This document shows positions 1-64,000 of a stretch of 64,000 bases of DNA, piece by piece. How positions within the stretch are numbered: the stretch's first letter is position 1; every line of letters begins with the position of its first letter. Under the pieces are notes generated by a model. The model was not told where the DNA came from and did no database searches. It saw nothing but the letters and a program-made list of their open reading frames with translations. Both the position numbers and the translations under genes were made by a program. Source of the DNA: Streptomyces sp. NBC_01460 (GTDB lineage Bacteria; Actinomycetota; Actinomycetes; Streptomycetales; Streptomycetaceae); NCBI RefSeq assembly GCF_036227405.1, contig NZ_CP109473.1:3844001-3908000 (forward strand). Direction: 5' to 3'.

Positions 1-939
1 GGCGGACACCGCCGCCGTGAACCGCTCGGTGAACTCCCTCTCCACGGAACGGTCCACCAGGATGCGGTTGGCGGCCATGCTGACCTGCCCCTGGAACACG
101 AAGCGGCTGTAGACCGCGGCCCGGACGGCGTGGTCGAGGTCGGCGTCCTCCAGGACGACCAGGGCGCTGTTGCCGCTCAGTTCGAGGATGGTCCGCTTGA
201 ACAGTCCGGCGGCGACGGCGGCCACATGACGGCCGACCCGGTCCGAGCCGGTGAACGAGATCACCTTGGGCACAGGGTGCTCGATGAAGCTGTCACCTAT
301 CTCGGCGCTGTCGGTGACCACGACGTTGAGGAGCCCGGCGGGCAGCCCCGCGTCCTCGAAGATCCGGGCGACCAGCCCCCCGCCGGCGATCGGCGCGTTC
401 TGATGGGGCTTCACCACGACCGCGTTCCCGAGCGCGAGCGCGGGTGCGACGGTCTTCACCGTCACCAGGAAGGGGAAGTTGAAGGCACTGATCACCCCGA
501 CGACCCCGACGGGCAGCCGGTAGACCCGGTTCTCCTTGCCGTCGGTGACCGAGGGAAGCAGTCCGGCCATCGGGCGGGTCGCCTGACCGGCGGCCTCACG
601 CAGGAATTCCCGCGCGGCACGCACCTCGTACGCGGCCCTCGGCCGGGTGCCGCCGAGCTCGTCGACGATCAGCTCGGCGATTTCCTCGGCGCGTTCCCCG
701 ACGAGCCGTGCGGCGTTCTCCAGGACGCCCCTGCGCGCATAGGGGCCGACGGCCTCCCATTCCCGCTGCGCGCGTTCGGCCGCCCGATAGGCCCGGTCGA
801 CCTCCGCCGCGGTGGCCACGGTGATGGAGCAGAGTTTTTCGCCGTTGTAGGGATTGAAATCAATGATGTCCCACTCACCGTTGCCGGTCAGCCACTCGCC
901 GTCGATGTACTGGTGGGCCAGTTCATTGAGGAAGGACAT
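1..939 (-). CDS. Aldehyde dehydrogenase family protein, 3' end outside window, catalytic Cys replaced by Ser
   Basis: The visible 313 residues are the N-terminal two thirds of an NAD(P)-dependent aldehyde dehydrogenase. Family landmarks are present: the N-terminal substrate-binding segment, the cofactor-site SFTGS motif, and LELSG with the general-base Glu. The block that normally reads GQxC, carrying the thiol nucleophile, reads GQVSMAANR, so the nucleophile position is Ser (codon at 79-81). ATG at 937-939 follows an AGGGA ribosome site. The gene lies 54 bp downstream of the DUF5753 regulator on the same strand, so cotranscription is possible. The family is secure. Activity is doubtful because Ser substitution usually abolishes dehydrogenase turnover. 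The substrate is unknown, and the C-terminal oligomerisation part is not visible. Confidence 0.9.
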   Translation of the reverse strand, partial: MSFLNELAHQYIDGEWLTGNGEWDIIDFNPYNGEKLCSITVATAAEVDRAYRAAERAQREWEAVGPYARRGVLENAARLVGERAEEIAELIVDELGGTRPRAAYEVRAAREFLREAAGQATRPMAGLLPSVTDGKENRVYRLPVGVVGVISAFNFPFLVTVKTVAPALALGNAVVVKPHQNAPIAGGGLVARIFEDAGLPAGLLNVVVTDSAEIGDSFIEHPVPKVISFTGSDRVGRHVAAVAAGLFKRTILELSGNSALVVLEDADLDHAVRAAVYSRFVFQGQVSMAANRILVDRSVEREFTERFTAAVSA

Positions 940-993
940 GCAATCCCTTACTGCAGGCGCAGACTCCTGTCGGTCAGTCATCGTACGTGGAAA

Positions 994-1878
994 TCAGGTC
1001 AGTTGAAGGAGTCCGCGAAGAAGATCCCGGCTCTCCTCGGGGCCCGGACTGTCCTCGTGGAGCCGGATCATGGCCTTTTCGTACTGGGCGACTTCTTCTG
1101 CCTTGTCCAGATAGAGCGCACTTGTCAGCTGCTCCAGATAGACGATGTCCGACAGATCGGATTCCGGGAAGCGCAGCATGGTGAACGCCCCGCTTTCACC
1201 GGCGTGCCCGCCGAAGCTGAAGGGCATCACCTGGAGCGTGATATTCGGCTGCTCCGACATGTCGATCAGGTGCCGCAACTGCGCGCGCATCACGTCCCGC
1301 CCGCCGTACGGACGGCGCAGCGCGGCCTCGTCGAGCACCGCGTGGAAGCGCGGTGCGCGTTCGGAGACGAGCGCCTTCTGCCGCGCCAGCCTCAGCGCGA
1401 CCCTGCGGTCGATCTCGGCCGGCGGCGCACCCGGCATCCCGCGCGCCACCACCGCGTGCGCGTACGCCTCGGTCTGCAGCAGCCCGTGCACGAACTGGAC
1501 TTCGTAGATCCGGATGAGCGATGCCGCCCCCTCCAGACCGATATACGTCTGGAACCAGCCGGGCAGCACATCGCCGTAACTGTGCCACCAGCCCGCCACG
1601 TTGGCCTCACGGGCCAGACCGAGGAGGGAGTCCCGCTCCGCCTCGTCCGTGACTCCGTACAGCGTGAGCAGGTCCTCGACGTCCCTGGCCTTGAAGCTCA
1701 CCCGTCCCAACTCCATGCGGCTGATCTTCGATTCGGAGGCGCGGATGGAGTAGCCGGCCGCCTCACGGGTGATGCCGCGCGACTCACGCAGGCGCCTGAG
1801 CTGTGAGCCCAGCAGGATGCGCCGCACCACAGAACCACTCGACTCGCCTGCCGACACCGGCTTACCGACCCTCCCCAT
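994..1878 (-). CDS. XRE-family regulator with C-terminal DUF5753 domain (WhiJ-like)
   Basis: A 294-residue protein. Residues about 20-75 form a helix-turn-helix (RRLRESRGITREAAGYSI, then SKISRMELG), followed by the DUF5753 ligand/partner domain with its WHSYGDVLPGWFQTYIGLE-type start and HLIDMSEQPNITLQVMPF core. Members of this family (WhiJ and AbaA-cluster regulators) act with small DUF397 proteins in developmental and antibiotic control in Streptomyces. An ATPase and a DUF397 gene follow within 1.2 kb. I chose ATG at 1878 (GGGA shortly upstream). TTG 1932 or GTG 1929 would add an N-terminal tail of low complexity. The two copies of a 16-bp motif upstream of the partner genes are plausible operators for this protein; that is inference. 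Confidence 0.92.
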   Translation of the reverse strand: MGRVGKPVSAGESSGSVVRRILLGSQLRRLRESRGITREAAGYSIRASESKISRMELGRVSFKARDVEDLLTLYGVTDEAERDSLLGLAREANVAGWWHSYGDVLPGWFQTYIGLEGAASLIRIYEVQFVHGLLQTEAYAHAVVARGMPGAPPAEIDRRVALRLARQKALVSERAPRFHAVLDEAALRRPYGGRDVMRAQLRHLIDMSEQPNITLQVMPFSFGGHAGESGAFTMLRFPESDLSDIVYLEQLTSALYLDKAEEVAQYEKAMIRLHEDSPGPEESRDLLRGLLQLT

Positions 1879-2048
1879 CGCTTCCCGTACTCCGGGGCTC
1901 CCCCGAACCCCGGAGGCGGATTCTGCCACCAAAACGCTTCAGCCCGTACTCATTCGATTACAGAAATGGCAAGACTTTCCGAAAGCTCCAAAACTGTGAA
2001 GCGGAAGAAATGAGTCCGAACCGGCACGCTACGGGCAGAACGCGCCGC

Positions 2049-2064
2049 GTGCACGTGCATCTGC
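2049..2064 (+). promoter_or_regulatory. 16-bp motif upstream of ATPase gene (candidate operator, copy A)
   Basis: GTGCACGTGCATCTGC occurs here, about 130 bp before the ATPase start, and is followed by a second TTGCATCTGC at 2068-2077. The identical 16-mer lies on the minus strand upstream of the DUF397 gene (3162-3177), so both copies have the same orientation relative to the gene they precede. This is the pattern expected of a shared regulator site. The likely binder is the DUF5753 regulator encoded next door (inference). Confidence 0.55.
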
Positions 2065-2196
2065 CCTTGCATCTGCCCTGCGCATTGGGAACCATGGTCC
2101 TCGCGCACCTGCATGCTCGTTCGTGTTGTGCCGCTGTACCCGCAGTGCCCGCTAGAAGCAGTGCCGCTACAGCCGCGAATCCCGGGAGTGCCTCGC

Positions 2197-2754
2197 ATGG
2201 GGACGAATGGATCGACGATGCTCGAGCCGTTACGGCAGGGGCCTCCACCCGTCGACCCCTCGGCGGTCGCGGGCTCGGCCACCTGCACGCTTCCGGCCCG
2301 GTTCGAAGCGGTGGGCGGGGCACGGAGGTTCACCCGTACGACACTGGCCTCCTGGGACCTGGGCGACCACTTCGACGACGTCGCCCTGGTCGTGTCCGAG
2401 CTGGTCACCAACGCGCTGCGGCACGCCCTGCCGGCCGATCCCGCGCGGGATCGCCAGGACACCACCGTGCGGCTGCACCTGATGCGCTGGGCCTCGCGCC
2501 TGGTGTGCGCGGTGCGCGATCCCAGCGAGAAGGGTCCGGTCGCGGGCGAGGCGCCCGATTCGGCCGAGTCCGGCCGGGGCCTGTTCCTGGTGGAGTCGTT
2601 CAGCGACTGCTGGGGCTGGCACCCCTCGCCCGTACCGGCCGGGAGCCCGTCACCCGACGGAGGGTTCGGCAAGGTGGTCTGGGCGCTGTTCCGGCTGACC
2701 GACCACACGGTGCCCGAGCCCGTCCCGGCCGAGGCATTTCCCGACAGCCTGTAG
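2197..2754 (+). CDS. HATPase_c-type ATP-binding (anti-sigma-like) protein of WhiJ-like locus
   Basis: A 185-residue protein with a GHKL/HATPase fold. The N-box ELVTNALRHA is near residue 70, an AVRDPS segment supplies the G1-box Asp, and GRGLFLVE forms the ATP lid. Such RsbW-like kinases bind sigma factors or regulators, and many pair with XRE-DUF5753 and DUF397 genes in Streptomyces. ATG 2197 is preceded by GGGAG; the longer frame from 2113 starts inside the upstream regulatory region and lacks a ribosome site. A 16-bp motif shared with the DUF397 promoter lies upstream. The partner protein is not known. Confidence 0.85.
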   Translation: MGTNGSTMLEPLRQGPPPVDPSAVAGSATCTLPARFEAVGGARRFTRTTLASWDLGDHFDDVALVVSELVTNALRHALPADPARDRQDTTVRLHLMRWASRLVCAVRDPSEKGPVAGEAPDSAESGRGLFLVESFSDCWGWHPSPVPAGSPSPDGGFGKVVWALFRLTDHTVPEPVPAEAFPDSL

Positions 2755-2843
2755 TCGGCGCCCCCCGGGCACAGGGGGCGCACATCGCGCACGAAGGGCC
2801 CTGCGGGCATACGTGTGCCCCGGGCCGCCGGACGGACGCGCGG

Positions 2844-3086
2844 TCAGGCGCCGGCGGCCAGGTGGTCGAACTCCCCGTCCTTGACGCCCAGCAGCAGCGC
2901 CTCGATCTCGGCCGGCGTATAGACGAGTGCGGGCCCGTCGGGGTGGCGCGAGTTCCGCATGGCCACATTCCCTCCGGGCAGTTTCGCGAACTCCACGCAA
3001 GATCCCTGGGAGTTGCTGTGTCTGCTCTTCTGCCAGACGACCCCGCGAAGCTCTGTGGCCGCCATGCCGTTGTACACGTGGTGCAC
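2844..3086 (-). CDS. DUF397 small protein
   Basis: An 80-residue protein with the classic DUF397 pattern: WQKSRHSNSQGSCVEF, then an AVRNSRxPDGPALVYT-like strand and a short acidic tail (KDGEFDHL). DUF397 proteins are cognate partners, often antagonists, of XRE-DUF5753 regulators. I chose GTG 3086 because GGGGAG stands six bases upstream and the resulting start (MHHVYNGMAATEL) resembles relatives I recall. ATG 3065 is an internal alternative with no ribosome site. The gene converges with the ATPase gene, and its upstream region carries copy B of the 16-bp motif. Confidence 0.9.
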   Translation of the reverse strand: MHHVYNGMAATELRGVVWQKSRHSNSQGSCVEFAKLPGGNVAMRNSRHPDGPALVYTPAEIEALLLGVKDGEFDHLAAGA

Positions 3087-3161
3087 AGGACGCTCCCCGA
3101 GTTGCAAGGTGCAAGTGTCAACTAGCTCGGATCATAGCTGTGTTCATATGCCAATGCATGA

Positions 3162-3177
3162 GCAGATGCACGTGCAC
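3162..3177 (-). promoter_or_regulatory. 16-bp motif upstream of DUF397 gene (candidate operator, copy B)
   Basis: On the minus strand this reads GTGCACGTGCATCTGC, identical to 2049-2064, and is followed by TCATGCAT. It lies about 75 bp before the DUF397 GTG start. A TATGAT hexamer (minus strand, about 3131-3136) and a TTGACA (3115-3120) lie between motif and gene and could belong to the promoter. Confidence 0.55.
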
Positions 3178-3362
3178 GGGCGGTGCGCACGTGATTACAG
3201 TTTTCCCCTGATCCGCCCACCCGCCCGTTCACCCTTCCCCCACCTCTATGAGGAAGAGACGAACGGAACGCCAATTTGGCTCCCACTTCACGGAGTTGTT
3301 CTCTTCGCTCCTGGTAGCTTGGCGCGGACTTTCGGCCGCGAATCCACACGGGGGAACTCCAC

Positions 3363-3842
3363 ATGGGCAGGCTTCCGCGCTCCGGCGCCCTTCTCGCAGC
3401 CGGTCTCGCCGCCGCCTTCTCGCTGACCGCCTGCGGAAGTGACGGTCCCGCCGCGGCCCCGGACGGCGGGCGGGGCCCCGGACGGAGCACCCCGTCCGCC
3501 GCGGGCGGCGAGGACGCCGCGCCGGAGCACGCGGACGTCGCGGCACTGGAGGGCACCTGGGCGGGCACGGCCGACGGCTCGCCCGTCGTCCTGTCGGTCG
3601 CCTCGGGCAAGGCGGCGCTCGTCGCCGGCCAGCACGTGTGCCAGGGCGAGGTGAAGGACATGGGCGGGACGATGCTCGTGCTGAAGTGCCTCGACGGGAA
3701 CACCGAGCGGACCATGGGCGCCGTCGACTCCGACGGCGGCGAGAAGCTCGTCGTCTCCTGGGACGACGGCCCCGAGGACACCCTGACCAGGACCGAGGCC
3801 GACGAGCTGCCGACGGGCCCGCCGGAGGCGCCCGAGGCCTGA
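3363..3842 (+). CDS. Secreted lipoprotein of unknown function
   Basis: A 159-residue protein. An Arg-containing N-terminus and a hydrophobic stretch lead to the lipobox LTAC (Cys at residue 24), so the product should be lipid-anchored outside the membrane. A Pro/Gly/Ala-rich linker follows, then a small domain of about 100 residues starting LEGTWAGTADGSPVVLSV. This suggests a compact beta-rich fold with two further cysteines (HVCQG and LKCLDG) that could form a disulfide. GGGGGA sits seven bases before ATG 3363. I do not recognise a characterised family. The gene converges with the FUSC gene with a 9-bp gap. Confidence 0.85.
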   Translation: MGRLPRSGALLAAGLAAAFSLTACGSDGPAAAPDGGRGPGRSTPSAAGGEDAAPEHADVAALEGTWAGTADGSPVVLSVASGKAALVAGQHVCQGEVKDMGGTMLVLKCLDGNTERTMGAVDSDGGEKLVVSWDDGPEDTLTRTEADELPTGPPEAPEA

Positions 3843-3851
3843 CCCGCCTCC

Positions 3852-5933
3852 TCAGGCCCGCCCGCTGCTGATCTCCAGCGCCCGCGAGAAGTCCTCCAGG
3901 GCCCGGAGCAGCAGCGTGGCCCCGTTGCGTACGAAGGAGTCGGGCGGCGGCCCCTCGTCGGCGTCCCGCCGGGCCAGCGCCTGTCTCACCGGCTCCCAGT
4001 CCGGGACCCGGCGCTCCCGCACCGCCTTCGCACCCTCCTCGGTGGCCCGGCGCAGCGCGTCGGCCAGGCCGGCCGCCTCGGGCACGGGCGTGGCCGACGC
4101 GGCGGGCAGATGCGCCTCCATCAGCATCGCGACCCGGCCGAACTGGGCGAGCGCGTCCTGGGCGTCCGCGGCGGAGGTCCGGGCGATGCCCCGGTGGCGG
4201 ACCGGCTCGTGCCGGGCCCTCTCCAGCGCCTCCTGCCAGGCGACTCGGGCCTCCCGGGTGGTGAGCAGGGCAGTGCGCACCTCCTCCAGGCTCCTGGACG
4301 CGGGGTCGGCGTACCGGTCGAGGACCGTGGCGGCGTACCGCCCGTCCGTGATCACCCAGCCGGCGAGCCGGTCGCGCAGCCGCGGGGTCTCCCAGGCGGG
4401 ATAGACGGCGTACGCCACCATCGCGAGGAGTCCGCCGATGAGGGTCAGGACGACCCGCTCGGGGACGGTCTGCGACCAGTCGTCGCCCGCCATGCCGAGC
4501 AGGAAGACGACGTAGGCGGAGACACAGACCTGGCTGACCGCGTAGCCCGTCCGCATCAGGAGGTACATCAGGCCGGCGCACACCACGGCGAGCAGGGCGG
4601 AGAACTCCGCGTTCGGGTGGGCGGCCTGCACGATCCCGGTGGCGACGGCGACGCCGAGCACCGTGCCCATGAAGCGGGCCACGGCGCGCGAATAGGTCTG
4701 GGTGAACTCCGGGCGCATCACCATCACGGCGGTCATCGGCGCCCAGTAGCCGTGCCCGAACGGCAGCACCGCCCCCAGGAGATAGCCCGAGGCCGCCACC
4801 GCCGACACGCGCTCCGCGTGCCGCAGGATCATCGACCCGCGCCGCATCTCCCGGCGCATGGAGCGGTAGATGACCGGGACCAGTTTCAGCAGGGTGGGCC
4901 GGCGGCGGTGCGGGACGAGCGGCTCGCCCGGTGTCCTGTCGTCCGTACCGGTGCCCTCGGCGATCTCGATGACGTCGGCGAGCAGGGAGGCGAGCCGGTC
5001 GGCGGCCCGGCGGGGCGGGCCGGTCAGGATGACCTCGGTGTCGGGGGACTTCAGCACCGACAGCGCCGTCTCGTCCAGGCGTACGGGGTCGCCGTGGCGC
5101 ACGGCGCGGGCCGCGGAGTCGAGCAGGGAGCCTGCGGCGCCGAGGATCTCCCGCGCCCAGTAGCGTTCCGGGCCCTCGGCCGGGACCCCCAGGGCGGGAT
5201 CGGCGAGGGAGGCGAGGACCGGCCGCAGCCGCTCGGCGACCCCGCGCGCGCCGTGCAGGTCGGCGGGGCGCCGCCGGGCCTGGCGGGGGGTCACGGCGGC
5301 GGCGTTGCGCGCGGCCATCAGCGGTACGGGGTCGAAGGGCGCGACCGGGTCGTGGCGCAGCCTGCGGGCGTAGTCGGCCTCGCCGGCGAGGGCGTCGGCG
5401 AGCGCGTCGCGCTGGGCGCCCCATCGGCGTACCGGGAACAGCACGATCAGCGCCGCCTGGACGAGCCCGCCCAACGCCATCATCGCGGCGTGCGCGGCGG
5501 CGTCGGCCACGGAGGTCGGCAGGGTGATCGTGACCAGCATGATCGCGACGTTGGAGCCGGCGATGATGCCGCCCGTCGGGCCGGTCGCCCAGGCCATCCC
5601 GGCGGCGAACGTCCAGACGACCAGCAGGGCCAGGAACAGCAGGGTGTGGGACACGGTGAGGTAGCCGACGAACGTCGACACGGCGAGGCTGGCACCGGAG
5701 ACCAGGGCGAGCACCGGCCGGGGGCGCCAGCTGCGCTGGAAGGTGGCGATGGCCGCCTGGAAGGCCCCGAAGGCGGACCCGGCGGCGATCGCCGGCCCGA
5801 AGAGCTCCAGGCTCACCCCGACCACGAGCGCGAGGCCCGCGGCGCCGCGCACCGCGATGAGCGGTTCGAGACGCCGCCGCTCGATCGTCAGCCCCGAGCG
5901 GGCGGTCTCCCTCAGCGCCCGGAGCCAGCTCAT
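3852..5933 (-). CDS. FUSC family inner-membrane protein (aromatic acid/xenobiotic exporter-like)
   Basis: A 693-residue membrane protein with two hydrophobic blocks, each of about six helices (residues about 25-160 and 375-510), joined and followed by long soluble helical regions, which is the fusaric-acid-resistance/YccS layout. The second block contains the FUSC_2 core PFGHGYWAPMTAVMVMRPE. The first contains ATGPTGGIIAGSNVAIMLV. Relatives are proposed to export aromatic acids or small toxic organics, but few are tested. The gene has its own ATG start at 5933. The neighbouring DUF2786 gene ends 55 bp upstream on the same strand. Confidence 0.88.
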   Translation of the reverse strand: MSWLRALRETARSGLTIERRRLEPLIAVRGAAGLALVVGVSLELFGPAIAAGSAFGAFQAAIATFQRSWRPRPVLALVSGASLAVSTFVGYLTVSHTLLFLALLVVWTFAAGMAWATGPTGGIIAGSNVAIMLVTITLPTSVADAAAHAAMMALGGLVQAALIVLFPVRRWGAQRDALADALAGEADYARRLRHDPVAPFDPVPLMAARNAAAVTPRQARRRPADLHGARGVAERLRPVLASLADPALGVPAEGPERYWAREILGAAGSLLDSAARAVRHGDPVRLDETALSVLKSPDTEVILTGPPRRAADRLASLLADVIEIAEGTGTDDRTPGEPLVPHRRRPTLLKLVPVIYRSMRREMRRGSMILRHAERVSAVAASGYLLGAVLPFGHGYWAPMTAVMVMRPEFTQTYSRAVARFMGTVLGVAVATGIVQAAHPNAEFSALLAVVCAGLMYLLMRTGYAVSQVCVSAYVVFLLGMAGDDWSQTVPERVVLTLIGGLLAMVAYAVYPAWETPRLRDRLAGWVITDGRYAATVLDRYADPASRSLEEVRTALLTTREARVAWQEALERARHEPVRHRGIARTSAADAQDALAQFGRVAMLMEAHLPAASATPVPEAAGLADALRRATEEGAKAVRERRVPDWEPVRQALARRDADEGPPPDSFVRNGATLLLRALEDFSRALEISSGRA

Positions 5934-5988
5934 GGACCGAGCCTAACCGGATTCTCCGACAACCCCGACTTATGCCACTCCTCTTGAC

Positions 5989-7170
5989 CTAGCGGCGGAT
6001 TTCCGGCTCTCCTCCGCCCATCCGGGCCCGGTCGGCCGCCGCCGTGCCGTGCGTCCAGCCCTCGACGTCCGTCGCCCCGCGCAGCCGCGTCGTGGTGGTC
6101 CGGGGGAACATCCGCTCCGCGGTGTCGGTGACGGCGACGTCCCGGGCGGCCAGGACCGGCAGCAGGGCTCCGGGGCCACGGTCGGAGCCGTCGGAGCCGG
6201 AGCCCTCGGAGCCGGCCGCGGCGGTGACCCGCGCGGTGTCCGCCGCCAGGCGGCTCCCCAGCCGCTGGGCGTACGCCATCAGGAAGGACTGACGGAAGGT
6301 CTTGGTCCGCTTGCGTCCGCCGGCCCGCTGGCCGGCCTCCGCCTTCGTCATCGCCGCGTTGCCCTGCACCAGCAGCGAGGTGAAGAGCAGCTCCACGGCC
6401 TCCAGGTCCGGCTCGAAGCCGACGACCGTGGTGAAGCCGAGATCGCTGTTCCACACGGCCCGGCAGCGGTTCGCCGACGCGACCGCGTCGAGCAGGACCG
6501 CCTTCGCGCTCTCGTACGGCGCGTCGACCCCGATCCGCAGGGCGCCCGGCGCGTCGGCGCTGTGCGTACGGGCGGCGAGGAGCGCCTCGTCGATGCTGTG
6601 CCGGGCCATCAGCTCCTGCGCCTTGGTGGTGAGCGCCTCGGCCTCCTCCGGGAAGCCGGTCGCCTCCGCCTTGGCGAGCAGGGCCCGGATCCTCGTCAGC
6701 ATGCGGGGCTCGCCGTGCGCGGGCGGACCCGCCGGAGCGTCGGCGGGGGACGTGCCGGGCCGCGGTCCGGCCGGCTCGATGACCGGCAGCCGCAGCAGCA
6801 GCCGGTACAGCTCCAGGAGCGCGGAGGCGTAGGTGAAGCGGTCGGGCCGGTTGCGCGGTGCCGGGGCGGGCATCGCGGCGAGCTGGTCCGCCCAGCGCGG
6901 GGGGAGCTGCCCGTATCCCGCCGTCTCCGCCGCGACCAGGGCGGAGACGAGCGCGGCACCGGAGTCGTCCAGCTCGCGCCGGACGGTCCGTACGACGTCG
7001 GCGGGCTGCCAGCCGCGCGCCCAGGCCCGCCGGACGAACTCCTCGCCCCGGCGGTGCAGCTCGTCGTCGGCGGAGGGGTCCGCGGCGAGGAGGGAGGCGC
7101 CGGTGTCCAGACCCGCGTCACCGTCCGAGTACAGGGCCGCGGCACACGCCCGGTCGATCACCGATTCCAT
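5989..7170 (-). CDS. DUF2786 domain-containing protein
   Basis: A 393-residue protein. The central part (about residues 150-200) matches DUF2786: MLTRIRALLAKAEATGFPEE, then EALTTKAQELMARHSID. An N-terminal helical region of about 110 residues and a C-terminal region with an RxRGKRTKTFRQSFLMAYA-like segment surround it. No catalytic motif is obvious and no function is established for this family; related proteins are common on actinomycete chromosomes and in phages. ATG 7170 is the first start in frame. The gene follows the oxidoreductase on the same strand with a 28-bp gap. Confidence 0.85.
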   Translation of the reverse strand: MESVIDRACAAALYSDGDAGLDTGASLLAADPSADDELHRRGEEFVRRAWARGWQPADVVRTVRRELDDSGAALVSALVAAETAGYGQLPPRWADQLAAMPAPAPRNRPDRFTYASALLELYRLLLRLPVIEPAGPRPGTSPADAPAGPPAHGEPRMLTRIRALLAKAEATGFPEEAEALTTKAQELMARHSIDEALLAARTHSADAPGALRIGVDAPYESAKAVLLDAVASANRCRAVWNSDLGFTTVVGFEPDLEAVELLFTSLLVQGNAAMTKAEAGQRAGGRKRTKTFRQSFLMAYAQRLGSRLAADTARVTAAAGSEGSGSDGSDRGPGALLPVLAARDVAVTDTAERMFPRTTTTRLRGATDVEGWTHGTAAADRARMGGGEPEIRR

Positions 7171-7198
7171 GCGGCAAGGGTAGGCGGCGGCCCGCCGC

Positions 7199-8128
7199 TC
7201 AGTGGCCCCCGGGGAGCAGGACGAGCTTGCCGCGCGCGTGCCCGGCCTCGCTCAGCTCCTGGGCCCGTGCCGCCTCACCGAGCGCGAAGGTCCGTTCGAC
7301 CGGGATCCGCAGGCCGCCGACCGCCGCCGCCTGCGCGTACGCGCCGAGCCGCCTGCTCTCGTCGGGGTCGTACCCGCCGCCCGACGAGAAGGCCACACCG
7401 AAGCGGGCCGCGTCCGGGTCGGCGATGGTGGAGATCCGGTCGGGTGTCCCGCCGCGCAGCTCCACCGAGTCCGCCAGCGCGCCCTTGCCGGCGACGTCGA
7501 ACACCGCGTCCACACCCTGGGGCGCGGCCTCCCGGACCCGGGCCACCAGCCCCTCCCCGTACGCCACGGGGATCGCGCCGAGCACCCTCAGGTAGTCGTG
7601 GTTGGCCGGTGAGGCGGTCCCGACGACGGTGGCGCCCCGGGCCACGGCCAGCTGGACCGCGGCGGAGCCGACCGCGCCGGACGCCCCGTGCACCAGGAGC
7701 GTCTCGCCGTCGGCCACCCCGAGTTCGTCCAGCACCCGGGTGGCGGTCGCCGTGGCGACCGGCAGCGCGGCGGCCTCCGCCCAGCCCAGGACCTCCGGCT
7801 TGCGGGCGACGGCGCCCACGTCGGCCAGCACGTACTCCGCGTACGCCCCCGTGGTGCTCCGGCCCAGGACCTCGTCGCCGACCGCGAACTCCGTGACGCC
7901 CTCCCCCGTCCCGTCGACGACCCCGGCGAACTCGCTGCCGGGTGTGGCGGGCAGCGGGGTGGGGAACGCCGCCTCCATCCAGCCGTTGCGGATCTTGTGG
8001 TCGACCGGATTGACCCCCGCGGCCCTGACCGCCACCCGGATCTCCCCGGGACCGGCGTGGACGTCGTCGACCCTGGCCAGGCGCAGCACCTCGGGACCGC
8101 CGAACTCCTCGTACACGATCGCTTCCAC
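7199..8128 (-). CDS. NADP-dependent medium-chain oxidoreductase (quinone reductase-like)
   Basis: A 309-residue MDR-superfamily enzyme without zinc ligands. The N-terminal GroES-like part has EIRVAVRAAGVNPVDHKIRNG. A Rossmann domain with HGASGAVGSAAVQLAVARGA binds the dinucleotide, and the C-terminus ends ARGKLVLLPGGH, typical of NADPH:quinone reductases. GTG 8128 is preferred because GGAGGAG lies seven bases upstream. The longer frame to 8275 would run into the promoter region of the divergent polymerase gene. It probably reduces quinones or enones; the substrate is not predictable. Confidence 0.92.
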   Translation of the reverse strand: MEAIVYEEFGGPEVLRLARVDDVHAGPGEIRVAVRAAGVNPVDHKIRNGWMEAAFPTPLPATPGSEFAGVVDGTGEGVTEFAVGDEVLGRSTTGAYAEYVLADVGAVARKPEVLGWAEAAALPVATATATRVLDELGVADGETLLVHGASGAVGSAAVQLAVARGATVVGTASPANHDYLRVLGAIPVAYGEGLVARVREAAPQGVDAVFDVAGKGALADSVELRGGTPDRISTIADPDAARFGVAFSSGGGYDPDESRRLGAYAQAAAVGGLRIPVERTFALGEAARAQELSEAGHARGKLVLLPGGH

Positions 8129-8249
8129 CTGCGTCTCCTCCGCGTCCTCGTCGCGCGCAGCACGCGCCGCACCCCCGATCCTCGCGCCAGTCGGGCGCTC
8201 CCGCCCGGCGAGCCGGGCCGCTGTCAGTGACGGGTGCAAGACTCGTTTC

Positions 8250-9956
8250 ATGACCGAACGTTGGGCTCTGGCCACCGCGGAGGGGGGCGGCGCACTCCTC
8301 GTGCCACTGACGCGCGACGGTCTGCCCGCAGGCCCCGTCCTGGCCGAGCCCGACCTCGTCGAGTCCGTCCGCTCCCGCCCCGAGGTGCACCGCTGGGTCT
8401 GGCGGTCGACCGCCGGGATCTACCCACGGCTGCTCGCGGCGGGCGTGCGGGTCGAGCGGTGCTACGACATCGAGTGCGCCGAGCTGCTGCTGCTCGGCCA
8501 CGCGGGGCGGCTCGGGGAGCCCCGCTCCGCCGCTGCGGCCTGGGCCCGGCTGCGCGACGCCCCGGTCCCGCCCGATCCGCCGGCCCGCTCGGCGGAGCCC
8601 GGCTCCCAGTCCTCCCTCTTCGAGCCCCGCTCCGGCACCGACCTGCCCTTCGAGGCGCTCCTGGAGGTCTACGCGGAGCAGCTGCGCCGCCACGAGGGGA
8701 CGGAGCACCCCGGCAGGATGCTGCTGCTCACGGCGGCGGAGTCGGCGGGCACGCTGGTCGCCGCCGAGATGAACGCGGCCGGGCTCCCCTGGCGCGCCGA
8801 CGTGCACCGCGAGGTGCTGAACGGCCTGCTCGGCGAGCGGTACGCGGGCGGCGGCGAGCCCCGCAGGCTGGCCGAGGCCGCCGACGAGGTCTCGGCGGCG
8901 TTCGGCAGGCGGGTCCGCCCCGACCTGCCGGCCGATGTCGTGAAGGCGTTCGCGCAGGCCGGGATCAAGGTGAGATCGACCCGGCGCTGGGAGCTGGAGG
9001 AGATCGACCACCCGGCGGTGGAGCCGCTGATCCGCTACAAGAAGCTGTACCGCGTCTGGACGGCGCACGGCTGGAGCTGGCTCCAGGACTGGGTGCGCGA
9101 GGGCCGTTTCCGCCCCGAGTACCAGCCGGGCGGCACGGTCAGCGGGCGCTGGACGACCAACGGCGGCGGTGCCCTGCAGATCCCCAAGGTGATACGCCAG
9201 GCGGTCGTCGCCGACGACGGCTGGCGGCTGGTCGTGGCCGACGCCGACCAGATGGAGCCGCGCGTGCTGGCCGCGATCTCCCGCGACCGGGGGCTGATGG
9301 AGGTGGCCGGTCATGAGGGCGACCTCTACAAGGCCCTGTCCGACCGGGCCTTCCACGGCGACCGCGACCACGCCAAGATCGCGCTGCTGGGCGCGGTCTA
9401 CGGCCAGACCTCGGGCGACGGCCTGAAGAACCTGGCGGCCCTCCGGCGCCGCTTCCCCCAGGCCGTGGCCTACGTCGACGACGCGGCGAGGGCCGGCGAG
9501 GAGGGCCGCCTCGTCCGCACCTGGCTGGGCCGCACGAGCCCGCCCGCCGCCGGGGCGGGCGAGGACGAGGAGGCGGGCATCCCCCAGGAGAGCGAGGTAC
9601 CGCCGGCCGGGGAGAGCGAGGGGACCTACGGCTTCACCCCGGGCTACGCCTCGTCGAACGCCCGCGCGCGAGGACGCTTCACCCGCAACTTCGTGGTCCA
9701 GGGGAGTGCCGCGGACTGGGCCCTGCTGCTCCTGGCGGCGCTGCGGCGGACGCTCGCCGCCGAGGGGATGCGGGCCGAGCTGGTGTTCTTCCAGCACGAC
9801 GAGGTGATCGTGCACTGCCCCGCCGACGAGGCACCCGCCGTGGTGGCGGCGATCCGCGAGGCCGGGGAGCTCGCCGGACGGGTCGCGTTCGGGGAGACGC
9901 CGGTGCGCTTCCCGTTCAGCACGGCCGTCGTCGAGCGCTACTCGGACGCCAAGTAG
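8250..9956 (+). CDS. Pol I-like protein (bifunctional 3'-5' exonuclease/DNA polymerase type)
   Basis: A 568-residue family A polymerase without a 5'-nuclease domain. Polymerase motif A is VVADADQMEPRVLAAISRD, motif B is RDHAKIALLGAVYGQ, and motif C is QHDEVIVH. The N-terminal 230 residues sit where a 3'-5' exonuclease fold belongs, but I do not see the DxE exonuclease signature clearly, so proofreading is uncertain. In motif B the usual Phe/Tyr that checks the sugar is Leu. An acidic insert (about residues 435-455) precedes the NFVVQGSAADWALLLL helix. Such short Pol I paralogues are common in Streptomyces. ATG 8250 has no clear ribosome site, and the transcript may have a very short leader. 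Confidence 0.9.
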   Translation: MTERWALATAEGGGALLVPLTRDGLPAGPVLAEPDLVESVRSRPEVHRWVWRSTAGIYPRLLAAGVRVERCYDIECAELLLLGHAGRLGEPRSAAAAWARLRDAPVPPDPPARSAEPGSQSSLFEPRSGTDLPFEALLEVYAEQLRRHEGTEHPGRMLLLTAAESAGTLVAAEMNAAGLPWRADVHREVLNGLLGERYAGGGEPRRLAEAADEVSAAFGRRVRPDLPADVVKAFAQAGIKVRSTRRWELEEIDHPAVEPLIRYKKLYRVWTAHGWSWLQDWVREGRFRPEYQPGGTVSGRWTTNGGGALQIPKVIRQAVVADDGWRLVVADADQMEPRVLAAISRDRGLMEVAGHEGDLYKALSDRAFHGDRDHAKIALLGAVYGQTSGDGLKNLAALRRRFPQAVAYVDDAARAGEEGRLVRTWLGRTSPPAAGAGEDEEAGIPQESEVPPAGESEGTYGFTPGYASSNARARGRFTRNFVVQGSAADWALLLLAALRRTLAAEGMRAELVFFQHDEVIVHCPADEAPAVVAAIREAGELAGRVAFGETPVRFPFSTAVVERYSDAK

Positions 9957-9982
9957 TCCCCGGGACAGGGCGCGTGCGGGAG

Positions 9983-10010
9983 CGGGGCGCCCGGACCGGT
10001 GAGCGCCCCG
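9983..10010. terminator. Bidirectional stem-loop between polymerase and protease genes
   Basis: CGGGGCGC at 9983-9990 pairs perfectly with GCGCCCCG at 10003-10010 around a 12-base loop. It sits in the 66-bp gap between two converging genes. There is no T-run, as is usual for Streptomyces terminators. Confidence 0.6.
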
Positions 10011-10022
10011 TGTGACGCGGTG

Positions 10023-11390
10023 TCAGATCCGCTGCCAGAGCGCGGGCACGTTCGGCGGCTGCCAGCCCGCCTGCGCCTGATGCCCCTGGAGGCAGCGGTA
10101 GCTCGCGCCGCCGTACGTCACCACCGCGCCGGTCGCGTACGTCGTGCCCGCCGCCCAGGTGCCGCCCGGCTCGGTCGGCGGGTCGGTGGGATCGGTCGGC
10201 GGGTCGGTCGGCGTACCGCTGGTGACGAGGGTCAGTCCGTAGGCGGCCAGCGCCGGGTTGACCGGCTGGTAGTACGTCGTACCGCCCTGGGAGCAGTTCC
10301 CGGAGCCCCCGGAGGTGACGCCCTGCGCCTGGCTTCCGGAGAGGAACGAGCCTCCGGAGTCGCCGGGTTCGGCGCAGACGCTGGTGCGGGTCACGCCGGA
10401 GATGGTGCCCTCCGGGTAGGTGACGCTGCTGCCGTGCTGCTGGATCGTCCCGCAGTGCCATCCGGTCGTGGAGCCCGAGCGGCAGACCGAGGAGCCCACC
10501 ACGGCCTGGGTCGATCCGGTGACGGTCACGTCGCCGTTGCCGTAGCCGTTCACCAGGGCGCGCGGGGTCCAGTTCGCGTTGGTCGCGACCCAGGCGTAGT
10601 CACGGCCGGGGAAGGTGGAGCCCTGGAAGGACCCCTGGGCCCGCTGGTCGAAGCCGGTGGTGGTGACGCCGGGCGTGCCGCAGTGGCCGGCGGTGACGAA
10701 GCCGTTCTGCGTGCCTCGCCTGACCGGGAAACCGCTCGAGCACCGGCCCGAGCCGTTCATGTAGTACGCGTCGCCACCGCGCAGATCCGCGTAGGCGCGG
10801 GGCTGTTCGGCCGAGCGGACGACCCGCACGAGGTCACGCGGGACACCCGCGGCGGCGAGGAAGCCCTCCGCCGCCCCCGTACGGGCGGCGTTCACCACCA
10901 GGCGGTTCGTGCGGATGTCCACGTACCAGGAGGGCACGTCCTTCGGCGCCTTCTCCAGCGCCACCGCGTCCAGCGCCCCCTTGGCCGCTTCGAGGCGGTC
11001 CAGGCGGTGACCGACGACCTCGGCGCGGGCTCCCGCGGCGGTGATCCGGGCGACGTCGGCCCGGTCGGTGGTGGCGACGGTGAGGACGGCCGTCCCACCG
11101 CTCAGCCGGGCTCCGGCGAAGTCCGCGCCGAGGGACTTCTCCAGCGCCGCCGCCACGGCAGCCGCCCGGTACTCGTCCGCTATTCGGGCCCTGGCCTCGC
11201 CGGCGTCGAGGCCTAGGTCGCGCCCCATGGCCTCGATCAGTCCGGGCGAGAGCCCGTCGGCGGCGGGCGCGGCCCCGCCCGCCTGTCCGGCCGAGGCGAC
11301 ACCGGTCAGACCGGCGAGGGCGAGCGCGCCCACCGCCACGACGGCGGTTCCCGCGGCGTACGCGCGTCTGCGGAGCGTGGTTGTCTCCAC
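10023..11390 (-). CDS. sprC: Streptogrisin C-like secreted serine protease with chitin-binding domain
   Basis: A 455-residue preproprotein. A signal peptide (about residues 1-36) is followed by an alpha-lytic-type propeptide to about residue 200, which folds and inhibits the protease before cleavage. The mature S1E chymotrypsin-like domain follows: His in TAGHC (residue 236), Asp in PGRDYAWV, and Ser in GDSGGS (residue 344), with paired cysteines. A PTDPPTDPTDPP linker leads to a C-terminal CBM5/12-like domain rich in Trp/Tyr (YRCLQGHQAQAGW, LWQRI) for binding chitin or similar polymer. This order matches streptogrisin C of S. griseus. It is secreted and probably scavenges protein on insoluble matter. 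Confidence 0.93.
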   Translation of the reverse strand: METTTLRRRAYAAGTAVVAVGALALAGLTGVASAGQAGGAAPAADGLSPGLIEAMGRDLGLDAGEARARIADEYRAAAVAAALEKSLGADFAGARLSGGTAVLTVATTDRADVARITAAGARAEVVGHRLDRLEAAKGALDAVALEKAPKDVPSWYVDIRTNRLVVNAARTGAAEGFLAAAGVPRDLVRVVRSAEQPRAYADLRGGDAYYMNGSGRCSSGFPVRRGTQNGFVTAGHCGTPGVTTTGFDQRAQGSFQGSTFPGRDYAWVATNANWTPRALVNGYGNGDVTVTGSTQAVVGSSVCRSGSTTGWHCGTIQQHGSSVTYPEGTISGVTRTSVCAEPGDSGGSFLSGSQAQGVTSGGSGNCSQGGTTYYQPVNPALAAYGLTLVTSGTPTDPPTDPTDPPTEPGGTWAAGTTYATGAVVTYGGASYRCLQGHQAQAGWQPPNVPALWQRI

Positions 11391-11631
11391 GTCACTCTCC
11401 TTGCGTTCGGGGGTGTCGAGCTCCGGGGGAGCGGGGCTCGCAGGTGGCGGAACAGTCGAGAACGTAGCCGCGCGCTCCCCGCCGCAGGAGCTCCCGTCCG
11501 CCCCCTACCGCCGCGTTATGGGGTGCTCCGGCAACGGGGTCCAGGACCGTCCGCACCGGGGCCGGGTGGACGTACCCGGCGCGCCCCGAGCCGTACCCGG
11601 GCAGCGCACCGTGCCGCTATAGGCTCCGGCC

Positions 11632-12687
11632 ATGGCGACGCACGAGCACGAGATCACCGAGCCCGTCGACCTCTGCCTGCCCGACGGGGGCCTGAATCCG
11701 GCGGCGGTCGGCTGGTCCCGGACTCCGCTGCACCGGGCCAACCTGCGGGGCTGGGGCCGGACGAAGCGGTGGGAGCACTGGTGCGTGACCACGCCCACCC
11801 ACCTGGTGGCCCTGACCGTGAGCGACCTCGACTTCCTGGCCCTGAACACGGTCTACGTGCTGGAATTCGGCCCGGGCGGGCGCGAGTTCGAGTGCTCGTC
11901 GATCGTTCCCGCCGGCCGGGGCGTCCGTCTCCCGGACACCATCGCCGGGGCGCCGGGGTCCGAGGACGTGGTCGTCGGCCCGGCGCGGCCGACCGGCGGC
12001 AAGGTCCGTGTCGAGATCCGCGACGAGAACGCCGGGACGCGGCTACGGGCCCGCTGCCTGACCCCGGAACGGCTGCCGCTGGAGGTCGACCTCCTGGTGG
12101 CACGGCCGGAAGGACACGAGTCGCTCTCGGTGGTCGTGCCCTGGAGCGAGCAGCGCTTCCAGTACACCTCGAAGCACACCGCGCTCCCCGCCTCCGGCCG
12201 GGTGCGCGTCGGCAGGGAGATCCTGACGTTCGGCGGCGAGGGCAACGAGACCTGGGCCGTCCTGGACCACGGCCGCGGCCGCTGGCCACGCACCGTCGAC
12301 TGGAACTGGGGCGCCGCGTCGGGCCGTACGGACGGGCACACCGTCGGCCTCCAGTTCGGCGGCCGCTGGACGGAGGGCACCGGCTCCACCGAGAACGGCC
12401 TCTGTGTGGACGGCCGGCTCACCAAGATCGGTGAGGAGCTCGACTGGCAGTGGTCCGTCTCGGAGCCGCTGGCTCCGTGGACCCTCCGCACGCCCTCGTC
12501 GGGCCAGGTCGATCTGACGTTCACCCCGTTCCACAACCGGGCCGTGCACACCGACGTCGGTCTGATCGCCAACCGCACCGACCAGCGCTTCGGCCACTAC
12601 AACGGCCGGATCCGCACGGACCACGGTGGCGAGATCGCCGTGGAACAGCTCCTGGGCTGGGCCGAGGACGTCCACATGCGCTGGTGA
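11632..12687 (+). CDS. DUF2804 family protein
   Basis: A 351-residue protein, Trp-rich and predicted to be all beta (for example RGWGRTKRWEHWCVTTPTHL and WNWGAASGRTDG), matching my memory of DUF2804, a family with lipocalin-like relation to AttH/hydroxyneurosporene dehydratase types. No enzymatic role is established. ATG 11632 has no ribosome site; a TATAGG hexamer stands eight bases upstream, so a leaderless transcript is likely. The phosphotransferase-like gene follows 38 bp downstream on the same strand. Confidence 0.8.
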   Translation: MATHEHEITEPVDLCLPDGGLNPAAVGWSRTPLHRANLRGWGRTKRWEHWCVTTPTHLVALTVSDLDFLALNTVYVLEFGPGGREFECSSIVPAGRGVRLPDTIAGAPGSEDVVVGPARPTGGKVRVEIRDENAGTRLRARCLTPERLPLEVDLLVARPEGHESLSVVVPWSEQRFQYTSKHTALPASGRVRVGREILTFGGEGNETWAVLDHGRGRWPRTVDWNWGAASGRTDGHTVGLQFGGRWTEGTGSTENGLCVDGRLTKIGEELDWQWSVSEPLAPWTLRTPSSGQVDLTFTPFHNRAVHTDVGLIANRTDQRFGHYNGRIRTDHGGEIAVEQLLGWAEDVHMRW

Positions 12688-12725
12688 CTCCCCCGGGCGG
12701 GACGGTCACGGGTAGGTTTCCCCCC

Positions 12726-13406
12726 ATGCATATAGGCCCACTCCTGGGCTCGGGACGCACCGCCGACGTGTACGCACTCGACGACTCCTGGGTCCTGCGC
12801 CGCTACCGCAACGGCATCGACACCACCGGCGAACTGGCCGTGATGTCGTACCTCTCGGCCTCGGGCTTCCCGGTCCCGCGCATCGGGCCACCGGCCGAGG
12901 CCGCGCTCCCCACCGACCTCGTGGTGCAGCGGCTGACCGGCCCGACGCTGGCCGAGGCGCTGCTGGCGGGCACGGTGACCGGGGACGACGGCGCGGAGCT
13001 GCTGGCCCGGCTCCTGCGGGAACTGCACGCGATCCCCCCGCGGCTCTCCCAGGACCCCGCGGACCGGATCCTGCACCTGGACCTGCACCCGGAGAACGTG
13101 ATCATGGCTCCGGAGGGCGCCATGGTGATCGACTGGATGACGGCCTCCGAGGGGCCGCCGGCGCTGGACCGGGCCATGACCGCGCTGATCCTGGCCCAGG
13201 TGGCCCTCGCCCCCTCGTTCCCCGCGGGTGATCAGCTGCGGGACCTGCTGGCGACGCTGCTCTCCCGCTTCGCCGACGACGGCGGTGTCCCCGCGGCGGC
13301 GCTCGCCCGCGCGACCGCCCTGCGGGCCGCGGACCCTGGGCTCACCGCACACGAGACGGCGGTGCTGGACGAGGCCGCGGGACTGGTCACCTCGCTGACG
13401 GGCTGA
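12726..13406 (+). CDS. APH-type phosphotransferase family protein
   Basis: A 226-residue protein with a kinase-like fold. The glycine-rich start LGSGRTADVYALDD binds nucleotide, HLDLHPENVIM is the catalytic loop (Asp in LDLHPEN), and VIDWMTA carries the metal-binding Asp in place of DFG. This fits small aminoglycoside/choline-kinase-like phosphotransferases; the substrate cannot be told. ATG 12726 lacks a ribosome site and follows TAGGTTTCCCCCC, consistent with a leaderless message. Confidence 0.85.
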   Translation: MHIGPLLGSGRTADVYALDDSWVLRRYRNGIDTTGELAVMSYLSASGFPVPRIGPPAEAALPTDLVVQRLTGPTLAEALLAGTVTGDDGAELLARLLRELHAIPPRLSQDPADRILHLDLHPENVIMAPEGAMVIDWMTASEGPPALDRAMTALILAQVALAPSFPAGDQLRDLLATLLSRFADDGGVPAAALARATALRAADPGLTAHETAVLDEAAGLVTSLTG

Positions 13407-13454
13407 CCCTCGGCTTCCGGCGGGACCGGTCGGCCCGCCGACGGGCCGGCAGAT

Positions 13455-13479
13455 CGCTCCGCGCCCTTGTCGCGGAGCG
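13455..13479. terminator. Bidirectional stem-loop terminator
   Basis: CGCTCCGCG (13455-13463) and CGCGGAGCG (13471-13479) pair perfectly across a seven-base loop, between the converging phosphotransferase and response regulator genes. Confidence 0.7.
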
Positions 13480-13497
13480 CTCCCGGCCGGGCGGGGC

Positions 13498-14142
13498 TCA
13501 CTTCCGCAGGTAGGCGAGCACGGCCAGGACCCGGCGGTTCGTCGCGTCGGTGAGGGAGAGGTCGAGCTTGGTGAGGATCGAGCCGAAGTGCTTGCTGACC
13601 GTGCCCTCACTCACCGTCAGCGCCTTGGCGACCGAGGCGTTCGACCGGCCCTCCGCCATCAGGGCCAGCACCTCCTGCTCCCGTGCCGTCAGCCGCGACA
13701 GAGGGTCGCGGCGGTGCCTCAGCAGCTGACGCACCACTTCCGGGTCGACGACGGTCCCGCCCTCGGCGACCCGGTGGAGCGCGTCGACGAACTCCTCCAC
13801 CTTTCCGACGCGTTCCTTGAGGAGGTAGCCCACGCCCGTCCCGTCGCAGGAGTCGAGCAGCTCCTCGGCGTACGCGCGCTGGACGTACTGGCTGAGGACC
13901 AGCACGGGCAGCCCGGGCCGGGTCTCCCGCAGGGCCACGGCGGCCCTGAGCCCCTCGTCGGAGAAGCCGGGCGGCATCCGCACGTCCGTCACGACGATGT
14001 CCGGGCCGTGTTCGGCGACGGCGGCGGTGAGGTCACCGGCGGTGCCGACGCCGGCCACCACCTGGTGGCCGAACCTCTCCAGCAGGCCGACGAGGCCCTC
14101 CCTCAGGAGCACGCTGTCCTCGGCCAGCACGATGCGCAGCAT
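13498..14142 (-). CDS. NarL/LuxR-type response regulator
   Basis: A 214-residue protein. The receiver domain (1-120) has acidic pocket residues in LAEDSVLL, the phosphoacceptor in VTDVRMPPG and the conserved Lys in LLKERVG. The C-terminal LuxR helix-turn-helix contains LTAREQEVLALMAEGRS and VSEGTVSKHFGSIL. ATG 14142 is seven bases after the stop of the histidine kinase, so the two genes form an operon and presumably a cognate pair. Given the divergent ABC exporter 0.1 kb beyond the kinase, that exporter is the likely regulon (inference). Confidence 0.93.
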   Translation of the reverse strand: MLRIVLAEDSVLLREGLVGLLERFGHQVVAGVGTAGDLTAAVAEHGPDIVVTDVRMPPGFSDEGLRAAVALRETRPGLPVLVLSQYVQRAYAEELLDSCDGTGVGYLLKERVGKVEEFVDALHRVAEGGTVVDPEVVRQLLRHRRDPLSRLTAREQEVLALMAEGRSNASVAKALTVSEGTVSKHFGSILTKLDLSLTDATNRRVLAVLAYLRK

Positions 14143-14149
14143 CCAACCC

Positions 14150-15439
14150 TCATTCGACCAGGTGAGCGGGGGCCCGGGGAACATCCAGCCGGAACACGGT
14201 CGGCCCCCCGGCCGGGCTGGACAGTAGCAGCCTGCCGTCCAGCACGGAGAGCCGGTCGGCGACCCCCTGCAGCCCGGTGCCCCCGGTCGTCGCCGCACCC
14301 CCGGCACCGTCGTCCCGCACCTCGACGGTCAGCCGCTCCCCGTCGTCCCGTCCCGTCACCCACGCCCGGCTCGCCCCGCTGTGCCTGGCCACGTTGGCCA
14401 GCGCCTCGCAGAGCGCGAAGTACACGGCGGTCTCCACCGGCCGCGGGAGCCGCTCCGGCAGGTCGAGGTCCACCTCGACGGGTACGGCCGAGCGGTCGGC
14501 GACGTCCTCGACCGCCGCGGCCAGACCGCGGTCGGTGAGGACCCGCGGGTGGATGCCCCGGATGAGCTCCCTGATCTCCACCAGCGCCTCCCCCGCCTCC
14601 TCGTGCGCCTTGGCCAGCAGTCCGCCCAGCGGCTCGGCGGGGCTCTCCAGCCTGGCCAGCCCGAGCGTCATCGACAGGGCGACCAGCCTCTGCTGCGCCC
14701 CGTCGTGCAGATCGCGCTCGATGCGGCGGCGCTCCGCCTCGAAGGCGTCCACCAGCCGCATCCGTGAGCGTCCCAACTCCTCGATCCGGGCGTCGAGTCC
14801 GTCGGCACCCCCCGACAGCATCGCCCGTGTCAGGGCCCCGCGCGCCACCGCGGCCCACCCGAGCGGATGGGCGAGGACCGGCAGCAGCACCAGTCCGAGC
14901 AGGGCCAGGGCGAAGGCCTGCGGATACGAGTCCGCGAGGTACAGCTTGAGCACCCGCACCTCCTCGCCGCCGGTGACGGCCGCCATGACGACCGGCGTCG
15001 CCAGCAGGGCCCCGCAGACCGCCAGTACGCCCCCGACGACCAGGGCCTCCAGGGGCCAGAGCACCCCGGCGAAGAGCAGGGCGTACCCCAGCTCCCGCCA
15101 GGTGGCCCGCTCCCGCAGCCGGGTCCGCAGCCAAGCCCCCAGACCGGCGCGCGCCGGGGCCCGGTGCGGATCACCGAGCGGCACGGGGTCGACCAGCCGC
15201 AGCCTGCGCCGCTCCACGGCGGCCACCGGTATGCCGATGAGGGCGAGCACCAGCAGGAGGGGAAGGCCGACGAGCACGAGGGCGAGGGCGCCGCCCACCG
15301 CCGCCAGCAGCAGGACGGAGACGAGGAGGACCATCCCGGCCGGGACGCCGCTCAGCAGGTACAGGGCCGCGCGCCACGGCCAGCCGCCGAGGAGGTAACG
15401 GCGCCCCACGAGGGCCTGCCGGAGGGTGAGTGAGCTCAT
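14150..15439 (-). CDS. Sensor histidine kinase (HisKA_3 type)
   Basis: A 429-residue membrane kinase. The N-terminal half holds several hydrophobic segments (about 35-75 and 130-215) forming the sensor. RRRIERDLHDGAQQRLVALS carries the phosphorylated His of HisKA_3. The ATPase domain shows ALCEALANVARHSGAS (N-box), VRDDGAGGA (G1) and GTGLQGVADRLSVLDG (G2). Upstream starts exist, but ATG 15439 gives the MSSLTLRQALVGRRYLL start and leaves a 134-bp gap to the divergent transporter, enough for a shared promoter region. Confidence 0.92.
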   Translation of the reverse strand: MSSLTLRQALVGRRYLLGGWPWRAALYLLSGVPAGMVLLVSVLLLAAVGGALALVLVGLPLLLVLALIGIPVAAVERRRLRLVDPVPLGDPHRAPARAGLGAWLRTRLRERATWRELGYALLFAGVLWPLEALVVGGVLAVCGALLATPVVMAAVTGGEEVRVLKLYLADSYPQAFALALLGLVLLPVLAHPLGWAAVARGALTRAMLSGGADGLDARIEELGRSRMRLVDAFEAERRRIERDLHDGAQQRLVALSMTLGLARLESPAEPLGGLLAKAHEEAGEALVEIRELIRGIHPRVLTDRGLAAAVEDVADRSAVPVEVDLDLPERLPRPVETAVYFALCEALANVARHSGASRAWVTGRDDGERLTVEVRDDGAGGAATTGGTGLQGVADRLSVLDGRLLLSSPAGGPTVFRLDVPRAPAHLVE

Positions 15440-15573
15440 GGGCCGCACGGTAGACAGCGAGGGCCGTCCGCCACCACCCGGCGAGCGGGGGGACGGAGGT
15501 GGAGCCGGCTCCACCCCGAGGACTCCTCCTCGCTGCGATGTGGGCGCCGCACGCCGAGGGTTGGCTGGAACCC

Positions 15574-16314
15574 ATGAATCAGCACCCCGCAGCCATCCGG
15601 CTCGACGCCGTCACGAGGTCCTTCGGCAAGGCCGCCGACGCGGTCACCGCGCTGGCCGGAGTCAGCCTCTCCCTCCCCCGCGGCTCCTTCACCGCGATCA
15701 TGGGGCCGTCCGGTTCGGGGAAGTCGACCCTCCTCCAGTGCACGGCCGGCCTCGACCGGCCCACGTCCGGCCGGGTCTTCCTCGGGGACACGGAGATGAC
15801 CGGGCTGAGCGAGCGGAAGCTGACCCTGTTGCGCCGCGAGCGGATCGGATTCGTCTTCCAGGCCTTCAACCTGCTGCCCGCCCTCACCGCCGAGCAGAAC
15901 GTGGCGCTCCCCCTCCGGCTCGCGGGCCGCAGACCCCGGCGCGCCGAGGTGCGCGAGGTGCTGGAGCGGGTCGGCCTGGGCTCCCGGGCCCGGCACCGGC
16001 CCACCGAGCTCTCGGGCGGCCAGCAGCAACGCGTCGCCCTGGCACGGGCCTTGGTCACCCGCCCCGAGGTGCTCTTCGGTGACGAGCCGACCGGCGCACT
16101 CGATTCCCGTACGGGGCGGGAGATCCTGGCCCTGCTGCGGTCGATGGCCGACGCCGGCCAGACCGTGATCATGGTGACGCACGATCCGGTGGCCGCCTCG
16201 TACGCGGACCGTGTGGTGTTCCTGGCCGACGGAGCGGTACGGGACGAGCTGTGCGACCCGGTCGCCGAGCAGGTCGCCGCGCGCATGACCGCCCTGGCGG
16301 TGGTCCCGTGCTGA
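15574..16314 (+). CDS. ABC transporter ATP-binding protein (MacB/LolD-like)
   Basis: A 246-residue ABC ATPase with Walker A GPSGSGKST, a Q-loop region, signature LSGGQQQR, Walker B VLFGDEPTGALD and H-loop MVTHDPVA. It belongs to the subfamily paired with FtsX-like permeases that move peptides, lipids or antibiotics by a mechanical mechanism. ATG 15574 gives the normal family start; the longer frame begins in the intergenic region. Its stop overlaps the permease GTG start, implying translational coupling. Confidence 0.94.
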   Translation: MNQHPAAIRLDAVTRSFGKAADAVTALAGVSLSLPRGSFTAIMGPSGSGKSTLLQCTAGLDRPTSGRVFLGDTEMTGLSERKLTLLRRERIGFVFQAFNLLPALTAEQNVALPLRLAGRRPRRAEVREVLERVGLGSRARHRPTELSGGQQQRVALARALVTRPEVLFGDEPTGALDSRTGREILALLRSMADAGQTVIMVTHDPVAASYADRVVFLADGAVRDELCDPVAEQVAARMTALAVVPC

Positions 16315-18785
16315 CTACGGCCCTGCGCTCCATGCGGACCCGCTGGGTCACCTTCATCGGCTCCTTCGTCGCCCTCGCCCTGGGTGTCGGGCTCATCGCC
16401 ATGACCGGCCTGGCCCTGGCCGCGACCTTCGACGCACCGGAGCACGCACCGGAACGCTTCGCCGGGGCGCCGGTCGTGGTGGCGCCGTCGGACACCCTCC
16501 GGGTCACCACCCCCGTCGGGGAGCGGACGGCCCGGCTCACCGATCCCCGCCCGGTCCCGGAAGCCCTGGCCGACGGGCTCTCCGCGCTGGGACGCACGGC
16601 CGAGGACCGCTCCTTCGCCGTCGGCCTGGCCGGCACGGAGGCCGTCGGACATCCCTGGTCCGTCGCCGGCGAAGCCCCGTACCGCCTCACCTCGGGCCGT
16701 GCTCCGGGCGCGGCCGGTGAGGTCGTCGTGACGGAGGACGCCGCGGCGGGCCTCCGGGCCGGTGCCCGCATCCGCATCACCACCCCGGGCACCGCCGGGG
16801 GAACGGGCACCCGGACGGTCGTCGGCACCGTGGCGGGCACGGGGTCGGAGACGGCGGTGTTCTTCGACGACGCCGAGGCCGCCCGCCTCCACCCGGCCGT
16901 CGACGCGGTGGCCGTGCACGCCGGAGCGGACGCCGTGCGGCAGCTGACCGGGCGGTTCCCGGGCATGAGCGTGCTCACCGGCGACGCCCGGCACCGGGCC
17001 GACCCCGATCCCGACCGGGACAGCGAGGCGTTGACGGCCGTCAACGCCCTGCTCGGCACGGCGGCCGGCATCACCGGCTTCGTCTCGGTCTTCGTCGTCG
17101 CCTCGACGTTCTCCTTCGCGGTGTCCCAGCGCCGAAGGGAGTTCGGGCTGCTCCGCACGGCGGGCGCCACACCGGGCCAGGTGCGGCGCACCGTCGTCGT
17201 CGAGGCCCTCGTGATCGGTGCCCTCGCATCGGCCGCCGGCTGCCTGCTCGGCCGGGCCGCGGCACCCCTGCTGGCCCGCCGGCTGGTCGACGAGGGGTTC
17301 GCCCCGGCCTGGTTCGCCGTCGGCGACGCGACCTGGCCGCTGCACACCGCCTTCTGGGCCGGGCTCTTCGTCGCCCTCGCCGGGGTCGCCGTCTCCTCCC
17401 ACCGGGCGGGCCGGATCCGGCCCGTGGAGGCGCTCCGTGACGCCGCCGTCGACACCGGAGGGATCCCGCTGAGCCGCCTCCTGACGGGCGCCGCCGTCCT
17501 GCTGACCGGGCTGGGGCTGCTGGGCTGGTCCCTGGCGACCGACCCCGGGGACGTGCTGAAGCGGAAGACGTACATCCTCCAGCCCATGTGGATCATCGTC
17601 GGCGTCGCGCTGCTCGCACCGCTCCTGGCACGGCCGCTGACACGGCTGCTCACCTGGCTGCCCGCCCGGCTCCCCGGCGCCACCGGCCTGCTGGCCCGGC
17701 AGAACGCGTCCACGAGCACCGGCCGTACCGCCGCGGTCGCCGCCCCGGTCCTGATCACCGTCGCGCTGGCGGGCTCGCTGCTCGGCACGGTGGCCACGAT
17801 CAACGAGGGCAAGGCCGCCGAGGCGGCGGCCACCGTCTCGGGCGTGGACTACGTGGCCGGCGGGGACGGCCCGCTGGACCCCCGCTTCGTGGAGCGCGTG
17901 CGGAGCGTTCCCGGAACGGTGACCAGTGCCTCCCGCTCCACCGGGGTCACCGTCCTCGAAGAGGGCACCGCGCTCATCTCCTCGGAGGCACGGGCGGCCG
18001 AGCCCGCGGCCCTGGCGGCGACCGCCCGTCTGCCCCTCGTCGCCGGCCGGATCAGCGACCTGGACGACGATTCCGTCATCGTCAACGAGGAGTGGGAGAC
18101 GCGGGCGGTGGGCCGCCGCGTGAGCGTCTGGCTGGGCGACGGCCGCACGGTGTCGCTCCGCGTCGCGGCCGTGATGCGGACCGGCACCGGGAGCAACGGG
18201 GTCTACGTGACCCCGTCGAACGCGGCCGGCGCCGAGATCGACCGTGTCGACGTGAAACTCCTCGACGGAGCGGATCCTTCGGCCGTCCGCGCCCTCCTGG
18301 AGAAGGCGGGACGCGACACGGACACCCCGGTGATGACGAGGGAGGCCTGGGTCGAGGCGCACCACCCGAGCACCGGCGGCAACACCCGGGCGGGCCTGCT
18401 GCTCATCCTCGGCATCGCCCTGCTGTACACGGGGATCGCCCTGGCGAACACCCTGGTCATGGCCACCTCGGACCGGGTCCGCGACCTGGCGGTGCTCCGG
18501 CTCACCGGTGCAACGAAGGCCCAGGTGCTCCGGCTGGTGGCGGTCGAGGCGCTGCTGGTGGTCGCGGTGGGAGCGGTCCTGGGAGGAGCGGTGGCCGGAG
18601 TGAACCTGCTGGGGGTGAAGGGCGCCCTGGAGCTCCTCGCGGTGAGCTCCCCGGTGTCCGTCCCCTGGGCGGGCGTCGGCGCGGTCCTGGCCGCGTGTGC
18701 CGCGGCGGCAGCGCTCTCCGCGGTGCTCCCCGCGCTCGCCGCCCTGCGCACGCGGCCCGTCGAGCTGGCGGGCACCCGCGAGTGA
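16308..18785 (+). CDS. FtsX-like ABC transporter permease
   Basis: An 825-residue permease made of two similar halves. Each has an N-terminal helix, a large extracellular domain and a three-helix FtsX block (about residues 255-395 and 710-820) containing RRREFGLLRTAGATPGQVRR and VRDLAVLRLTGATKAQVLR, the coupling-helix motif. It pairs with the ATPase through a GTGCTGA overlap (GTG 16308, upstream stop 16312-16314). With the divergent two-component pair it looks like a cell-envelope stress or antimicrobial-peptide detection and export module. The substrate is unknown. Confidence 0.92.
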   Translation: MLTTALRSMRTRWVTFIGSFVALALGVGLIAMTGLALAATFDAPEHAPERFAGAPVVVAPSDTLRVTTPVGERTARLTDPRPVPEALADGLSALGRTAEDRSFAVGLAGTEAVGHPWSVAGEAPYRLTSGRAPGAAGEVVVTEDAAAGLRAGARIRITTPGTAGGTGTRTVVGTVAGTGSETAVFFDDAEAARLHPAVDAVAVHAGADAVRQLTGRFPGMSVLTGDARHRADPDPDRDSEALTAVNALLGTAAGITGFVSVFVVASTFSFAVSQRRREFGLLRTAGATPGQVRRTVVVEALVIGALASAAGCLLGRAAAPLLARRLVDEGFAPAWFAVGDATWPLHTAFWAGLFVALAGVAVSSHRAGRIRPVEALRDAAVDTGGIPLSRLLTGAAVLLTGLGLLGWSLATDPGDVLKRKTYILQPMWIIVGVALLAPLLARPLTRLLTWLPARLPGATGLLARQNASTSTGRTAAVAAPVLITVALAGSLLGTVATINEGKAAEAAATVSGVDYVAGGDGPLDPRFVERVRSVPGTVTSASRSTGVTVLEEGTALISSEARAAEPAALAATARLPLVAGRISDLDDDSVIVNEEWETRAVGRRVSVWLGDGRTVSLRVAAVMRTGTGSNGVYVTPSNAAGAEIDRVDVKLLDGADPSAVRALLEKAGRDTDTPVMTREAWVEAHHPSTGGNTRAGLLLILGIALLYTGIALANTLVMATSDRVRDLAVLRLTGATKAQVLRLVAVEALLVVAVGAVLGGAVAGVNLLGVKGALELLAVSSPVSVPWAGVGAVLAACAAAAALSAVLPALAALRTRPVELAGTRE

Positions 18786-18873
18786 GACGGCGGGTCATGG
18801 GCCGGGCTCGTGCCCTCGACCCCCGGCCCTCCACGGGCCGGACTCATGACGCCGAACGGTCACGGGCTACGGG

Positions 18874-19770
18874 CTACGGGCTCGTCTCGTGACCCAGAAC
18901 CGGCTGCGGGCCCGTCTCGACCGGGAGTTCCGAGGGCAGGCCCCATTCGCTCCAGGACCCGTCGTACACGGACACCTCGCCGTACCCGGCGAGTTCGGCC
19001 CCCAGCGCCAGGACGCACGCCGTGACGCCCGACCCGCAGCTGACGACCAGCCGCTCCCGGCTCCCCGCCGACGCCTGGAACACGGCGCGGAGTTGCTCCG
19101 CCGGGAGCATCCGGCCGTCGCTCTGGAGCGCGCCGAAGGGAAGGTTCACCGCCCCCGGCATGTGGCCGCCGCGGAGCCCCGGCCGGGGCTCGGCCGCCGT
19201 ACCGGCGAACCGTTCACGGGAGCGCGCGTCGAGAACGGCCGCGCGCGGGTCGGCCAGGGCCTCCACGACCGCGTCGCTGCCGACCAGAGCCCCGGGGCGC
19301 GGGCGGGCCGTGAAGTCACCGGCCCGCCCGGCGTCTCCCGGCTCACGCTCCTCCACCGGGTACCCGCCCGCCTCCCAGGCGGGCAGTCCTCCGTCGAGCA
19401 CCGCGACGCGGTCGAAGCCCATCGCGCGGAGCATCCACCAGGCGCGGGCGCTGGAGTAGATCCCCGCGGTGTCGTAGACGACGACGGTGTCCGTGCCGTC
19501 CACGCCCAGGGCCCGCATCCGCTCCTCGAACTCCGCCGCCCCCGGCATCGTGTGCGGCAGCGGTACGGAGTGGTCGGACAGCGCGCCGTCGATGTCGAAG
19601 CGCCGGGCCCCCGGGATGCGCCGGCCGGCCGCGCGGTGCGCGCCCACCGAGGCGTCGAGGACCACGGTCCCCGGCCTCGTGAGCCACTCGGCGAGCAGGT
19701 CCGCGCCGACGAGCGGGCCGGGCAGGCCCCCCGCGTCGGCTGTGGTGTGTCCCCCGTGCTCGGTGGTCAT
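18874..19770 (-). CDS. Sulfurtransferase with two rhodanese domains (3-mercaptopyruvate/thiosulfate type)
   Basis: A 298-residue protein with tandem rhodanese domains. The N-terminal one (about 15-135) lacks a catalytic Cys but keeps HIPGARRFDID-like and VVVYDTAGIYSSARAWWMLR segments. The C-terminal one has the active loop CGSGVTACV with the persulfide-forming Cys and ends YDGSWSEWG. The CG[S/T]GVT loop is typical of mercaptopyruvate sulfurtransferases (SseA-like) and actinobacterial thiosulfate sulfurtransferases. ATG 19770 replaces a longer frame without support. It is the last chromosomal gene before the integrated element. Confidence 0.9.
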   Translation of the reverse strand: MTTEHGGHTTADAGGLPGPLVGADLLAEWLTRPGTVVLDASVGAHRAAGRRIPGARRFDIDGALSDHSVPLPHTMPGAAEFEERMRALGVDGTDTVVVYDTAGIYSSARAWWMLRAMGFDRVAVLDGGLPAWEAGGYPVEEREPGDAGRAGDFTARPRPGALVGSDAVVEALADPRAAVLDARSRERFAGTAAEPRPGLRGGHMPGAVNLPFGALQSDGRMLPAEQLRAVFQASAGSRERLVVSCGSGVTACVLALGAELAGYGEVSVYDGSWSEWGLPSELPVETGPQPVLGHETSP

Positions 19771-19890
19771 ACCGGCATCCCCCGTGTCGATGTGTTCCAC
19801 GTGCCCCTGCCCCGGCCGGCGCCTCACCGCACACGCCCCGTCCGACGCTCCCCACGAGGCCGACGGACGCGCTGCCACCGCCTGTCGGCC

Positions 19891-19931
19891 AAAAGCAAAA
19901 GCCCCAGGTCACGGCGAGTGAGTCCTGAGGC
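19891..19931 (-). terminator. Original tRNA-Thr terminator, left behind at the element's left end
   Basis: On the minus strand GCCTCAGG (19924-19931) pairs with CCTGGGGC (19901-19908) with one mismatch, followed by a T-rich run. The 26 bp at 19902-19927 are identical to 47049-47074, so the same terminator sequence exists on both sides of the element. Confidence 0.65.
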
Positions 19932-19938
19932 TTCCACA

Positions 19939-19981
19939 GAGCCGCCTTCGGGATTCGAACCCGAGACCTACGCATTACGAG
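19939..19981. other. attL: 3' part of tRNA-Thr (truncated tRNA copy)
   Basis: This stretch equals 47085-47127 base for base and covers the anticodon stem 3' side, T arm and acceptor 3' end of tRNA-Thr (minus strand). The 5' half of the tRNA is missing here: from 19982 the sequence diverges. It is the displaced original 3' end after integration. Confidence 0.9.
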
Positions 19982-20150
19982 GGCTTGCATGATCGTCCCG
20001 GGTGGTGCTGGACCGTGCCACGCGCTCTCGTTTTCGCTGGTCAGAAGCGTGCGGCCAAGACCTGCGTGCCGTCCGATCCATCCTGTGCCACCCCATCCGC
20101 TCACGCAGCGCTCCCGCAAATCCTTGTGGCGCGCTGCAAGCTGAGGTGCC

Positions 20151-20180
20151 TGTGGCGGGACGGACGCCCGTCCCACCACA
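20151..20180 (-). terminator. Stem-loop terminator after the restriction-like operon
   Basis: TGTGGCGGGACGG (20151-20163) pairs with CCGTCCCACCACA (20168-20180): 12 pairs, one mismatch, and a four-base loop. It lies 10 bp past the stop of the Res gene, at the end of the four-gene operon. There is no T-run. Confidence 0.7.
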
Positions 20181-20189
20181 GGGCATCTC

Positions 20190-23171
20190 TCATGCGGTGA
20201 ACGTCACGTGGCCCCAGACATCCGTCTGCTCGAAGGTGACATTGGTACCCAGGGCCTCGAAGTGTTTGCGCCCACACTTGATCTTTCCCAGCTCTTCCGG
20301 TCGGAGAAGGCTCTCCTGCTGGGTGCCCTTGGTCTCTATCACCAGGTAGAGGCGTTGCTCACCGTCGGGAAGGCGACGCACGATAGCCCAGTCCGGATTG
20401 TATGTGCCGAGCGGGGTGGGGACTTTGAACCAGGACGGGAGCTTGGCGTACACCTCGACGTCGCTCGCCGACTCCAGATCCTCGACGAACTTCCGCTCGG
20501 TCTCGGAATCGTAGCGAACTTCCTCGTAGACACTCTTCGCCGCAGGGGTCAGGTTCTTGCCGAGATAGCCGTGCAGCTCCTCGGTAAGGAAGAGCTCCTG
20601 GGCGTAGACGTCGCTCTCTCCGAGCTTGACGTACTTGATCCCGTCGACAAGCGCCGCACGCCGAGCCTCCGTGATTTTCTCGACGGCGAGGGACACAAAC
20701 TCCTGCGGGTTGCGCTGGAAATCCCGGAAGCGGCCACTCTCAGAAAGGATCCGATGGATGGTGCGTCGGGTCAGCTTGGTCTGCTCAGCCAGTTCGCCGA
20801 GGATATCTGGCAGCGGGATGTCTCCCTGGTCGACCAGTTGCGGAGCCGAGGTCGCTGCAGCGCCGGTTTCGATGCCACGCTCGCTTATGGCCAGCGTCGT
20901 TGATGTCCACACCATTCGAGCAGGCAGAATCTGACGGGCCTCCTTTAGAGCCCCCGCTGCGTCCGCGATCAGCTTCTCCGTGTCAAAGTCCACCCGGTAG
21001 GTGGTCCTCTGCTTGATGCGGTTCCACAGTTCGTGGAACTGCGGGTTCTCGAAGACCTGCTTACGGACCTTGACCGTGCGTCGTTCATCCCGGTCGTTGA
21101 TTGTGACACCCTTGGCGCGCTGCTGGAGCCGTTCCACCACTGCAGTCTCCAGGCCGACGAACTCTTCAGGCAGCGTGAACGTGTCTTCTGCGAGAGCCTG
21201 TTGGAGCAGCTGCATGTCGATCTTGCCGTTGCTCTGGATGTAACCGGCCTCCTGCAAAGCAGCGAAGAGCCGCTGCGAGCCCTCGCTGCCCAGGCGCTTT
21301 CCGTCACCGTCGGGAAGGAGGAGGCTGGAGAACTGATGCGGCTCGATTCGACCGAAGCTGACCTTGGCGTCCTGCTCGTACTCGGTCTGCAGAGAGGTGG
21401 CGAACTGCTCCAGGCTCTCAGTCGCAACGACCGTAAGGGTGTTTACGTCGAAGCCGTGGAGCCGCTGACCCTCCTGATTCACAGCGAGACGTAGACCGCG
21501 ACCGATGGTCTGCCGACGCTGCCGCTCGGTGCCCATCTCACGCAGGCTGCAAATCTGGAAGACGTTCGGGTTGTCCCAGCCCTCTCGAAGTGCCGAGTGG
21601 GAAAAGATGAACTTCACCGGCTCGTCAAGGCTAAGCAGGCGCTCCTTGTCCCGCATGATCAGGTCATACGCGCGCTCGGCGTCCGCACCGTCCTGGGCCG
21701 CTCCCTCCTTGATGTCCTTGGGCCTGCCCTTGGCGTCGCGAGCGAAATAGCCCTCGTGGACGGCGCTCGGCTCGGAGTCGAGATCCACCCCGCCGAAGAG
21801 GGTCGAGTAGCGGGGGTTGCGCTGGAGCCGCGCATACTCCTCTTCGAAGATCTTCGCGTACTCGCCCGGGACCGGAGCGCCATCCGAATCCTCGGCGCGG
21901 TAGCGGTCCACCCGGTCGATGAAGAACAAGCTCAGCACCTTGATGTCCCTGGAACGAAGCTCCAGTTCCCGATCAAGGTGCACTCGGATGGTCTTGTTGA
22001 TCAGATGCCGTGCCCGCTCGAGCACCGGGATGTCGCCGTAAGCCTCGCCTTCCCTGAGGTACTCGTCGATTCCGCCGCCATGGATCTGGATGAACCCCGG
22101 CTCACTCCTCCCACGGTTCTTCGTGACGTCGCCGACCAACAGGCCCTCGTAAACACGGTTGTCGGTGATCGCCCCAAGGTCACTTCCGGGGTTGACTCTC
22201 TGCGTCTGGCGCACGACGCGCCCGGACCTCATCACGTCGACTTCCACGGTCGCCGTGTAGTCGTTCTTGCGCGTGCTGACCTTCTCAAGGCGGATGTAGG
22301 GTCGGCCGTGCGCGTGCTCCACGGTACCGCCGGCCACCTCGATCTGCTTGACCAATCCCGCCTGGTAGGCGTCAATGGCGTCCAACTTGTAGACCATGTT
22401 GAACACGTCGACATGCGTCGCCGAATAGCGCAGGCTGAACAGCGGGGCCATCGTGCGCAGCGCCTGCCGACCCCGGCCCTGGGGACCGCCGTCCACGCTC
22501 TGCGGCTCGTCCACGATGAGGATCGGCCGCACCTGCTTGATCAGTTCGATCGGCGCCTCTCCACCGGTCCGCTCACTGGGCTGATAGATCTTCGCGGTCG
22601 CCTGCTTGTTGATCGCGGCGGCCGTCACAATCATCAGCTCGATGCTGGAGCTATAGGCGAAGTTCCTCACCTGGCCCAGCTGCGCCGAGTCGTAGGGGAA
22701 GTAGTGCAGCGGGGTGCCGTCGTAGAGGGCCTTGAAGTGGTCCTCCATGATCTGCAACGACTTGTAGACACCCTCCCTGATCGCCACGGACGGCACGACA
22801 ACAATGAACTTCGTGAAGCCGTAACGCTTGTTCAGCTCGTAGACCGTGCGCAGGTAGACATACGTCTTGCCGGTGCCAGTCTCCATCTCGATCGTGAAGT
22901 TCAGGTCGCGCTCGTCCGCCAGATCAGACAACGGGGAGAGCGGCAGACCATTACGCTCCTGGACCTCGTTCAGGTTCGCATGCACCTGATCAGGAAGAAT
23001 TCGCAGCCGGTTCCCGACGCCGGCCACGGGCGTGAACAGGTCGTCGTTGTCTCCGCTGACCGTGAACAGGCTGTGTCCGCTCTCCTGCCCGTGGAATAGA
23101 TCGCACACCGCATCCACGGCCGCCTTCTGATGCGGCAGCTCGGAATCGAAATGAAGCTTGGGCTTTTTCAT
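20190..23171 (-). CDS. res: Type III-like restriction subunit (Res): helicase plus PD-(D/E)XK nuclease
   Basis: A 993-residue protein. Superfamily 2 helicase motifs: Walker A METGTGKT (near residue 100), IVDEPQ in the DEAD position, LRYSATH, HSALREGWDNPNVFQ and QTIGRGLRL. The C-terminal nuclease carries YNPDWAIV and YLVIETKG, giving the PD...ExK catalytic set of type III Res proteins. It should translocate or switch on DNA with the neighbouring Mod and cut. ATG 23171 is chosen because GAGGGG lies eight bases upstream; a GTG at 23192 overlaps the mod stop but lacks a ribosome site. It is the last gene of a four-gene operon and is followed by a hairpin. Confidence 0.9.
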   Translation of the reverse strand: MKKPKLHFDSELPHQKAAVDAVCDLFHGQESGHSLFTVSGDNDDLFTPVAGVGNRLRILPDQVHANLNEVQERNGLPLSPLSDLADERDLNFTIEMETGTGKTYVYLRTVYELNKRYGFTKFIVVVPSVAIREGVYKSLQIMEDHFKALYDGTPLHYFPYDSAQLGQVRNFAYSSSIELMIVTAAAINKQATAKIYQPSERTGGEAPIELIKQVRPILIVDEPQSVDGGPQGRGRQALRTMAPLFSLRYSATHVDVFNMVYKLDAIDAYQAGLVKQIEVAGGTVEHAHGRPYIRLEKVSTRKNDYTATVEVDVMRSGRVVRQTQRVNPGSDLGAITDNRVYEGLLVGDVTKNRGRSEPGFIQIHGGGIDEYLREGEAYGDIPVLERARHLINKTIRVHLDRELELRSRDIKVLSLFFIDRVDRYRAEDSDGAPVPGEYAKIFEEEYARLQRNPRYSTLFGGVDLDSEPSAVHEGYFARDAKGRPKDIKEGAAQDGADAERAYDLIMRDKERLLSLDEPVKFIFSHSALREGWDNPNVFQICSLREMGTERQRRQTIGRGLRLAVNQEGQRLHGFDVNTLTVVATESLEQFATSLQTEYEQDAKVSFGRIEPHQFSSLLLPDGDGKRLGSEGSQRLFAALQEAGYIQSNGKIDMQLLQQALAEDTFTLPEEFVGLETAVVERLQQRAKGVTINDRDERRTVKVRKQVFENPQFHELWNRIKQRTTYRVDFDTEKLIADAAGALKEARQILPARMVWTSTTLAISERGIETGAAATSAPQLVDQGDIPLPDILGELAEQTKLTRRTIHRILSESGRFRDFQRNPQEFVSLAVEKITEARRAALVDGIKYVKLGESDVYAQELFLTEELHGYLGKNLTPAAKSVYEEVRYDSETERKFVEDLESASDVEVYAKLPSWFKVPTPLGTYNPDWAIVRRLPDGEQRLYLVIETKGTQQESLLRPEELGKIKCGRKHFEALGTNVTFEQTDVWGHVTFTA

Positions 23172-23188
23172 CTTGACGTCCCCTCGGC

Positions 23189-25096
23189 TCACAGGCTCTT
23201 CACGACGAAGGGGGACTCGTGCTGTTCGAGGATCGCCACGAGGTTCGCCTTGGCAATGTCGTCGCCGAAGGCTGCGTCCTTAAGGAAGACAGTCACGTCC
23301 GCCTCAGGTTGCAGCTCGTCACGCCAAGAAATGATGCCCTTGGCAATCTCCTCCGAATTACCTGCATTAATTGAACCGGAGGGGGGAAGGCAGGCGAAGA
23401 GTAGGCCCCCGCCAGTCGCGAATACCTGGGTGCCGGCAAACACGCGCGATTCCACGGACGAAGCGAGATCGAGTCCTTGACTCAGCAGCAGCTCGAAAAG
23501 CACGTCCCATTCCGCACGGTCTTCACGGATGTTATCGATCTGCTCGAACGCTTGCTGCTCAAAATCTTGCCGGGAGGTATCCCAACGAACAATATTTCCT
23601 GCACCCAGCGAGAATGACCGAAAACCGGTGTCCGCCGTACTCGAAGTGCTGGCGGCCGCTTGAGAGGACGACCGCAAACGAGCACGCGTGATGTCCGCAA
23701 TCGTGGCGAAGTCACCGAACCCCGTCGGCTCCGGAAGCTGGGCAAGAATAAAGCGGCGGTCTCCAGCACCCTCAGAGTTGGACTTCAGTACCGCCTCACC
23801 CGTCGATCCAGATCCCGCAAAGAAATCCATGACAATATCTCCCGGATTGCTACCGATGCGGATCAGTAGACGCAGGAGATCCACAGGCTTGGGTGTATCA
23901 AAGATGGACTTTCTCCCAAATAGCACCTCCAATTCTCGGGCGGCATGCTGATTAAATGGCATGTCCGGGAGGATTGAGGGGGTTGTCATACCATCTTTAG
24001 CCTCAGAGCGGTACAGTTTCCGCATAGGGGTGGTGGCTGTGCCATTAACACCCCAATAAAGTCGCCCATCAGCCTGCAGTCGCTCCATTTCTTCCTGCGA
24101 ATGGCGCCAACAAGTGCCTTCGCGAGGGTAGACCACCTCTCCCGTATGCGGGTTAGTTAGGCCATAGTGGAGTGAAGCAACGTCGCGTCCCCCTTTGGCA
24201 TTAGCCGTCGTGTCAATTTTACGGAAGGCGCCTCGCGGATCCGGGCCACCCGGCTCACGAAAAACCTGATACTGCGCATCTGCCTTGGCCGTGCGCGGCA
24301 TGAGGTTGAAACGCTCTTCGGCTAGTGTTCGTGTTGAATTAGGCGCCAACCCCTTCCCATACACCAGGATATGATCGTGCACGGAGCCGACAGTTCGATC
24401 GTTGGGGGCCCCATCACGCTTCCGCCAGATCAGGTCGATGACAAAGCAATCGCCACCGAAGATCTCATCGCAAATAAGGCGAAGGTTGGCCACCTCGGTG
24501 GAATCGATAAAGATGAAAATTGCACCGTCTTCGCTTAGGAGCTGTCGAGCGAGGAAAAGGCGGGGATACATCATGTCCAGCCAGGCGCTGTGGTAACGCC
24601 CAGAGGTCTCGGAGTTGCTGCTCAGCCGTGTTCCATCTACGCCAGTCTGGCCTGTGAGCTCAAGGTAGTTCTGGACGCCGTCCTGGAAGCTATCCGGGTA
24701 GATGAAATCCTTTCCGGTGTTGTATGGCGGGTCAATGACGATGAGCTTGACCTGGTTTGCATAGCTCTTTTGCAGGAGCTTCAGGACCTCAAGATTATCG
24801 CCCTCGATCATGACATTCTGGGTGCTGTCCCAGCTCAACGATTCATCCGGGCGCGGCATGAGGGTCGCTGTGCTCGGCTTGAGGGCAATGCGGCGGGCGT
24901 TGCGCTTGCCGAACCAGGTCAGCCCGAACTTCTCGTCGCCGTCATCGGCGGCGTCGCCAAGCAGCTCGCGCAGCGCTTCAAAGTCAACCTTGCCCTCTGT
25001 GAAGGCAGACGGGAAGATCTTCCGGAGCTGTTCGAGGTTCTCCGCCACGAGGTCCTTGGAGTGGGTCTCCGGGTCCCCCGGCTCAACCGTGTGCAT
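23189..25096 (-). CDS. mod: Type III-like adenine-specific DNA methyltransferase (Mod)
   Basis: A 635-residue beta-class N6-adenine methylase. The catalytic motif DPPYNTGKDF (about residue 123) precedes the SAM-binding motif MDFFAGSGSTGEAVL (about 415), and the region between holds the target recognition domain. The N-terminus LRKIFPSAFTEGKVDFEALR is typical of type III Mod and related proteins. ATG 25096 has AGGG five bases upstream; GTG 25123 is an alternative. GC content dips to about 50-52 percent over the middle (roughly 23.6-24.6 kb) against about 62-63 percent in res, suggesting a swapped or foreign recognition domain. It should protect host DNA and guide Res. Confidence 0.9.
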   Translation of the reverse strand: MHTVEPGDPETHSKDLVAENLEQLRKIFPSAFTEGKVDFEALRELLGDAADDGDEKFGLTWFGKRNARRIALKPSTATLMPRPDESLSWDSTQNVMIEGDNLEVLKLLQKSYANQVKLIVIDPPYNTGKDFIYPDSFQDGVQNYLELTGQTGVDGTRLSSNSETSGRYHSAWLDMMYPRLFLARQLLSEDGAIFIFIDSTEVANLRLICDEIFGGDCFVIDLIWRKRDGAPNDRTVGSVHDHILVYGKGLAPNSTRTLAEERFNLMPRTAKADAQYQVFREPGGPDPRGAFRKIDTTANAKGGRDVASLHYGLTNPHTGEVVYPREGTCWRHSQEEMERLQADGRLYWGVNGTATTPMRKLYRSEAKDGMTTPSILPDMPFNQHAARELEVLFGRKSIFDTPKPVDLLRLLIRIGSNPGDIVMDFFAGSGSTGEAVLKSNSEGAGDRRFILAQLPEPTGFGDFATIADITRARLRSSSQAAASTSSTADTGFRSFSLGAGNIVRWDTSRQDFEQQAFEQIDNIREDRAEWDVLFELLLSQGLDLASSVESRVFAGTQVFATGGGLLFACLPPSGSINAGNSEEIAKGIISWRDELQPEADVTVFLKDAAFGDDIAKANLVAILEQHESPFVVKSL

Positions 25097-25187
25097 CGTC
25101 ACCCTGATCGTCCCCTGCTTCACTACGGCACCGTCCGGCTCACCCGGTGCCCTCTTCTTGACCGTGCTCTTCGTACCTGCTGCGTTA

Positions 25188-25958
25188 CTACGCCAGACGC
25201 AACTTATCGTGCGCCGCTGACAAAGCGATCCTCTTCACCTTGATCTGATCCTGTAGCTCGATCCTGCGAGGGATCTGCTTCTCTTTCTTGATCTGGGTGA
25301 CCAGCTTGTTGATCTCTGCCTCGAGTCGGCTGCTCTCCGTCAGGGCAGTCAGCTGGGTCTGTGACGCATCCAAGGTGCCCGCGAGCGCAAACTCTCCGAT
25401 CGCCGCAGCGACACGCAAGGCAACCGTGGAGGCCAGCCAACCCTCGTAGACCGTGCTGAGGTCGCTGCGCGGTTGTCGGTCGAGCGGCAGCGCGCTCAGG
25501 AAAGCATCGCCCACCGGCGCGGGGACGTCTCCGACGGAAGCGGTCACAGGCGGACTGTCCAATGTGACCTCATCGTTCCGACCATGTGACATGCGCTTGA
25601 GTGCAACCGAAACACGGGGTCCGGACTCCTGTTCGCTAACGAGCAGGATCGGGTATGGCACGGCTCGATGGAGGAGTTCTTCCATGCGAGTGAGCTTGGT
25701 TCCGGTCCGGGCCCGCAGAGTCATGACGTGGAGCTCTGGAATGCGCCGACTGCCATCCGGGGCCGTGTACGCAGGGATTCCCACGGCATCAGGGCGTATC
25801 GCGGCGGCCCAGCGCAGGGTGTCGATGCCATCCTGCAGCAACCGCCGATCAGCGGCGCTGAAGTCGGAGTGCGCCTGCAACTGAGTCTTGGGCACCCGGA
25901 CATCCACAGCGCAGTCGGCAGGCAGCCCAAGAGCGTCGACCACGTCGTCCGGAGTCAT
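25188..25958 (-). CDS. DUF4391 domain-containing protein
   Basis: A 256-residue protein. The N-terminal segment VDVRVPKTQLQAHSDFSAAD, then TLRWAAAIRPDAVGIPAY, resembles DUF4391. The middle has a beta-rich part (VPYPILLVSEQESGPRVSVALKR), and the C-terminal 60 residues are a charged coiled coil (LEAEINKLVTQIKKEKQIPR). Function is unknown; such proteins occur between a helicase and a methylase in defence operons, perhaps as an adaptor. ATG 25958 overlaps the helicase stop (ATGA), and the methylase follows about 90 bp downstream. No catalytic motif is visible. Confidence 0.8.
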   Translation of the reverse strand: MTPDDVVDALGLPADCAVDVRVPKTQLQAHSDFSAADRRLLQDGIDTLRWAAAIRPDAVGIPAYTAPDGSRRIPELHVMTLRARTGTKLTRMEELLHRAVPYPILLVSEQESGPRVSVALKRMSHGRNDEVTLDSPPVTASVGDVPAPVGDAFLSALPLDRQPRSDLSTVYEGWLASTVALRVAAAIGEFALAGTLDASQTQLTALTESSRLEAEINKLVTQIKKEKQIPRRIELQDQIKVKRIALSAAHDKLRLA

Positions 25959-28900
25959 CGCTGGGCTTCTTGGTCGTCGTGTGTGGCGGGTCCGACAAGT
26001 TCGGCGTCGACACTGGGCAAAACGGCGAGAAAGGCGAGTACTTCGAAGTCATTGGTCCCGGCGAAGCCTCCTGCGGCAGCGGCCTGGGTGCCGTCCAGGC
26101 TGAACAGGCTGGCAACCGCGCGCTCTTCCTCCTTGCCAGTGATGGAGCGTACAGCGGCAGCAAGGGCCTTCCGGGCTACCCCCATGTCGGCGCCGCGCCG
26201 GGTCCGGGCGTCGAACAGCGCGGTGAGCCCCGGGTCAACCTGGCCCTGCTCGGCACTGACCCTGCGCACCCGGTCGAGGATGCGCTTGGTCTGGGTATGG
26301 CTGAGCTGCACCACCCCCTCCTCCCCGACGTGGATGAGGTAGTGAGGGGCAAGTGGGTCGCCGGCCTGCACGGCCCGATCGGCAGCCTGGCCTTCGGCAC
26401 GTAGGCAGAAGATCAGTCCGGGTGGGACGTCACCATCGGCGTCCGCGACCGCGTGAACTCCGAGTGGCTCCGCATCCAGCTCGCCGGGGTGTCGCTTAGC
26501 GTAATCGGCGAGGTCGATGCGCAGATCGGTGAGGGTGAGGTCAGCGATGGACACACCGGTCGACAGGTCCTCAAGGTCGAGGACGGAGTCCTGGAGCTTG
26601 AGGAGTTGTGCGCGCCGGTATTCGAGATCGTTCATCGGGTCGCCGACACTGGTCTCGATGACGTTCTCTTCGCCGGTGGCGGAGATGTCGAGGAGCACCA
26701 TGCGGCCCGTGACTCGCTGCTCGAGGCCGATGTATTCCTCCAGGTCCATCTGCGGCCAGAAGTTGACGAGCTGGATCCGAGCGCTGCGCGAACCGAGGCG
26801 GTCGATGCGGCCGAACCGCTGGATGATACGCACCGGGTTCCAGTGGATGTCGTAGTTCGCGAGCCAGTCGCAGTCCTGCAGATTTTGGCCCTCGGAGATG
26901 CAGTCCGTGGCAATGAGCAGGTCGAGCTCGCCTTCTCCAGCCAGGTCGTCCGGGCGTTGCTTCGAGCGCGGGGAGAACGCAGAGAGGATGCCGGGAAGAT
27001 CGCGGCGCAGCTTGAGCGTGGTGCGGTTATTCCCGGATCCCGTCACCAAGCCAGCCTCGACGCCGAGTTCGGCCCGCGCCCATTCGGCGAGCTCTTCATA
27101 CAGATAGGCGGCGGTGTCCGCGAAAGCAGTGAACACGATGGCCTTGCGATTGCCCGGGTTGACGGGGTTGCGAACCTTGTCCGCGATCAGCTGCTTAAGG
27201 TGGCCTAGTTTCGCGTCACGCTCTGGTATCACCTGCTCGGCCCGGTACAGCATCGCGGAGAGGCGCTCATGGTCCTCCAGGAGGTCCTGGCGCCAGCGGA
27301 TCAAGTCCATGTCCGCGATGAGAACCCTGATCTTGCCACCACCGATCGCCAGCTCGTCCGAGCGCAGGTCGTCGCGCTCCTCCTCGTCGAGAGAGTCAGA
27401 GCGGTAGTAGGTCTCGTGGCGGTCGATCGCACCCAGGTGCGCGTCGATGCGCTCCAGCTGCCGGCTCACCGTCAACCGGAAGGAGTGGACGGAACTCTCC
27501 AGCCGCTTGAGGATGTTCACCCTCATCAGGTTGACCAGGCTCTGCTCTCGGTCGGCCTGCTGGAAACTACCCTTGCCACTCTTCAGGCGAGTCGCGTACT
27601 TATCGGCGTACTCGGCCCGTTTGTCCGGTCGCAGGTAGTGCATGGGCGAGTACGCGGCCAGATTGAGCTTGCGGATCTGGTCGTTGAGTTCCCCGATGGC
27701 ACCGAAGTCACCCTGTGTGTCGATATCCGACTTCACGTTGAGCGGCGCGAGGCGCTCGGGGAAGGATCCAGTCTCGGCAGTGCCGTAGTACTTCTCGATG
27801 TGCTTGCGCGAGCGGGCGATGGTCAGCATGTCGAGCAGCGTGAAATAGTCGAAGCCCAGCATGTCCACGAGTAGGGCTGGGGTACGCCCCTCTGGGCCAA
27901 GTTCCTGCCACCGCTTGAACTGGCGCTGCGCGACGCGTACGGTCTCGGCGATGCTGGCGATACCGTACGGCGCCAAGGCCGTGTCGTCGTTCTCGGTAGC
28001 GAAGGCGATCTGGTTGCGCAAGTCCGCAAGCCGGTTGTTGACCGGGGTGGCCGAGAGCATCAGGATGCGGGTCTTCACGCCCTCCTGAATGATCTGGCGC
28101 ATCAGGCGGTCGTAGCGAGTCTCGCCGTTCTGCTTCGGAGAGTTGGCGTTGCGGAAGTTGTGCGACTCATCGATGACCACCAGGTCGTAGTTACCCCAGT
28201 TGACGTGCGCAAGGTCGATGTCGCCCGAGCTGCCGGACTCACGGGACAGATCGGTGTGGTTGAGCACGTCGTAATTGAAGCGATCTGCAGCGAGGAGGTT
28301 TCGGCGGTCGTTCGCCGTGTACATCGTCCAGTTGTCTCGCAGCCGCTTCGGGCAGAGTACTAGCACCCGGTCGTTGCGCAGCTCGTGGTACTTGATCACG
28401 GCGAGCGCCTCGAAGGTTTTCCCCAGGCCGACGCTGTCCGCAATGATGCAGCCGCCGTAGCGATCCAGCTTGTCGATCGCACCGATGACGCCGTCCCGCT
28501 GGAACTTGTACAGCTTTCCCCACACCACGGTGTCGTGGATGCCGGTCTTCGCATCGATGACCGTGTCCTCGTCCAGCTCCCCGCCAGCAGCGCTAAACAG
28601 ATGGTGGAGCATGAGGTGGTAAATGCGCTCCGGGTCGCGATAGCGCCCGAGGGCACGCATCTGCTCCAGCAGCGGGCCCGCTTCAAGAGAAGCGGGCGTG
28701 CTCTCCCACATCGCCTCGAAGAGTGCAGGAGCGAGAGCGGCCGCCTCGCTCTCGTTGTCGGAGCGCAGGATCGACGTGTACGGATTACCAGGGGCCAGGC
28801 CGAGGCCGGCACGATCGAAGCCGAAAGAGCCCTGGGCCAGCGAAATCACTTCACCCGAACCCGCGCGGGCAACCAGAACACCCTGGGGAAGAGCGTGGAA

Positions 28901-29212
28901 CGCCGCATGCCGCATCTCGGCCCGCCGAGCCAGCCACTCGGCGCACGACGCAGCAAGGTAGCGGCTCGACAGGCGGTTGCGGGCAGCGCGATCAAGTTCG
29001 CCGCCCAGCAGGTGCAGATCGGCGCCTGCGCCCGGAAGCAGAAGTCGAGCCTGTTCCAGCTTGGCCAGCTCGTCGCGGAGCTCCTCGAATGCGTACACAG
29101 AGAAGGTCGACGAGGCGAGGTCCACAGCCCCGCCTGGTCTCAAACTCGGACGTACCGCGTCAATCAAGCGGTCGCTTCCTTTGTTACTTACGACCTTCAA
29201 CGCATCCCCCAT
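25955..29212 (-). CDS. SNF2-like helicase with N-terminal PLD-like domain (anti-phage type)
   Basis: About 1085 residues. The N-terminal 170 residues (DLASSTFSVYAFEELRDEL onward) look like the phospholipase D-like domain of anti-phage helicases, but I see no HKD motif. SF2 motifs follow: IIADSVGLGKTFEA (Walker A, about 255), VVIDESHNFRN (DESH), LMLSATPVNN, then ATDCISEGQNLQDC and RIIQRFGRIDRLGS (motif VI, about 805). The spacing resembles Rad54/RapA-type translocases. ATG 29212 or GTG 29230 may start it; neither has a strong ribosome site. First gene of the operon helicase-DUF4391-mod-res, probably a restriction-like defence system needing DNA translocation. Confidence 0.85.
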   Translation of the reverse strand: MGDALKVVSNKGSDRLIDAVRPSLRPGGAVDLASSTFSVYAFEELRDELAKLEQARLLLPGAGADLHLLGGELDRAARNRLSSRYLAASCAEWLARRAEMRHAAFHALPQGVLVARAGSGEVISLAQGSFGFDRAGLGLAPGNPYTSILRSDNESEAAALAPALFEAMWESTPASLEAGPLLEQMRALGRYRDPERIYHLMLHHLFSAAGGELDEDTVIDAKTGIHDTVVWGKLYKFQRDGVIGAIDKLDRYGGCIIADSVGLGKTFEALAVIKYHELRNDRVLVLCPKRLRDNWTMYTANDRRNLLAADRFNYDVLNHTDLSRESGSSGDIDLAHVNWGNYDLVVIDESHNFRNANSPKQNGETRYDRLMRQIIQEGVKTRILMLSATPVNNRLADLRNQIAFATENDDTALAPYGIASIAETVRVAQRQFKRWQELGPEGRTPALLVDMLGFDYFTLLDMLTIARSRKHIEKYYGTAETGSFPERLAPLNVKSDIDTQGDFGAIGELNDQIRKLNLAAYSPMHYLRPDKRAEYADKYATRLKSGKGSFQQADREQSLVNLMRVNILKRLESSVHSFRLTVSRQLERIDAHLGAIDRHETYYRSDSLDEEERDDLRSDELAIGGGKIRVLIADMDLIRWRQDLLEDHERLSAMLYRAEQVIPERDAKLGHLKQLIADKVRNPVNPGNRKAIVFTAFADTAAYLYEELAEWARAELGVEAGLVTGSGNNRTTLKLRRDLPGILSAFSPRSKQRPDDLAGEGELDLLIATDCISEGQNLQDCDWLANYDIHWNPVRIIQRFGRIDRLGSRSARIQLVNFWPQMDLEEYIGLEQRVTGRMVLLDISATGEENVIETSVGDPMNDLEYRRAQLLKLQDSVLDLEDLSTGVSIADLTLTDLRIDLADYAKRHPGELDAEPLGVHAVADADGDVPPGLIFCLRAEGQAADRAVQAGDPLAPHYLIHVGEEGVVQLSHTQTKRILDRVRRVSAEQGQVDPGLTALFDARTRRGADMGVARKALAAAVRSITGKEEERAVASLFSLDGTQAAAAGGFAGTNDFEVLAFLAVLPSVDAELVGPATHDDQEAQR

Positions 29213-29360
29213 GACGTCGGTCCGAACCACCGCCTCGCTGAGGCACGTCTAGTCAGCCTACTAACACCGTCACTGCGTATGGGACGCTGGCGGAAACCTT
29301 GTGCAGCTGTCATCGAATGCGGTGGCTTGGACCGAGTGCACCCCGGGCAGGGAGCCATAC

Positions 29361-29924
29361 ATGGGCGATCTCATCGGGGACTGGGCGACGCACATCACGA
29401 GGGCTAAGCTCGGCTACGCACTTCCACGGAGGTGGGCGCATACGCAGGGAGTGGCATTCCGCGCCGCCGAAGTAGGCCCGGCCCTCAACCTAGACGCTGG
29501 CCTTCTTGTAGCCGCCGCCACGCTGCATGACATTGGGTATGCGCCTCGCCTGGCGGTGACGGGGTTCCATCCGCTGGACGGAGCCCGGTTCCTTCGTGAC
29601 AAGCATGGCGCCGACGAGCGGCTGGTGCGGCTGGTCGCAAACCACTCGTTCGCACTGTTGGAGGCCGAGGAGCGGGGCCTGCGGGAGGAGCTCGCGGCCG
29701 AGTTCCCCTTGCTGGATGAGCCGCTGCTGGTGGACGCCCTCGTGTACTGCGACATGACCACCACGCCCGACGGCGACCGAACCACCGCGCAGGACCGGGT
29801 CGCGGAGATCCGCAGCCGCTACGGGGACGACAGCATGGTCGGGCGGTTCATCCGCCGGGCGGCACCGGAGATCTTTGCCTCCGTGGAGCGAGTGGAAGCC
29901 GCCCTGGCAGCTCACCCGAGATAG
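29361..29924 (+). CDS. HD-domain phosphohydrolase
   Basis: A 187-residue protein with an HD metal-binding set: RWAHTQGV (first His), AATLHDIGYAP (HD pair), and downstream FHPLDGARFL and LVANHS. HD enzymes hydrolyse nucleotide or other phosphate esters. ATG 29361 follows GGGAG at six bases; the frame from 29301 lacks one. It diverges from the helicase operon (148-bp gap) and its 3' end overlaps the converging NUDIX gene by 13 bp. It may belong to the nucleotide-chemistry cassette that follows; the substrate is unknown. Confidence 0.85.
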   Translation: MGDLIGDWATHITRAKLGYALPRRWAHTQGVAFRAAEVGPALNLDAGLLVAAATLHDIGYAPRLAVTGFHPLDGARFLRDKHGADERLVRLVANHSFALLEAEERGLREELAAEFPLLDEPLLVDALVYCDMTTTPDGDRTTAQDRVAEIRSRYGDDSMVGRFIRRAAPEIFASVERVEAALAAHPR

Positions 29925-30379
29925 GGGTAGGTGCCGGCGAGGTAGTCCCCGATCTGCTGGCGCATGCTCGGGTGGATGTCGTACTGGTCCAGGTCGGCCG
30001 GCTGGACGTAGCGGACGCCGTCGGCCTCGTCGTTGATCGTGGGTGCTCCGCCGACCGGGCGGCCGATGTAGCTGTTCTCGTACTGCTGGCGAATCTCGCC
30101 GTCGGTGTAGGCGACGATGTGGTTGGGGTTGGTGTAGACGCCGAGGAAGCCGGTGATCTCCGCGATGATGCCGGTCTCCTCCAGGCACTCACGCACCGCG
30201 CATTCGGCCGCGGTCTCGCCGATGTCCTGGGCTCCGCCGGGAAGCGCCCACTGGCCTGTATCGCGGCGGCGCTGGAGGAGTATGGCGCCGGTCTCGTCGA
30301 CGACGAGCAGGTTGCTCGCCGGGATGAGGGTGTTCGCCTTCGGGGCGGTGGGGTCGTTGTAGTACTCAGTCCTGCCCAT
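29912..30379 (-). CDS. NUDIX hydrolase (first copy)
   Basis: A 155-residue protein with a full NUDIX box: GGAQDIGETAAECAVRECLEETGI (about residues 46-69; Gly, paired Glu and REcLEEtG all present), so it should cleave a nucleoside diphosphate linked to another group. ATG 30379 has AGGAGAGGA upstream, and it starts 14 bases before the XRE gene ends, so the two are translationally coupled. The substrate is not predictable. Confidence 0.9.
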   Translation of the reverse strand: MGRTEYYNDPTAPKANTLIPASNLLVVDETGAILLQRRRDTGQWALPGGAQDIGETAAECAVRECLEETGIIAEITGFLGVYTNPNHIVAYTDGEIRQQYENSYIGRPVGGAPTINDEADGVRYVQPADLDQYDIHPSMRQQIGDYLAGTYPYLG

Positions 30380-31139
30380 GGCCGGCAGTCCTCTCCTGGT
30401 CAGGTGCCCACGACCGCGCTGCGGCCCAGACGGCGTCGAAGCTCTGAGCGTAGTTGTCGAACCAGCCAGTGCCGTCAGTCCTCTTGAGGTGGAAGAGAGG
30501 GTTGGCGCTGGCCGGTTGGCCCCAGACGTGGGGGTTGACGAGCAGGTTGTCGTCGTAACGGAACATGGACGTGTAGAGCGTGGTGTCGTGGAGCCGCACG
30601 GCACACCCTGTCTCGCCGAGCAGCGGGCGGTAATACGTCAGTGAGGCGCGGATCTTCGCGGCGAGGGTGTCGCCGATTCCCTCCTCGCGGCCCCGGAGCG
30701 CGACTGCCTGCCCGTCCGGGTCGCCGAAGCACAGGCGTACCCGCACCCCTTCTGCCGCACGCTCGGAAAGCATCTTGGCGACATGGGGGTTGGACTGAGC
30801 GAAGAAGGTGCCGGAGAAGACCAGGACGGCGATCTCCTTCCGGGCCTCTCGCAGCAGTGTGAGCCAGACGTCCCTGGGCACACTGGCCCGGTTCGGGTGG
30901 GTGCCGACGAGCTCGGAACCTGAGCCGTCCTGTGGCCGACCGAGTCTGTTGGATGGTTCAGGCCACAGGAAGGTCTCCTCCACACGCAGGTGTCGCGCGA
31001 CGCGGAATCGATGCCGGGCGTGGGGGATGCGCCCGCCGAGCCACCGGCTCACGGTTTTGGGGTCTACCTCGCAGACCTCGGCCAGCGAGTCGGGCGATAC
31101 GCCACGTTGGCCGAGCACAGTGCGCAGTCGGTCGTTCAC
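30366..31139 (-). CDS. XRE-type regulator with C-terminal DUF5919-like (PLD-fold) domain
   Basis: A 257-residue protein. Residues 1-60 form a helix-turn-helix (SLAEVCEVDPKTVSRWLGGR). The rest (WLTLLREARKEIAVLVFSG, VRVRLCFGDPDG, DTTLYTSMFRYDDNLLVNPH) resembles the DUF5919/phospholipase D-like fold used as a ligand sensor by some actinomycete regulators. It starts with GTG 31139 and is coupled to the NUDIX gene. It is divergent (95-bp gap) from HAD and the downstream plus-strand cassette, so it is the natural candidate for controlling both arms. The ligand is unknown. Confidence 0.85.
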   Translation of the reverse strand: MNDRLRTVLGQRGVSPDSLAEVCEVDPKTVSRWLGGRIPHARHRFRVARHLRVEETFLWPEPSNRLGRPQDGSGSELVGTHPNRASVPRDVWLTLLREARKEIAVLVFSGTFFAQSNPHVAKMLSERAAEGVRVRLCFGDPDGQAVALRGREEGIGDTLAAKIRASLTYYRPLLGETGCAVRLHDTTLYTSMFRYDDNLLVNPHVWGQPASANPLFHLKRTDGTGWFDNYAQSFDAVWAAARSWAPDQERTAGHGQD

Positions 31140-31234
31140 AGAGCCAATCGAATCGCCACACAGCGTGATCGCGCAAGAACGTTTTGGGACGCTACGGCTG
31201 AAACGCGCCCCCTGAGTCTGTCTACGCTGGCGGC

Positions 31235-31927
31235 ATGGAGCTCTTCGTCCTGTGGGACATCGACCACACCCTCATCGAGAACGCGGGGGTGAGCAAAGAA
31301 ATCTACGCCGCCGCCTTCGCCGCCCTTTCGGGCCGCGAGCCAGCGGGGCCGGCGCGAACTGAGGGGCGTACGGATCGACTGATCATGAGCGACATGTTCA
31401 TCCGCGAAGAGCTCCCCGTACCCGACTGGCACTTCGTCGAGACCGCACTCGCCCGGGCGGGGGAAGTGCGCCTGGATGAACTGAGCAGGCGCGGGACCGC
31501 CCTGCCCGGTGTCCATGAGGCGTTGAAGGCCGCTTCCACCCAGAGCGGGTGGACCTCCTCCGTCCTCACCGGCAACATCGCCGCCAACGCCCGAGTGAAG
31601 CTTGCCGCGTTCGGCCTGGATTCCCTGCTGGATCTGTCAGTGGGGGCATACGGGGCGGACGCCGAACTCCGCCCCGATCTGGTCGCTGTCGCCCGCGAGC
31701 GCGTGCTCCGGCTTCGTGGCGTTTCTGCCGACGTTCCCACCGTCCTCGTCGGAGACACCCCTCGTGATGTGGAGGCGGCTCTCACGACGGGGTCCCGGAT
31801 CCTCGCGGTCGCCTCCGGCATCCATGCTCCGCAGGAGCTGACCGCTGCCGGCGCAGCCGAAGTCCTGCCCGACCTGTCGGACACGAAGCGTCTCCTCGGC
31901 ATCCTGGGGTCTTTCGCAGGCCGCTGA
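31235..31927 (+). CDS. HAD-superfamily hydrolase
   Basis: A 230-residue phosphatase of the HAD type with a helical cap. Motif I is LWDIDHTLIE (nucleophile and acid Asp), motif II is SVLTGN, and motif IV is VLVGDTPRDVEAA, with an Arg/Lys-containing segment between. Such enzymes remove phosphate from small metabolites, often nucleotides. ATG 31235 has no clear ribosome site, only TACGCT six bases before the final spacer, so the message may be leaderless. First gene on the plus-strand arm of the cassette; 104 bp separate it from the radical SAM gene. Confidence 0.88.
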   Translation: MELFVLWDIDHTLIENAGVSKEIYAAAFAALSGREPAGPARTEGRTDRLIMSDMFIREELPVPDWHFVETALARAGEVRLDELSRRGTALPGVHEALKAASTQSGWTSSVLTGNIAANARVKLAAFGLDSLLDLSVGAYGADAELRPDLVAVARERVLRLRGVSADVPTVLVGDTPRDVEAALTTGSRILAVASGIHAPQELTAAGAAEVLPDLSDTKRLLGILGSFAGR

Positions 31928-32031
31928 AACGTCCCAGGACGTCCTCGGTCCGTCCCTGAACGCGGTGCCGAGGTCCCGGGGCAGAAGGCCACTATCAGGC
32001 TCCCAACAGGCAGTCAGCCGAAGGAGCCGAT

Positions 32032-32934
32032 GTGATCGGGGAAGTCACCGGGATCAGGAAGATCCGAATGCTGTACCTGCAGCTGCTCTACCGCTGCAAC
32101 TTCACGTGCCTGCACTGTTTCCACGGCAAGCGGCTCCAGTACGCCGACGTGTTCACCGTCGACGAAGCGACAAGCCTTCTCACCCTGATGCGGGACGAGT
32201 ACGGCACGGAGGCAGTGACCCTGCTCGGTGGGGAGCCGTTCGTTCACCGCCACCTCGCGCAGGTCGTCCTCCACGCCAATGTGGAGCTGGGCCAGCGGGT
32301 CGAGATCTGCACCAACGGGTACCGGATCGAGCGGCGCCTGACCGAGATCGCTCCGTACCTGGACATGCTCAGGGTCTCGCTGGAGGGAGTCGGATCGACC
32401 AACGACGGCATCCGCAGGCAAGGCAGCTACCAGAGCGCCTTGAACTCGCTCAGCCTTGCCCGGGACCTCGGCGTTCCGACGGGCGCCACCATGACCATCA
32501 CTTCGCGGAACATCGACGAGGTCCTCACTCTCGCCGGCGTGCTGGCGCGGCTCGGGGTCCGACAACTCAAGCTCCACCACCTGCGGCCGGTCGGCAACGC
32601 CGCTGACCACCCCGAGCTGCTGGTCACCGCCTCCTCCGCGTACGGCCGGCTCCGCGAAGAGCTCGCGTCTGCCGATCTGCCCCTGGAGGTGATCGTCGAC
32701 GAGGACCTCTCCGAGCACGGCGCCCCGCAGGTGTGCACGCCGTCCGACGGACCTCGCGAGATCGACCGCATCGAGGCCGACCCACGGGGTGCGCTGACCA
32801 TGTCCTGCAAGGCGGTCGGCAAGGACTCGCACGCCTTCTGGTACGAGAAGGCCGCCGGACGCATAGTCCACAAGCCCTCGGAATCCGACGAACTCACTCT
32901 CGCGGTACCGGACGTGGTGTACTCCCGTGCCTGA
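32032..32934 (+). CDS. Radical SAM protein
   Basis: A 300-residue radical SAM enzyme. CNFTCLHC (Cys at about 23, 27, 30) binds the 4Fe-4S cluster, and LLGGEPF and ICTNG are the SAM-contact motifs of the fold. The C-terminal region has two more cysteines (VCTPSDG and SCKAVGKDSHAF) but no full SPASM pattern. GTG 32032 follows AAGGAG. Its stop overlaps the P-loop kinase start by 8 bp. A radical SAM gene adjacent to a thymidylate-kinase-like gene recalls viperin-type antiviral loci, but viperin signatures are missing, so the reaction is unknown. Confidence 0.88.
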   Translation: MIGEVTGIRKIRMLYLQLLYRCNFTCLHCFHGKRLQYADVFTVDEATSLLTLMRDEYGTEAVTLLGGEPFVHRHLAQVVLHANVELGQRVEICTNGYRIERRLTEIAPYLDMLRVSLEGVGSTNDGIRRQGSYQSALNSLSLARDLGVPTGATMTITSRNIDEVLTLAGVLARLGVRQLKLHHLRPVGNAADHPELLVTASSAYGRLREELASADLPLEVIVDEDLSEHGAPQVCTPSDGPREIDRIEADPRGALTMSCKAVGKDSHAFWYEKAAGRIVHKPSESDELTLAVPDVVYSRA

Positions 32935-33568
32935 GCGCCCGCGCTTCGAGAGCCTGGAGGGATTACGCGGCACCGGCAAGTCCACCCTGGCACCGATGCT
33001 CGCCGCTGCCCGACAGGCCGTCCTCGTCCCCACCGTCCCATCCCTCTACCAGCCCCTCAGACACGCGGTCGATGAACGGACCAACGTAGAGGCGCGGATG
33101 TGCCTCTACCTCTCCGCGCTGTTCACCGCGGCCGAGGAGATCCAGCACCATCTCGACGCCGGCACCTCGGTCGTCGTCGAGAGCTACTTCGCCCGGTGCC
33201 TCGCCACCCACCGAGGTCTGGGTGCCCGGCTCGGTGTCACCCTGCCGAACCTGCTGCCGACACCCGTCACGTACCACCTGGTCTGCCAAGACGCCGAAAG
33301 ACAGCGCCGCCTCGCCGGACGGAACAAACCCGCCTCGCGATGGGACGTGCTGGTCGAGTCCGCTTCGGACCGAGTGATGGACGCCTACGTCTCATTCCCG
33401 ATGCATCACGTCGACACGACCGGGCGGGGGCCCGACGAGGTCCTGCGCGTGATCATGGACACCGATAGACAAGGAGCGCACTCCCATGCAGACACAGAGC
33501 CTGTGGGAGCACACCCTCACCTTCTTCCCCCAGTTCCTCGCAGCCTTGCGGGAACGCGTCGCCCCTGA
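32927..33568 (+). CDS. P-loop kinase, thymidylate kinase-like, with a TTA codon in the P-loop
   Basis: A 213-residue protein. The nucleotide-binding loop is LEGLRGTGKST (residues about 10-20). GTSVVVESYFARCLA resembles the DRY/E-S-Y region of thymidylate kinases, and a lid-like QRRLAGRNK follows. The Leu at residue 13 is coded by TTA (32963-32965), the rarest Streptomyces codon, read only by the bldA tRNA. GTG 32927 overlaps the radical SAM stop. The last 27 codons overlap the methyltransferase start (33486). The tail past about residue 185 looks non-domain. It probably phosphorylates a nucleotide or analogue made by its neighbours. Confidence 0.82.
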   Translation: MPERPRFESLEGLRGTGKSTLAPMLAAARQAVLVPTVPSLYQPLRHAVDERTNVEARMCLYLSALFTAAEEIQHHLDAGTSVVVESYFARCLATHRGLGARLGVTLPNLLPTPVTYHLVCQDAERQRRLAGRNKPASRWDVLVESASDRVMDAYVSFPMHHVDTTGRGPDEVLRVIMDTDRQGAHSHADTEPVGAHPHLLPPVPRSLAGTRRP

Positions 33569-34148
33569 CGCCACGGTCGCGGTAATCGGCGCGAGTGACG
33601 GCAAGTTCGTCCTGCCCCTCGCCGCCGCCGGATACCACGTCATCGCAGTCGAACGCGATGCGGTCGCCCTCCACGGGGGCGATGTGCATCTCCCGGGTGA
33701 CAGCCAGGCGCACGCGCTGGGCCTGATCGACCGACTGAAGCTCGAAGAACTCCACGAACGCGTAGAGGTTGTTGAGGGGGACTTCCTCGAAAACACCCCC
33801 CTGGGCCGGCAGTGCGCGGCGGTCTGGACGAGCTGCTCCTGGCACTACAGTGCCAACCACCACCGCCCGCTCGCCGAGTTCGTCGACCGCATGCAGCGCC
33901 TGGTCCGTCCGGGCGGTGTGTTCGGTGCGGAGTTCATGATGCCCGTCGAAAGACGCCACCACATGACCGAGCACTACACCTCACCCGAGCGCCTGCTCCC
34001 TCGCTTCCTCAGCGACTGGGAAGTCCTGCTCACCCTGCGCACGAACGAGTTCACGGAACGGCCCCACGTCGGCCAGCCGAACGACCACACCCACCGCATG
34101 GGCCTGCTCATGGCAGCCCGTACGTCCACCCTCACTGACCACTTCTGA
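33486..34148 (+). CDS. Class I SAM-dependent methyltransferase
   Basis: A 220-residue methyltransferase. Motif I is VAVIGASDGKFVLPLAAAGY, the acidic residue after beta 2 is in VIAVERDA, and RLVRPGGVFGAEF is the motif before strand 5. ATG 33486 is preceded by AAGGAG, giving an unusually long 83-bp overlap with the kinase gene. It lies between that kinase and the CYTH gene in a run of plus-strand genes with small gaps. The substrate is unknown; a small molecule is more likely than DNA, as no NPPY-type motif is present. Confidence 0.87.
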   Translation: MQTQSLWEHTLTFFPQFLAALRERVAPDATVAVIGASDGKFVLPLAAAGYHVIAVERDAVALHGGDVHLPGDSQAHALGLIDRLKLEELHERVEVVEGDFLENTPLGRQCAAVWTSCSWHYSANHHRPLAEFVDRMQRLVRPGGVFGAEFMMPVERRHHMTEHYTSPERLLPRFLSDWEVLLTLRTNEFTERPHVGQPNDHTHRMGLLMAARTSTLTDHF

Positions 34149-34159
34149 GAGAAGGACAC

Positions 34160-34747
34160 ATGAAGCACGAGTACGAGGCGAAGTTCCTGGCCGTCGACGC
34201 CGACGGCCTCCAGGCGAAGCTGGCCGCCCTCGGCGCCGACCGGGCGCTCCCCCGCACACTCCTCACCCGCAAGATCTTCGAGAACGACTCTCTGGACGGC
34301 GGGGCCTGGATCCGGCTGCGTGACGAGGGCACCCGCTCGACGCTCACGCTCAAGCAGGTCACCGACGCTACGACGATCGACGGCACCAAGGAGATCGAGA
34401 CCGAGGTGTCCGACCTGCACGCCATGGCCGACATCCTGCGCCAGGTCGGCCTCACGGAAGTCCGGTACCAGGAGAACTACCGCGAGGAGTGGCGCCTGGG
34501 TGAAGTCGCCTTCGACTTCGACACCTGGCCTGACCTCCCCACCTTCCTGGAGATCGAAGGGCCCGATGAGACATCGGTCCGTCAGGCCGCCGCCCTGCTG
34601 GATCTCGACTACTCCGAGGCCCGGTTCGGCAGCGTCGACGAGATCTACAAGAGCGAGTCCGGCCGTGACATCCTCGCCGAACCCACCCTCCTGTTCTCTG
34701 ACGCCGAAAAGCACGAGGACGCTGCCGCGACGCCCCAGAGCCTGTGA
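34160..34747 (+). CDS. CYTH-domain protein (class IV adenylate cyclase/triphosphatase-like)
   Basis: A 195-residue CYTH protein with the signature HEYEAKF (ExExK), further strands IRLRDEGTRSTLTLKQ, KEIETEV, FDFDTWPDLPTFLEIEGP, and basic/acidic tunnel residues. The family includes thiamine triphosphatases, inorganic triphosphatases and AC-IV cyclases, all binding triphosphate compounds with divalent metal. AGAAGG lies upstream of ATG 34160. It follows the methyltransferase by 11 bp. It might act on a triphosphate product of the cassette. Confidence 0.88.
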   Translation: MKHEYEAKFLAVDADGLQAKLAALGADRALPRTLLTRKIFENDSLDGGAWIRLRDEGTRSTLTLKQVTDATTIDGTKEIETEVSDLHAMADILRQVGLTEVRYQENYREEWRLGEVAFDFDTWPDLPTFLEIEGPDETSVRQAAALLDLDYSEARFGSVDEIYKSESGRDILAEPTLLFSDAEKHEDAAATPQSL

Positions 34748-34766
34748 GTCCGGGGCGGACGAGCGA

Positions 34767-35141
34767 ATGCTGACGGAACCCTCCTGGCAGCACAGAGTGA
34801 TCCCCGGAATCATCGAATTCGCCCGCGGAGGGCTGCCCACGCCCGCGTACACCGACGACGGCAACGAGTGGGTCGACGGAATGTGCTGGCTCTACTGCGG
34901 GCAGCAGTGGACTCGTGTCCTGTGGGTTGGCCCCGCCACGGTCGCCGGCGCTCAGGCGCCGATGTACGCCTGCGGCCCGTGCATCCGCGAGCTGCAGGAA
35001 CGGGTCTGGCAGTCCCTTCTCTGTGAGGACCGGCCGGTCCACTCCGTCCAGTCGGGCACAGCCACCGCAGTGGCAGCCCCAACCTCCACCGGGAGGGCCG
35101 GAGAGCACCGGGGCCCGAGCAGGTTCCTGCACCGCCGCTGA
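34767..35141 (+). CDS. Small protein with CxxC pair, unknown function
   Basis: A 124-residue protein with WVDGMCWLYCGQQW, then MYACGPCIRELQERVW. Four cysteines in two CxxxC/CxxC groups may bind zinc. The last 30 residues are polar and probably disordered. It starts at ATG 34767, 19 bp after the CYTH gene, in the same direction. I do not recognise a family. The cysteine spacing and conserved Trp residues support a real gene. Confidence 0.65.
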   Translation: MLTEPSWQHRVIPGIIEFARGGLPTPAYTDDGNEWVDGMCWLYCGQQWTRVLWVGPATVAGAQAPMYACGPCIRELQERVWQSLLCEDRPVHSVQSGTATAVAAPTSTGRAGEHRGPSRFLHRR

Positions 35142-35304
35142 GCTCCCGTCCTGGTTACGTGGGTCGTCCGCCGTCCCCTGCGGCATGAGCCCGTGACCAG
35201 GGCGGGTCTTGGCGCGCCTTCAACAAACGCTTTCGAGGCGGGCCGCACCACTCGACCCGCCGACACCAACTTCCACCCATCCTGACTGTCCGGGAGGAGC
35301 AGAC

Positions 35305-35718
35305 ATGACACAGCAGACCACGGACGAGCGGCCGGGCATCGCCGCCGCCATCGTCGTTCACGAGGGCCGCGTTCTCATGGTCCGCCGCCGGGTGAGCGAG
35401 GGGCAGCTCTCCTGGCAGTTCCCCGCTGGCGAGGTCGAGCCCGGCGAGGCACGTGAGGCCGCTGCCGTACGGGAGACCCAGGAGGAGACAGGGCTGACCG
35501 TGGAGGCGATCCAGCTGCTCGGCGAGCGCGTGCACCCGAAGACGGGCCGACTGATGTCGTACACCGCCTGCCGAATCCTGAGCGGCACAGCTCACGTCGC
35601 CGATACAGAGGAGCTGGCCGAGATGGCGTGGGTTTCCCACGGCGACCTCCCGGAGTACGTGCCGTACGGGCTGTTCGAGCCGGTGCATGCCTACCTTGAC
35701 TTGGCTCTGTCTTCCTGA
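35305..35718 (+). CDS. NUDIX hydrolase (second copy)
   Basis: A 137-residue protein with the NUDIX box GEVEPGEAREAAAVRETQEETGL (about residues 45-67). The small size and the WQFPAGEVEPGE context resemble 8-oxo-dGTP/ADP-ribose pyrophosphohydrolases. GGGAGGAG precedes ATG 35305 at five bases. It is the last intact gene of the plus-strand cassette. A fragment of a FAD-oxidase gene follows. The substrate is unknown. Confidence 0.9.
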   Translation: MTQQTTDERPGIAAAIVVHEGRVLMVRRRVSEGQLSWQFPAGEVEPGEAREAAAVRETQEETGLTVEAIQLLGERVHPKTGRLMSYTACRILSGTAHVADTEELAEMAWVSHGDLPEYVPYGLFEPVHAYLDLALSS

Positions 35719-35741
35719 ACGGCCCGGAGCAAGGGAGCACC

Positions 35742-35848
35742 GTGTCGGGGCTGGGGCGGCTGGACTCACCACAGCCATCGTTCTCGCCGAGATCGGGGCT
35801 CCGGTGTACGTGATCGCCGAGCAGATGCCCGGCCAGGGCCCGGCGTAG
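35742..35848 (+). pseudogene. Decayed N-terminal fragment of a D-amino-acid-oxidase-like flavoprotein
   Basis: From 35744 the frame reads VGAGAAGLTTAIVLAEIG and then VYVIAEQMPG before a TAG at 35846-35848. This is the GxGxxG FAD-binding start typical of D-amino-acid oxidases. A GTG at 35742 behind AGGGAG is one base out of frame with it, as if a single base were lost, and the rest of the gene is absent. It is a remnant, probably trimmed by recombination at the border of the cargo module. Confidence 0.6.
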
Positions 35849-35874
35849 TCGCGTTGCGTCCGTTTTTGATCAAC

Positions 35875-35896
35875 CGAGGCCGAGGAGCGCGAGGGG
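35875..35896. repeat. 22-bp direct repeat, copy 1
   Basis: The 22 bases CGAGGCCGAGGAGCGCGAGG plus GG occur here and again at 36387-36408. Each copy is followed within about 40 bp by CGTTGCGT. The two copies flank the pair of Cys-rich genes. Confidence 0.7.
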
Positions 35897-35913
35897 GCAT
35901 CAGGAATCGCGAG

Positions 35914-35940
35914 CGTTGCGTGCAGACCCGCGACGCAACG
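35914..35940. terminator. Inverted repeat CGTTGCGT/ACGCAACG
   Basis: CGTTGCGT (35914-35921) and ACGCAACG (35933-35940) form an 8-bp perfect stem with an 11-base loop, just past the stop of the minus-strand Cys-rich gene. It may end that transcript. The half-site also occurs alone at 35852-35859 and 36416-36423, so a protein-binding role is also possible. Confidence 0.45.
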
Positions 35941-35958
35941 TTGAAGCGCAACGGTCTC

Positions 35959-36135
35959 TTAAAGCGGGTCGCCGCAACTCATACAGGTATCTTCGCCATC
36001 GTCGTACATAACGCCGCAGCAGTACGTGGGGCCGCCGCTGACTTCATAACAAGAGGTGCACATCTGAGACTCGTCGTCCCAGTCTGTCGCGTTCTCGACG
36101 GGATCGTCGCACCCTGTACAGACAAGCGCTGTCAC
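35959..36135 (-). CDS. 58-residue Cys-rich protein (second of an overlapping pair)
   Basis: Read directly from the minus strand: GTG 36133-36135, 58 codons, TAA at 35959-35961. It has nine cysteines in VCTGC, MCTSC, YCCGV and TCMSC arrangements, typical of zinc ribbons, with an acidic composition (DWDDESQ, YDDGED). Its GTG overlaps the TGA of the upstream Zn-knuckle gene (GTGA), the usual sign of translational coupling. Not recognised as a named family. It may be a zinc-binding micro-protein acting with its partner on nucleic acid or protein; that is inference. Confidence 0.6.
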   Translation of the reverse strand: MTALVCTGCDDPVENATDWDDESQMCTSCYEVSGGPTYCCGVMYDDGEDTCMSCGDPL

Positions 36136-36308
36136 CTCGCTTCACCCCAGCAATCGGAGGAGGTAAACGGAGAGCAGTAATCACTGTCGTGTCGTTCGGA
36201 GTAGTCGCTCATGTTGGCTGTCGCCTTACCGCAGTTCGGACACGTGGGGTGTTCACCCGAACATGTGCGATTGTTGTGCCCATCGAGCCCGCACACCCTG
36301 CATGCCAT
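36132..36308 (-). CDS. 58-residue Zn-knuckle protein (first of an overlapping pair)
   Basis: The protein starts MACRVCGLDGHNNRTCSG, a CxxCGxxGHNxRTC knuckle like those seen in some eukaryotic DNA/RNA-binding proteins, followed by PTCPNCGKAT and further Cys/His (HDSDYC, SSDCW). I chose ATG 36308 because it gives a compact zinc-binding protein; longer frames upstream carry no conserved sequence. A ribosome site is not evident. Its stop overlaps the next Cys-rich gene. Function unknown. Confidence 0.6.
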   Translation of the reverse strand: MACRVCGLDGHNNRTCSGEHPTCPNCGKATANMSDYSERHDSDYCSPFTSSDCWGEAR

Positions 36309-36780
36309 GACGACAGAGTAGATGAACCTCAGCCGTCGGACCCAAGACTTCGGCAAAGACTGGATGACGTCCGGCTTGCGATCATGCGAGGCCGAGGAGC
36401 GCGAGGGGCGGCAGACGTTGCGTTCATTGCGATGGAGTCCGGCGGCCACGTTCTTGGCATCCTGCCCGCCACCTCCCCGAGCCCGTCGCCGGACTGCTCG
36501 CGGAGCTGGTCACAGGCAGGCGGAATCGGCGATGGCACGTCGGCAAGCACGATCTCCCCGGTAGGTCACGGGCGTAGAGGGCTCCATGATCTCGGAAATC
36601 CGTGCCTGCCCTGCCTCCGGGACGTCCAGCAGCCAACGAAGCGTCATAAATCGGACCGGGGCCGACTACGCCGAAGCCCTGGGGGTCCGGCAGCACGTCG
36701 GCGGCCGCCGGGGTTGTGGGGACCGTACTTGCCGGACGGCTAGGCCAGTTTGACCAGTCGGTACAGCGGTCGCTGGAGCT
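36309..36780. other. Stretch without a confident gene; possible decayed reading frames
   Basis: No frame here has a convincing start, ribosome site and motif together. Two plus-strand pieces look protein-like (one contains GLLAELVTGRRNRRWHVG near 36.5 kb, another YAEALGVRQHVGG near 36.7 kb) and could be gene remnants. Copy 2 of a 22-bp repeat (36387-36408) lies here. Confidence 0.4.
36387..36408. repeat. 22-bp direct repeat, copy 2
   Basis: Identical to 35875-35896 and followed by CGTTGCGT at 36416-36423. Confidence 0.7.
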
Positions 36781-37152
36781 TTACGCCACGCCATTCACAG
36801 GACGCCATTTCCGGTAGATACGAACGATAGAGGCGCCGGAACCCAGGCGCCCCAGGGCAGGCTCGCAGTGGATTCCAGCATCTTCAAGAGACAGTTGGAC
36901 CTCCATCGCGTTCCCCTTACTTAGGCGCGTGCGCTGCGTCTTCATCAGTCCCGCCATCATTTCCTCCCCGCTCAGCGGTGCAGCTGCCCCCGAGTCGTGC
37001 GGATCGACCTTCCACCCCTCGAGGAGGCATGCCATCTCGACTGCGCGCCAAGTCTTCGTCAGGTCGCGGCGGGTCAGGGTGATCGATTCGATATCCGAAA
37101 GGCGTTCACGGATCAAGTCTGTAAATCGAGAGATGCGACCATCAACAGACAT
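36781..37152 (-). CDS. Hypothetical protein, 123 residues
   Basis: It starts MSVDGRISRFTDLIRERLSD at ATG 37152, which has AAGGGGAG just upstream, a strong ribosome site; the longer frame to 37200 lies in AT-rich leader DNA. The predicted content is an alpha-helical N-terminus (TRRDLTKTWRAVEMACLLEGW) and a beta-rich C-terminus (MEVQLSLEDAGIHCEP, SIVRIYRKWRP). No family is recognised. It lies alone between the Cys-rich pair and the relaxase gene, on the same strand as both, behind a 357-bp AT-rich spacer. Confidence 0.65.
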   Translation of the reverse strand: MSVDGRISRFTDLIRERLSDIESITLTRRDLTKTWRAVEMACLLEGWKVDPHDSGAAAPLSGEEMMAGLMKTQRTRLSKGNAMEVQLSLEDAGIHCEPALGRLGSGASIVRIYRKWRPVNGVA

Positions 37153-37509
37153 GACTCCCCTTAACAAATTAGGAACTGGGGTCGAGATCGAAAGACTCAC
37201 CTAATTAGAGAGCACACCTCACCTAACCGTCAACCCGAACGCCCGAGAAACCTGCAGACCCAGATAAGCCCAGGCCAGAGGCCACGCTCAACCTCTCAGC
37301 GCCCAAATTAAATCGACCTCAAACCCTTCGAGACAATTAAGGCTCGCGATTTCCGAGAAATATTCATGAACATTATTCGAGGGCGAGTTATTTCGGACAC
37401 GCGCGAGTCGGCTACTTGGCAGGTCTCCTCATGGAGATACACCTCCCCTCACACACCGTGGGCACCATGTCTCAGAAGGGAAGACTGATCTGCTCTGCCC
37501 TGTGCACCA
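37153..37509. promoter_or_regulatory. AT-rich spacer with imperfect 26-bp palindrome
   Basis: This 357-bp gap is clearly richer in A+T than anything else in the window. A near-palindrome at 37354-37379 is centred on TTCATGAA, with the 16 bases AATATTCATGAACATT symmetric at 14 positions. It probably holds the promoter and an operator for the 123-residue gene. It could also be a nick or recombination site, since the relaxase gene ends at its edge. Confidence 0.4.
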
Positions 37510-39228
37510 CTACAGCTGCCGACGACGGTTGCTCTCCCCCGGAACGACGGCCGGCCCTACCGGCATGGCCATGTGTTCCCCGTGGCCATGCCTCTGGATC
37601 CCTGAGAGCGTCGAGCAGCGGCGGGCGGCTTCAGCGCGGGGGTTGGGGGCAGAGCTGTGGCTGGTGTGCTGGATGCGGGTGATCAGGACGCGGGCGGGCT
37701 GGCGAGCGCTCGTGAGTTCGCGCTGAGCAGCGGCTTCCTTGAGGAGCTGGTGGGGCTTGTGACCGCCGGCTTCAGCATCAGCCAGGACGGTGGCGAGGGC
37801 CGGCCAGACGGGGTCGGTGAGCACGCGGTCGGCGTGGTCGGGGATGGCAGCCCGGACGTCATGGGCCAGAGTTCGGCTGGCCTGGTCGCTCGGCTGGCGA
37901 GCGGCGAGGGTGTCGATGACCGGGACGAGGGCGTGGTCGGCGGCGGCGTGTAGATGGTGCAGTGCCTGACGGGCGGCTTCGGCCTGGTTGGCGTGGTTCT
38001 TCGCCTCGTGCCAGCGGGCGGCGACGATCGTGGCCCAGACGAGGGCGGCGAGGAAGGCGGCGAAGGCGCTGCCGTCGGGGCCGACGGCGGTGTGGGCGAT
38101 GTCGCGGGCCGCGCGGCGCAGGGTGTGGGCGGCCTCGTCCTCGGCTCGGATCTGGGAGCGCTGGGCGCGGCCGAATGTCCCTACCGCGGTTCGAAGTTCG
38201 GCTCGGAAGTGATCAGGCGCCCTCTGGGCGGTGGCCTCGATGAGTTCGCCGAGCGCCGTGATGTGGGCCTGGGCGTAGGTGTCGTCCGCCATGCCCTGGT
38301 GAAGGGTGTCGAGGGCGTCGGTGGCGTGGTGCCAGGGAGTGGTGGGGCGCTGTCGGCGTGCGGTGGGGTGTTCCTCGGGTGCAGTGTTTTCCAGGCGGGC
38401 CTTGAGCTTGGGCAGGGTGAGGTCGGGGGCGATCTTTCCGCCGGGGTGGAAGATCTGTTCGCCGTTCTTGTTGAGGTCTCCGGGGCGGCCGGCGGCGTAG
38501 CCGAGGAGGTCTCCGGACGGTCCGCGGCGGGGTTTGATCGCGATGCCGTCGGCTTCGAGGTAGGCGAGGAGTTCTTCCGTTTTGCTGGCATGGGGGATGG
38601 CGGCGCGGATGCGGTTCTGGAGCCAGTCGCGGCTGGTCTGTTCCCAGCCGAGGCGCTGGGCCTTGTGCATCTCGGCCTGCGTGGGGCGCTTTCCGGCGGT
38701 GCGGTCGCCCTTCTTCAGTTGGCGCAGGCTGTAGTCGGTCTCGATCTTGCGGCAGGCGTCGCCGACGCGGACGCCACTGCCGTGGAGCTTCGGGCGGCGC
38801 CCGTCCTCGCGCACGGTGGTGGCAAGAATGTGGATGTGGTCGTCCGCGTGGCGCACGGCGATCCACCGGCAGCCGAGGTCGTCGCCGGGCGGGGCGATGC
38901 CGGCGGCCTCGACGATGCGCTGGGCGATGTCGGCCCACTCGGCATCGGAGAGGTGCCGGTCCCCGGGGGCCGCACGGACGGGGCAGTGCCAGACGTGGTC
39001 GGTGATCTTCTTCCCGAACTCGCTGTTCCGGATGTGCACCGGCTCGTCGAGGTGGTGGGCGAGCTGGGTGAGGGAGGCGTCCGGGTTTCGTCCAGGGTCG
39101 GGCATGCCGAACATCGCGAAGCCAGCGACGATGTGCGGGTCGAGGTGCTCGTCGTGGCGGCCGGGCCCGTAGAGGTAGGCAAGCAGACCGCGGGTGTTGG
39201 CTCCGGCCGGTTTGATGGCGGCTATCAC
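37510..39228 (-). CDS. Relaxase/mobilization nuclease (MobA-like)
   Basis: A 572-residue relaxase. The N-terminal part has candidate tyrosines in GLLAYLYGPGRHD, and the metal-binding His motif is AVRHADDHIHILATTV (HxDxHxH type, about residue 125). A long helical C-terminal region follows. It should nick at oriT and lead the DNA strand into a recipient. ATG 39228 overlaps the stop of the MobC gene (ATGA). No FtsK-type or VirB4-type translocation gene is present in the element, so transfer presumably uses another element's machinery. Confidence 0.88.
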   Translation of the reverse strand: MIAAIKPAGANTRGLLAYLYGPGRHDEHLDPHIVAGFAMFGMPDPGRNPDASLTQLAHHLDEPVHIRNSEFGKKITDHVWHCPVRAAPGDRHLSDAEWADIAQRIVEAAGIAPPGDDLGCRWIAVRHADDHIHILATTVREDGRRPKLHGSGVRVGDACRKIETDYSLRQLKKGDRTAGKRPTQAEMHKAQRLGWEQTSRDWLQNRIRAAIPHASKTEELLAYLEADGIAIKPRRGPSGDLLGYAAGRPGDLNKNGEQIFHPGGKIAPDLTLPKLKARLENTAPEEHPTARRQRPTTPWHHATDALDTLHQGMADDTYAQAHITALGELIEATAQRAPDHFRAELRTAVGTFGRAQRSQIRAEDEAAHTLRRAARDIAHTAVGPDGSAFAAFLAALVWATIVAARWHEAKNHANQAEAARQALHHLHAAADHALVPVIDTLAARQPSDQASRTLAHDVRAAIPDHADRVLTDPVWPALATVLADAEAGGHKPHQLLKEAAAQRELTSARQPARVLITRIQHTSHSSAPNPRAEAARRCSTLSGIQRHGHGEHMAMPVGPAVVPGESNRRRQL

Positions 39229-39959
39229 GCGGCCTGCTCTTTCTCCGCCTCGGCGGGTTCACGCAGGGCCTGGGCGATCAGGTCCAGCAGGTGGTGGAGC
39301 TCGTCGAGACGGTGACGTACGTCGGGCGGGGTGGAGTCGCTGTTGAGGGCTCGGGCGATCTGGTTGACGTTGACGCCGATCCGGTTGAGTTCACGCAGCA
39401 CCTGGGCGCGGAACATGTGGGTGCGACGACGGTCCTCGGACAGCGGCAGGTTCGCCGTGAACCGACCGGCGACGAAGGCGAGGGTGACGTCTGCGGTGAA
39501 GCCGGATACCCCTTTGTAGCCGTGCTCGGCTGCGGCCTCCTGGAGCGCGGCGTGCTCGTCGCCGGTGAAGAGCAGGGGTCCGACACGGACGGTCCGCTTG
39601 GTGCCGGTGAAGCGGCGAATCGTCGGCTGCACGCTCTGCGATGCTCGTTCGCCGGCGGTGGGTTCAGTGGCATGTGCGGGGCGAAGGATCTGCTGCTGAA
39701 CGGCGTAAAGCTCCTCCTGGTCGGGGCTGCCCTCGGTCCCGACCTCCCGGCCAGGCGCCCCTTGGCGCTGGGCCGTCTCCGCCACCCCCGGGGCGGAGAT
39801 CCCCGAAGACCGGCCTTGAGTCGGACTCGGAGTACTACTGGCTCCGCCCGGGGCCGTCCTCCCAAATGCCCGACGCAGGCGGGACAGCAGCGTAGGGGAC
39901 TGTGCTGAGGCAGGCGGCTCAGCGGGGGTGTCGTCAGGTAGGTGCTGGCTGTGCTGCAT
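39225..39959 (-). CDS. MobC-like relaxosome protein
   Basis: A 244-residue protein with a disordered Pro/Ser-rich N-terminal half. The C-terminal half begins KRTVRVGPLLFTGDEHAAL and contains the MobC hallmark LNRIGVNVNQIARALNS, then a helical tail. MobC proteins bind oriT and help the relaxase open the strands. ATG 39959 follows AGGAG at eight bases. It is coupled to the relaxase gene downstream. Confidence 0.87.
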   Translation of the reverse strand: MQHSQHLPDDTPAEPPASAQSPTLLSRLRRAFGRTAPGGASSTPSPTQGRSSGISAPGVAETAQRQGAPGREVGTEGSPDQEELYAVQQQILRPAHATEPTAGERASQSVQPTIRRFTGTKRTVRVGPLLFTGDEHAALQEAAAEHGYKGVSGFTADVTLAFVAGRFTANLPLSEDRRRTHMFRAQVLRELNRIGVNVNQIARALNSDSTPPDVRHRLDELHHLLDLIAQALREPAEAEKEQAA

Positions 39960-40109
39960 GGAAGATGCTCCTGATACGGCTCGGCGAAATTGACCTGGGC
40001 GCCCCACTGGCATGGGCCCGCGTGTTGTCCACAGGTGTGGAAATCCGCGGCGCGACCGGCGGGTGCTCGGCTGACCGGAAGGGTTCCGGTCACCCGAGCA
40101 CCCGAGACG

Positions 40110-40964
40110 TCAGCCGCCGGAGACCTTGATGCCAGCGGCTTCGAGTTCCGGCCGGAGCGATCCCATGACTTCGGTCTGCCGCGCGCTGCCGATCGTCAGG
40201 TTCCGATCCTTCACGGCAGCTCGCAGCAGGTCACGCGTGAGTTTGCCGTGCTGATGACCGGTGGTTCGGCCGATGTCCACCAGTTCCGCGATGGTGGCCT
40301 TCGGCGGACGGCCGCCGACTGGTTTGGCCTTTGGCACCAGGGACGTAGATTCCGTCCGCTCGTCGCCAGACACTTGCGAATCATTGGCGGAAGCGTCCTG
40401 CCATAGACCCTCACCCTGTTCACCGACCGGCCGGTTCCGCCCGGCTACGGAACCGATACCGGAGGAGGCATCGGCCGGGACGACGAGTTGGTGGATCTGT
40501 CGCATCAGCACGCCGAAGGCGACCATCGCGGCGGCCGGAGGGACGGCAGCGACCACGTAGTCGAGGAGGGGGACGCTGCGTTCGTTGTCCGTGCCGCCGA
40601 CCCCGGCGACGTTCAGCGCGATGGAGCCGACCGATCCGGTAGCGGTTACGGCGATCGCCCAGAGGTCGGTCGTACGCCGAAGCGCGGCGCGCAGCATGAG
40701 CAGTTCACCCGCGACGATGAACGCGTCCAGGGTGGCGGGCCAGGCCCACCGGCGGATGGGGGATGCGCCGAGCCCGTGCTGGCCTGCGACATCGGCGAGG
40801 TGCGCGTAGGACAGCCAGAACGCTCCGGCAGTCAGGGCCACGATGACGACGCCGGCCGCGCCGAGCGCGAGCTGCTCTGCGTCGGCATGCTTCGGTCGCT
40901 GCTCTGCGGCTGGGACGTCATCTCGTGTATGCGGCGATGACGTGATGAGGTGCGGGGCGGTCAA
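40110..40964 (-). CDS. DUF2637 membrane protein (SpdB-like)
   Basis: A 284-residue protein starting at TTG 40964, eight bases after AAGGAG. Four hydrophobic segments (about residues 33-55, 70-92, 100-120, 130-155) match DUF2637, including GAFWLSYAHLADVA and RRWAWPATLDAFIVAGELL. DUF2637 proteins are common on actinomycete plasmids and integrative elements, often near Spd spread genes. The C-terminal half is soluble with a Lys/Arg-rich end (GKLTRDLLRAAVKDRNLTI) resembling a helix-turn-helix. A membrane role in DNA spread or maintenance is inferred. Confidence 0.85.
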   Translation of the reverse strand: MTAPHLITSSPHTRDDVPAAEQRPKHADAEQLALGAAGVVIVALTAGAFWLSYAHLADVAGQHGLGASPIRRWAWPATLDAFIVAGELLMLRAALRRTTDLWAIAVTATGSVGSIALNVAGVGGTDNERSVPLLDYVVAAVPPAAAMVAFGVLMRQIHQLVVPADASSGIGSVAGRNRPVGEQGEGLWQDASANDSQVSGDERTESTSLVPKAKPVGGRPPKATIAELVDIGRTTGHQHGKLTRDLLRAAVKDRNLTIGSARQTEVMGSLRPELEAAGIKVSGG

Positions 40965-41002
40965 GCGGGAATCTCCTTGGGGTAGTGGTGAGGTGCGTCT
41001 TT

Positions 41003-41317
41003 GCCGTCTTGTGCGTTGCACGTGCAGGTCAGCGCGGTACGGCAGCGCGCCGGATGTGCCGTCTTGGCAGGGAGCGCTCACGTCTTGTTCCGACTCGGAA
41101 CAAGACGTGAGGCGTAGTCCACCCCGGCTTGTGTCCGAACGCCTGCACCTGCTGGGACGAACGTGCTTCGGCAGCCGTCCCAGCGAGCAGGGCTGTGACC
41201 TGCGGCGATACGGCGAGGACGCCTGGGACGGGGCAAGACGGATCTGGACGCCGTCCCAATGCTGGCTGCACGCGCTCAGGCGCGTGCGCTGCCGTCTTGC
41301 CTTCGACTGCCGTCTTG
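41003..41317. repeat. Iteron- and hairpin-rich region (candidate origin of replication or transfer)
   Basis: In the 419-bp gap between the DUF3631 and DUF2637 genes, GCCGTCTTG occurs at 41003, 41058, 41291 and 41309, with CAAGACGG inverted at 41234. A perfect 15-bp inverted repeat (CTCACGTCTTGTTCC/GGAACAAGACGTGAG, 41077-41091 and 41097-41111) has a five-base loop and includes the same CGTCTTG core. Another perfect stem is GCTGGGACG/CGTCCCAGC (41151-41159, 41176-41184), and TGGGACGG/CCGTCCCA pairs at 41224-41231 and 41251-41258. Such clustering is typical of initiator or relaxase binding sites. Confidence 0.65.
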
Positions 41318-41383
41318 CTGATGTGTGCCCTGACCTGCACGATCACGGCAGGGACGGCAAGTACGGCAACCAGGGATGTGGGG

Positions 41384-42691
41384 TCAGCCTTCGCCGCGAG
41401 GATCGTCGACCGGGTGGACGGTCGGGCAGTAGCGCCGCCAGGCGTCCAGGAGCTTGTTGCGCGTGTAGCCCTTGCGCTGAGTCCGGTCGGCCATGCGCAC
41501 GTTGCCGGGCCGGATGTCGTAGTCGCGCAGCATCCTGCTGAGCTGCCGGGAGGTCAGGCCGTAGCGTCCACGCTCTCCCCACGGGGCTTCGGCGTCCGCG
41601 TTCAGGTGGTGCAGGAGGTCTTCGGTGGAGAGGCTGTCCGCCTCCCGCTGCGCGAAGAAGACCCGTCGGATGTCAGCGAGGATTCGCGCCCCGCTCGGGT
41701 GGTCCTCCTCGGCCGCCACCTCGGCCGCGACCATCCGTGCGCACGCGATCCGCGCGAGCCGTGGCCAGCGGCCGTCGGCCAGGTCCGCGACGATCACAAG
41801 AGGCTCCCAGGTGTCGGCGGCTCGATCCTCGACCGGCATCTCCGGCTCCAGGCTCGCAGCGTCCTCCAGTAGCGGGAGGGCCCAGGCACGGATTCGGTCG
41901 CGCAGTTCGTGCAGGGCCGGGATGTCGCGTCGCGAGCGGAAGGGTTTGACCTTCTCCCCCTCGGCCCTGCGACGCATACGGATGACGACCGATCGATCCA
42001 TGACGGTGTCCGGCAGATCACCGATACCCGCGATGGCCGCCATCGCGAAGGTGGCGAACTTGTGCGGGGTGTGGTCGTTGCCGACGACCCGGGTGACGTA
42101 CCGGCCGCGCTGATGGCCAGCATTGAGGAGGCCGCGTGTCTCCTCGTTCTTCTCCGCGACCTTCGGGCCGAAGATGGTGTCGGCCTCGTCCACCAACAGC
42201 GTCGGCGGCTCCTCTTCGTTGATCGAGCGGAAGATGGCCGCTGGTGTGGTGTTGATGGTGAGCATCGGCCCGTGGACCGTCTCAGTCAGCACGTCCAGGA
42301 GCCGCGACTTCCCGCACCGCTTCGCAGGACCCACCACTGCCAGCCGTGGCGCGTGCTGCCACGCGGGCTGGAGCTGCGTCGCCGCCACCCACAGAGTGAT
42401 CGCGTCCAGCGCTTCGGAAGAAGGCGGGATCACGAACTGGGCTATCTGGGAGCGCAGTTCATCCAATAGTTCCGAGCCCGGCGTCGGCTCCCCGTCGGGG
42501 ATGGCCTCCAGGCCCTTCGCAGGGTCCGGCTCGCTGCTGCCGTCGGCCGGGCCGTCGTATGCCTCCGCCGTGGCACCGTCGGCCTGGGAGGGGCGCAGGT
42601 GAGCGCCGGGCTGGCCGGGGATGGCTGTGGCAGGCCAGGCCGCTCGGGCGGAGGCGGAGGCGGAATAGGAGTCGGGGTTCTCGGGTTGCAC
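41384..42691 (-). CDS. DUF3631 domain ATPase (candidate replication helicase/primase partner)
   Basis: A 435-residue protein. Walker A is VVGPAKRCGKSRLLD (about residue 125), Walker B is TLLVDEADTIFG, and SVVIRMRRRAEGEKV and the C-terminal region match DUF3631, found in plasmid and phage replication ATPases. The first 70 residues are low complexity. GTG 42691 is chosen because GAGGAG stands seven bases upstream; the longer frame to 43003 has no ribosome site. With no RepSA-like protein visible, this is the best candidate to act at the neighbouring iteron region. Confidence 0.82.
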   Translation of the reverse strand: MQPENPDSYSASASARAAWPATAIPGQPGAHLRPSQADGATAEAYDGPADGSSEPDPAKGLEAIPDGEPTPGSELLDELRSQIAQFVIPPSSEALDAITLWVAATQLQPAWQHAPRLAVVGPAKRCGKSRLLDVLTETVHGPMLTINTTPAAIFRSINEEEPPTLLVDEADTIFGPKVAEKNEETRGLLNAGHQRGRYVTRVVGNDHTPHKFATFAMAAIAGIGDLPDTVMDRSVVIRMRRRAEGEKVKPFRSRRDIPALHELRDRIRAWALPLLEDAASLEPEMPVEDRAADTWEPLVIVADLADGRWPRLARIACARMVAAEVAAEEDHPSGARILADIRRVFFAQREADSLSTEDLLHHLNADAEAPWGERGRYGLTSRQLSRMLRDYDIRPGNVRMADRTQRKGYTRNKLLDAWRRYCPTVHPVDDPRGEG

Positions 42692-42924
42692 TGGGCGGCT
42701 CCTCGTCTGGCGGTATCGGGCTTGCACGCCCCTGCCGCCGGGTCGGATCTCACGGGATTGCTGGGGAGTTTCGGGGCCTCCGGCGTTGCACCGCCGGAGG
42801 CTCTCCCTTTGCTCGCGGGGGTTTCGGTACCGCGAGCGACCACGGACAGTACGTCCACGCCGTGCCGGAGTCCAGCGTTTCTGTGTCAGCTCAGCGCAAA
42901 AGGGCCTGTGGTGCGCCAAGCGCC

Positions 42925-43155
42925 TCACGCGGCCAGCCCAAGCAGGGCCAACAGGTCTGCGGTCACCACCCGGTAGGCGTTCCCGAGCCGGAGCACCTTG
43001 CACGGGTACTGACCGCGCTTGGCCAGCTCGTACCCCTTGCTCCGGCCGAGCCCCAGCGCTCGGTTACCTGTCTCCAGGTCAATGGCTGCAGGGAGGTCCA
43101 GAAGTTCCCCGCGGCTCATCCCCTTCGCTCGCCCGGCTTCCTCGTTCTCGCGCAT
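42925..43155 (-). CDS. Excisionase-like helix-turn-helix protein
   Basis: A 76-residue protein. LDLPAAIDLETGNRALGLGRSKGYELAKRG, then YPCKVLRLGNAYRVVTADLLALLG, is the winged helix of Xis/MerR-like DNA-binding proteins of actinomycete elements (key residues GRSKGYELAKRG). ATG 43155 has GGAG five bases upstream. It lies between the DUF3631 gene and the divergent regulator-integrase operon. It likely directs excision by the tyrosine integrase. Confidence 0.82.
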   Translation of the reverse strand: MRENEEAGRAKGMSRGELLDLPAAIDLETGNRALGLGRSKGYELAKRGQYPCKVLRLGNAYRVVTADLLALLGLAA

Positions 43156-43215
43156 GCGCACTCCATCCATGACTGAGCCCACGGCGAACGCGACCTCCGC
43201 GCCCGTCTCCAGGTC

Positions 43216-43257
43216 TTGGAATCAACGCTAAGCGAGCTAATGTGTCTTCATGACACA
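43216..43257 (+). promoter_or_regulatory. Promoter and overlapping palindromic operator of the XRE-integrase operon
   Basis: TTGGAA (43216-43221), a 16-bp spacer and TAATGT (43238-43243) form a promoter whose expected start is at or next to the ATG at 43250; no ribosome site lies upstream, so the message is probably leaderless. TGTGTC (43241-43246) and GACACA (43252-43257) form a perfect palindrome over the -10 box and start codon, a likely operator for the XRE protein itself. Confidence 0.6.
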
Positions 43258-43951
43258 ACGCCGTACCCATCCTGAAGAGAAGAAGGCCAACGAGGGGGAC
43301 GACGTCCCGGAGTGGGTGGACCAGGTCATGTCCACCGTGGCCGGCGAGGTCCGCAGACGGCGGAGGGAACTGGGTTGGAGCGCACAAGACTTGGCCGACA
43401 GATGCGCGGAGATCGGCCATTCGATCCCCCGCAACGTCATCGCCAACATGGAGTCCGGGCGCCGCTCTAACCTGCCCCTGGTCGACGTCATGGTGCTGGC
43501 CGAGGCGCTGAACACCCCGCCCATCTGCCTCCTCTATCCCGTCGGCTACGTCGAGGACGTACAGCGGCTCCCGCTCCAGCACCCCATCACGGCGCTGGAC
43601 GCGCTGCGCAGGTTCACCGGGGAGGAGACCGACCTCGGCGCGGACGACGACATGCTCCGCTACTTCCGGGCCCACCACGCCGCCCAGGAGCAGATGCGCC
43701 GCGCGCAGCAAGACGAGGAGCACGCCCGCTACCTGGCCAAAACCGCCCACAACGCGGATCGAAAGGCTGAGGCCCTCAGAGCCCAGGCGCAGGCCGCCGT
43801 AGCCGCTGAGAAGGCCAACAGGCGCCTGCACCGAGTCCGCGCCTTCATCGAGGAAGAAGGCGTCACACCCCCACACCTGTGGCCCGACGTCATCAGCGCC
43901 ATCGAATCCACCGCCACCGGACCCGACACCACCGAGGAGAATAATCTTTGA
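43250..43951 (+). CDS. XRE-family regulator of the element
   Basis: A 233-residue protein. Residues 25-95 form an XRE helix-turn-helix (LGWSAQDLADRCAEIGHSIPRNVIANMESGRRS). The second half is a long charged helix (EQMRRAQQDEEHARYLAK, AEALRAQAQAAVAAEKANRR), likely a coiled coil for dimerisation. It probably represses the element's genes, including its own promoter, whose palindrome covers the start codon. The stop overlaps the integrase TTG start (TTGA). ATG 43250 has no ribosome site, consistent with leaderless translation. Confidence 0.88.
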   Translation: MTQRRTHPEEKKANEGDDVPEWVDQVMSTVAGEVRRRRRELGWSAQDLADRCAEIGHSIPRNVIANMESGRRSNLPLVDVMVLAEALNTPPICLLYPVGYVEDVQRLPLQHPITALDALRRFTGEETDLGADDDMLRYFRAHHAAQEQMRRAQQDEEHARYLAKTAHNADRKAEALRAQAQAAVAAEKANRRLHRVRAFIEEEGVTPPHLWPDVISAIESTATGPDTTEENNL

Positions 43952-45567
43952 AGGGCTCCACCTACCGCCGCTGCTCCTGCCGCGACTCGAACACCGGCAA
44001 GGAACTCGGCTCCTCCTGCCCCAAGCGCAACAGCAGGAACCACTGCACCTACTCCGTACGCCAGGAGCTCTCACCCCGCGAGGACGGCAGCCGCCGCTCC
44101 TTCGCCCGGGGCGGGTACGCCAGCCTCAAAGCCGCCCAGGCCGACCTCGACCACGTACGCGCCCTCCTCGGGCTCGCCGATTCGGACGACCCCGAGGGCA
44201 CCGAACTCATCGCCGAGATGCTGGCCGAGGTCAGCCGCGAACGCTCGCCCCTGCCCGAGGTCGAGGAGACCAAGCGGCGCCTCAACGCCGGCCAGGACCT
44301 CATCGGCAGCCTGACCGTCGCCGAATGGCTCGACCGGTGGCTGGCCGGCAAGCGCATACGCAAGTCCGGCCTCAACCGCTACGAGACCGATATCCGCGTC
44401 CATCTGAAGCCGCGCATCGGCAACCGGCGCCTGGACCGGCTGCGCGTCAGCCACCTCAGCGAGATGTTCACCGACATCCGTGAGGCCAACGCCCAGATCT
44501 TGGAGGACAACGCCCAGCGACGGACCGCACTCGACAACCTGGCGACGGTGCCGTGGAAGGGCGTCGGGAACCGCGCCCGCCGCAAGGCCATGAAGGCCGC
44601 GATCGACGAGATGCCGCCCTTCAGGCGTGTCACCGGACCGGCCACGCGCCTGCACGTGAAAGCCACCCTCCGGGCCGCCCTGAATGACGCGATCGGGCAG
44701 CAGATCATTACGTTCAACCCGGCCGCCCACGTCGAGATCGACCCTGTACGCAAGCCGAAGGCGCTCGTGTGGACCGATGAGCGGGTCGCCAAGTGGGAGC
44801 AGACGGGCGAGAAGCCGTCACCCGTGATGGTCTGGACTCCTCAGCAAACCGGTGCCTTCCTCGACTTCGTCGCCGAGGACCGGCTGTACGCGATGTGGCA
44901 CCTGATCGCCTTCCGGGGCCTGCGCCGTGGCGAGGCATGCGGGCAGCCGTGGTCGGAGACGAATCTCGACACCCACTTCCTCACCGTCTCCTCTCAACTC
45001 GTGCAGGACGGTTGGGAAGTGGAGGCGTCCGATCCTAAGACCGACAGCGGTTCCCGCGTGGTCGCCCTTGACGACGACACCGTCGATGTCCTGAAGCACC
45101 ACCGAGAACGGCAGGACAAGGCCCGCGAAGAGTGGGGTACAGCCTGGATCGAGACCGGCCACGTCTTCACACAGGAAGACGGCTCCTGGCTCCACCCCGG
45201 CAAGGTGACCGACCTCTTCGAGCGCCTCGTCGCCGCCTCCGGCCTCCCGCCGATCCGCCTGCACGACCTGCGGCACGGCGCGGCCACCCTCATGCTCGCC
45301 GCTGGCATCGACATCAAGATCGTCTCGGACACGCTCGGGCACAGCGACACCCGAATCACGCGGGATATCTACCAGAGCGTCCTCCCCCACGTCGGCAAGA
45401 GCGCAGCCGAGGCCACCGCGAAGCTCGTCCCCCTCCAGCGCAAGACCGAGGCCGAGAAGGCCGCGCGCAAGACCGCGAAGGCCGCCAAGAAGGCCAAGAC
45501 GGAGAACCAGGCCAAGCGCAAGAAGAAAGACAAGGTCAAGAAGCCCAAGAAGGAGGGCTCTCAGTAG
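43948..45567 (+). CDS. int: Tyrosine recombinase/integrase
   Basis: A 539-residue integrase. The N-terminus is Cys-rich (YRRCSCRDSNTGKELGSSCP) followed by an AP2-like arm-binding region. The core-binding domain is about 115-215. The catalytic domain has Arg in FRGLRRGEACG, the HxxR in LHDLRHGAATLML, and His/Tyr in LGHSDTRITRDIYQ. The C-terminal 40 residues are nearly all Lys/Ala. TTG 43948 follows GAGGAGA. It should integrate at the tRNA-Thr site about 1.5 kb away; its sequence type matches integrases of actinomycete elements. Confidence 0.95.
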   Translation: MKGSTYRRCSCRDSNTGKELGSSCPKRNSRNHCTYSVRQELSPREDGSRRSFARGGYASLKAAQADLDHVRALLGLADSDDPEGTELIAEMLAEVSRERSPLPEVEETKRRLNAGQDLIGSLTVAEWLDRWLAGKRIRKSGLNRYETDIRVHLKPRIGNRRLDRLRVSHLSEMFTDIREANAQILEDNAQRRTALDNLATVPWKGVGNRARRKAMKAAIDEMPPFRRVTGPATRLHVKATLRAALNDAIGQQIITFNPAAHVEIDPVRKPKALVWTDERVAKWEQTGEKPSPVMVWTPQQTGAFLDFVAEDRLYAMWHLIAFRGLRRGEACGQPWSETNLDTHFLTVSSQLVQDGWEVEASDPKTDSGSRVVALDDDTVDVLKHHRERQDKAREEWGTAWIETGHVFTQEDGSWLHPGKVTDLFERLVAASGLPPIRLHDLRHGAATLMLAAGIDIKIVSDTLGHSDTRITRDIYQSVLPHVGKSAAEATAKLVPLQRKTEAEKAARKTAKAAKKAKTENQAKRKKKDKVKKPKKEGSQ

Positions 45568-45622
45568 TGAGAGCCTTTTCCGGACGGCCGCCTGCCTCAG
45601 GAGCCGGACAGACCTATCAGGT

Positions 45623-46672
45623 CTATGCGGGGCCAAGGTTCACTAGCACCGCACCTGCAACTCGCTTATCGGCCGGTTCCCCCTCAGCACCACGGATCAT
45701 GGCTCGCACCCGCTGAGGAAGCCGGCGCACTGGACGGTCCGCCATCTCCCGTAGCTGTACGCGAAGGGCACGTTCGGTACGACTAAGCGGCGCTGCAATA
45801 CGCGTCGTCTCGTGATCGGACCACCAGCGGTCCTCCTCGCCGTCGTGCTGATGACGATCAACCCGGCCCAACTCGTTTGAGCTGGAGGACCTGATCGGAA
45901 GCCTAGCCACTCCTGAAGGAGCTTTCGAAAGTTCTGCCTCCTCCTCAAGCTCCGCAAGAGCTGTTTGGTGCAGACTCAGCACCCTCCCGTAAGCAACTTC
46001 CAGGCTCGGCGCATGGGATTCACTCCCATCACAAAGGATGCGATTCCACGGACGACTGCGATGCTTCACATATCGCGTGCTCACGCGCTCTCCGCGAAGG
46101 GTCTGCTTGACAACCAGGGCCGACGCTATGGTGCATCCCAGCTGCCCCTCGGTGAAGGGGCCATGGTCGCAGCCCACCCACGGCTTGCCTGGTCGAATCT
46201 GTGGCCAGTTGAGGTGGTTGTAGAAGACGTAGGCAGGGATGCAGCCTGCCTTCATGGCGTCTTCGATCAGAAGATCATTCTGATACCTGTCGCCGTCGGG
46301 TCGATACCGCAGGTCGTATCCGCCATTCCGATTGGCACGCTTCGCTTGGACTCGCATGCCGAACCCCACGGCCCCAGAATGAAACCACCACTCCCAGTCC
46401 GCCCCATTCGAGCGCTCCTCGTCGCTCGCGAACGGACGGATCGCCACCCGGTCTCCATGGGCCCGATCGATGGCCCGGAGATTTTCCTCGGTGTGCGTCA
46501 CTTCGCTCGATGGCCAGCCCCTACGGTGTTCGGCAGCCAGAGCTGCGAAGGTTAGTTCGGCCCGCCGAGCCAGAGTTCCGCACAGTGAGCCGACCATAGA
46601 TGTGCGCACACCACAGGCCCGACAAAATGTGTCATTCTCACCAACCTGCTGCCCGCAATTGCAACGCGCCAA
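45623..46672 (-). CDS. Zinc-ribbon DUF6615-like protein with possible nuclease core
   Basis: A 349-residue protein. The N-terminal CNCGQQVGENDTFCRACG is a double CxC/CxxC zinc ribbon. The core VTHTEENL, then NGADWEWWFHSGAVGFGMRVQAKR, resembles DUF6615. The D-W-E...QxK pattern could be a PD-(D/E)xK-type active site, which I infer only from spacing. The C-terminal 120 residues look helical and charged. TTG 46672 is needed to include the zinc ribbon; AAGG is four bases upstream. Its place between integrase and attR is a common slot for cargo such as defence genes. Confidence 0.65.
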   Translation of the reverse strand: MARCNCGQQVGENDTFCRACGVRTSMVGSLCGTLARRAELTFAALAAEHRRGWPSSEVTHTEENLRAIDRAHGDRVAIRPFASDEERSNGADWEWWFHSGAVGFGMRVQAKRANRNGGYDLRYRPDGDRYQNDLLIEDAMKAGCIPAYVFYNHLNWPQIRPGKPWVGCDHGPFTEGQLGCTIASALVVKQTLRGERVSTRYVKHRSRPWNRILCDGSESHAPSLEVAYGRVLSLHQTALAELEEEAELSKAPSGVARLPIRSSSSNELGRVDRHQHDGEEDRWWSDHETTRIAAPLSRTERALRVQLREMADRPVRRLPQRVRAMIRGAEGEPADKRVAGAVLVNLGPA

Positions 46673-47042
46673 TGCACCTTCACCCCTCCACGTTTCACCT
46701 GCCCAGCTTCGTCACTCTAGGCTGCTGCGGCCTTGCGTGAGCCCCATCAAAGCACTGCAGATTGGATCTTCGAGCATCCGATCGCGCCCCTTCCGCTCGG
46801 CGGCACTCGCCGTCCCAGGACTCCTCACCACGGGCATACACATCAAGCGTGAAGCGCGCGCCCGAGGATACTCAGCGATGCGGCAGACGGATCGAAAGTG
46901 ATGCTTTATCGCTCAGCGAATCGCATTGTTTGCGCCGCCAGCGTGCTCTGGTCGGCCCCTACTGGGCCGCTCCGCTCACGCATCGCTCACGCAAGCACTT
47001 CCACGGCATCCCCGTCGCGCGGTTCGACATGCCCTGGGCATG
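46673..47042. other. Element right-end DNA without a recognised gene
   Basis: I see no convincing gene. The stretch probably holds integrase arm-binding sites, as expected between int cargo and att, but I cannot define them. Short repeats of CTCACGCA/GCTCACGC type occur here and near 20.1 kb at the other end of the element. Confidence 0.4.
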
Positions 47043-47077
47043 AAAAAACCCCAGGTCACGGCGAGTGAGTCCTGGGG
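47043..47077 (-). terminator. tRNA-Thr terminator carried by the element
   Basis: On the minus strand CCCCAGG (47071-47077) pairs with CCTGGGG (47049-47055), followed by six T. It ends the tRNA-Thr transcript. Its inner 26 bp equal those of the displaced terminator at the left end. Confidence 0.8.
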
Positions 47078-47084
47078 TAATTCC

Positions 47085-47127
47085 GAGCCGCCTTCGGGAT
47101 TCGAACCCGAGACCTACGCATTACGAG
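47085..47127. other. attR: 43-bp integration repeat inside tRNA-Thr
   Basis: Identical to 19939-19981. It runs from one base past the tRNA 3' end to within the anticodon loop, so crossover in this block keeps the tRNA whole. Sequence diverges from 47128 on, which is the chromosomal 5' half of the tRNA. Confidence 0.9.
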
Positions 47128-47159
47128 TGCGTTGCTCTGGCCAACTGAGCTAAGGCGGC
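47086..47159 (-). tRNA. tRNA-Thr (anticodon CGT)
   Basis: A 74-nt cloverleaf. Acceptor GCCGCCT (47153-47159) pairs with AGGCGGC (47087-47093). The D stem is GCTC/GAGC, the anticodon stem ACGCA/TGCGT around loop CTCGTAA with anticodon CGT (47123-47125), and the T arm contains GGTTCGAATC. CCA is not encoded. It serves ACG codons and is the integration site of the element. Confidence 0.97.
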
Positions 47160-47257
47160 ACGCTCTGTCGCACCATGGTGCGGTCAGCAGCGACGCCAAG
47201 TCTACACAGTTTCGAGGAGTGCTCCGTACCGCCCGCCTCCGAAGACGTATCCGCAGG

Positions 47258-48787
47258 TCAGCTGCACTTCTTGCCGTCCTTGGGCGGTGTGCCGTCCAGC
47301 AGGTAGGTGTTGATCGCCGTGTCGATGCAGTCGCTGCCCCGGCCGTAGGCCGTGTGTCCGTCGCCCTCGTAGGTGAGCAGGGAGCCGGACGAGAGCTGGT
47401 CCGCCAGGGACTCGGCCCACTTGTACGGGGTGGCGGGGTCGCGCGTGGTGCCGACCACGACGATCGGCGCGGCACCCTCCGCCTCCGTGCGGTTCGGGGT
47501 GCCGGTGGGCTCGACGGGCCAGGAGTCGCAGTTCAGGGCCGCCCAGGCGAAGCCCCTACCGAAGACCGGGGAGGCCTCCTCGAACTCCGGGAGGGCCTTC
47601 TCCACCGCTGCGGGGCCGGAGAAGGCGGGGGGCAGGTCCAGGCAGTTCACGGCCGCGTTGGCGAACATCAGATTGGCGTACTCACCGTTGGGCTGGCGCT
47701 CGTAGTAGCTGTCGGCCAGGGACAGCAGGCCGGAACCGTCACCACGCCGGGCGCCGGCGACGGCTTCGCGGAGCTGGGGCCAGGCGGCCTCGTCGTACAT
47801 CGCCGCGATCACACCCGTGGTCGCCAGGGACTCGGTCAGCTTCCGGGTCTCGCCGGTCGGCACGGGCGCGGAGTCCAGATCGTCGAAGAGCTTCTTCAGG
47901 GCGGTCGCCGCGTCGGCGGTGGACGTGGTGCCGAGCGGGCAGTCCTTCTGCTTCACGCAGTCCGCGGCGAAGGACTGGAACGCGGCCTCGAATCCGGCGG
48001 TCTGATCGCGGTTGATGTCGATCGCGGGGAGCGAGGGGTCCATCGCTCCGTCCAGGACGAGCCGGCCCACCCGGGCGGGGAAGAGGTCGGCGTAGGTCGC
48101 GCCGAGGAACGTGCCGTACGACGCTCCGACGTAGTGCAGCTTCTCGTCACCGAGCAGGGAGCGCAGGATGTCCATGTCGCGTGCCGTCTCGATCGTGGAG
48201 ACGTGCGGGAGGATCTTCCCGGAGCGCTTCTCGCAGCCCTTCGCGAACTTCTCGAAGGACGTGTTCAGCGCTTCGACCTCCGCGCGGTCGTCGGGGGTCT
48301 GGTCCACCTGTGTGTAGGTGTCCATCTCCTTGCCGGTGAGGCACTCCACGGGTTCGCTGCGGGCGACCCCGCGCGGGTCGATCGCCACCATGTCGTACCG
48401 GGCGCGGACGGGGGCGGGGTAACCGATGGCCGCGTACCCCTGGAGGTAGTCGACGGCGGAACCGCCGGGACCGCCGGGATTCACCAGGAGCGAGCCGATG
48501 CGCTTGCCCGGTCCCGTGGCCTTCTTGCGGGAGACGGCCAGCCTGGCGTCCCCTCCGTCGGGCTTCCCGTAGTCCAGCGGCGCCTTCATCGTGGTGCACT
48601 GGAAGCCCTCCACGCCGCAGTCCCGCCAGCGCAGCGTCTGCCCGTAGTACGGCTCCAGCTCCTCGGCGACGGCCGATCCCGTCGCCGACGCGCTGGGCGC
48701 CGAACCGCCGGTGCTGCAGCCGGAGACGAGGAGGCCGGCAGTGCCGAGCCCGGTGGCGAAGATTCGGAGCAGGCGCCTGGTGTCCAT
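47258..48787 (-). CDS. Lipoprotein alpha/beta hydrolase (tripeptidyl aminopeptidase-like)
   Basis: A 509-residue protein with signal and lipobox (LLVSGCSTG, Cys about residue 24). The alpha/beta-hydrolase core has LLVNPGGPGGSA (oxyanion region), MVAIDPRGVARS, the nucleophile elbow GASYGTFLG, and a C-terminal TAP-like domain with VVVGTTRDPATPY (Asp) and GDGHTAYG (His). This order matches the Streptomyces SlpD/SlpE/Tap group of secreted tripeptidyl aminopeptidases. ATG 48787 is the second in frame and gives a proper signal peptide. It is the first gene right of the tRNA and has no link to the element. Confidence 0.92.
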   Translation of the reverse strand: MDTRRLLRIFATGLGTAGLLVSGCSTGGSAPSASATGSAVAEELEPYYGQTLRWRDCGVEGFQCTTMKAPLDYGKPDGGDARLAVSRKKATGPGKRIGSLLVNPGGPGGSAVDYLQGYAAIGYPAPVRARYDMVAIDPRGVARSEPVECLTGKEMDTYTQVDQTPDDRAEVEALNTSFEKFAKGCEKRSGKILPHVSTIETARDMDILRSLLGDEKLHYVGASYGTFLGATYADLFPARVGRLVLDGAMDPSLPAIDINRDQTAGFEAAFQSFAADCVKQKDCPLGTTSTADAATALKKLFDDLDSAPVPTGETRKLTESLATTGVIAAMYDEAAWPQLREAVAGARRGDGSGLLSLADSYYERQPNGEYANLMFANAAVNCLDLPPAFSGPAAVEKALPEFEEASPVFGRGFAWAALNCDSWPVEPTGTPNRTEAEGAAPIVVVGTTRDPATPYKWAESLADQLSSGSLLTYEGDGHTAYGRGSDCIDTAINTYLLDGTPPKDGKKCS

Positions 48788-48955
48788 CCCCGGAGCGTAG
48801 CCGCCACCTGACGACTCGACCGATTCCCTGCTCATACGGGTGAATTCGCACGCTCCGACGACGGACGGGGCCCTGCCCCCGGGGCGGTGACGCGCGCGAG
48901 ACGTCGCCGTGGGGGCTGTGACGCACGGCGTGTGTCGAGCGGGGAGGACGGGGCG

Positions 48956-50161
48956 TCAGCCCGCCCGGAGCGCCACCGCCATCGCCTCCACGGCGAGCAG
49001 GGGCGCGACGTTCCGGTCGAGCGCGCGACGGCAGGCGATCACGGCCTCGATCCGGCGCAGGGTGCGCTCGGGGGTGGACTCCTCGGCGATCCGGTCGAGG
49101 GCGTCCCGTACGTCGGTGTTGGCGAGGGCGATCCGGGAGCCGAGCTGGAGCGCCAGGACGTCACGGTAGAAGCCGGTGAGCTCGCTCAGCGCGAGATCGA
49201 GGCTGTCGCGCTGCGTACGCGTCCTCCGGCGCTTCTGCCGGTCCTCGAGCTCCTTCATCGCACCGGCGGTCCCGCGCGGCATCCGGCCCCCCGCCACGCC
49301 GCCGAGCGCCGCCTTCATGTCGTCCGTCTCCTTGACGTCGACCTCCTCGGCGACCTGCTTGGCGTCGTCCGTCGCCGTGTCGATCAGCTCCTGCGCCGCC
49401 TTGAGGCAGCCGCCCACGTCGTGGACGCGCAGCGGGAGCTTGAGCACGGCGGCGCGGCGGGCGCGCGCCCGCTCGTCCGTGGCCAGGCGGCGCGCCCGGC
49501 CGATGTGCCCCTGCGTGGCACGGGCGGCGGACGCGGCTCGCTCGGGGTCGATGCCGTCGCGCCGGATCAGGACGTCGGCCACGGCGTCCACGGGCGGGGT
49601 GCGCAGCGTGAGATGGCGGCAGCGGGAGCGGATCGTCGGCAGCACGTCCTCGAGGGACGGGGCGCAGAGCAGCCACACCGTGCGGGGCGCGGGCTCCTCC
49701 ACGGCCTTGAGCAGGACGTTGCCCGCGCCCTCGGTGAGACGGTCCGCGTCCTCCATGACGATGACCTGCCAGCGCCCCACGGCGGGGGACAGCTGGGCCC
49801 GGCGGACCAGCTCGCGGGTCTCCTTCACGCCGATCGAGAGCAGATCCGTGCGGATCACCTCGACGTCCGCGTGGGTGCCGATCAGGGCCGTGTGGCAGCC
49901 GTCGCAGAAGCCGCAGCCCGGCGCCCCGCCCAGGGCCCGGTCAGGGCTGGTGCACTGGAGCGCCGCAGCGAAGGCGCGGGCGGCGGTGGACCGGCCGGAC
50001 CCGGGCGGGCCCGTGAACAGCCAGGCGTGGGTCATCTTCGAGCCGGGCGGGACCGGCTTGCCCTCGGACTGAGCGGTGACCAGCGTGTCGGCGTCCCGGG
50101 CGGCGCCACCGAGCTGCTCCTGCACCCGGTCCTGTCCGACCAGGTCGTCCCATACGGTCAT
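48956..50161 (-). CDS. holB: DNA polymerase III delta' subunit
   Basis: A 401-residue clamp-loader protein: Walker A-like GPPGSGRST (Lys replaced by Arg, about residue 50), a zinc module with CGFCDGC, DADRLTEGAGNVLLKAVEEP and SRCRHLTLR (SRC motif). Actinobacterial delta' subunits have this shape. ATG 50161 is preferred to GTG 50167 because AGGG then stands at eight bases. tmk lies 119 bp upstream on the same strand. It loads the sliding clamp together with the gamma/tau and delta subunits. Confidence 0.9.
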   Translation of the reverse strand: MTVWDDLVGQDRVQEQLGGAARDADTLVTAQSEGKPVPPGSKMTHAWLFTGPPGSGRSTAARAFAAALQCTSPDRALGGAPGCGFCDGCHTALIGTHADVEVIRTDLLSIGVKETRELVRRAQLSPAVGRWQVIVMEDADRLTEGAGNVLLKAVEEPAPRTVWLLCAPSLEDVLPTIRSRCRHLTLRTPPVDAVADVLIRRDGIDPERAASAARATQGHIGRARRLATDERARARRAAVLKLPLRVHDVGGCLKAAQELIDTATDDAKQVAEEVDVKETDDMKAALGGVAGGRMPRGTAGAMKELEDRQKRRRTRTQRDSLDLALSELTGFYRDVLALQLGSRIALANTDVRDALDRIAEESTPERTLRRIEAVIACRRALDRNVAPLLAVEAMAVALRAG

Positions 50162-50280
50162 GGTCACCGCCCTTCCGTGGTGTGCTGCGGGAACGCCGGG
50201 ACTCCCGGCGCTTCCCCATTGTGCGGGAAGGGTCCGACAATCCCGGCGTTCCGTGCGCGGTCCCTCCGGCCTACCGCCCG

Positions 50281-53200
50281 TCAGCGGCGGGGGCGGCGCC
50301 CGCCGCGGCCGGAGCCGCCCTGGTCCTCGTCCTTGTCGCCGAGCAGTTCGTCGGCCAGGGACGGCAGATCGTCGAGCGGAGTCTCCTCGGCCCAGTCGGA
50401 ACGCGGCCGCTTCTGGCGGCCGGACGTCCCCTTGGCCGCCCGTCCGGCCTGCGGATCGTCGCTGACCTGGGGCAGCTCACGCGTGCGCTCGTTCTCGCTC
50501 TCGGCGGCGGGAGCCCGGCGCTCGTCGCGGAACACACCCGGCGGCACCCGGTCCGAGGGGTCCTCGTCGCGCACGGGCCGCAGGACGGCCGTCTCGTCCG
50601 CGTCGCGCACGGACGGCAGCACGGTCGTCTCGTCCGCGTCGCGGTCAGGCCGGTCCGGCCGGGCGACCGGCACGGGCTGCGTGATCTCGTTCGGATTGAC
50701 GACCGGGGTCGGGACGGTGAGCTCGTTGTCCTGCACGGACGGCCCGGAGGCCCCGGAGCCGGGCCGGCCCGATTCCCTGGAACGCTCGGCTGCGGCGGCT
50801 GCCGCTGCTTCCTCGGCCCGGGCGGCCGCCTCGGCCTCGGCGCGGCGGCGCGCCTCCTCGGAACGGATCAGCGCCTCCTCCGCCCTGCGCTGCTTCTCCA
50901 GGCGCAGTTCCTCCGCCTCCTTGCGCAGCCGCGCCTCCTCCTGCGCCTGCTGGCGGAGCCGCTCCTGCTCGGCCTCGCGCACCCGCTCCTCGGCCTCGAG
51001 CCGGGCGCGCTCCTCCTCCGCACGGCGACGGGCCTCCTCGGCGCGCTGCCGCGCCTCCTCCGCCTGCCGTTCGGCCTCGCGCTGCCGCGCCTCTTCCTCC
51101 TCGCGGCGCCTGCGCTCCTCCTCCTCGGCACGGAGCTTGGCGAGCTGGGCCTGCCGCTCGGCCTCCAGCCGCTCCTCCTCCGCCTTGCGGGCGGCCTCTT
51201 CCTCGGCCTGGCGCCTGATCTCCTCCTCGGCGGCCTTGCGCGCCTCTTCCCGGGCCTTGATCTCGGCCTCGGAGAGCGGGAGGACCCGGTCGAGCCGGTG
51301 GCGTACGACGGTGGTGATCGCTTCCGGTTCCTGCCCGGCGTCCACCACCAGGTAGCGGGCCGGGTCGGCCGCCGCGAGGGTGAGGAAGCCCGACCGCACC
51401 CGGGTGTGGAATTCCGCCGGCTCGGACTCCAGCCGGTCGGGTGCCTCGGTGAAGCGTTCCCGCGCGGTCTCCGGGTCGACGTCCAACAGCACCGTCAGAT
51501 GCGGTACGAGCCCGCTCGTCGCCCAGCGCGAGATACGGGCGATCTCCGTCGGGGCGAGGTCCCGGCCCGCGCCCTGGTAGGCGACGGACGAGTCGATGTA
51601 GCGGTCCGAGATGACGATCGCGCCGCGCTCCAGGGCGGGACGGACCACGGAGTCCACGTGCTCGGCCCGGTCGGCGGCGTACAGCAGGGCCTCGGCCCGG
51701 TTGGACAGGCCGGCCGACGAGACGTCGAGCAGGATCGAACGCAGCCGCTTGCCGACCGGGGTGGCCCCCGGCTCGCGGGTCACGACGACCTCATGGCCCT
51801 TGGCACGGATCCATTCGGCGAGCGCCTCGACCTGGGTGGACTTGCCGGCTCCGTCGCCGCCCTCCAGGGCGAGGAAGAAACCGTTCGCCGCGGGCGCGAC
51901 CGCGGGGTCTCCGCCCCGCAGTGCCTCGCGCAGGTCACGGCGCAGCGGCACACCGGCCCGGTCGTCGGTCCTGGCGAGGACGATGACCGCGACCGGCAGC
52001 AGCAGCGCGCCGATGAGCATCAGCGCGAAGGCCGCACCGCCGTGCGCGAAGACGAAGTCGCCGGACCCGAGACGGTGCCGGCCGATGGCGGCCGCGAGCA
52101 GCGGGCCACCCACCGCGCCGAGCGCGACGAGCACCCGGACGACGGCCTGGAGGTGCTCGGTGACCCGCGCCTGGTGAGCCGCTTCGGTCTCCTGGTCGAT
52201 GACCGCGTGGCCGATGTGGGCCGCGACGCCCGCCGAGTAACCGGCGAGCAGGGCGATCAGCAGCCCGGTCGCGGTGTCGGGCACCAGACCGAGCGCGAGG
52301 AGCGACACACCCGTGAGGGCGACCGCCAGCGCCAGCAGACGGCGCCGCGACAGGGCGGGCAGCACCTTGGGCGCCGTGCGGATACCGAGCGCGGTGCCGC
52401 CGGTCAGGACCAGGATCAGCAGGGCGAAGGTGGCGGGACCGCCATCGAGGTCGGAGGCGTGCAGCACGGAGACGGACGCGGCGGCGGCGATCGCCCCGGC
52501 GACCGCGGCGCACGCGGCGACGACCAGCGGGATGCTGCCGGTGCGGCCCTTGTCGGAGCCCGCGCCCGTGGCCGGCCTGCGCAGCCCCTCCAGGGGCGAA
52601 CGCGGACGAGGGGTCCGGGTGGCCGGCAGTTCGAGGAAGTACAGGGTCGAGACGGAGGCGGAGAAGAGTCCCGCCGCGATGTACGACCCGAGAGCGGCCT
52701 GGTGCACGGAGAACCAGTCGAAACCGGTGCCGAGCAGTTCACCGACGAGCGCGGCGACGACCAGTACGGCCGCGGCCGCGGGAACGGCGAGGAAGTTCGT
52801 CCGCAGGGAGAGCCTGCGCAGGGCGTCGAGGTGGTCCGGCAGCGGGCGCACGGCGGCGCCCTCCGGCGGCGGGGCGGGCAGCAGCGCGGGGGCCGCGCTC
52901 TCCTTGGCCACCGCCCACAGCCGCTCGCCGACACCGGCCACGAAGACGGTGATCAGGATCATCATGAGTGCCTTGTCCGGCATCCAGTCGATCCACAGGG
53001 GCGCGACGATCAGGAGCGCGAGCCGAAGCCCGTCCGCCCCGATCATCAGCCAGCGGCGGTCGACCGGACCAGCGGGCGCGGTGAGCGCGGTCAGAGGCCC
53101 CAGGAGTACGGCTCCGAAGAGCACGGTGGAAAGGATCCGGGCGCCGAACACGGCGGCGACGGCGAAGGCCGCCCCGCGGTATCCGGCCCCGAATGAGCCC

Positions 53201-53400
53201 TCGAGGACCGCCGCCTGCAGCGACAACAGCACAAGCACGAGAAGGGCGAGTGAATCGCCGATACTGCCGACGAGCTGGGCGCTCCACAACCGCCGGAGCG
53301 GGGGAACACGCAACAGGGCTCGTACGGCGCGCTCGCGTGAGTCTGCGGCAAGTGGGTCGGAGGTGGGGCTCACGACCAATGGCTGCTCGGCTCGCGTCAT
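50281..53400 (-). CDS. tmk: MFS-type membrane protein fused to thymidylate kinase
   Basis: 1039 residues. Residues about 20-480 hold about twelve hydrophobic segments of an MFS-like transporter. Residues about 500-705 are a complete dTMP kinase: FFLALEGGDGAGKST (P-loop), SDRYIDSSVAYQGAGRDL (DRY) and a Gly/Arg lid region; it converts dTMP to dTDP. Residues about 715-870 are a charged Glu/Ala/Arg coiled coil, and the end is disordered. This fusion is also known to me from other Streptomyces chromosomes. The domains are in one frame from ATG 53400. The role of the membrane half is unknown. Confidence 0.92.
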   Translation of the reverse strand: MTRAEQPLVVSPTSDPLAADSRERAVRALLRVPPLRRLWSAQLVGSIGDSLALLVLVLLSLQAAVLEGSFGAGYRGAAFAVAAVFGARILSTVLFGAVLLGPLTALTAPAGPVDRRWLMIGADGLRLALLIVAPLWIDWMPDKALMMILITVFVAGVGERLWAVAKESAAPALLPAPPPEGAAVRPLPDHLDALRRLSLRTNFLAVPAAAAVLVVAALVGELLGTGFDWFSVHQAALGSYIAAGLFSASVSTLYFLELPATRTPRPRSPLEGLRRPATGAGSDKGRTGSIPLVVAACAAVAGAIAAAASVSVLHASDLDGGPATFALLILVLTGGTALGIRTAPKVLPALSRRRLLALAVALTGVSLLALGLVPDTATGLLIALLAGYSAGVAAHIGHAVIDQETEAAHQARVTEHLQAVVRVLVALGAVGGPLLAAAIGRHRLGSGDFVFAHGGAAFALMLIGALLLPVAVIVLARTDDRAGVPLRRDLREALRGGDPAVAPAANGFFLALEGGDGAGKSTQVEALAEWIRAKGHEVVVTREPGATPVGKRLRSILLDVSSAGLSNRAEALLYAADRAEHVDSVVRPALERGAIVISDRYIDSSVAYQGAGRDLAPTEIARISRWATSGLVPHLTVLLDVDPETARERFTEAPDRLESEPAEFHTRVRSGFLTLAAADPARYLVVDAGQEPEAITTVVRHRLDRVLPLSEAEIKAREEARKAAEEEIRRQAEEEAARKAEEERLEAERQAQLAKLRAEEEERRRREEEEARQREAERQAEEARQRAEEARRRAEEERARLEAEERVREAEQERLRQQAQEEARLRKEAEELRLEKQRRAEEALIRSEEARRRAEAEAAARAEEAAAAAAAERSRESGRPGSGASGPSVQDNELTVPTPVVNPNEITQPVPVARPDRPDRDADETTVLPSVRDADETAVLRPVRDEDPSDRVPPGVFRDERRAPAAESENERTRELPQVSDDPQAGRAAKGTSGRQKRPRSDWAEETPLDDLPSLADELLGDKDEDQGGSGRGGRRPRR

Positions 53401-53532
53401 CCGCCCAGCCTATCGGCAGCGGTGCGGTGCCCGGGGGCCGCGTCCGAACATATGCCCCACAGGCACACGGACCGCACGCCGGGAGACACGCCGGAAGGGC
53501 TGAAGGGCCCAGCGAGGCCCCAGCCCTTCCGG

Positions 53533-53570
53533 CGTTCCGTGTGTGCCCGACCGTTCCGTGTGTGCCCGAC
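53533..53570. repeat. Tandem 19-bp duplication upstream of tmk
   Basis: CGTTCCGTGTGTGCCCGAC occurs twice back to back (53533-53551, 53552-53570) in the 391-bp gap between tmk and topA. Confidence 0.8.
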
Positions 53571-53640
53571 AGCCGTTGTCCCACGCCTGCACGGACGACG
53601 GCGGGTGATCCGACGGTGGGTGATCCGTGATCCGCGCCAC

Positions 53641-53680
53641 CGGGCCGACGGGCCGACGGGCCGACGGGCCGACGGGCCGA
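53641..53680. repeat. Tandem 8-bp repeat (CGGGCCGA, five copies)
   Basis: Five exact copies in 40 bp, with a further degenerate copy just after. It lies in the gap between topA's 3' end and tmk's 5' end. The gap also holds GGGTGATCCG repeats near 53.6 kb. No gene is recognised in it. Confidence 0.85.
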
Positions 53681-53791
53681 CAAGCCATCGGGCCGACCGG
53701 CGGATCGACGCCGCCTACCGCGCGGGTGATCCGCCCCGCCCGGACGGCGATCGGCTCACCGCTCCGGGCGGCCCTACAGCCGGATCGGGTT

Positions 53792-56659
53792 TCAGCTCTC
53801 CTCGGAGGAGGACGTGGCCGTCTTCCTCGCCGCGGCCGTCGCCTTCTTCGCAGGTGCCTTCTTGGCGGCGGTCGTCTTCTTGGCGGCTGTCGTCTTGGTG
53901 GCGGTCGTCTTCTTCGCGGTCGCCTTCTTGGCCGTGGTGGCCTTCTTCGCCGGCGCCTTCTTGGCCGGAGCCTTCTTGGCGGTCTTCTTCTTCGCCGGCC
54001 CCTTGGCCCGCTTCTCGGCGAGCAGCTCGTAGCCGCGCTCCGGAGTGATGTCCTCGACGCTGTCGTCGGTCCGCAGCGTCGCGTTCGTCTCGCCGTCGGT
54101 GACGTACGCGCCGAAGCGCCCGTCCTTCACGACCACCGGCGCCCCGCTCACGGGGTCCGTGCCCAGCTCCTTCAGCGGCGGCTTGGCCGCGGCCCGCCCG
54201 CGCTGCTTCGGCTGGGCGTAGATCGCGAGGGCCTCGTCGAGCGTGATGTCGAAGAGCTGGTCCTCCGAGGTGAGCGACCGCGAGTCCGTGCCCTTCTTCA
54301 GGTACGGGCCGTAGCGGCCGTTCTGCGCGGTGATCTCGACGCCCTCGGCGTCCTCGCCGACCACGCGCGGCAGCGACATCAGCTTGAGCGCGTCCGCCAG
54401 GGTCACCGTGTCGAGGGACATCGACTTGAAGAGCGAGGCCGTCCGCGGCTTCACCGCGTTCTTCCCCGTCTTCGGCGTGCCCTCGGGCAGCACCTCGGTG
54501 ACGTACGGGCCGTAGCGCCCGTCCTTGGCAATGATCTGGTTGCCGCTGACCGGGTCCGCACCGAGCTCGAAGTCACCGCTCGGCTTGGCCAGCAGCTCCT
54601 CCGCCAGGGTCACGTCCAGCTCGTCGGGTGCCAGGTCCTCGGGCACGTCGGCGCGCTGGTGGCCCTCGGAGTCCTTCTCGCCGCGCTCGATGTACGGGCC
54701 GTAGCGGCCGACGCGGAGCTTGATGTCGTTGCCGACGGGGAACGAGGAGATCTCCCGGGCGTCGATGGCGCCCAGGTCGGTCACGAGCTCCTTCAGACCG
54801 CCGAGGTGGTCCCCGTCGCCGTTGCCCGCGTCGGAGGCCGCGCCGGCACCGGCCGTGTCGTCGCCCGCGCCGAAGTAGAAGCGCCGCAGCCACGGCACGG
54901 ACTGGGCCTCACCCCGCGCGATGCGGTCGAGGTCGTCCTCCATGCGGGCGGTGAAGTCGTAGTCGACCAGCCGGCCGAAGTGCTTCTCCAGCAGGTTGAC
55001 CACGGCGAAGGAGAGGAACGACGGGACGAGCGCCGTCCCCTTCTTGAACACGTATCCGCGGTCGAGGATGGTCCCGATGATCGAGGCGTAGGTCGACGGA
55101 CGGCCGATCTCGCGCTCTTCGAGCTCCTTGACCAGCGAGGCCTCGGTGTACCGGGCCGGCGGCTTGGTGGCGTGGCCGTCGACCGTGACCTGGTCGGCGG
55201 TCAGCGCGTCGCCCTCGGCGACCTGCGGCAGACGGCGCTCACGGTCGTCCAGCTCGGCGTTCGGGTCGTCCGCGCCTTCGACGTACGCCTTCATGAAGCC
55301 GTGGAAGGTGATCGTCTTGCCGGACGCGGAGAACTCGGCGTCGCGGCCGTCGCTCGCCCGTCCACCGATCTTCACGGTGACGGAGTTGCCGACGGCGTCC
55401 TTCATCTGAGAGGCGACGGTCCGCTTCCAGATCAGCTCGTAGAGCCGGAACTGGTCACCGGTGAGGCCCGTCTCCGCCGGAGTGCGGAAGCGGTCGCCGG
55501 AGGGGCGGATCGCCTCGTGCGCCTCCTGCGCGTTCTTGACCTTGCCGGCGTACGTCCGCGGCTTGTCGGGCAGGTAGTTCGCCCCGTACAGCTGCGTGAC
55601 CTGCGCCCGGGCCGCGGAGACCGCGGTGTCCGAGAGCGTCGTGGAGTCCGTACGCATGTAGGTGATGAAGCCGTTCTCGTACAGCTTCTGCGCCACCTGC
55701 ATCGTGGCCTTGGCCCCGAAGCCCAGCTTCCGGCTCGCCTCCTGCTGGAGGGTCGTCGTGCGGAAGGGCGCGTACGGCGAGCGGCGGTACGGCTTCGACT
55801 CGACCGAGCGGACCGCGAACGTCGAGTCGGCGAGCGCCGCCGCCAGGGCGCGGGCGTTCGTCTCGTCGAGGTGCAGCGTCTGGGCGGAGCCCTGCTTGAG
55901 CTGTCCGTCCGGGCCGAAGTCACGGCCCTGGGCGATGCGGCGCCCGTCGACCGCGCTGAGGCGGGCGGTGAGCGTCGAGGGGTCGGAGGCGTCGCCGGTG
56001 CGTCCGGTGGCGAAGGTGCCCGTCAGATCCCAGTACTCGGCGGAGCGGAAGGCGATGCGCTCGCGCTCCCGCTCGACGACGAGGCGGGTCGCGACGGACT
56101 GGACACGGCCCGCGGACAGCCGCGGCATGACCTTCTTCCACAGGACCGGCGAGACCTCGTAGCCGTAGAGACGGTCGAGGATGCGGCGGGTCTCCTGGGC
56201 GTCGACCATGCGCTGGTTGAGCTCGCGCGGGTTGGCGACGGCGGCCCTGATCGCGTCCTTGGTGATCTCGTGGAAGACCATCCGGTGGACCGGGACCTTG
56301 GGCCTGAGGACTTCCTGCAGGTGCCACGCGATGGCTTCGCCCTCGCGGTCCTCATCGGTGGCGAGGAAGAGTTCGTCGGATTCGGCAAGAAGCTGCTTGA
56401 GCTTCCTGACCTGGGCTTTCTTGTCTGCGTTGACGACGTAGATCGGCTGGAAGTCGTTTTCGACGTCCACACCGAGGCGGCGTACCTCACCGGTGTACTC
56501 GTCCGGCACCTCGGCGGCGCCGTTCGGCAGGTCGCGGATGTGCCCGACGCTCGCCTCGACGACGTATCCGGGGCCGAGGTAGCCCTTGATCGTCTTCGCC
56601 TTGGCAGGCGACTCGACAATGACGAGTCGGCGGCCTGCGGTCTCGCTGGTCGGGGACAA
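53792..56659 (-). CDS. topA: DNA topoisomerase I
   Basis: A 955-residue type IA topoisomerase. The N-terminal Toprim domain has LVIVESPAKAKTIKGYLG and the acidic cluster ATDEDREGEAIAW. The active-site Tyr is in GFITYMRTDSTTL. The C-terminal half carries repeated beta modules (RYGPYIxxG-type, four or five times) and ends in a Lys/Ala tail (KKTAKKAPAKKAPAKKA), as in other actinobacteria. It relaxes negative supercoils. TTG 56659 is chosen because upstream sequence is not conserved and the family starts here; the ribosome site is weak. Confidence 0.95.
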   Translation of the reverse strand: MSPTSETAGRRLVIVESPAKAKTIKGYLGPGYVVEASVGHIRDLPNGAAEVPDEYTGEVRRLGVDVENDFQPIYVVNADKKAQVRKLKQLLAESDELFLATDEDREGEAIAWHLQEVLRPKVPVHRMVFHEITKDAIRAAVANPRELNQRMVDAQETRRILDRLYGYEVSPVLWKKVMPRLSAGRVQSVATRLVVERERERIAFRSAEYWDLTGTFATGRTGDASDPSTLTARLSAVDGRRIAQGRDFGPDGQLKQGSAQTLHLDETNARALAAALADSTFAVRSVESKPYRRSPYAPFRTTTLQQEASRKLGFGAKATMQVAQKLYENGFITYMRTDSTTLSDTAVSAARAQVTQLYGANYLPDKPRTYAGKVKNAQEAHEAIRPSGDRFRTPAETGLTGDQFRLYELIWKRTVASQMKDAVGNSVTVKIGGRASDGRDAEFSASGKTITFHGFMKAYVEGADDPNAELDDRERRLPQVAEGDALTADQVTVDGHATKPPARYTEASLVKELEEREIGRPSTYASIIGTILDRGYVFKKGTALVPSFLSFAVVNLLEKHFGRLVDYDFTARMEDDLDRIARGEAQSVPWLRRFYFGAGDDTAGAGAASDAGNGDGDHLGGLKELVTDLGAIDAREISSFPVGNDIKLRVGRYGPYIERGEKDSEGHQRADVPEDLAPDELDVTLAEELLAKPSGDFELGADPVSGNQIIAKDGRYGPYVTEVLPEGTPKTGKNAVKPRTASLFKSMSLDTVTLADALKLMSLPRVVGEDAEGVEITAQNGRYGPYLKKGTDSRSLTSEDQLFDITLDEALAIYAQPKQRGRAAAKPPLKELGTDPVSGAPVVVKDGRFGAYVTDGETNATLRTDDSVEDITPERGYELLAEKRAKGPAKKKTAKKAPAKKAPAKKATTAKKATAKKTTATKTTAAKKTTAAKKAPAKKATAAARKTATSSSEES

Positions 56660-56938
56660 CTTCGCTCTTCTCTCCGGTCGGCACTCGTGGGCATCCGGGC
56701 AGCGGTAGGGCGCTGCTCGCGGTGCTGTCGCTGCGGAGTGTGACGGTACAACCCGCCCCCGTGTCAAACGGCAAAAGCCCGCAACGGCCACTCGAACGGT
56801 AACCCGACTTCCGCCATTCCTGCCGCCCGGACCGACCGGTCCGCTCCTCGCGGTCCTGTCGCCTGCGGGTTTGGCGCCCCTGTCCGGGAACCCCCGCGAC
56901 CGCTGCCCGGGGGCCGCCGTCCGTGCCGGAGAAGTGGA

Positions 56939-57136
56939 TCAGATGCGGGTGAAGCACCACACGCCGAGGACGAGGAAGAGTACGCCGAAGAGCGTCGCAA
57001 GAGCGGTGGAGGCGACGGGGCTCACACCGAGCGCCACCGGCGCGCGCTGGATGCTGCGCGCCCCCGTCCAGACGAGGAGGGCGGCACCGAACAGCGCGAA
57101 CGCGACACCGGCGAAGACCGCGGCGGCACTCTCCAT
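56939..57136 (-). CDS. Small membrane protein, two helices
   Basis: A 65-residue protein with hydrophobic helices (VFAGVAFALFGAALLVW and ASTALATLFGVLFLVLGVW) joined by a short basic loop (TGARSIQRAP). ATG 57136 has AGAGGGG seven bases upstream, which rejects the long frame to 57499. It is placed just upstream of topA on the same strand. No family name is known to me. Confidence 0.7.
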   Translation of the reverse strand: MESAAAVFAGVAFALFGAALLVWTGARSIQRAPVALGVSPVASTALATLFGVLFLVLGVWCFTRI

Positions 57137-57628
57137 GTCCGAACCCCTCTGCTCTTTTCCCGGCTGCCGTGGCGCTCGTGCGCCGCCGTACCGGCCGTGG
57201 CCCCCCGAGCCCCGCACCCGGCGGGCGGCTCGGCAGAGGGAGGCTGCCACGCCGGGGCGTCCTCGGCGCGAATCCCGGATGAACACCGTGCGGCCGCCCG
57301 GGGAACGACCATGAGCGGAACCCGTCGACCGCACCGACGGGGTCGTCGAGCGGTCACGAAGTCGCTGCTCAGGACGGTGTTGAGCGCCGGAAGACGCCCC
57401 CTGGCCCACGGGACCGGAGCGCGGGGACGATGCACGGGAGGGGAGCGTCGGAGCGGTGCGTGAGCAAGGGGACGGAGCACAGGGACGATGCCCGGGCACG
57501 AACCGCCGGACCGGTTGAGACCGGGAGCGGGGCGTGGGGACGTGCTCGGGAGCGGGACGCGTCCGTGTGCCGGGAAGGCCGGCCCCACGCGGAGGAGGCC
57601 TGCCCGCCTCGGAGTGGCGCGCCGCCGG
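57137..57628. other. Intergenic stretch with imperfect GGGACG repeats
   Basis: This 492-bp gap has no credible gene. Its middle has imperfect repeats built on GGGACG(A/T)GC and CACGGGA. It should contain the promoter of the small membrane protein. Confidence 0.5.
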
Positions 57629-59134
57629 TCAGCGCACGGGGTCCAGAAAGCCTTCCTCCACCAGCAGCCGGATCGCCTGCGGAGTGCGGTCGCGCAGCAG
57701 CACCGGGTCCTCGGCCATCAGCTGGGCGATGGCGTCCAGGATCCTGCCCGCGGGGAGTGACCCGTCGCACACGCCCGCGAATCCGGCGCCGACCGCGTCG
57801 ACCTTGGTCGCCCGCCGCATCCCGCGGTGCTGACGCAGCACCACATGCTCCGGGTCCTCGGCGCCCGGCAGCCCGACCTGCTCCTGGACGATCTCCTCGG
57901 CCAGGGTGAAGTGGGCGGCGAGCAGGGCCGCGTCGTCGTGCTCCCGCAGATAGTCCTGCCGCGCGAAGTGGGCCTCGACGGCGGACCCCAAGGGCTGTTC
58001 CACCGCGTGCGGCCACTCCTCGGCCACGAGCGAGGGACTCCCGGCGGCGGCCGCCGCGGATTTGCGAAGCGTGATCCAGCCGAAGCCGACGGCCTTGGTG
58101 CTCCGCGCCTCGAACTCGTCCAGCCAGGCCTCGTACCGCTCGGTGTAGAGGGCGGGATCGGTGCGGTGGTCGCCGCTGTCGCGCAGCCACAGCTCGGCGT
58201 ACTGGGTGATGTCCTGCACCTCACGCTGCACGATCCAGGCGTCACAGCCGGCGGGCACCCAGGAGCGCACCCTGTCCTGCCACTCCTCGCCCTCCACGTG
58301 CTGCCAGTTGGCGAGGAACTGCGCGTACCCGCCTTCGTTGAGCCGGTCCCCGGCCTGCTGCACGAGCGTCCGGCACAGATCGTCGCCGCCCATGCCACCG
58401 TCGCGGTACGTCAGCCGGGCACCGGGCGAGATCACGAAGGGCGGGTTGGACACGATCAGGTCGTACGTCTCGCTGCCGACCGGCTCGAAGAGGGACCCCT
58501 CCAGCAGCTCGGCGGGGGTCGTTCCGGACAGCGCGAGGGTGAGGCGGGTGAAAGCCAGAGCGCGCGGGTTGACGTCCGTGGCCGTGACCCGGGTGGCGTG
58601 CTGCGCGGTGTGCAGGGCCTGGATGCCTGAGCCCGTACCGAGGTCGAGCGCGGAGGTGACGGGCCTTCGCACCGTGATGCCGGCGAGCGTGGTGGAGGCC
58701 CCGCCGACCCCCAGGACGACGCCCTCCTCGTGCGAGCCGATGCCACCCGCCCCGCCGACGGCGCACCCCAGGTCGGACACGATGAACCAGTCCTGGCCCT
58801 CGGGCCCTCCGTAGGGCCGGATGTCGACGGTGGCCCTGACCAGGTCCCCCTCGATGACGGCCCAGCCGTCCTCCACGCATTCCTCCAGCGGGAGAGCGGC
58901 GGCGGCAGCAGCGGCCGGGACGGAGCGCTGCAGAAGGAACAGCCGCACCAGCGTGTCGAGCGGTGAATCCCCCCGGGTGGCCCGGAGCGCGGGGACGGTC
59001 TCGCTGCGGGCGAGCGCGGCGTACGCGGGCGCGCCGAGCCGTTCGAGGAGGCCGTCGGCGGTGAATGCCGCACGGATCAGGGCTTCGCGGAGCCGGGGGG
59101 CGTGGTCGGATGCGGGAAGGCTGGTCGTACTCAC
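57629..59134 (-). CDS. Class I SAM methyltransferase with N-terminal DUF7059-type region
   Basis: A 501-residue protein. N-terminal 145 residues are a helical region (DHAPRLREALIRAAFTADGL) that I recall as DUF7059 in actinobacteria. The methyltransferase core follows: LDLGTGSGIQALHTA (motif I), VTATDVNPRALAFTRLTL and the catalytic IVSNPPFVISPG. NPPF-type enzymes methylate N in proteins or nucleic acid (PrmC/RsmC-like); the substrate here is unknown. GTG 59134 starts it. The C-terminal 190 residues have no recognised catalytic motif. Confidence 0.88.
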   Translation of the reverse strand: MSTTSLPASDHAPRLREALIRAAFTADGLLERLGAPAYAALARSETVPALRATRGDSPLDTLVRLFLLQRSVPAAAAAAALPLEECVEDGWAVIEGDLVRATVDIRPYGGPEGQDWFIVSDLGCAVGGAGGIGSHEEGVVLGVGGASTTLAGITVRRPVTSALDLGTGSGIQALHTAQHATRVTATDVNPRALAFTRLTLALSGTTPAELLEGSLFEPVGSETYDLIVSNPPFVISPGARLTYRDGGMGGDDLCRTLVQQAGDRLNEGGYAQFLANWQHVEGEEWQDRVRSWVPAGCDAWIVQREVQDITQYAELWLRDSGDHRTDPALYTERYEAWLDEFEARSTKAVGFGWITLRKSAAAAAGSPSLVAEEWPHAVEQPLGSAVEAHFARQDYLREHDDAALLAAHFTLAEEIVQEQVGLPGAEDPEHVVLRQHRGMRRATKVDAVGAGFAGVCDGSLPAGRILDAIAQLMAEDPVLLRDRTPQAIRLLVEEGFLDPVR

Positions 59135-59386
59135 CCGCCCATTGTGGCCGCTCCCGCCGACAACGGCAGCGGCCCGGCGCCCACGAAGGAGGGCCGGGCC
59201 GCTGTCTGCGGGTCTTCTCCGCTACGACTGCGCGTCGTTCACGGCTCCCGACAGGTGCGAGCACCCCGCCGCCCCGGCTGCCCACACCCGGCCGTCACGA
59301 CGTTTCGCGCCCGGCCGTCACGGCTTTCGGCGCCCGGCCGTTGCGGCTTCCGGCACTCCGCCGACGCGGTTCGCGGCGGCCCGCCC

Positions 59387-60013
59387 TTACGCCTTCTCGC
59401 TCGCCGAGGCCGAGGGCGATGCGGACTTCGACGCCGGGGCGGACGGAGCGGAGGCAGGCGGAGCCGAGGCCGTCGGCTTCTGGCAGCCCTTCTGCTTCGC
59501 CATCGCGGAGCCGACCTCGCCGGACTGCAGCTTCTTCAGCGCCTGGTCACCGTTGGTGCTGATCTTGTTCAGCTCGTCGGCAATCCCCTTGAGACCGTCG
59601 GCGAACTTCGCCTGGTCCTTCGTGTCGAGGTCGTCGACCTTGGTCTTCAGGCCCGCGTAGGCCACCGAGGAGGCGTTGAGCTCCTTCACGGCCTCCTTCT
59701 GCGTGGTCTCCCCGCCGTCCACGGGCGGCGCGCCCGCCGACTGCACGGCCGTGCCCAGCGCCTTGTAGGCCTGCGAGATCTGCTGGAAGGCGGCCGAGTC
59801 GGTCTTCTGGACGTCAGCGGGCTTGCTGTTGTCGGCCGTCTGCTGCTGGATCGCGGCGTTGGCGTTCGCGATCTTCTGCAACTGCGGCTGAACCTGGTCG
59901 CAGACCTTCTTCGCCCAGTCATTCACCTTGTTGTCGCTGTCGTCGCTACAGCCCGACAGCGTCAGTACGAGTACCGCACCGCCGGACAGTGCGGCTGCAA
60001 GCTTCTTGTTCAC
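59387..60013 (-). CDS. Secreted lipoprotein of unknown function
   Basis: A 208-residue protein starting at GTG 60013 (AAGGGA nine bases upstream). The signal KKLAAALSGGAVLVLTLSGC ends in a lipobox Cys. The mature part is helical, with KVCDQVQPQLQKIANANAA and LKTKVDDLDTKDQAKFA, and ends in a low-complexity Ala/Pro/Ser tail. Relatives lie near hppA in other Streptomyces; function is not known. It has one further Cys pair (KVCDQ, KGCQK) for a disulfide. Confidence 0.85.
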   Translation of the reverse strand: MNKKLAAALSGGAVLVLTLSGCSDDSDNKVNDWAKKVCDQVQPQLQKIANANAAIQQQTADNSKPADVQKTDSAAFQQISQAYKALGTAVQSAGAPPVDGGETTQKEAVKELNASSVAYAGLKTKVDDLDTKDQAKFADGLKGIADELNKISTNGDQALKKLQSGEVGSAMAKQKGCQKPTASAPPASAPSAPASKSASPSASASEKA

Positions 60014-60281
60014 CGGATTGGGTCCCTTCCAAGGCTCTCGGCCCCGGAACTTACACGCCAAGTGGGCGACAATCAGGCGCCGTGCATCCGATATATATTC
60101 TTTTGCAGCCATTTGCACCAAGGGGAGTGAGGGAGATACAACTCACCTGCGCGCTCGGACACACATGCGGCTCCCGCTCTTCGGCAGAAGCCGTGGGGCA
60201 CGGAAACGGCGGACGGCGCATCAGCATGCGCCGTCCGCCGTGTCACTGATCAGCTGTCACGTGCTCTGTCGCCCTGCCGCC

Positions 60282-62735
60282 TCACGAAACCGCCGCAGGA
60301 CCGGTGGACTTGGCGGGGCCGCCTCCACCCCCGTCTCCACCCCCACCGTCGCCCGGGCCCTCACTGCCGTCGCCCACGGCGATTCCCCGCCGCTTGGACA
60401 CGTAGACCGCGCCGACGATGACGACGATCGCGACGACGGCCACCAGGGCCCGCACCCCTGCGCTCGCGTCATCGCCGTAACTGAACTGCACCACCGCGGG
60501 CGCGATGAGCAGTGCGACGAGATTCATCACCTTGAGGAGGGGGTTGATGGCCGGGCCCGCCGTGTCCTTGAACGGGTCGCCCACGGTGTCGCCGATGACC
60601 GTGGCCGCATGCGCCTCGCTGCCCTTTCCCCCGTGGTGGCCGTCCTCGACGAGCTTCTTGGCGTTGTCCCACGCGCCACCGGAGTTGGCGAGGAAGACCG
60701 CCATCAGGGTGCCCGTGGCGATCGCACCCGCGAGATACGAACCGAGGGCCCCGACCCCCAGGGTGAACCCCACCGCGATGGGCGCCAGGACGGCGAGCAG
60801 CCCCGGGGTGGCCAGCTCGCGCAGCGCGTCCTTGGTGCAGATGTCGACGACTCGTCCGTACTCCGGCTTCTCCGTGCGGTCCATGATCCCGGGGTGCTCC
60901 CGGAACTGCCGGCGCACCTCGTGGACCACGGCCCCGGCCGAGCGCGAGACCGCGCTGATGGCCAGCCCGGAGAAGAGGAAGACGACAGCCGCTCCGAGGA
61001 TCAGGCCGACCAGGTTGTTCGGTTGCGAGATGTCCAGGCTCAGCCCGAGCTCCCCGGCCCGGGCCCCCACGTCGTCCACCGCGGTGGCGATGGCGTCCCG
61101 GTACGAGCCGAAGAGCGCGGCGGCCGCCAGGACCGCTGTGGCGATCGCGATGCCCTTGGTGATGGCCTTGGTGGTGTTGCCGACGGCGTCCAGGTCCGTG
61201 AGCACCTGGGCTCCCGCACCCGTGACGTCCCCGGACATCTCGGCGATGCCCTGGGCGTTGTCGGACACCGGACCGAAGGTGTCCATGGCGACGATGACAC
61301 CGACGGTGGTGAGCAAGCCTGTCCCCGCCAGGGCCACCGCGAAAAGGGCCAGCATGATCGACGTACCGCCGAGCAGGAACGCCCCGTAGACGCCGAGACC
61401 GATCAGGAGCGCGGTGTAGACGGCGGACTCCAGGCCGATGGAGATGCCCGCGAGCACGACCGTCGCCGGGCCGGTCAGAGACGACTTCCCGATGTCCCGG
61501 ACGGGGCGCCGGCTGGTCTCGGTGAAGTAGCCGGTGAGCTGCTGGATCAGGGCCGCGAGCACGATGCCGATGGCTACGGCGACCAGGGCGAAGACGCGCG
61601 GATCCCCACCGTGCGACGTGATGGCCGCATCGGTGACCCCGTCCAGTTCGGCGTAGGAGGAGGGCAGGTAGACGAAGACGGCCACCGCCACGAGGACGAG
61701 CGAGACCACGGCGGACACGAAGAATCCACGGTTGATGGCACTCATCCCGCTGCGGTCGGCGCGCCGGGGAGCGACGGCGAAGATGCCGATCATCGCGGTG
61801 ACCACCCCGATCGCCGGGACGATCAGCGGAAAGGCCAGCCCGGAGTCCCCGAAGGCGGCCTTCCCCAGGATGAGCGCGGCCACCAGCGTCACGGCGTACG
61901 ACTCGAAGAGGTCGGCGGCCATGCCCGCGCAGTCACCGACGTTGTCGCCCACGTTGTCGGCGATGGTGGCGGCGTTGCGCGGATCGTCCTCGGGGATGCC
62001 CTGCTCCACCTTGCCCACCAGGTCGGCACCCACATCGGCGGCCTTGGTGAAGATGCCACCCCCGACCCTCATGAACATGGCGATCAGCGCGGCGCCGAGG
62101 CCGAAACCCTCCAGCACCTTGGGCGCGTCGGCGGCGTAGACGAGCACCACGCAGGAGGCTCCCAGCAGGCCGAGACCCACCGTGATCATTCCGACCACTC
62201 CACCTGTGCGAAAAGCGATCTTCATCGCTTTGTGCGAAACGGCGGTGAGATCCTTTTCCGGTTCCCCCTCCCCCGGAGTCGCCTCACGGGCGGCGGCGGC
62301 CACGCGCACATTACTGCGCACGGCGAGCCGCATGCCGATGTATCCGGTGGCTGCCGAGAAAAGCGCACCCACCAGGAAGAACAGCGAGCGTCCGGCGCGC
62401 TGCGACCAGTTGTCGGCGGGGAGCAGAAGGAGCAGGAAGAACACGACGACTGCGAAGACGCCGACAGTACGCAGTTGCCGGGCCAGATAGGCATTCGCGC
62501 CTTCCTGGACCGCTGCCGCGATCTCTTTCATGCGTTCGGTGCCTTCGCCGGCCGCCAGCACCTGGCGTGTCAGCAGCTGGGCGACGACCAGTGCGGCGAG
62601 GGCGACGACCGCGATGACGACGACGATCAGCCGGTTGCCATCGGTCAGCACTGCGGCCGCGAGTGGGGTGGAGCGGCCGGAAGGTACGGAAACATGCGCC
62701 AGTTCTGCGAGTGGGGTGTTGAAGAACTCCGCCAT
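60282..62735 (-). CDS. hppA: K+-insensitive proton-pumping pyrophosphatase
   Basis: An 817-residue protein with about sixteen hydrophobic segments. The pyrophosphate-binding loops are GGGIFTKAADVGADLVGKVE and NVGDNVGDCAGMAADLFESY, and DTFGPVSDNAQGIAEMSG and NTTKAITKG are also present. The Lys in GNTTKA (Ala in K+-dependent types) marks the K+-insensitive subclass. It uses PPi hydrolysis to pump H+. The C-terminal 30 residues are Gly-rich. ATG 62735 is chosen; the upstream frame extends into promoter DNA. Confidence 0.96.
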   Translation of the reverse strand: MAEFFNTPLAELAHVSVPSGRSTPLAAAVLTDGNRLIVVVIAVVALAALVVAQLLTRQVLAAGEGTERMKEIAAAVQEGANAYLARQLRTVGVFAVVVFFLLLLLPADNWSQRAGRSLFFLVGALFSAATGYIGMRLAVRSNVRVAAAAREATPGEGEPEKDLTAVSHKAMKIAFRTGGVVGMITVGLGLLGASCVVLVYAADAPKVLEGFGLGAALIAMFMRVGGGIFTKAADVGADLVGKVEQGIPEDDPRNAATIADNVGDNVGDCAGMAADLFESYAVTLVAALILGKAAFGDSGLAFPLIVPAIGVVTAMIGIFAVAPRRADRSGMSAINRGFFVSAVVSLVLVAVAVFVYLPSSYAELDGVTDAAITSHGGDPRVFALVAVAIGIVLAALIQQLTGYFTETSRRPVRDIGKSSLTGPATVVLAGISIGLESAVYTALLIGLGVYGAFLLGGTSIMLALFAVALAGTGLLTTVGVIVAMDTFGPVSDNAQGIAEMSGDVTGAGAQVLTDLDAVGNTTKAITKGIAIATAVLAAAALFGSYRDAIATAVDDVGARAGELGLSLDISQPNNLVGLILGAAVVFLFSGLAISAVSRSAGAVVHEVRRQFREHPGIMDRTEKPEYGRVVDICTKDALRELATPGLLAVLAPIAVGFTLGVGALGSYLAGAIATGTLMAVFLANSGGAWDNAKKLVEDGHHGGKGSEAHAATVIGDTVGDPFKDTAGPAINPLLKVMNLVALLIAPAVVQFSYGDDASAGVRALVAVVAIVVIVGAVYVSKRRGIAVGDGSEGPGDGGGGDGGGGGPAKSTGPAAVS

Positions 62736-62939
62736 ACGTCCTCCTTGACGCTGAGCGCTCAAGACGTGGACGGATTGTAGGGAGCAGAGCCTGATCAAAA
62801 CAGTGGGTGGTCAATGAAATCGACTTTCGTCCGCCCAATGACAAATGATCTCGGACGCGATCGGACCCGAATGCAGTAATGGGACAGGAGCATGGCCGCA
62901 TGGAATTTCCGGATACCACTGATCAGCAACAAGGCAAAG

Positions 62940-62958
62940 GGCCCTGCTCAGCAGGGCC
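62940..62958. other. Perfect inverted repeat in hppA upstream region
   Basis: GGCCCTGCT and AGCAGGGCC (62940-62948, 62950-62958) are separated by one base. A tandem CGTGATCACA pair (62965-62984) lies next to it. These sit between the hppA start and the anti-sigma gene end and may be an operator or a terminator. Confidence 0.5.
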
Positions 62959-63189
62959 ACAGAACGTGATCACACGTGATCACACGATCGCCTCGAAGGC
63001 TGTGCCGACAAGGCGGCCCCCGGAAGCCGGAACGAAAAGTCGGGCGAACGGCGGGACGTACGGCTCCGCGGGTCCACGCGTGCCAGGAGCGCGCTCTACG
63101 GATGCCCCGGCCGACGGGAGCAGGAACCGGGGGAGGCGCCAGGCAGAACGGGACAGTCGGCCGTGACGGTCCGACGAGGCCCGATGCCG

Positions 63190-63450
63190 ACACAAGGCGG
63201 TGGGCGGCAGCACGAGGCGGGAGGGCCGGCGCAAGGCGGGGGTGGGCGGCACGAGGCGGGGGGGGGCGGCGGCACGAGGCGGGGGTGGCCGACACGAGGC
63301 GGGGGGGCGGCGGCACGAGGCGGGGGTGGCCGACACGAGGCGGGGGGGGCGGCGGCACGAGGCGGGGGTGGGCGGCAGCGCGAGGCGGCGGGCGGCGGCA
63401 CAAGGCGGGAGGCCAGCATGAGGCTGGAGGGCCGGCACAAAGCGGAAGTG
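63190..63450. repeat. GC-only minisatellite, unit about 20 bp, composite unit about 41 bp
   Basis: Thirteen or more copies of CACGAGGCGGG(G)n (some CACAAGGCGGG) are joined by CGGCGG or GGCCGA spacers. Units at 63267-63307 and 63308-63349 are nearly identical, and a partial third follows. No protein frame is credible. G-runs of 5-10 bases could form G-quadruplexes on the plus strand. It lies between the anti-sigma gene and hppA. Confidence 0.85.
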
Positions 63451-63566
63451 AGTCGTGAAAGGCCGAACGGCACCGCACCAGGCGGGGGCCGCGAAAGGCG
63501 CACCGGATCACGCGAGGCGGGGTGAACCGCTTCGAGCCGGAGCAGGACCGCGCGAGGCGGGGTGGG

Positions 63567-64000
63567 TCAGGGAAGCACCACGGCGGGAGTCGTCGGCCAG
63601 GTCATACGGATCACTCCGCCGTCTGCCCCCGTGAGGACTTCCACGTCGTCGACCAAGCCGCTGATGACGGCGAGACCCATCTCGTCCTCGCTGTCGGCAT
63701 CCGTCTCCGGATCGTCCGGGCCACCTCCACCAGGCGTTCCCGGGAGGGAGGAGCCGCTTCCCGAAGCGACGAGCCCGTCGCCGACCTCGATGGAGAAGGC
63801 CTTCTCGTCCTCGGTCAGAACGACCGTGACGGGGGCGGCGATGTCATGGCTCCGATGCAGCCCGACGGCACGGCTGCACGCCTCGCCGACCGCAAGTCTG
63901 ACCTCGTCGAGCACCGCCTCGTCGACGCCGGCCCGGCGCGCCACGGCGGCTGCCACGAGGCGGGCCGTCCTGACGTGTTCAGGCTGAGCGCTGAAGCGGA
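63567..64000 (-). CDS. Anti-sigma regulatory ATPase (BldG partner-like), 5' end outside window
   Basis: The frame continues past the visible end to give RFSAQPEHVRTARLVAAAVA, so the true start is beyond 64000. Visible features: DEVRLAVGEACSRAVGLH (N-box), FSIEVGDGL (G1 region) and MGLAVISGLVDDV (G2). An acidic insert (PETDADSEDE) lies in the ATP lid area. It resembles the anti-sigma gene cotranscribed with bldG, next to hppA and topA, in Streptomyces. It likely binds a sigma factor and the anti-sigma antagonist BldG. The neighbour bldG, if present, is beyond the window. Confidence 0.85.
   Translation of the reverse strand, partial: RFSAQPEHVRTARLVAAAVARRAGVDEAVLDEVRLAVGEACSRAVGLHRSHDIAAPVTVVLTEDEKAFSIEVGDGLVASGSGSSLPGTPGGGGPDDPETDADSEDEMGLAVISGLVDDVEVLTGADGGVIRMTWPTTPAVVLP

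Follow-up and report, generated by a model that had tools for sequence, protein, structure and literature searches.

A gene cassette in Streptomyces sp. NBC_01460, located within the 64,000-nucleotide stretch of DNA that we analysed (the window), is real and conserved rather than a chance pile-up. It is not one ten-gene unit, but consists of three parts: a control module (HD-NUDIX-XRE plus HAD), a core (radical SAM enzyme, kinase, methyltransferase and CYTH protein) and optional 3' genes (Table 1). Sequence comparisons show that the four core genes form a conserved operon linked to a conserved control module. We give an even chance to the reading that the cassette encodes a small-molecule pathway that is mobile and under the control of a switch, with a modified nucleotide as its most likely product. 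The enzyme set is apparently undescribed; in a literature search with subscription journals mostly outside its scope, no title or abstract dealt with the cassette, and no paper mentioned DUF5919.

Table 1. Features of the cassette and its host element (window coordinates)
Feature	Coordinates	Strand	Evidence or remark
Left att repeat	19939..19981		43 bp, perfect direct repeat with 47085-47127
Type III restriction operon beside cassette	20190..29125	-	PADLOC
REase_III of restriction operon	20190-23171	-	PADLOC
MTase_III of restriction operon	23189-25096	-	PADLOC
DUF4391 gene of restriction operon	25188-25958	-	Pfam DUF4391 1.7e-45
HKD+Snf2 helicase of restriction operon	25955-29125	-	PADLOC
HD-domain hydrolase, control module	29361..29924	+	Pfam HD 5.7e-10
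NUDIX hydrolase 1, control module	29912..30379	-	Pfam NUDIX 3.6e-19
XRE regulator, DUF5919-like domain, control module	30366..31139	-	Pfam HTH; DUF5919 just under cut-off
Degenerate phased-repeat copy, XRE/HAD gap	31177..31193	-	seen in 18-locus alignment
HAD phosphatase	31235..31927	+	Pfam HAD 2.8e-11
Putative operator	31928..31976	+	ACGTCC at 31929 and 31939, third half-site 31950, further conserved GTCC
Radical SAM enzyme, core	32032..32934	+	Pfam 5.2e-20
Thymidylate-kinase-fold kinase, core	32927..33568	+	structure model, fold matches
Class I SAM methyltransferase, core	33486..34148	+	Pfam Methyltransf_25/11, below cut-off
CYTH / triphosphate tunnel protein, core	34160..34747	+	Pfam CYTH 4.1e-10
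Small Cys-rich protein, optional	34767..35141	+	in 28/72 loci
NUDIX hydrolase 2, optional	35305..35718	+	Pfam NUDIX 6.7e-22; longer frame from 35209
Relaxase	37510-39228	-	Pfam 1.9e-8
MobC	39225-40013	-	Pfam 5.5e-9
Tyrosine integrase of element	43948..45567	+	Pfam Phage_integrase 5e-18
Right att repeat	47085..47127		3' end of tRNA-Thr(cgt) 47085-47159 (-)

All ten genes and domain families named in the original prediction were present. In Pfam, the small Cys-rich protein has no family match and the XRE protein reached DUF5919 at E 1e-4 (22.6 bits, cut-off 23.5). The description of the cassette as almost gap-free holds for the HD, NUDIX and XRE genes, which overlap by 13-14 bp, and for the core, where the radical SAM and kinase genes overlap by 8 bp, the kinase and methyltransferase genes overlap by 83 bp, and 11 bp precede the CYTH gene. 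It does not hold for the XRE/HAD gap (95 bp), the HAD/radical SAM gap (104 bp) or the 163 bp ahead of the second NUDIX gene; the first two of these contain regulatory repeats. The ten genes belong to a conserved, co-occurring set but are not a single system: many genomes have the HD-NUDIX-XRE trio and lack the core, and the two genes at the end are optional, the second NUDIX gene lying downstream in four distinct loci apart from the window (L025, L027, L043 and L046). As proposed, the cassette is the cargo of a mobile island, a 27-kb element integrated at a tRNA-Thr gene and bounded by 43-bp att repeats, and the adjoining restriction-like operon is of type III by PADLOC.

The core radical SAM gene was recovered in 68 loci, mostly in Streptomyces, with other carriers in Nocardia, further actinomycetes and one Chitinophagaceae metagenome-assembled genome. 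The original prediction had allowed for a lack of co-occurrence or a chance pile-up; instead, the families recur together over 72 loci including the window, while the flanking genes vary. Core families were counted at 70 loci (radical SAM, including L015, which has a distant radical SAM family only), 66 (methyltransferase), 65 (CYTH) and 65 (kinase), and module families at 62 (NUDIX), 61 (XRE), 59 (HD) and 57 (HAD). These counts dropped L011-L014, which are the same contigs as L036, L043, L082 and L076, and used a gene caller trained on high-GC genes that left the genes of L080 uncalled; the L080 core was seen by other searches. Relatives of the radical SAM enzyme appeared in only two plasmid records (29-31% identical to the query across 61-63% of its length) and in none of the phages or viral contigs searched.

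Across 47 comparisons of the eight conserved genes with up to six loci, dN/dS was 0.04-0.34. Among the 37 loci with calls for each of the eight genes at 75% of full length or above (L011-L015, L078, L080 and L083 being left out of both analyses), XRE distances tracked those of the radical SAM enzyme most closely (r 0.94), and HD distances agreed weakly (r 0.37-0.49, several not above permutations). The agreement of distances among genes may partly stem from shared host ancestry. The XRE subfamily occupies 22 places in 246 genomes, 20 of which adjoin the radical SAM gene of the core.

New in this analysis is a phased ACGTCC repeat that stands both before the core and before other cargo. The direct repeat, phased at 10 bp, precedes the radical SAM gene in 60 of the 61 close loci, against 0.17 expected (L016-L082 plus the window, with seven distant cores treated as a separate group). 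The copy between the XRE and HAD genes is intact, with at most one mismatch, in 45 of 60 loci, L038 being too short for this test, and is degenerate in the window. The operator was found at none of the seven distant cores, so the core can occur without it. Control modules are joined to other cargo genes in other genomes, and in six of these the repeat lies between HAD and different genes. With the same repeat before the core and before other cargo, the module resembles a switch whose cargo can be exchanged, and from their co-occurrence we infer that the XRE protein binds the repeat. If this reading is right, the phased repeats provide a DNA signature for finding further cargo types, and the HD-Nudix-XRE cluster would serve as a switch for exchangeable chemistry, not only as an exclusion module.

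The motif also occurs elsewhere. Nine exact operator pairs are present in the window's own genome (one in the reversed control), one of them at the cassette; another, upstream of a pyrR-like gene, is missing in 14 relatives and was taken as chance. The sequence AACGTCCNNNGACGTCC was found at 46 places in 246 genomes, 20 of them away from the module. Searches of 3 kb at each of 15 of these 20 by tblastn detected no module, and the remaining five were judged by coordinates only; one off-module place, in genome G250, has the full canonical form.

Modelling of the radical SAM enzyme and the kinase, also suggested in the original prediction, gave structures with pLDDT 91.7 and 85.4, respectively. 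Profile comparison placed the radical SAM enzyme nearest to BlsE of blasticidin S, and the top structural match was SkfB (Z 26.1); overall, the enzyme lies nearest to BlsE, SkfB and viperins, with the peptide enzyme SkfB about equally close. Its CxxxCxxC motif is invariant in 28 sequences. Beyond it only C259 is invariant and C93 nearly so, and the enzyme therefore lacks a SPASM-type Cys set. In a fold search against viral models, the named matches among the 50 listed were mostly phage radical SAM/Fe-S proteins. Neither curated identity held: in line with the original prediction, which saw no viperin motif, the enzyme is not a viperin by model (55.1 bits on NCBIfam NF038283, cut-off 180), and it reached 55.2 bits on the BlsE model TIGR04466 (cut-off 400). 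On the PADLOC pVip model PDLC02904 it scored 50 bits. Of 149 Actinomycetota genomes, 13 hold different radical SAM frames of greater length that scored 74-85 bits; their length (339-466 aa) and partial matches suggest that these are not viperins. It scored 79 bits on PDLC02903, the background genomes having been scored on PDLC02904 only.

All 50 of the fold matches listed for the kinase were thymidylate kinases, but it scored 16.7 bits on the curated dTMP kinase model TIGR00041 (cut-off 83.25) and 16 bits on the Pfam thymidylate kinase model (cut-off 27), and carries ESY where thymidylate kinases carry the DRY motif. It matched PDC-M51B of PADLOC at 3.5e-20; all PDC-M51A matches (four places in its own genome) lay outside the window, and we rejected this candidate defence system. 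Among PDB entries, the CYTH profile matched Saci_0718 best (4.4e-15, aligned over profile positions 47-139 only), and both Glu residues of its ExExK start are invariant in 19 sequences. The methyltransferase is conserved in 66 of 72 loci. Distant relatives have thymidylate synthase-family, cytidine deaminase and Gre-like genes close by.

Together, the kinase fold, the BlsE/SkfB/viperin-like radical SAM enzyme and the neighbours of the distant relatives suggest a nucleotide product, and nucleotide or phosphoryl chemistry is, as predicted, the likeliest theme of the gene set. In such a pathway, the XRE protein would bind the phased repeat and switch the core operon; the radical SAM enzyme would act on a nucleoside or nucleotide and alter it, the kinase with the thymidylate kinase fold would convert monophosphate to diphosphate, the methyltransferase would decorate the modified nucleotide, the CYTH protein would bind or cleave a triphosphate, and NUDIX, HD and HAD would clear the product or damaged nucleotides. 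If this is right, four specific enzymes together with their operator can be tested for a new nucleotide. More ambitiously, and in our estimate improbably, the module could be an actinobacterial plug-in platform, a single sensor-switch (XRE/DUF5919-like, NUDIX, HD and HAD) whose fixed, phased ACGTCC operator serves unrelated small-molecule pathways exchanged by mobile elements. The pathway here would make a new methylated nucleotide that blocks polymerases of parasites or competitors, with Gre-like rescue of host RNA polymerase in some lineages, as a chemical immunity separate from viperin.

A role in conflict is probable for the compound, which could act against phages and plasmids within the cell or, outside the cell, as a nucleoside antibiotic. 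An intracellular, viperin-like version of the pathway, along the lines of the original prediction, strikes us as unlikely. In it, a toxic or chain-terminating nucleotide would be made upon entry of phage or plasmid DNA, and the RNA polymerase of the host would escape, with the help of a Gre-like transcript-cleavage factor in some lineages. This version would accommodate the neighbouring type III operon, the type IIG, DUF262-type, MzaB-like or cytosine methyltransferase genes in the flanks of other loci, the Gre-like genes beside two distant cores and the resemblance of the modelled radical SAM fold to viperin, but the enzyme fails the viperin models and, among the loci searched, Gre-like genes were limited to those two cores (L079 and L080). 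The link to defence genes raised in the original prediction is present in the window, but in a set of ten left-hand neighbours taken elsewhere with little selection (a large left gene of further loci, not a random draw) only two matched PADLOC at 1e-15, a figure that we weighed above the 4 of 10 for hand-picked left genes. At this threshold, 87 left-flank genes, a hand-thinned subset of 118 candidates, matched 153 PADLOC families versus 40 for 87 random genes, a crude tally since total lengths differ and a single protein may hit several families at once. Neighbouring defence genes are thus frequent at some loci but no constant feature. A small nucleoside-antibiotic or signal-compound cluster, with an exported product and HAD, NUDIX and HD for self-protection, is rather unlikely: it fits the profile similarity to BlsE and the clustering of distant radical SAM and methyltransferase relatives with carbamoyltransferase, phosphotransferase, B12 radical SAM and thymidylate synthase-family genes, but across the 72 loci neither a transporter nor a resistance gene accompanies the set consistently, and the core has only four enzymes.

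We consider it very unlikely that the cassette serves element maintenance or conjugal exclusion in the manner of the NUDIX protein Pif of pSAM2, the core being freight unrelated to that function. The HD-Nudix-XRE trio of actinomycete integrative elements and Pif are published (PMC3218068), and an XRE relative (39.5%) occurs with NUDIX and HD on an 18-kb plasmid that also has FtsK, DUF2637 and GntR genes; however, the close tracking of radical SAM by XRE distances and the shared repeat before the core argue against random freight, and a relaxase gene of the window's type is present in only 20 of 72 loci. A peptide (RiPP) or cofactor-modifying pathway, for which the SkfB match and a cyclodipeptide synthase gene near the L080 core speak, is highly improbable, as the HAD/radical SAM gap holds no conserved short ORF or RiPP precursor (the conserved block there is the repeats), SPASM-type cysteines are missing, and the kinase and CYTH protein do not fit.

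Several known systems resemble parts of the switch-controlled pathway that we favour. BlsE is the cytosylglucuronate decarboxylase of blasticidin S, and the cassette is without blasticidin genes; prokaryotic viperins (pVip), which make ddh-nucleotides from NTPs, occur with a nucleotide kinase, to which the cassette adds a methyltransferase, a CYTH protein and a switch module. The modelled kinase shares its fold and P-loop with thymidylate kinase, and the CYTH protein may be likened, by profile match and conserved Glu, to the triphosphate tunnel metalloenzyme Saci_0718. The control module has its counterpart in the mdp-nud-xre cluster already published for integrative and conjugative elements of actinomycetes (PMC3218068), with copies in Frankia, Sco5349, pMEA100 and pSE211. 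By gene content and att sites, the window likewise holds clustered HD, Nudix and XRE genes in an att-flanked element, a likeness of gene type; compared with the published cluster, the cassette adds HAD, the radical SAM core and a shared operator.

Across 20-47 kb of the window, GC content drops from about 0.75 to 0.58-0.72. A tRNA-Thr 3' end forms a perfect 43-bp repeat at 19939 and 47085, and between the two copies lie genes for a tyrosine integrase, a MobA/VirD2-type relaxase, MobC and DUF2637/DUF3631 proteins. These repeats and genes mark the 27.2-kb stretch as an integrated mobile element. On its left side the element carries a type III restriction operon that includes an HKD+Snf2 helicase; the DUF4391 protein of this operon may be a regular component of this type III variant. 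The original prediction placed a ten-gene nucleotide-chemistry cassette as island cargo beside a restriction operon, and all ten genes, with the claimed domain families, were found inside the mobile element.

Patterns built from an alignment of nine relatives and run over a genome collection recovered 68 loci. The radical SAM gene (rSAM) was present in 19 of 246 sampled Streptomyces genomes and in 5 of 394 genomes drawn from the class. The gene order was found again in most loci as HD(+) NUDIX(-) XRE(-) HAD(+) rSAM(+) KIN(+) MT(+) CYTH(+), where KIN is a kinase and MT a methyltransferase, while the flanks varied. HAD beside rSAM was missing in five Nocardia loci. In more distant hosts (Nocardiopsis, Planosporangium, Catenulispora, Paractinoplanes, Gandjariella, Actinocrinis and one Chitinophagaceae MAG), rSAM is still accompanied by two or three genes of the set KIN, MT and CYTH, with the order often altered and the HD-NUDIX-XRE trio often absent; some of these cores have other NUDIX or HTH genes nearby. 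Because of this pattern of retention, we assign rSAM-KIN-MT-CYTH as the core and the remainder as a control module. In a pairwise-distance comparison of 37 loci with 500 permutations, XRE, HAD and the four core genes correlated at r 0.69-0.94, values that still include shared host ancestry (permutation best at most 0.45). Agreement was highest between XRE and rSAM, reached 0.58-0.80 for NUDIX and just 0.37-0.49 for HD, and dN/dS was at most 0.34 in 47 comparisons.

Alignment of the gap before rSAM revealed a conserved block, AACGTCCcaGGACGTCC...CCGTCC...ACGCGGTgACG..GTCC, and no conserved reading frame within it. Of 61 close loci, 60 have the direct repeat ACGTCC-N4-ACGTCC, with up to one mismatch, no more than 130 bp from the rSAM start (dinucleotide-shuffle expectation, 0.17), and in 55 it is exact (expectation, 0.01); the sole exception, L062, has more widely spaced half-sites. 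Of 60 loci, 45 have an opposite-strand pair between XRE and HAD (0.03 in shuffles), and the window's copy there is degenerate. None of seven distant cores has the pair upstream of rSAM. As background, 342 kb of sequence from relatives, sampled as 18 random stretches, contained 10 such pairs. The sequence AACGTCCNNNGACGTCC occurs 46 times in the 246 genomes, versus 0 for the reversed control; 26 of these places are at the module (21 rSAM loci and 5 with other cargo) and 20 are elsewhere, and the sequence is present at 19 of 20 rSAM loci. From this co-occurrence, we infer that XRE would bind the repeat, which we call the operator.

The operator is also found ahead of different cargo. In five genomes (L116-L120), whose HAD-XRE-NUDIX-HD module is at 52-82% identity, it lies between HAD and another operon. 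This operon, a putative biosynthetic cluster, encodes phosphoketolase, enolase-like, HAD, creatininase, PhyH, YrdC and radical SAM-like proteins and a protein that looks methyltransferase-like by eye; the radical SAM-like protein matches Pfam below threshold (E 0.013) and shows a CxxCxxC motif by eye. L015 comes from another family of the order; there, the operator separates HAD from an aldo/keto reductase-like gene (by eye), and a second copy adjoins the HD start, 0.7 kb ahead of a flavoprotein operon with two other radical SAM genes (Pfam). In L114 the core is absent, and HAD is followed by the operator (one mismatch) and the small Cys protein gene. Five loci (L033, L035, L063, L071 and L114) share, by gene family or by eye, a recurring block 3' of the cassette with aldo/keto reductase-like and cupin/JmjC-like genes (by eye); its reductase family is also the one found after HAD in L015.

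The control module likewise occurs without this cargo. Genes at least 75% identical to XRE were found at 22 places in the 246 genomes, 20 of them adjoining the radical SAM gene, and relatives at 62-70% and 34-49% identity were found without one. Among 18 fetched loci lacking the core, NUDIX was present in 17, HD in 15 and HAD in 8. XRE-NUDIX-HD, with an XRE that is 39.5% identical, is also present on an 18-kb Streptomyces plasmid that has FtsK, DUF2637 and GntR genes. At L058 (4237-9079), three XRE genes lie together with two NUDIX genes, all belonging to the module family, as if the module had been duplicated.

The structure model of the radical SAM enzyme is good (pLDDT 91.7). Its closest solved relatives by sequence profile are BlsE (1.6e-20) and SkfB (4.7e-20), with viperins next, and structural scores are near-equal (SkfB, 26.1; BlsE, 25.1; viperin with CTP, 24.2). 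The kinase adopts the fold of thymidylate kinases and scores below the cut-off of the curated thymidylate kinase model. Among solved structures, a triphosphate tunnel enzyme matches CYTH best. Across 19 sequences, CYTH retains both Glu residues of its initial ExExK, and 18 of these sequences end the motif in Lys or Arg, the exception being L070 with Thr. Among distant relatives, L073 has cytidine deaminase and PLP decarboxylase genes within the core, and thymidylate synthase-family genes occur in the clusters of L138 and L203 (35% radical SAM and 32% methyltransferase relatives, respectively). Genomic context, including the genes beside L079 and L080, agrees with the enzyme evidence, and a nucleotide is the best reading of the product. 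GreA/GreB-like genes, 29% identical to each other, are present in L079 and L080 and in none of the other loci searched; since Gre factors rescue stalled RNA polymerase, such a partner would fit a transcription-stalling product. The L203 genes carry no annotation in the plasmid record. A second CYTH gene is paired with an HTH gene by the core in L082 (5411-6959; Pfam 1.3e-21 for CYTH) and L076 (7872-9288).

Coordinates of features in the window and in loci of other genomes
Feature	Location	Content or context
DUF4391 protein (1.7e-45)	window 25188-25958	between type III methyltransferase and HKD+Snf2 helicase
Alternative-cargo operon	L116 263-8563	behind HAD and operator; matching stretches in L117-L120
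Chitinophagaceae core	L080 6359-11024	adjoining cyclodipeptide synthase, HTH and GreA/GreB-like genes
Possible nucleoside cluster	L138 5127-13732	thymidylate synthase-family, carbamoyltransferase, phosphotransferase, NUDIX and methyltransferase genes around radical SAM relative
Streptomyces sp. NBC_01591 plasmid genes	L203 4006-8490	consecutive thymidylate synthase-family, B12-type radical SAM, methyltransferase-relative and HAD genes

The cassette neighbors a restriction operon in the window, and type IIG, DUF262-type, MzaB-like and cytosine methyltransferase genes lie near it at other loci. Adjacency to defense genes stood for the window but not as a constant feature: only 2 of ten little-selected neighbors matched defense genes, which supports life in variable islands over a strict tie to defense. 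Overall, the original observation of a cassette was confirmed and extended, and its interpretation was partly supported.

PMC3218068 describes HD, Nudix and XRE genes that cluster together in elements of actinomycetes; the HD-NUDIX-XRE trio is already known. No published description of this core and its operator with exchangeable cargo was found in the literature searched, and the main new observation is a fixed element ahead of varying cargo.
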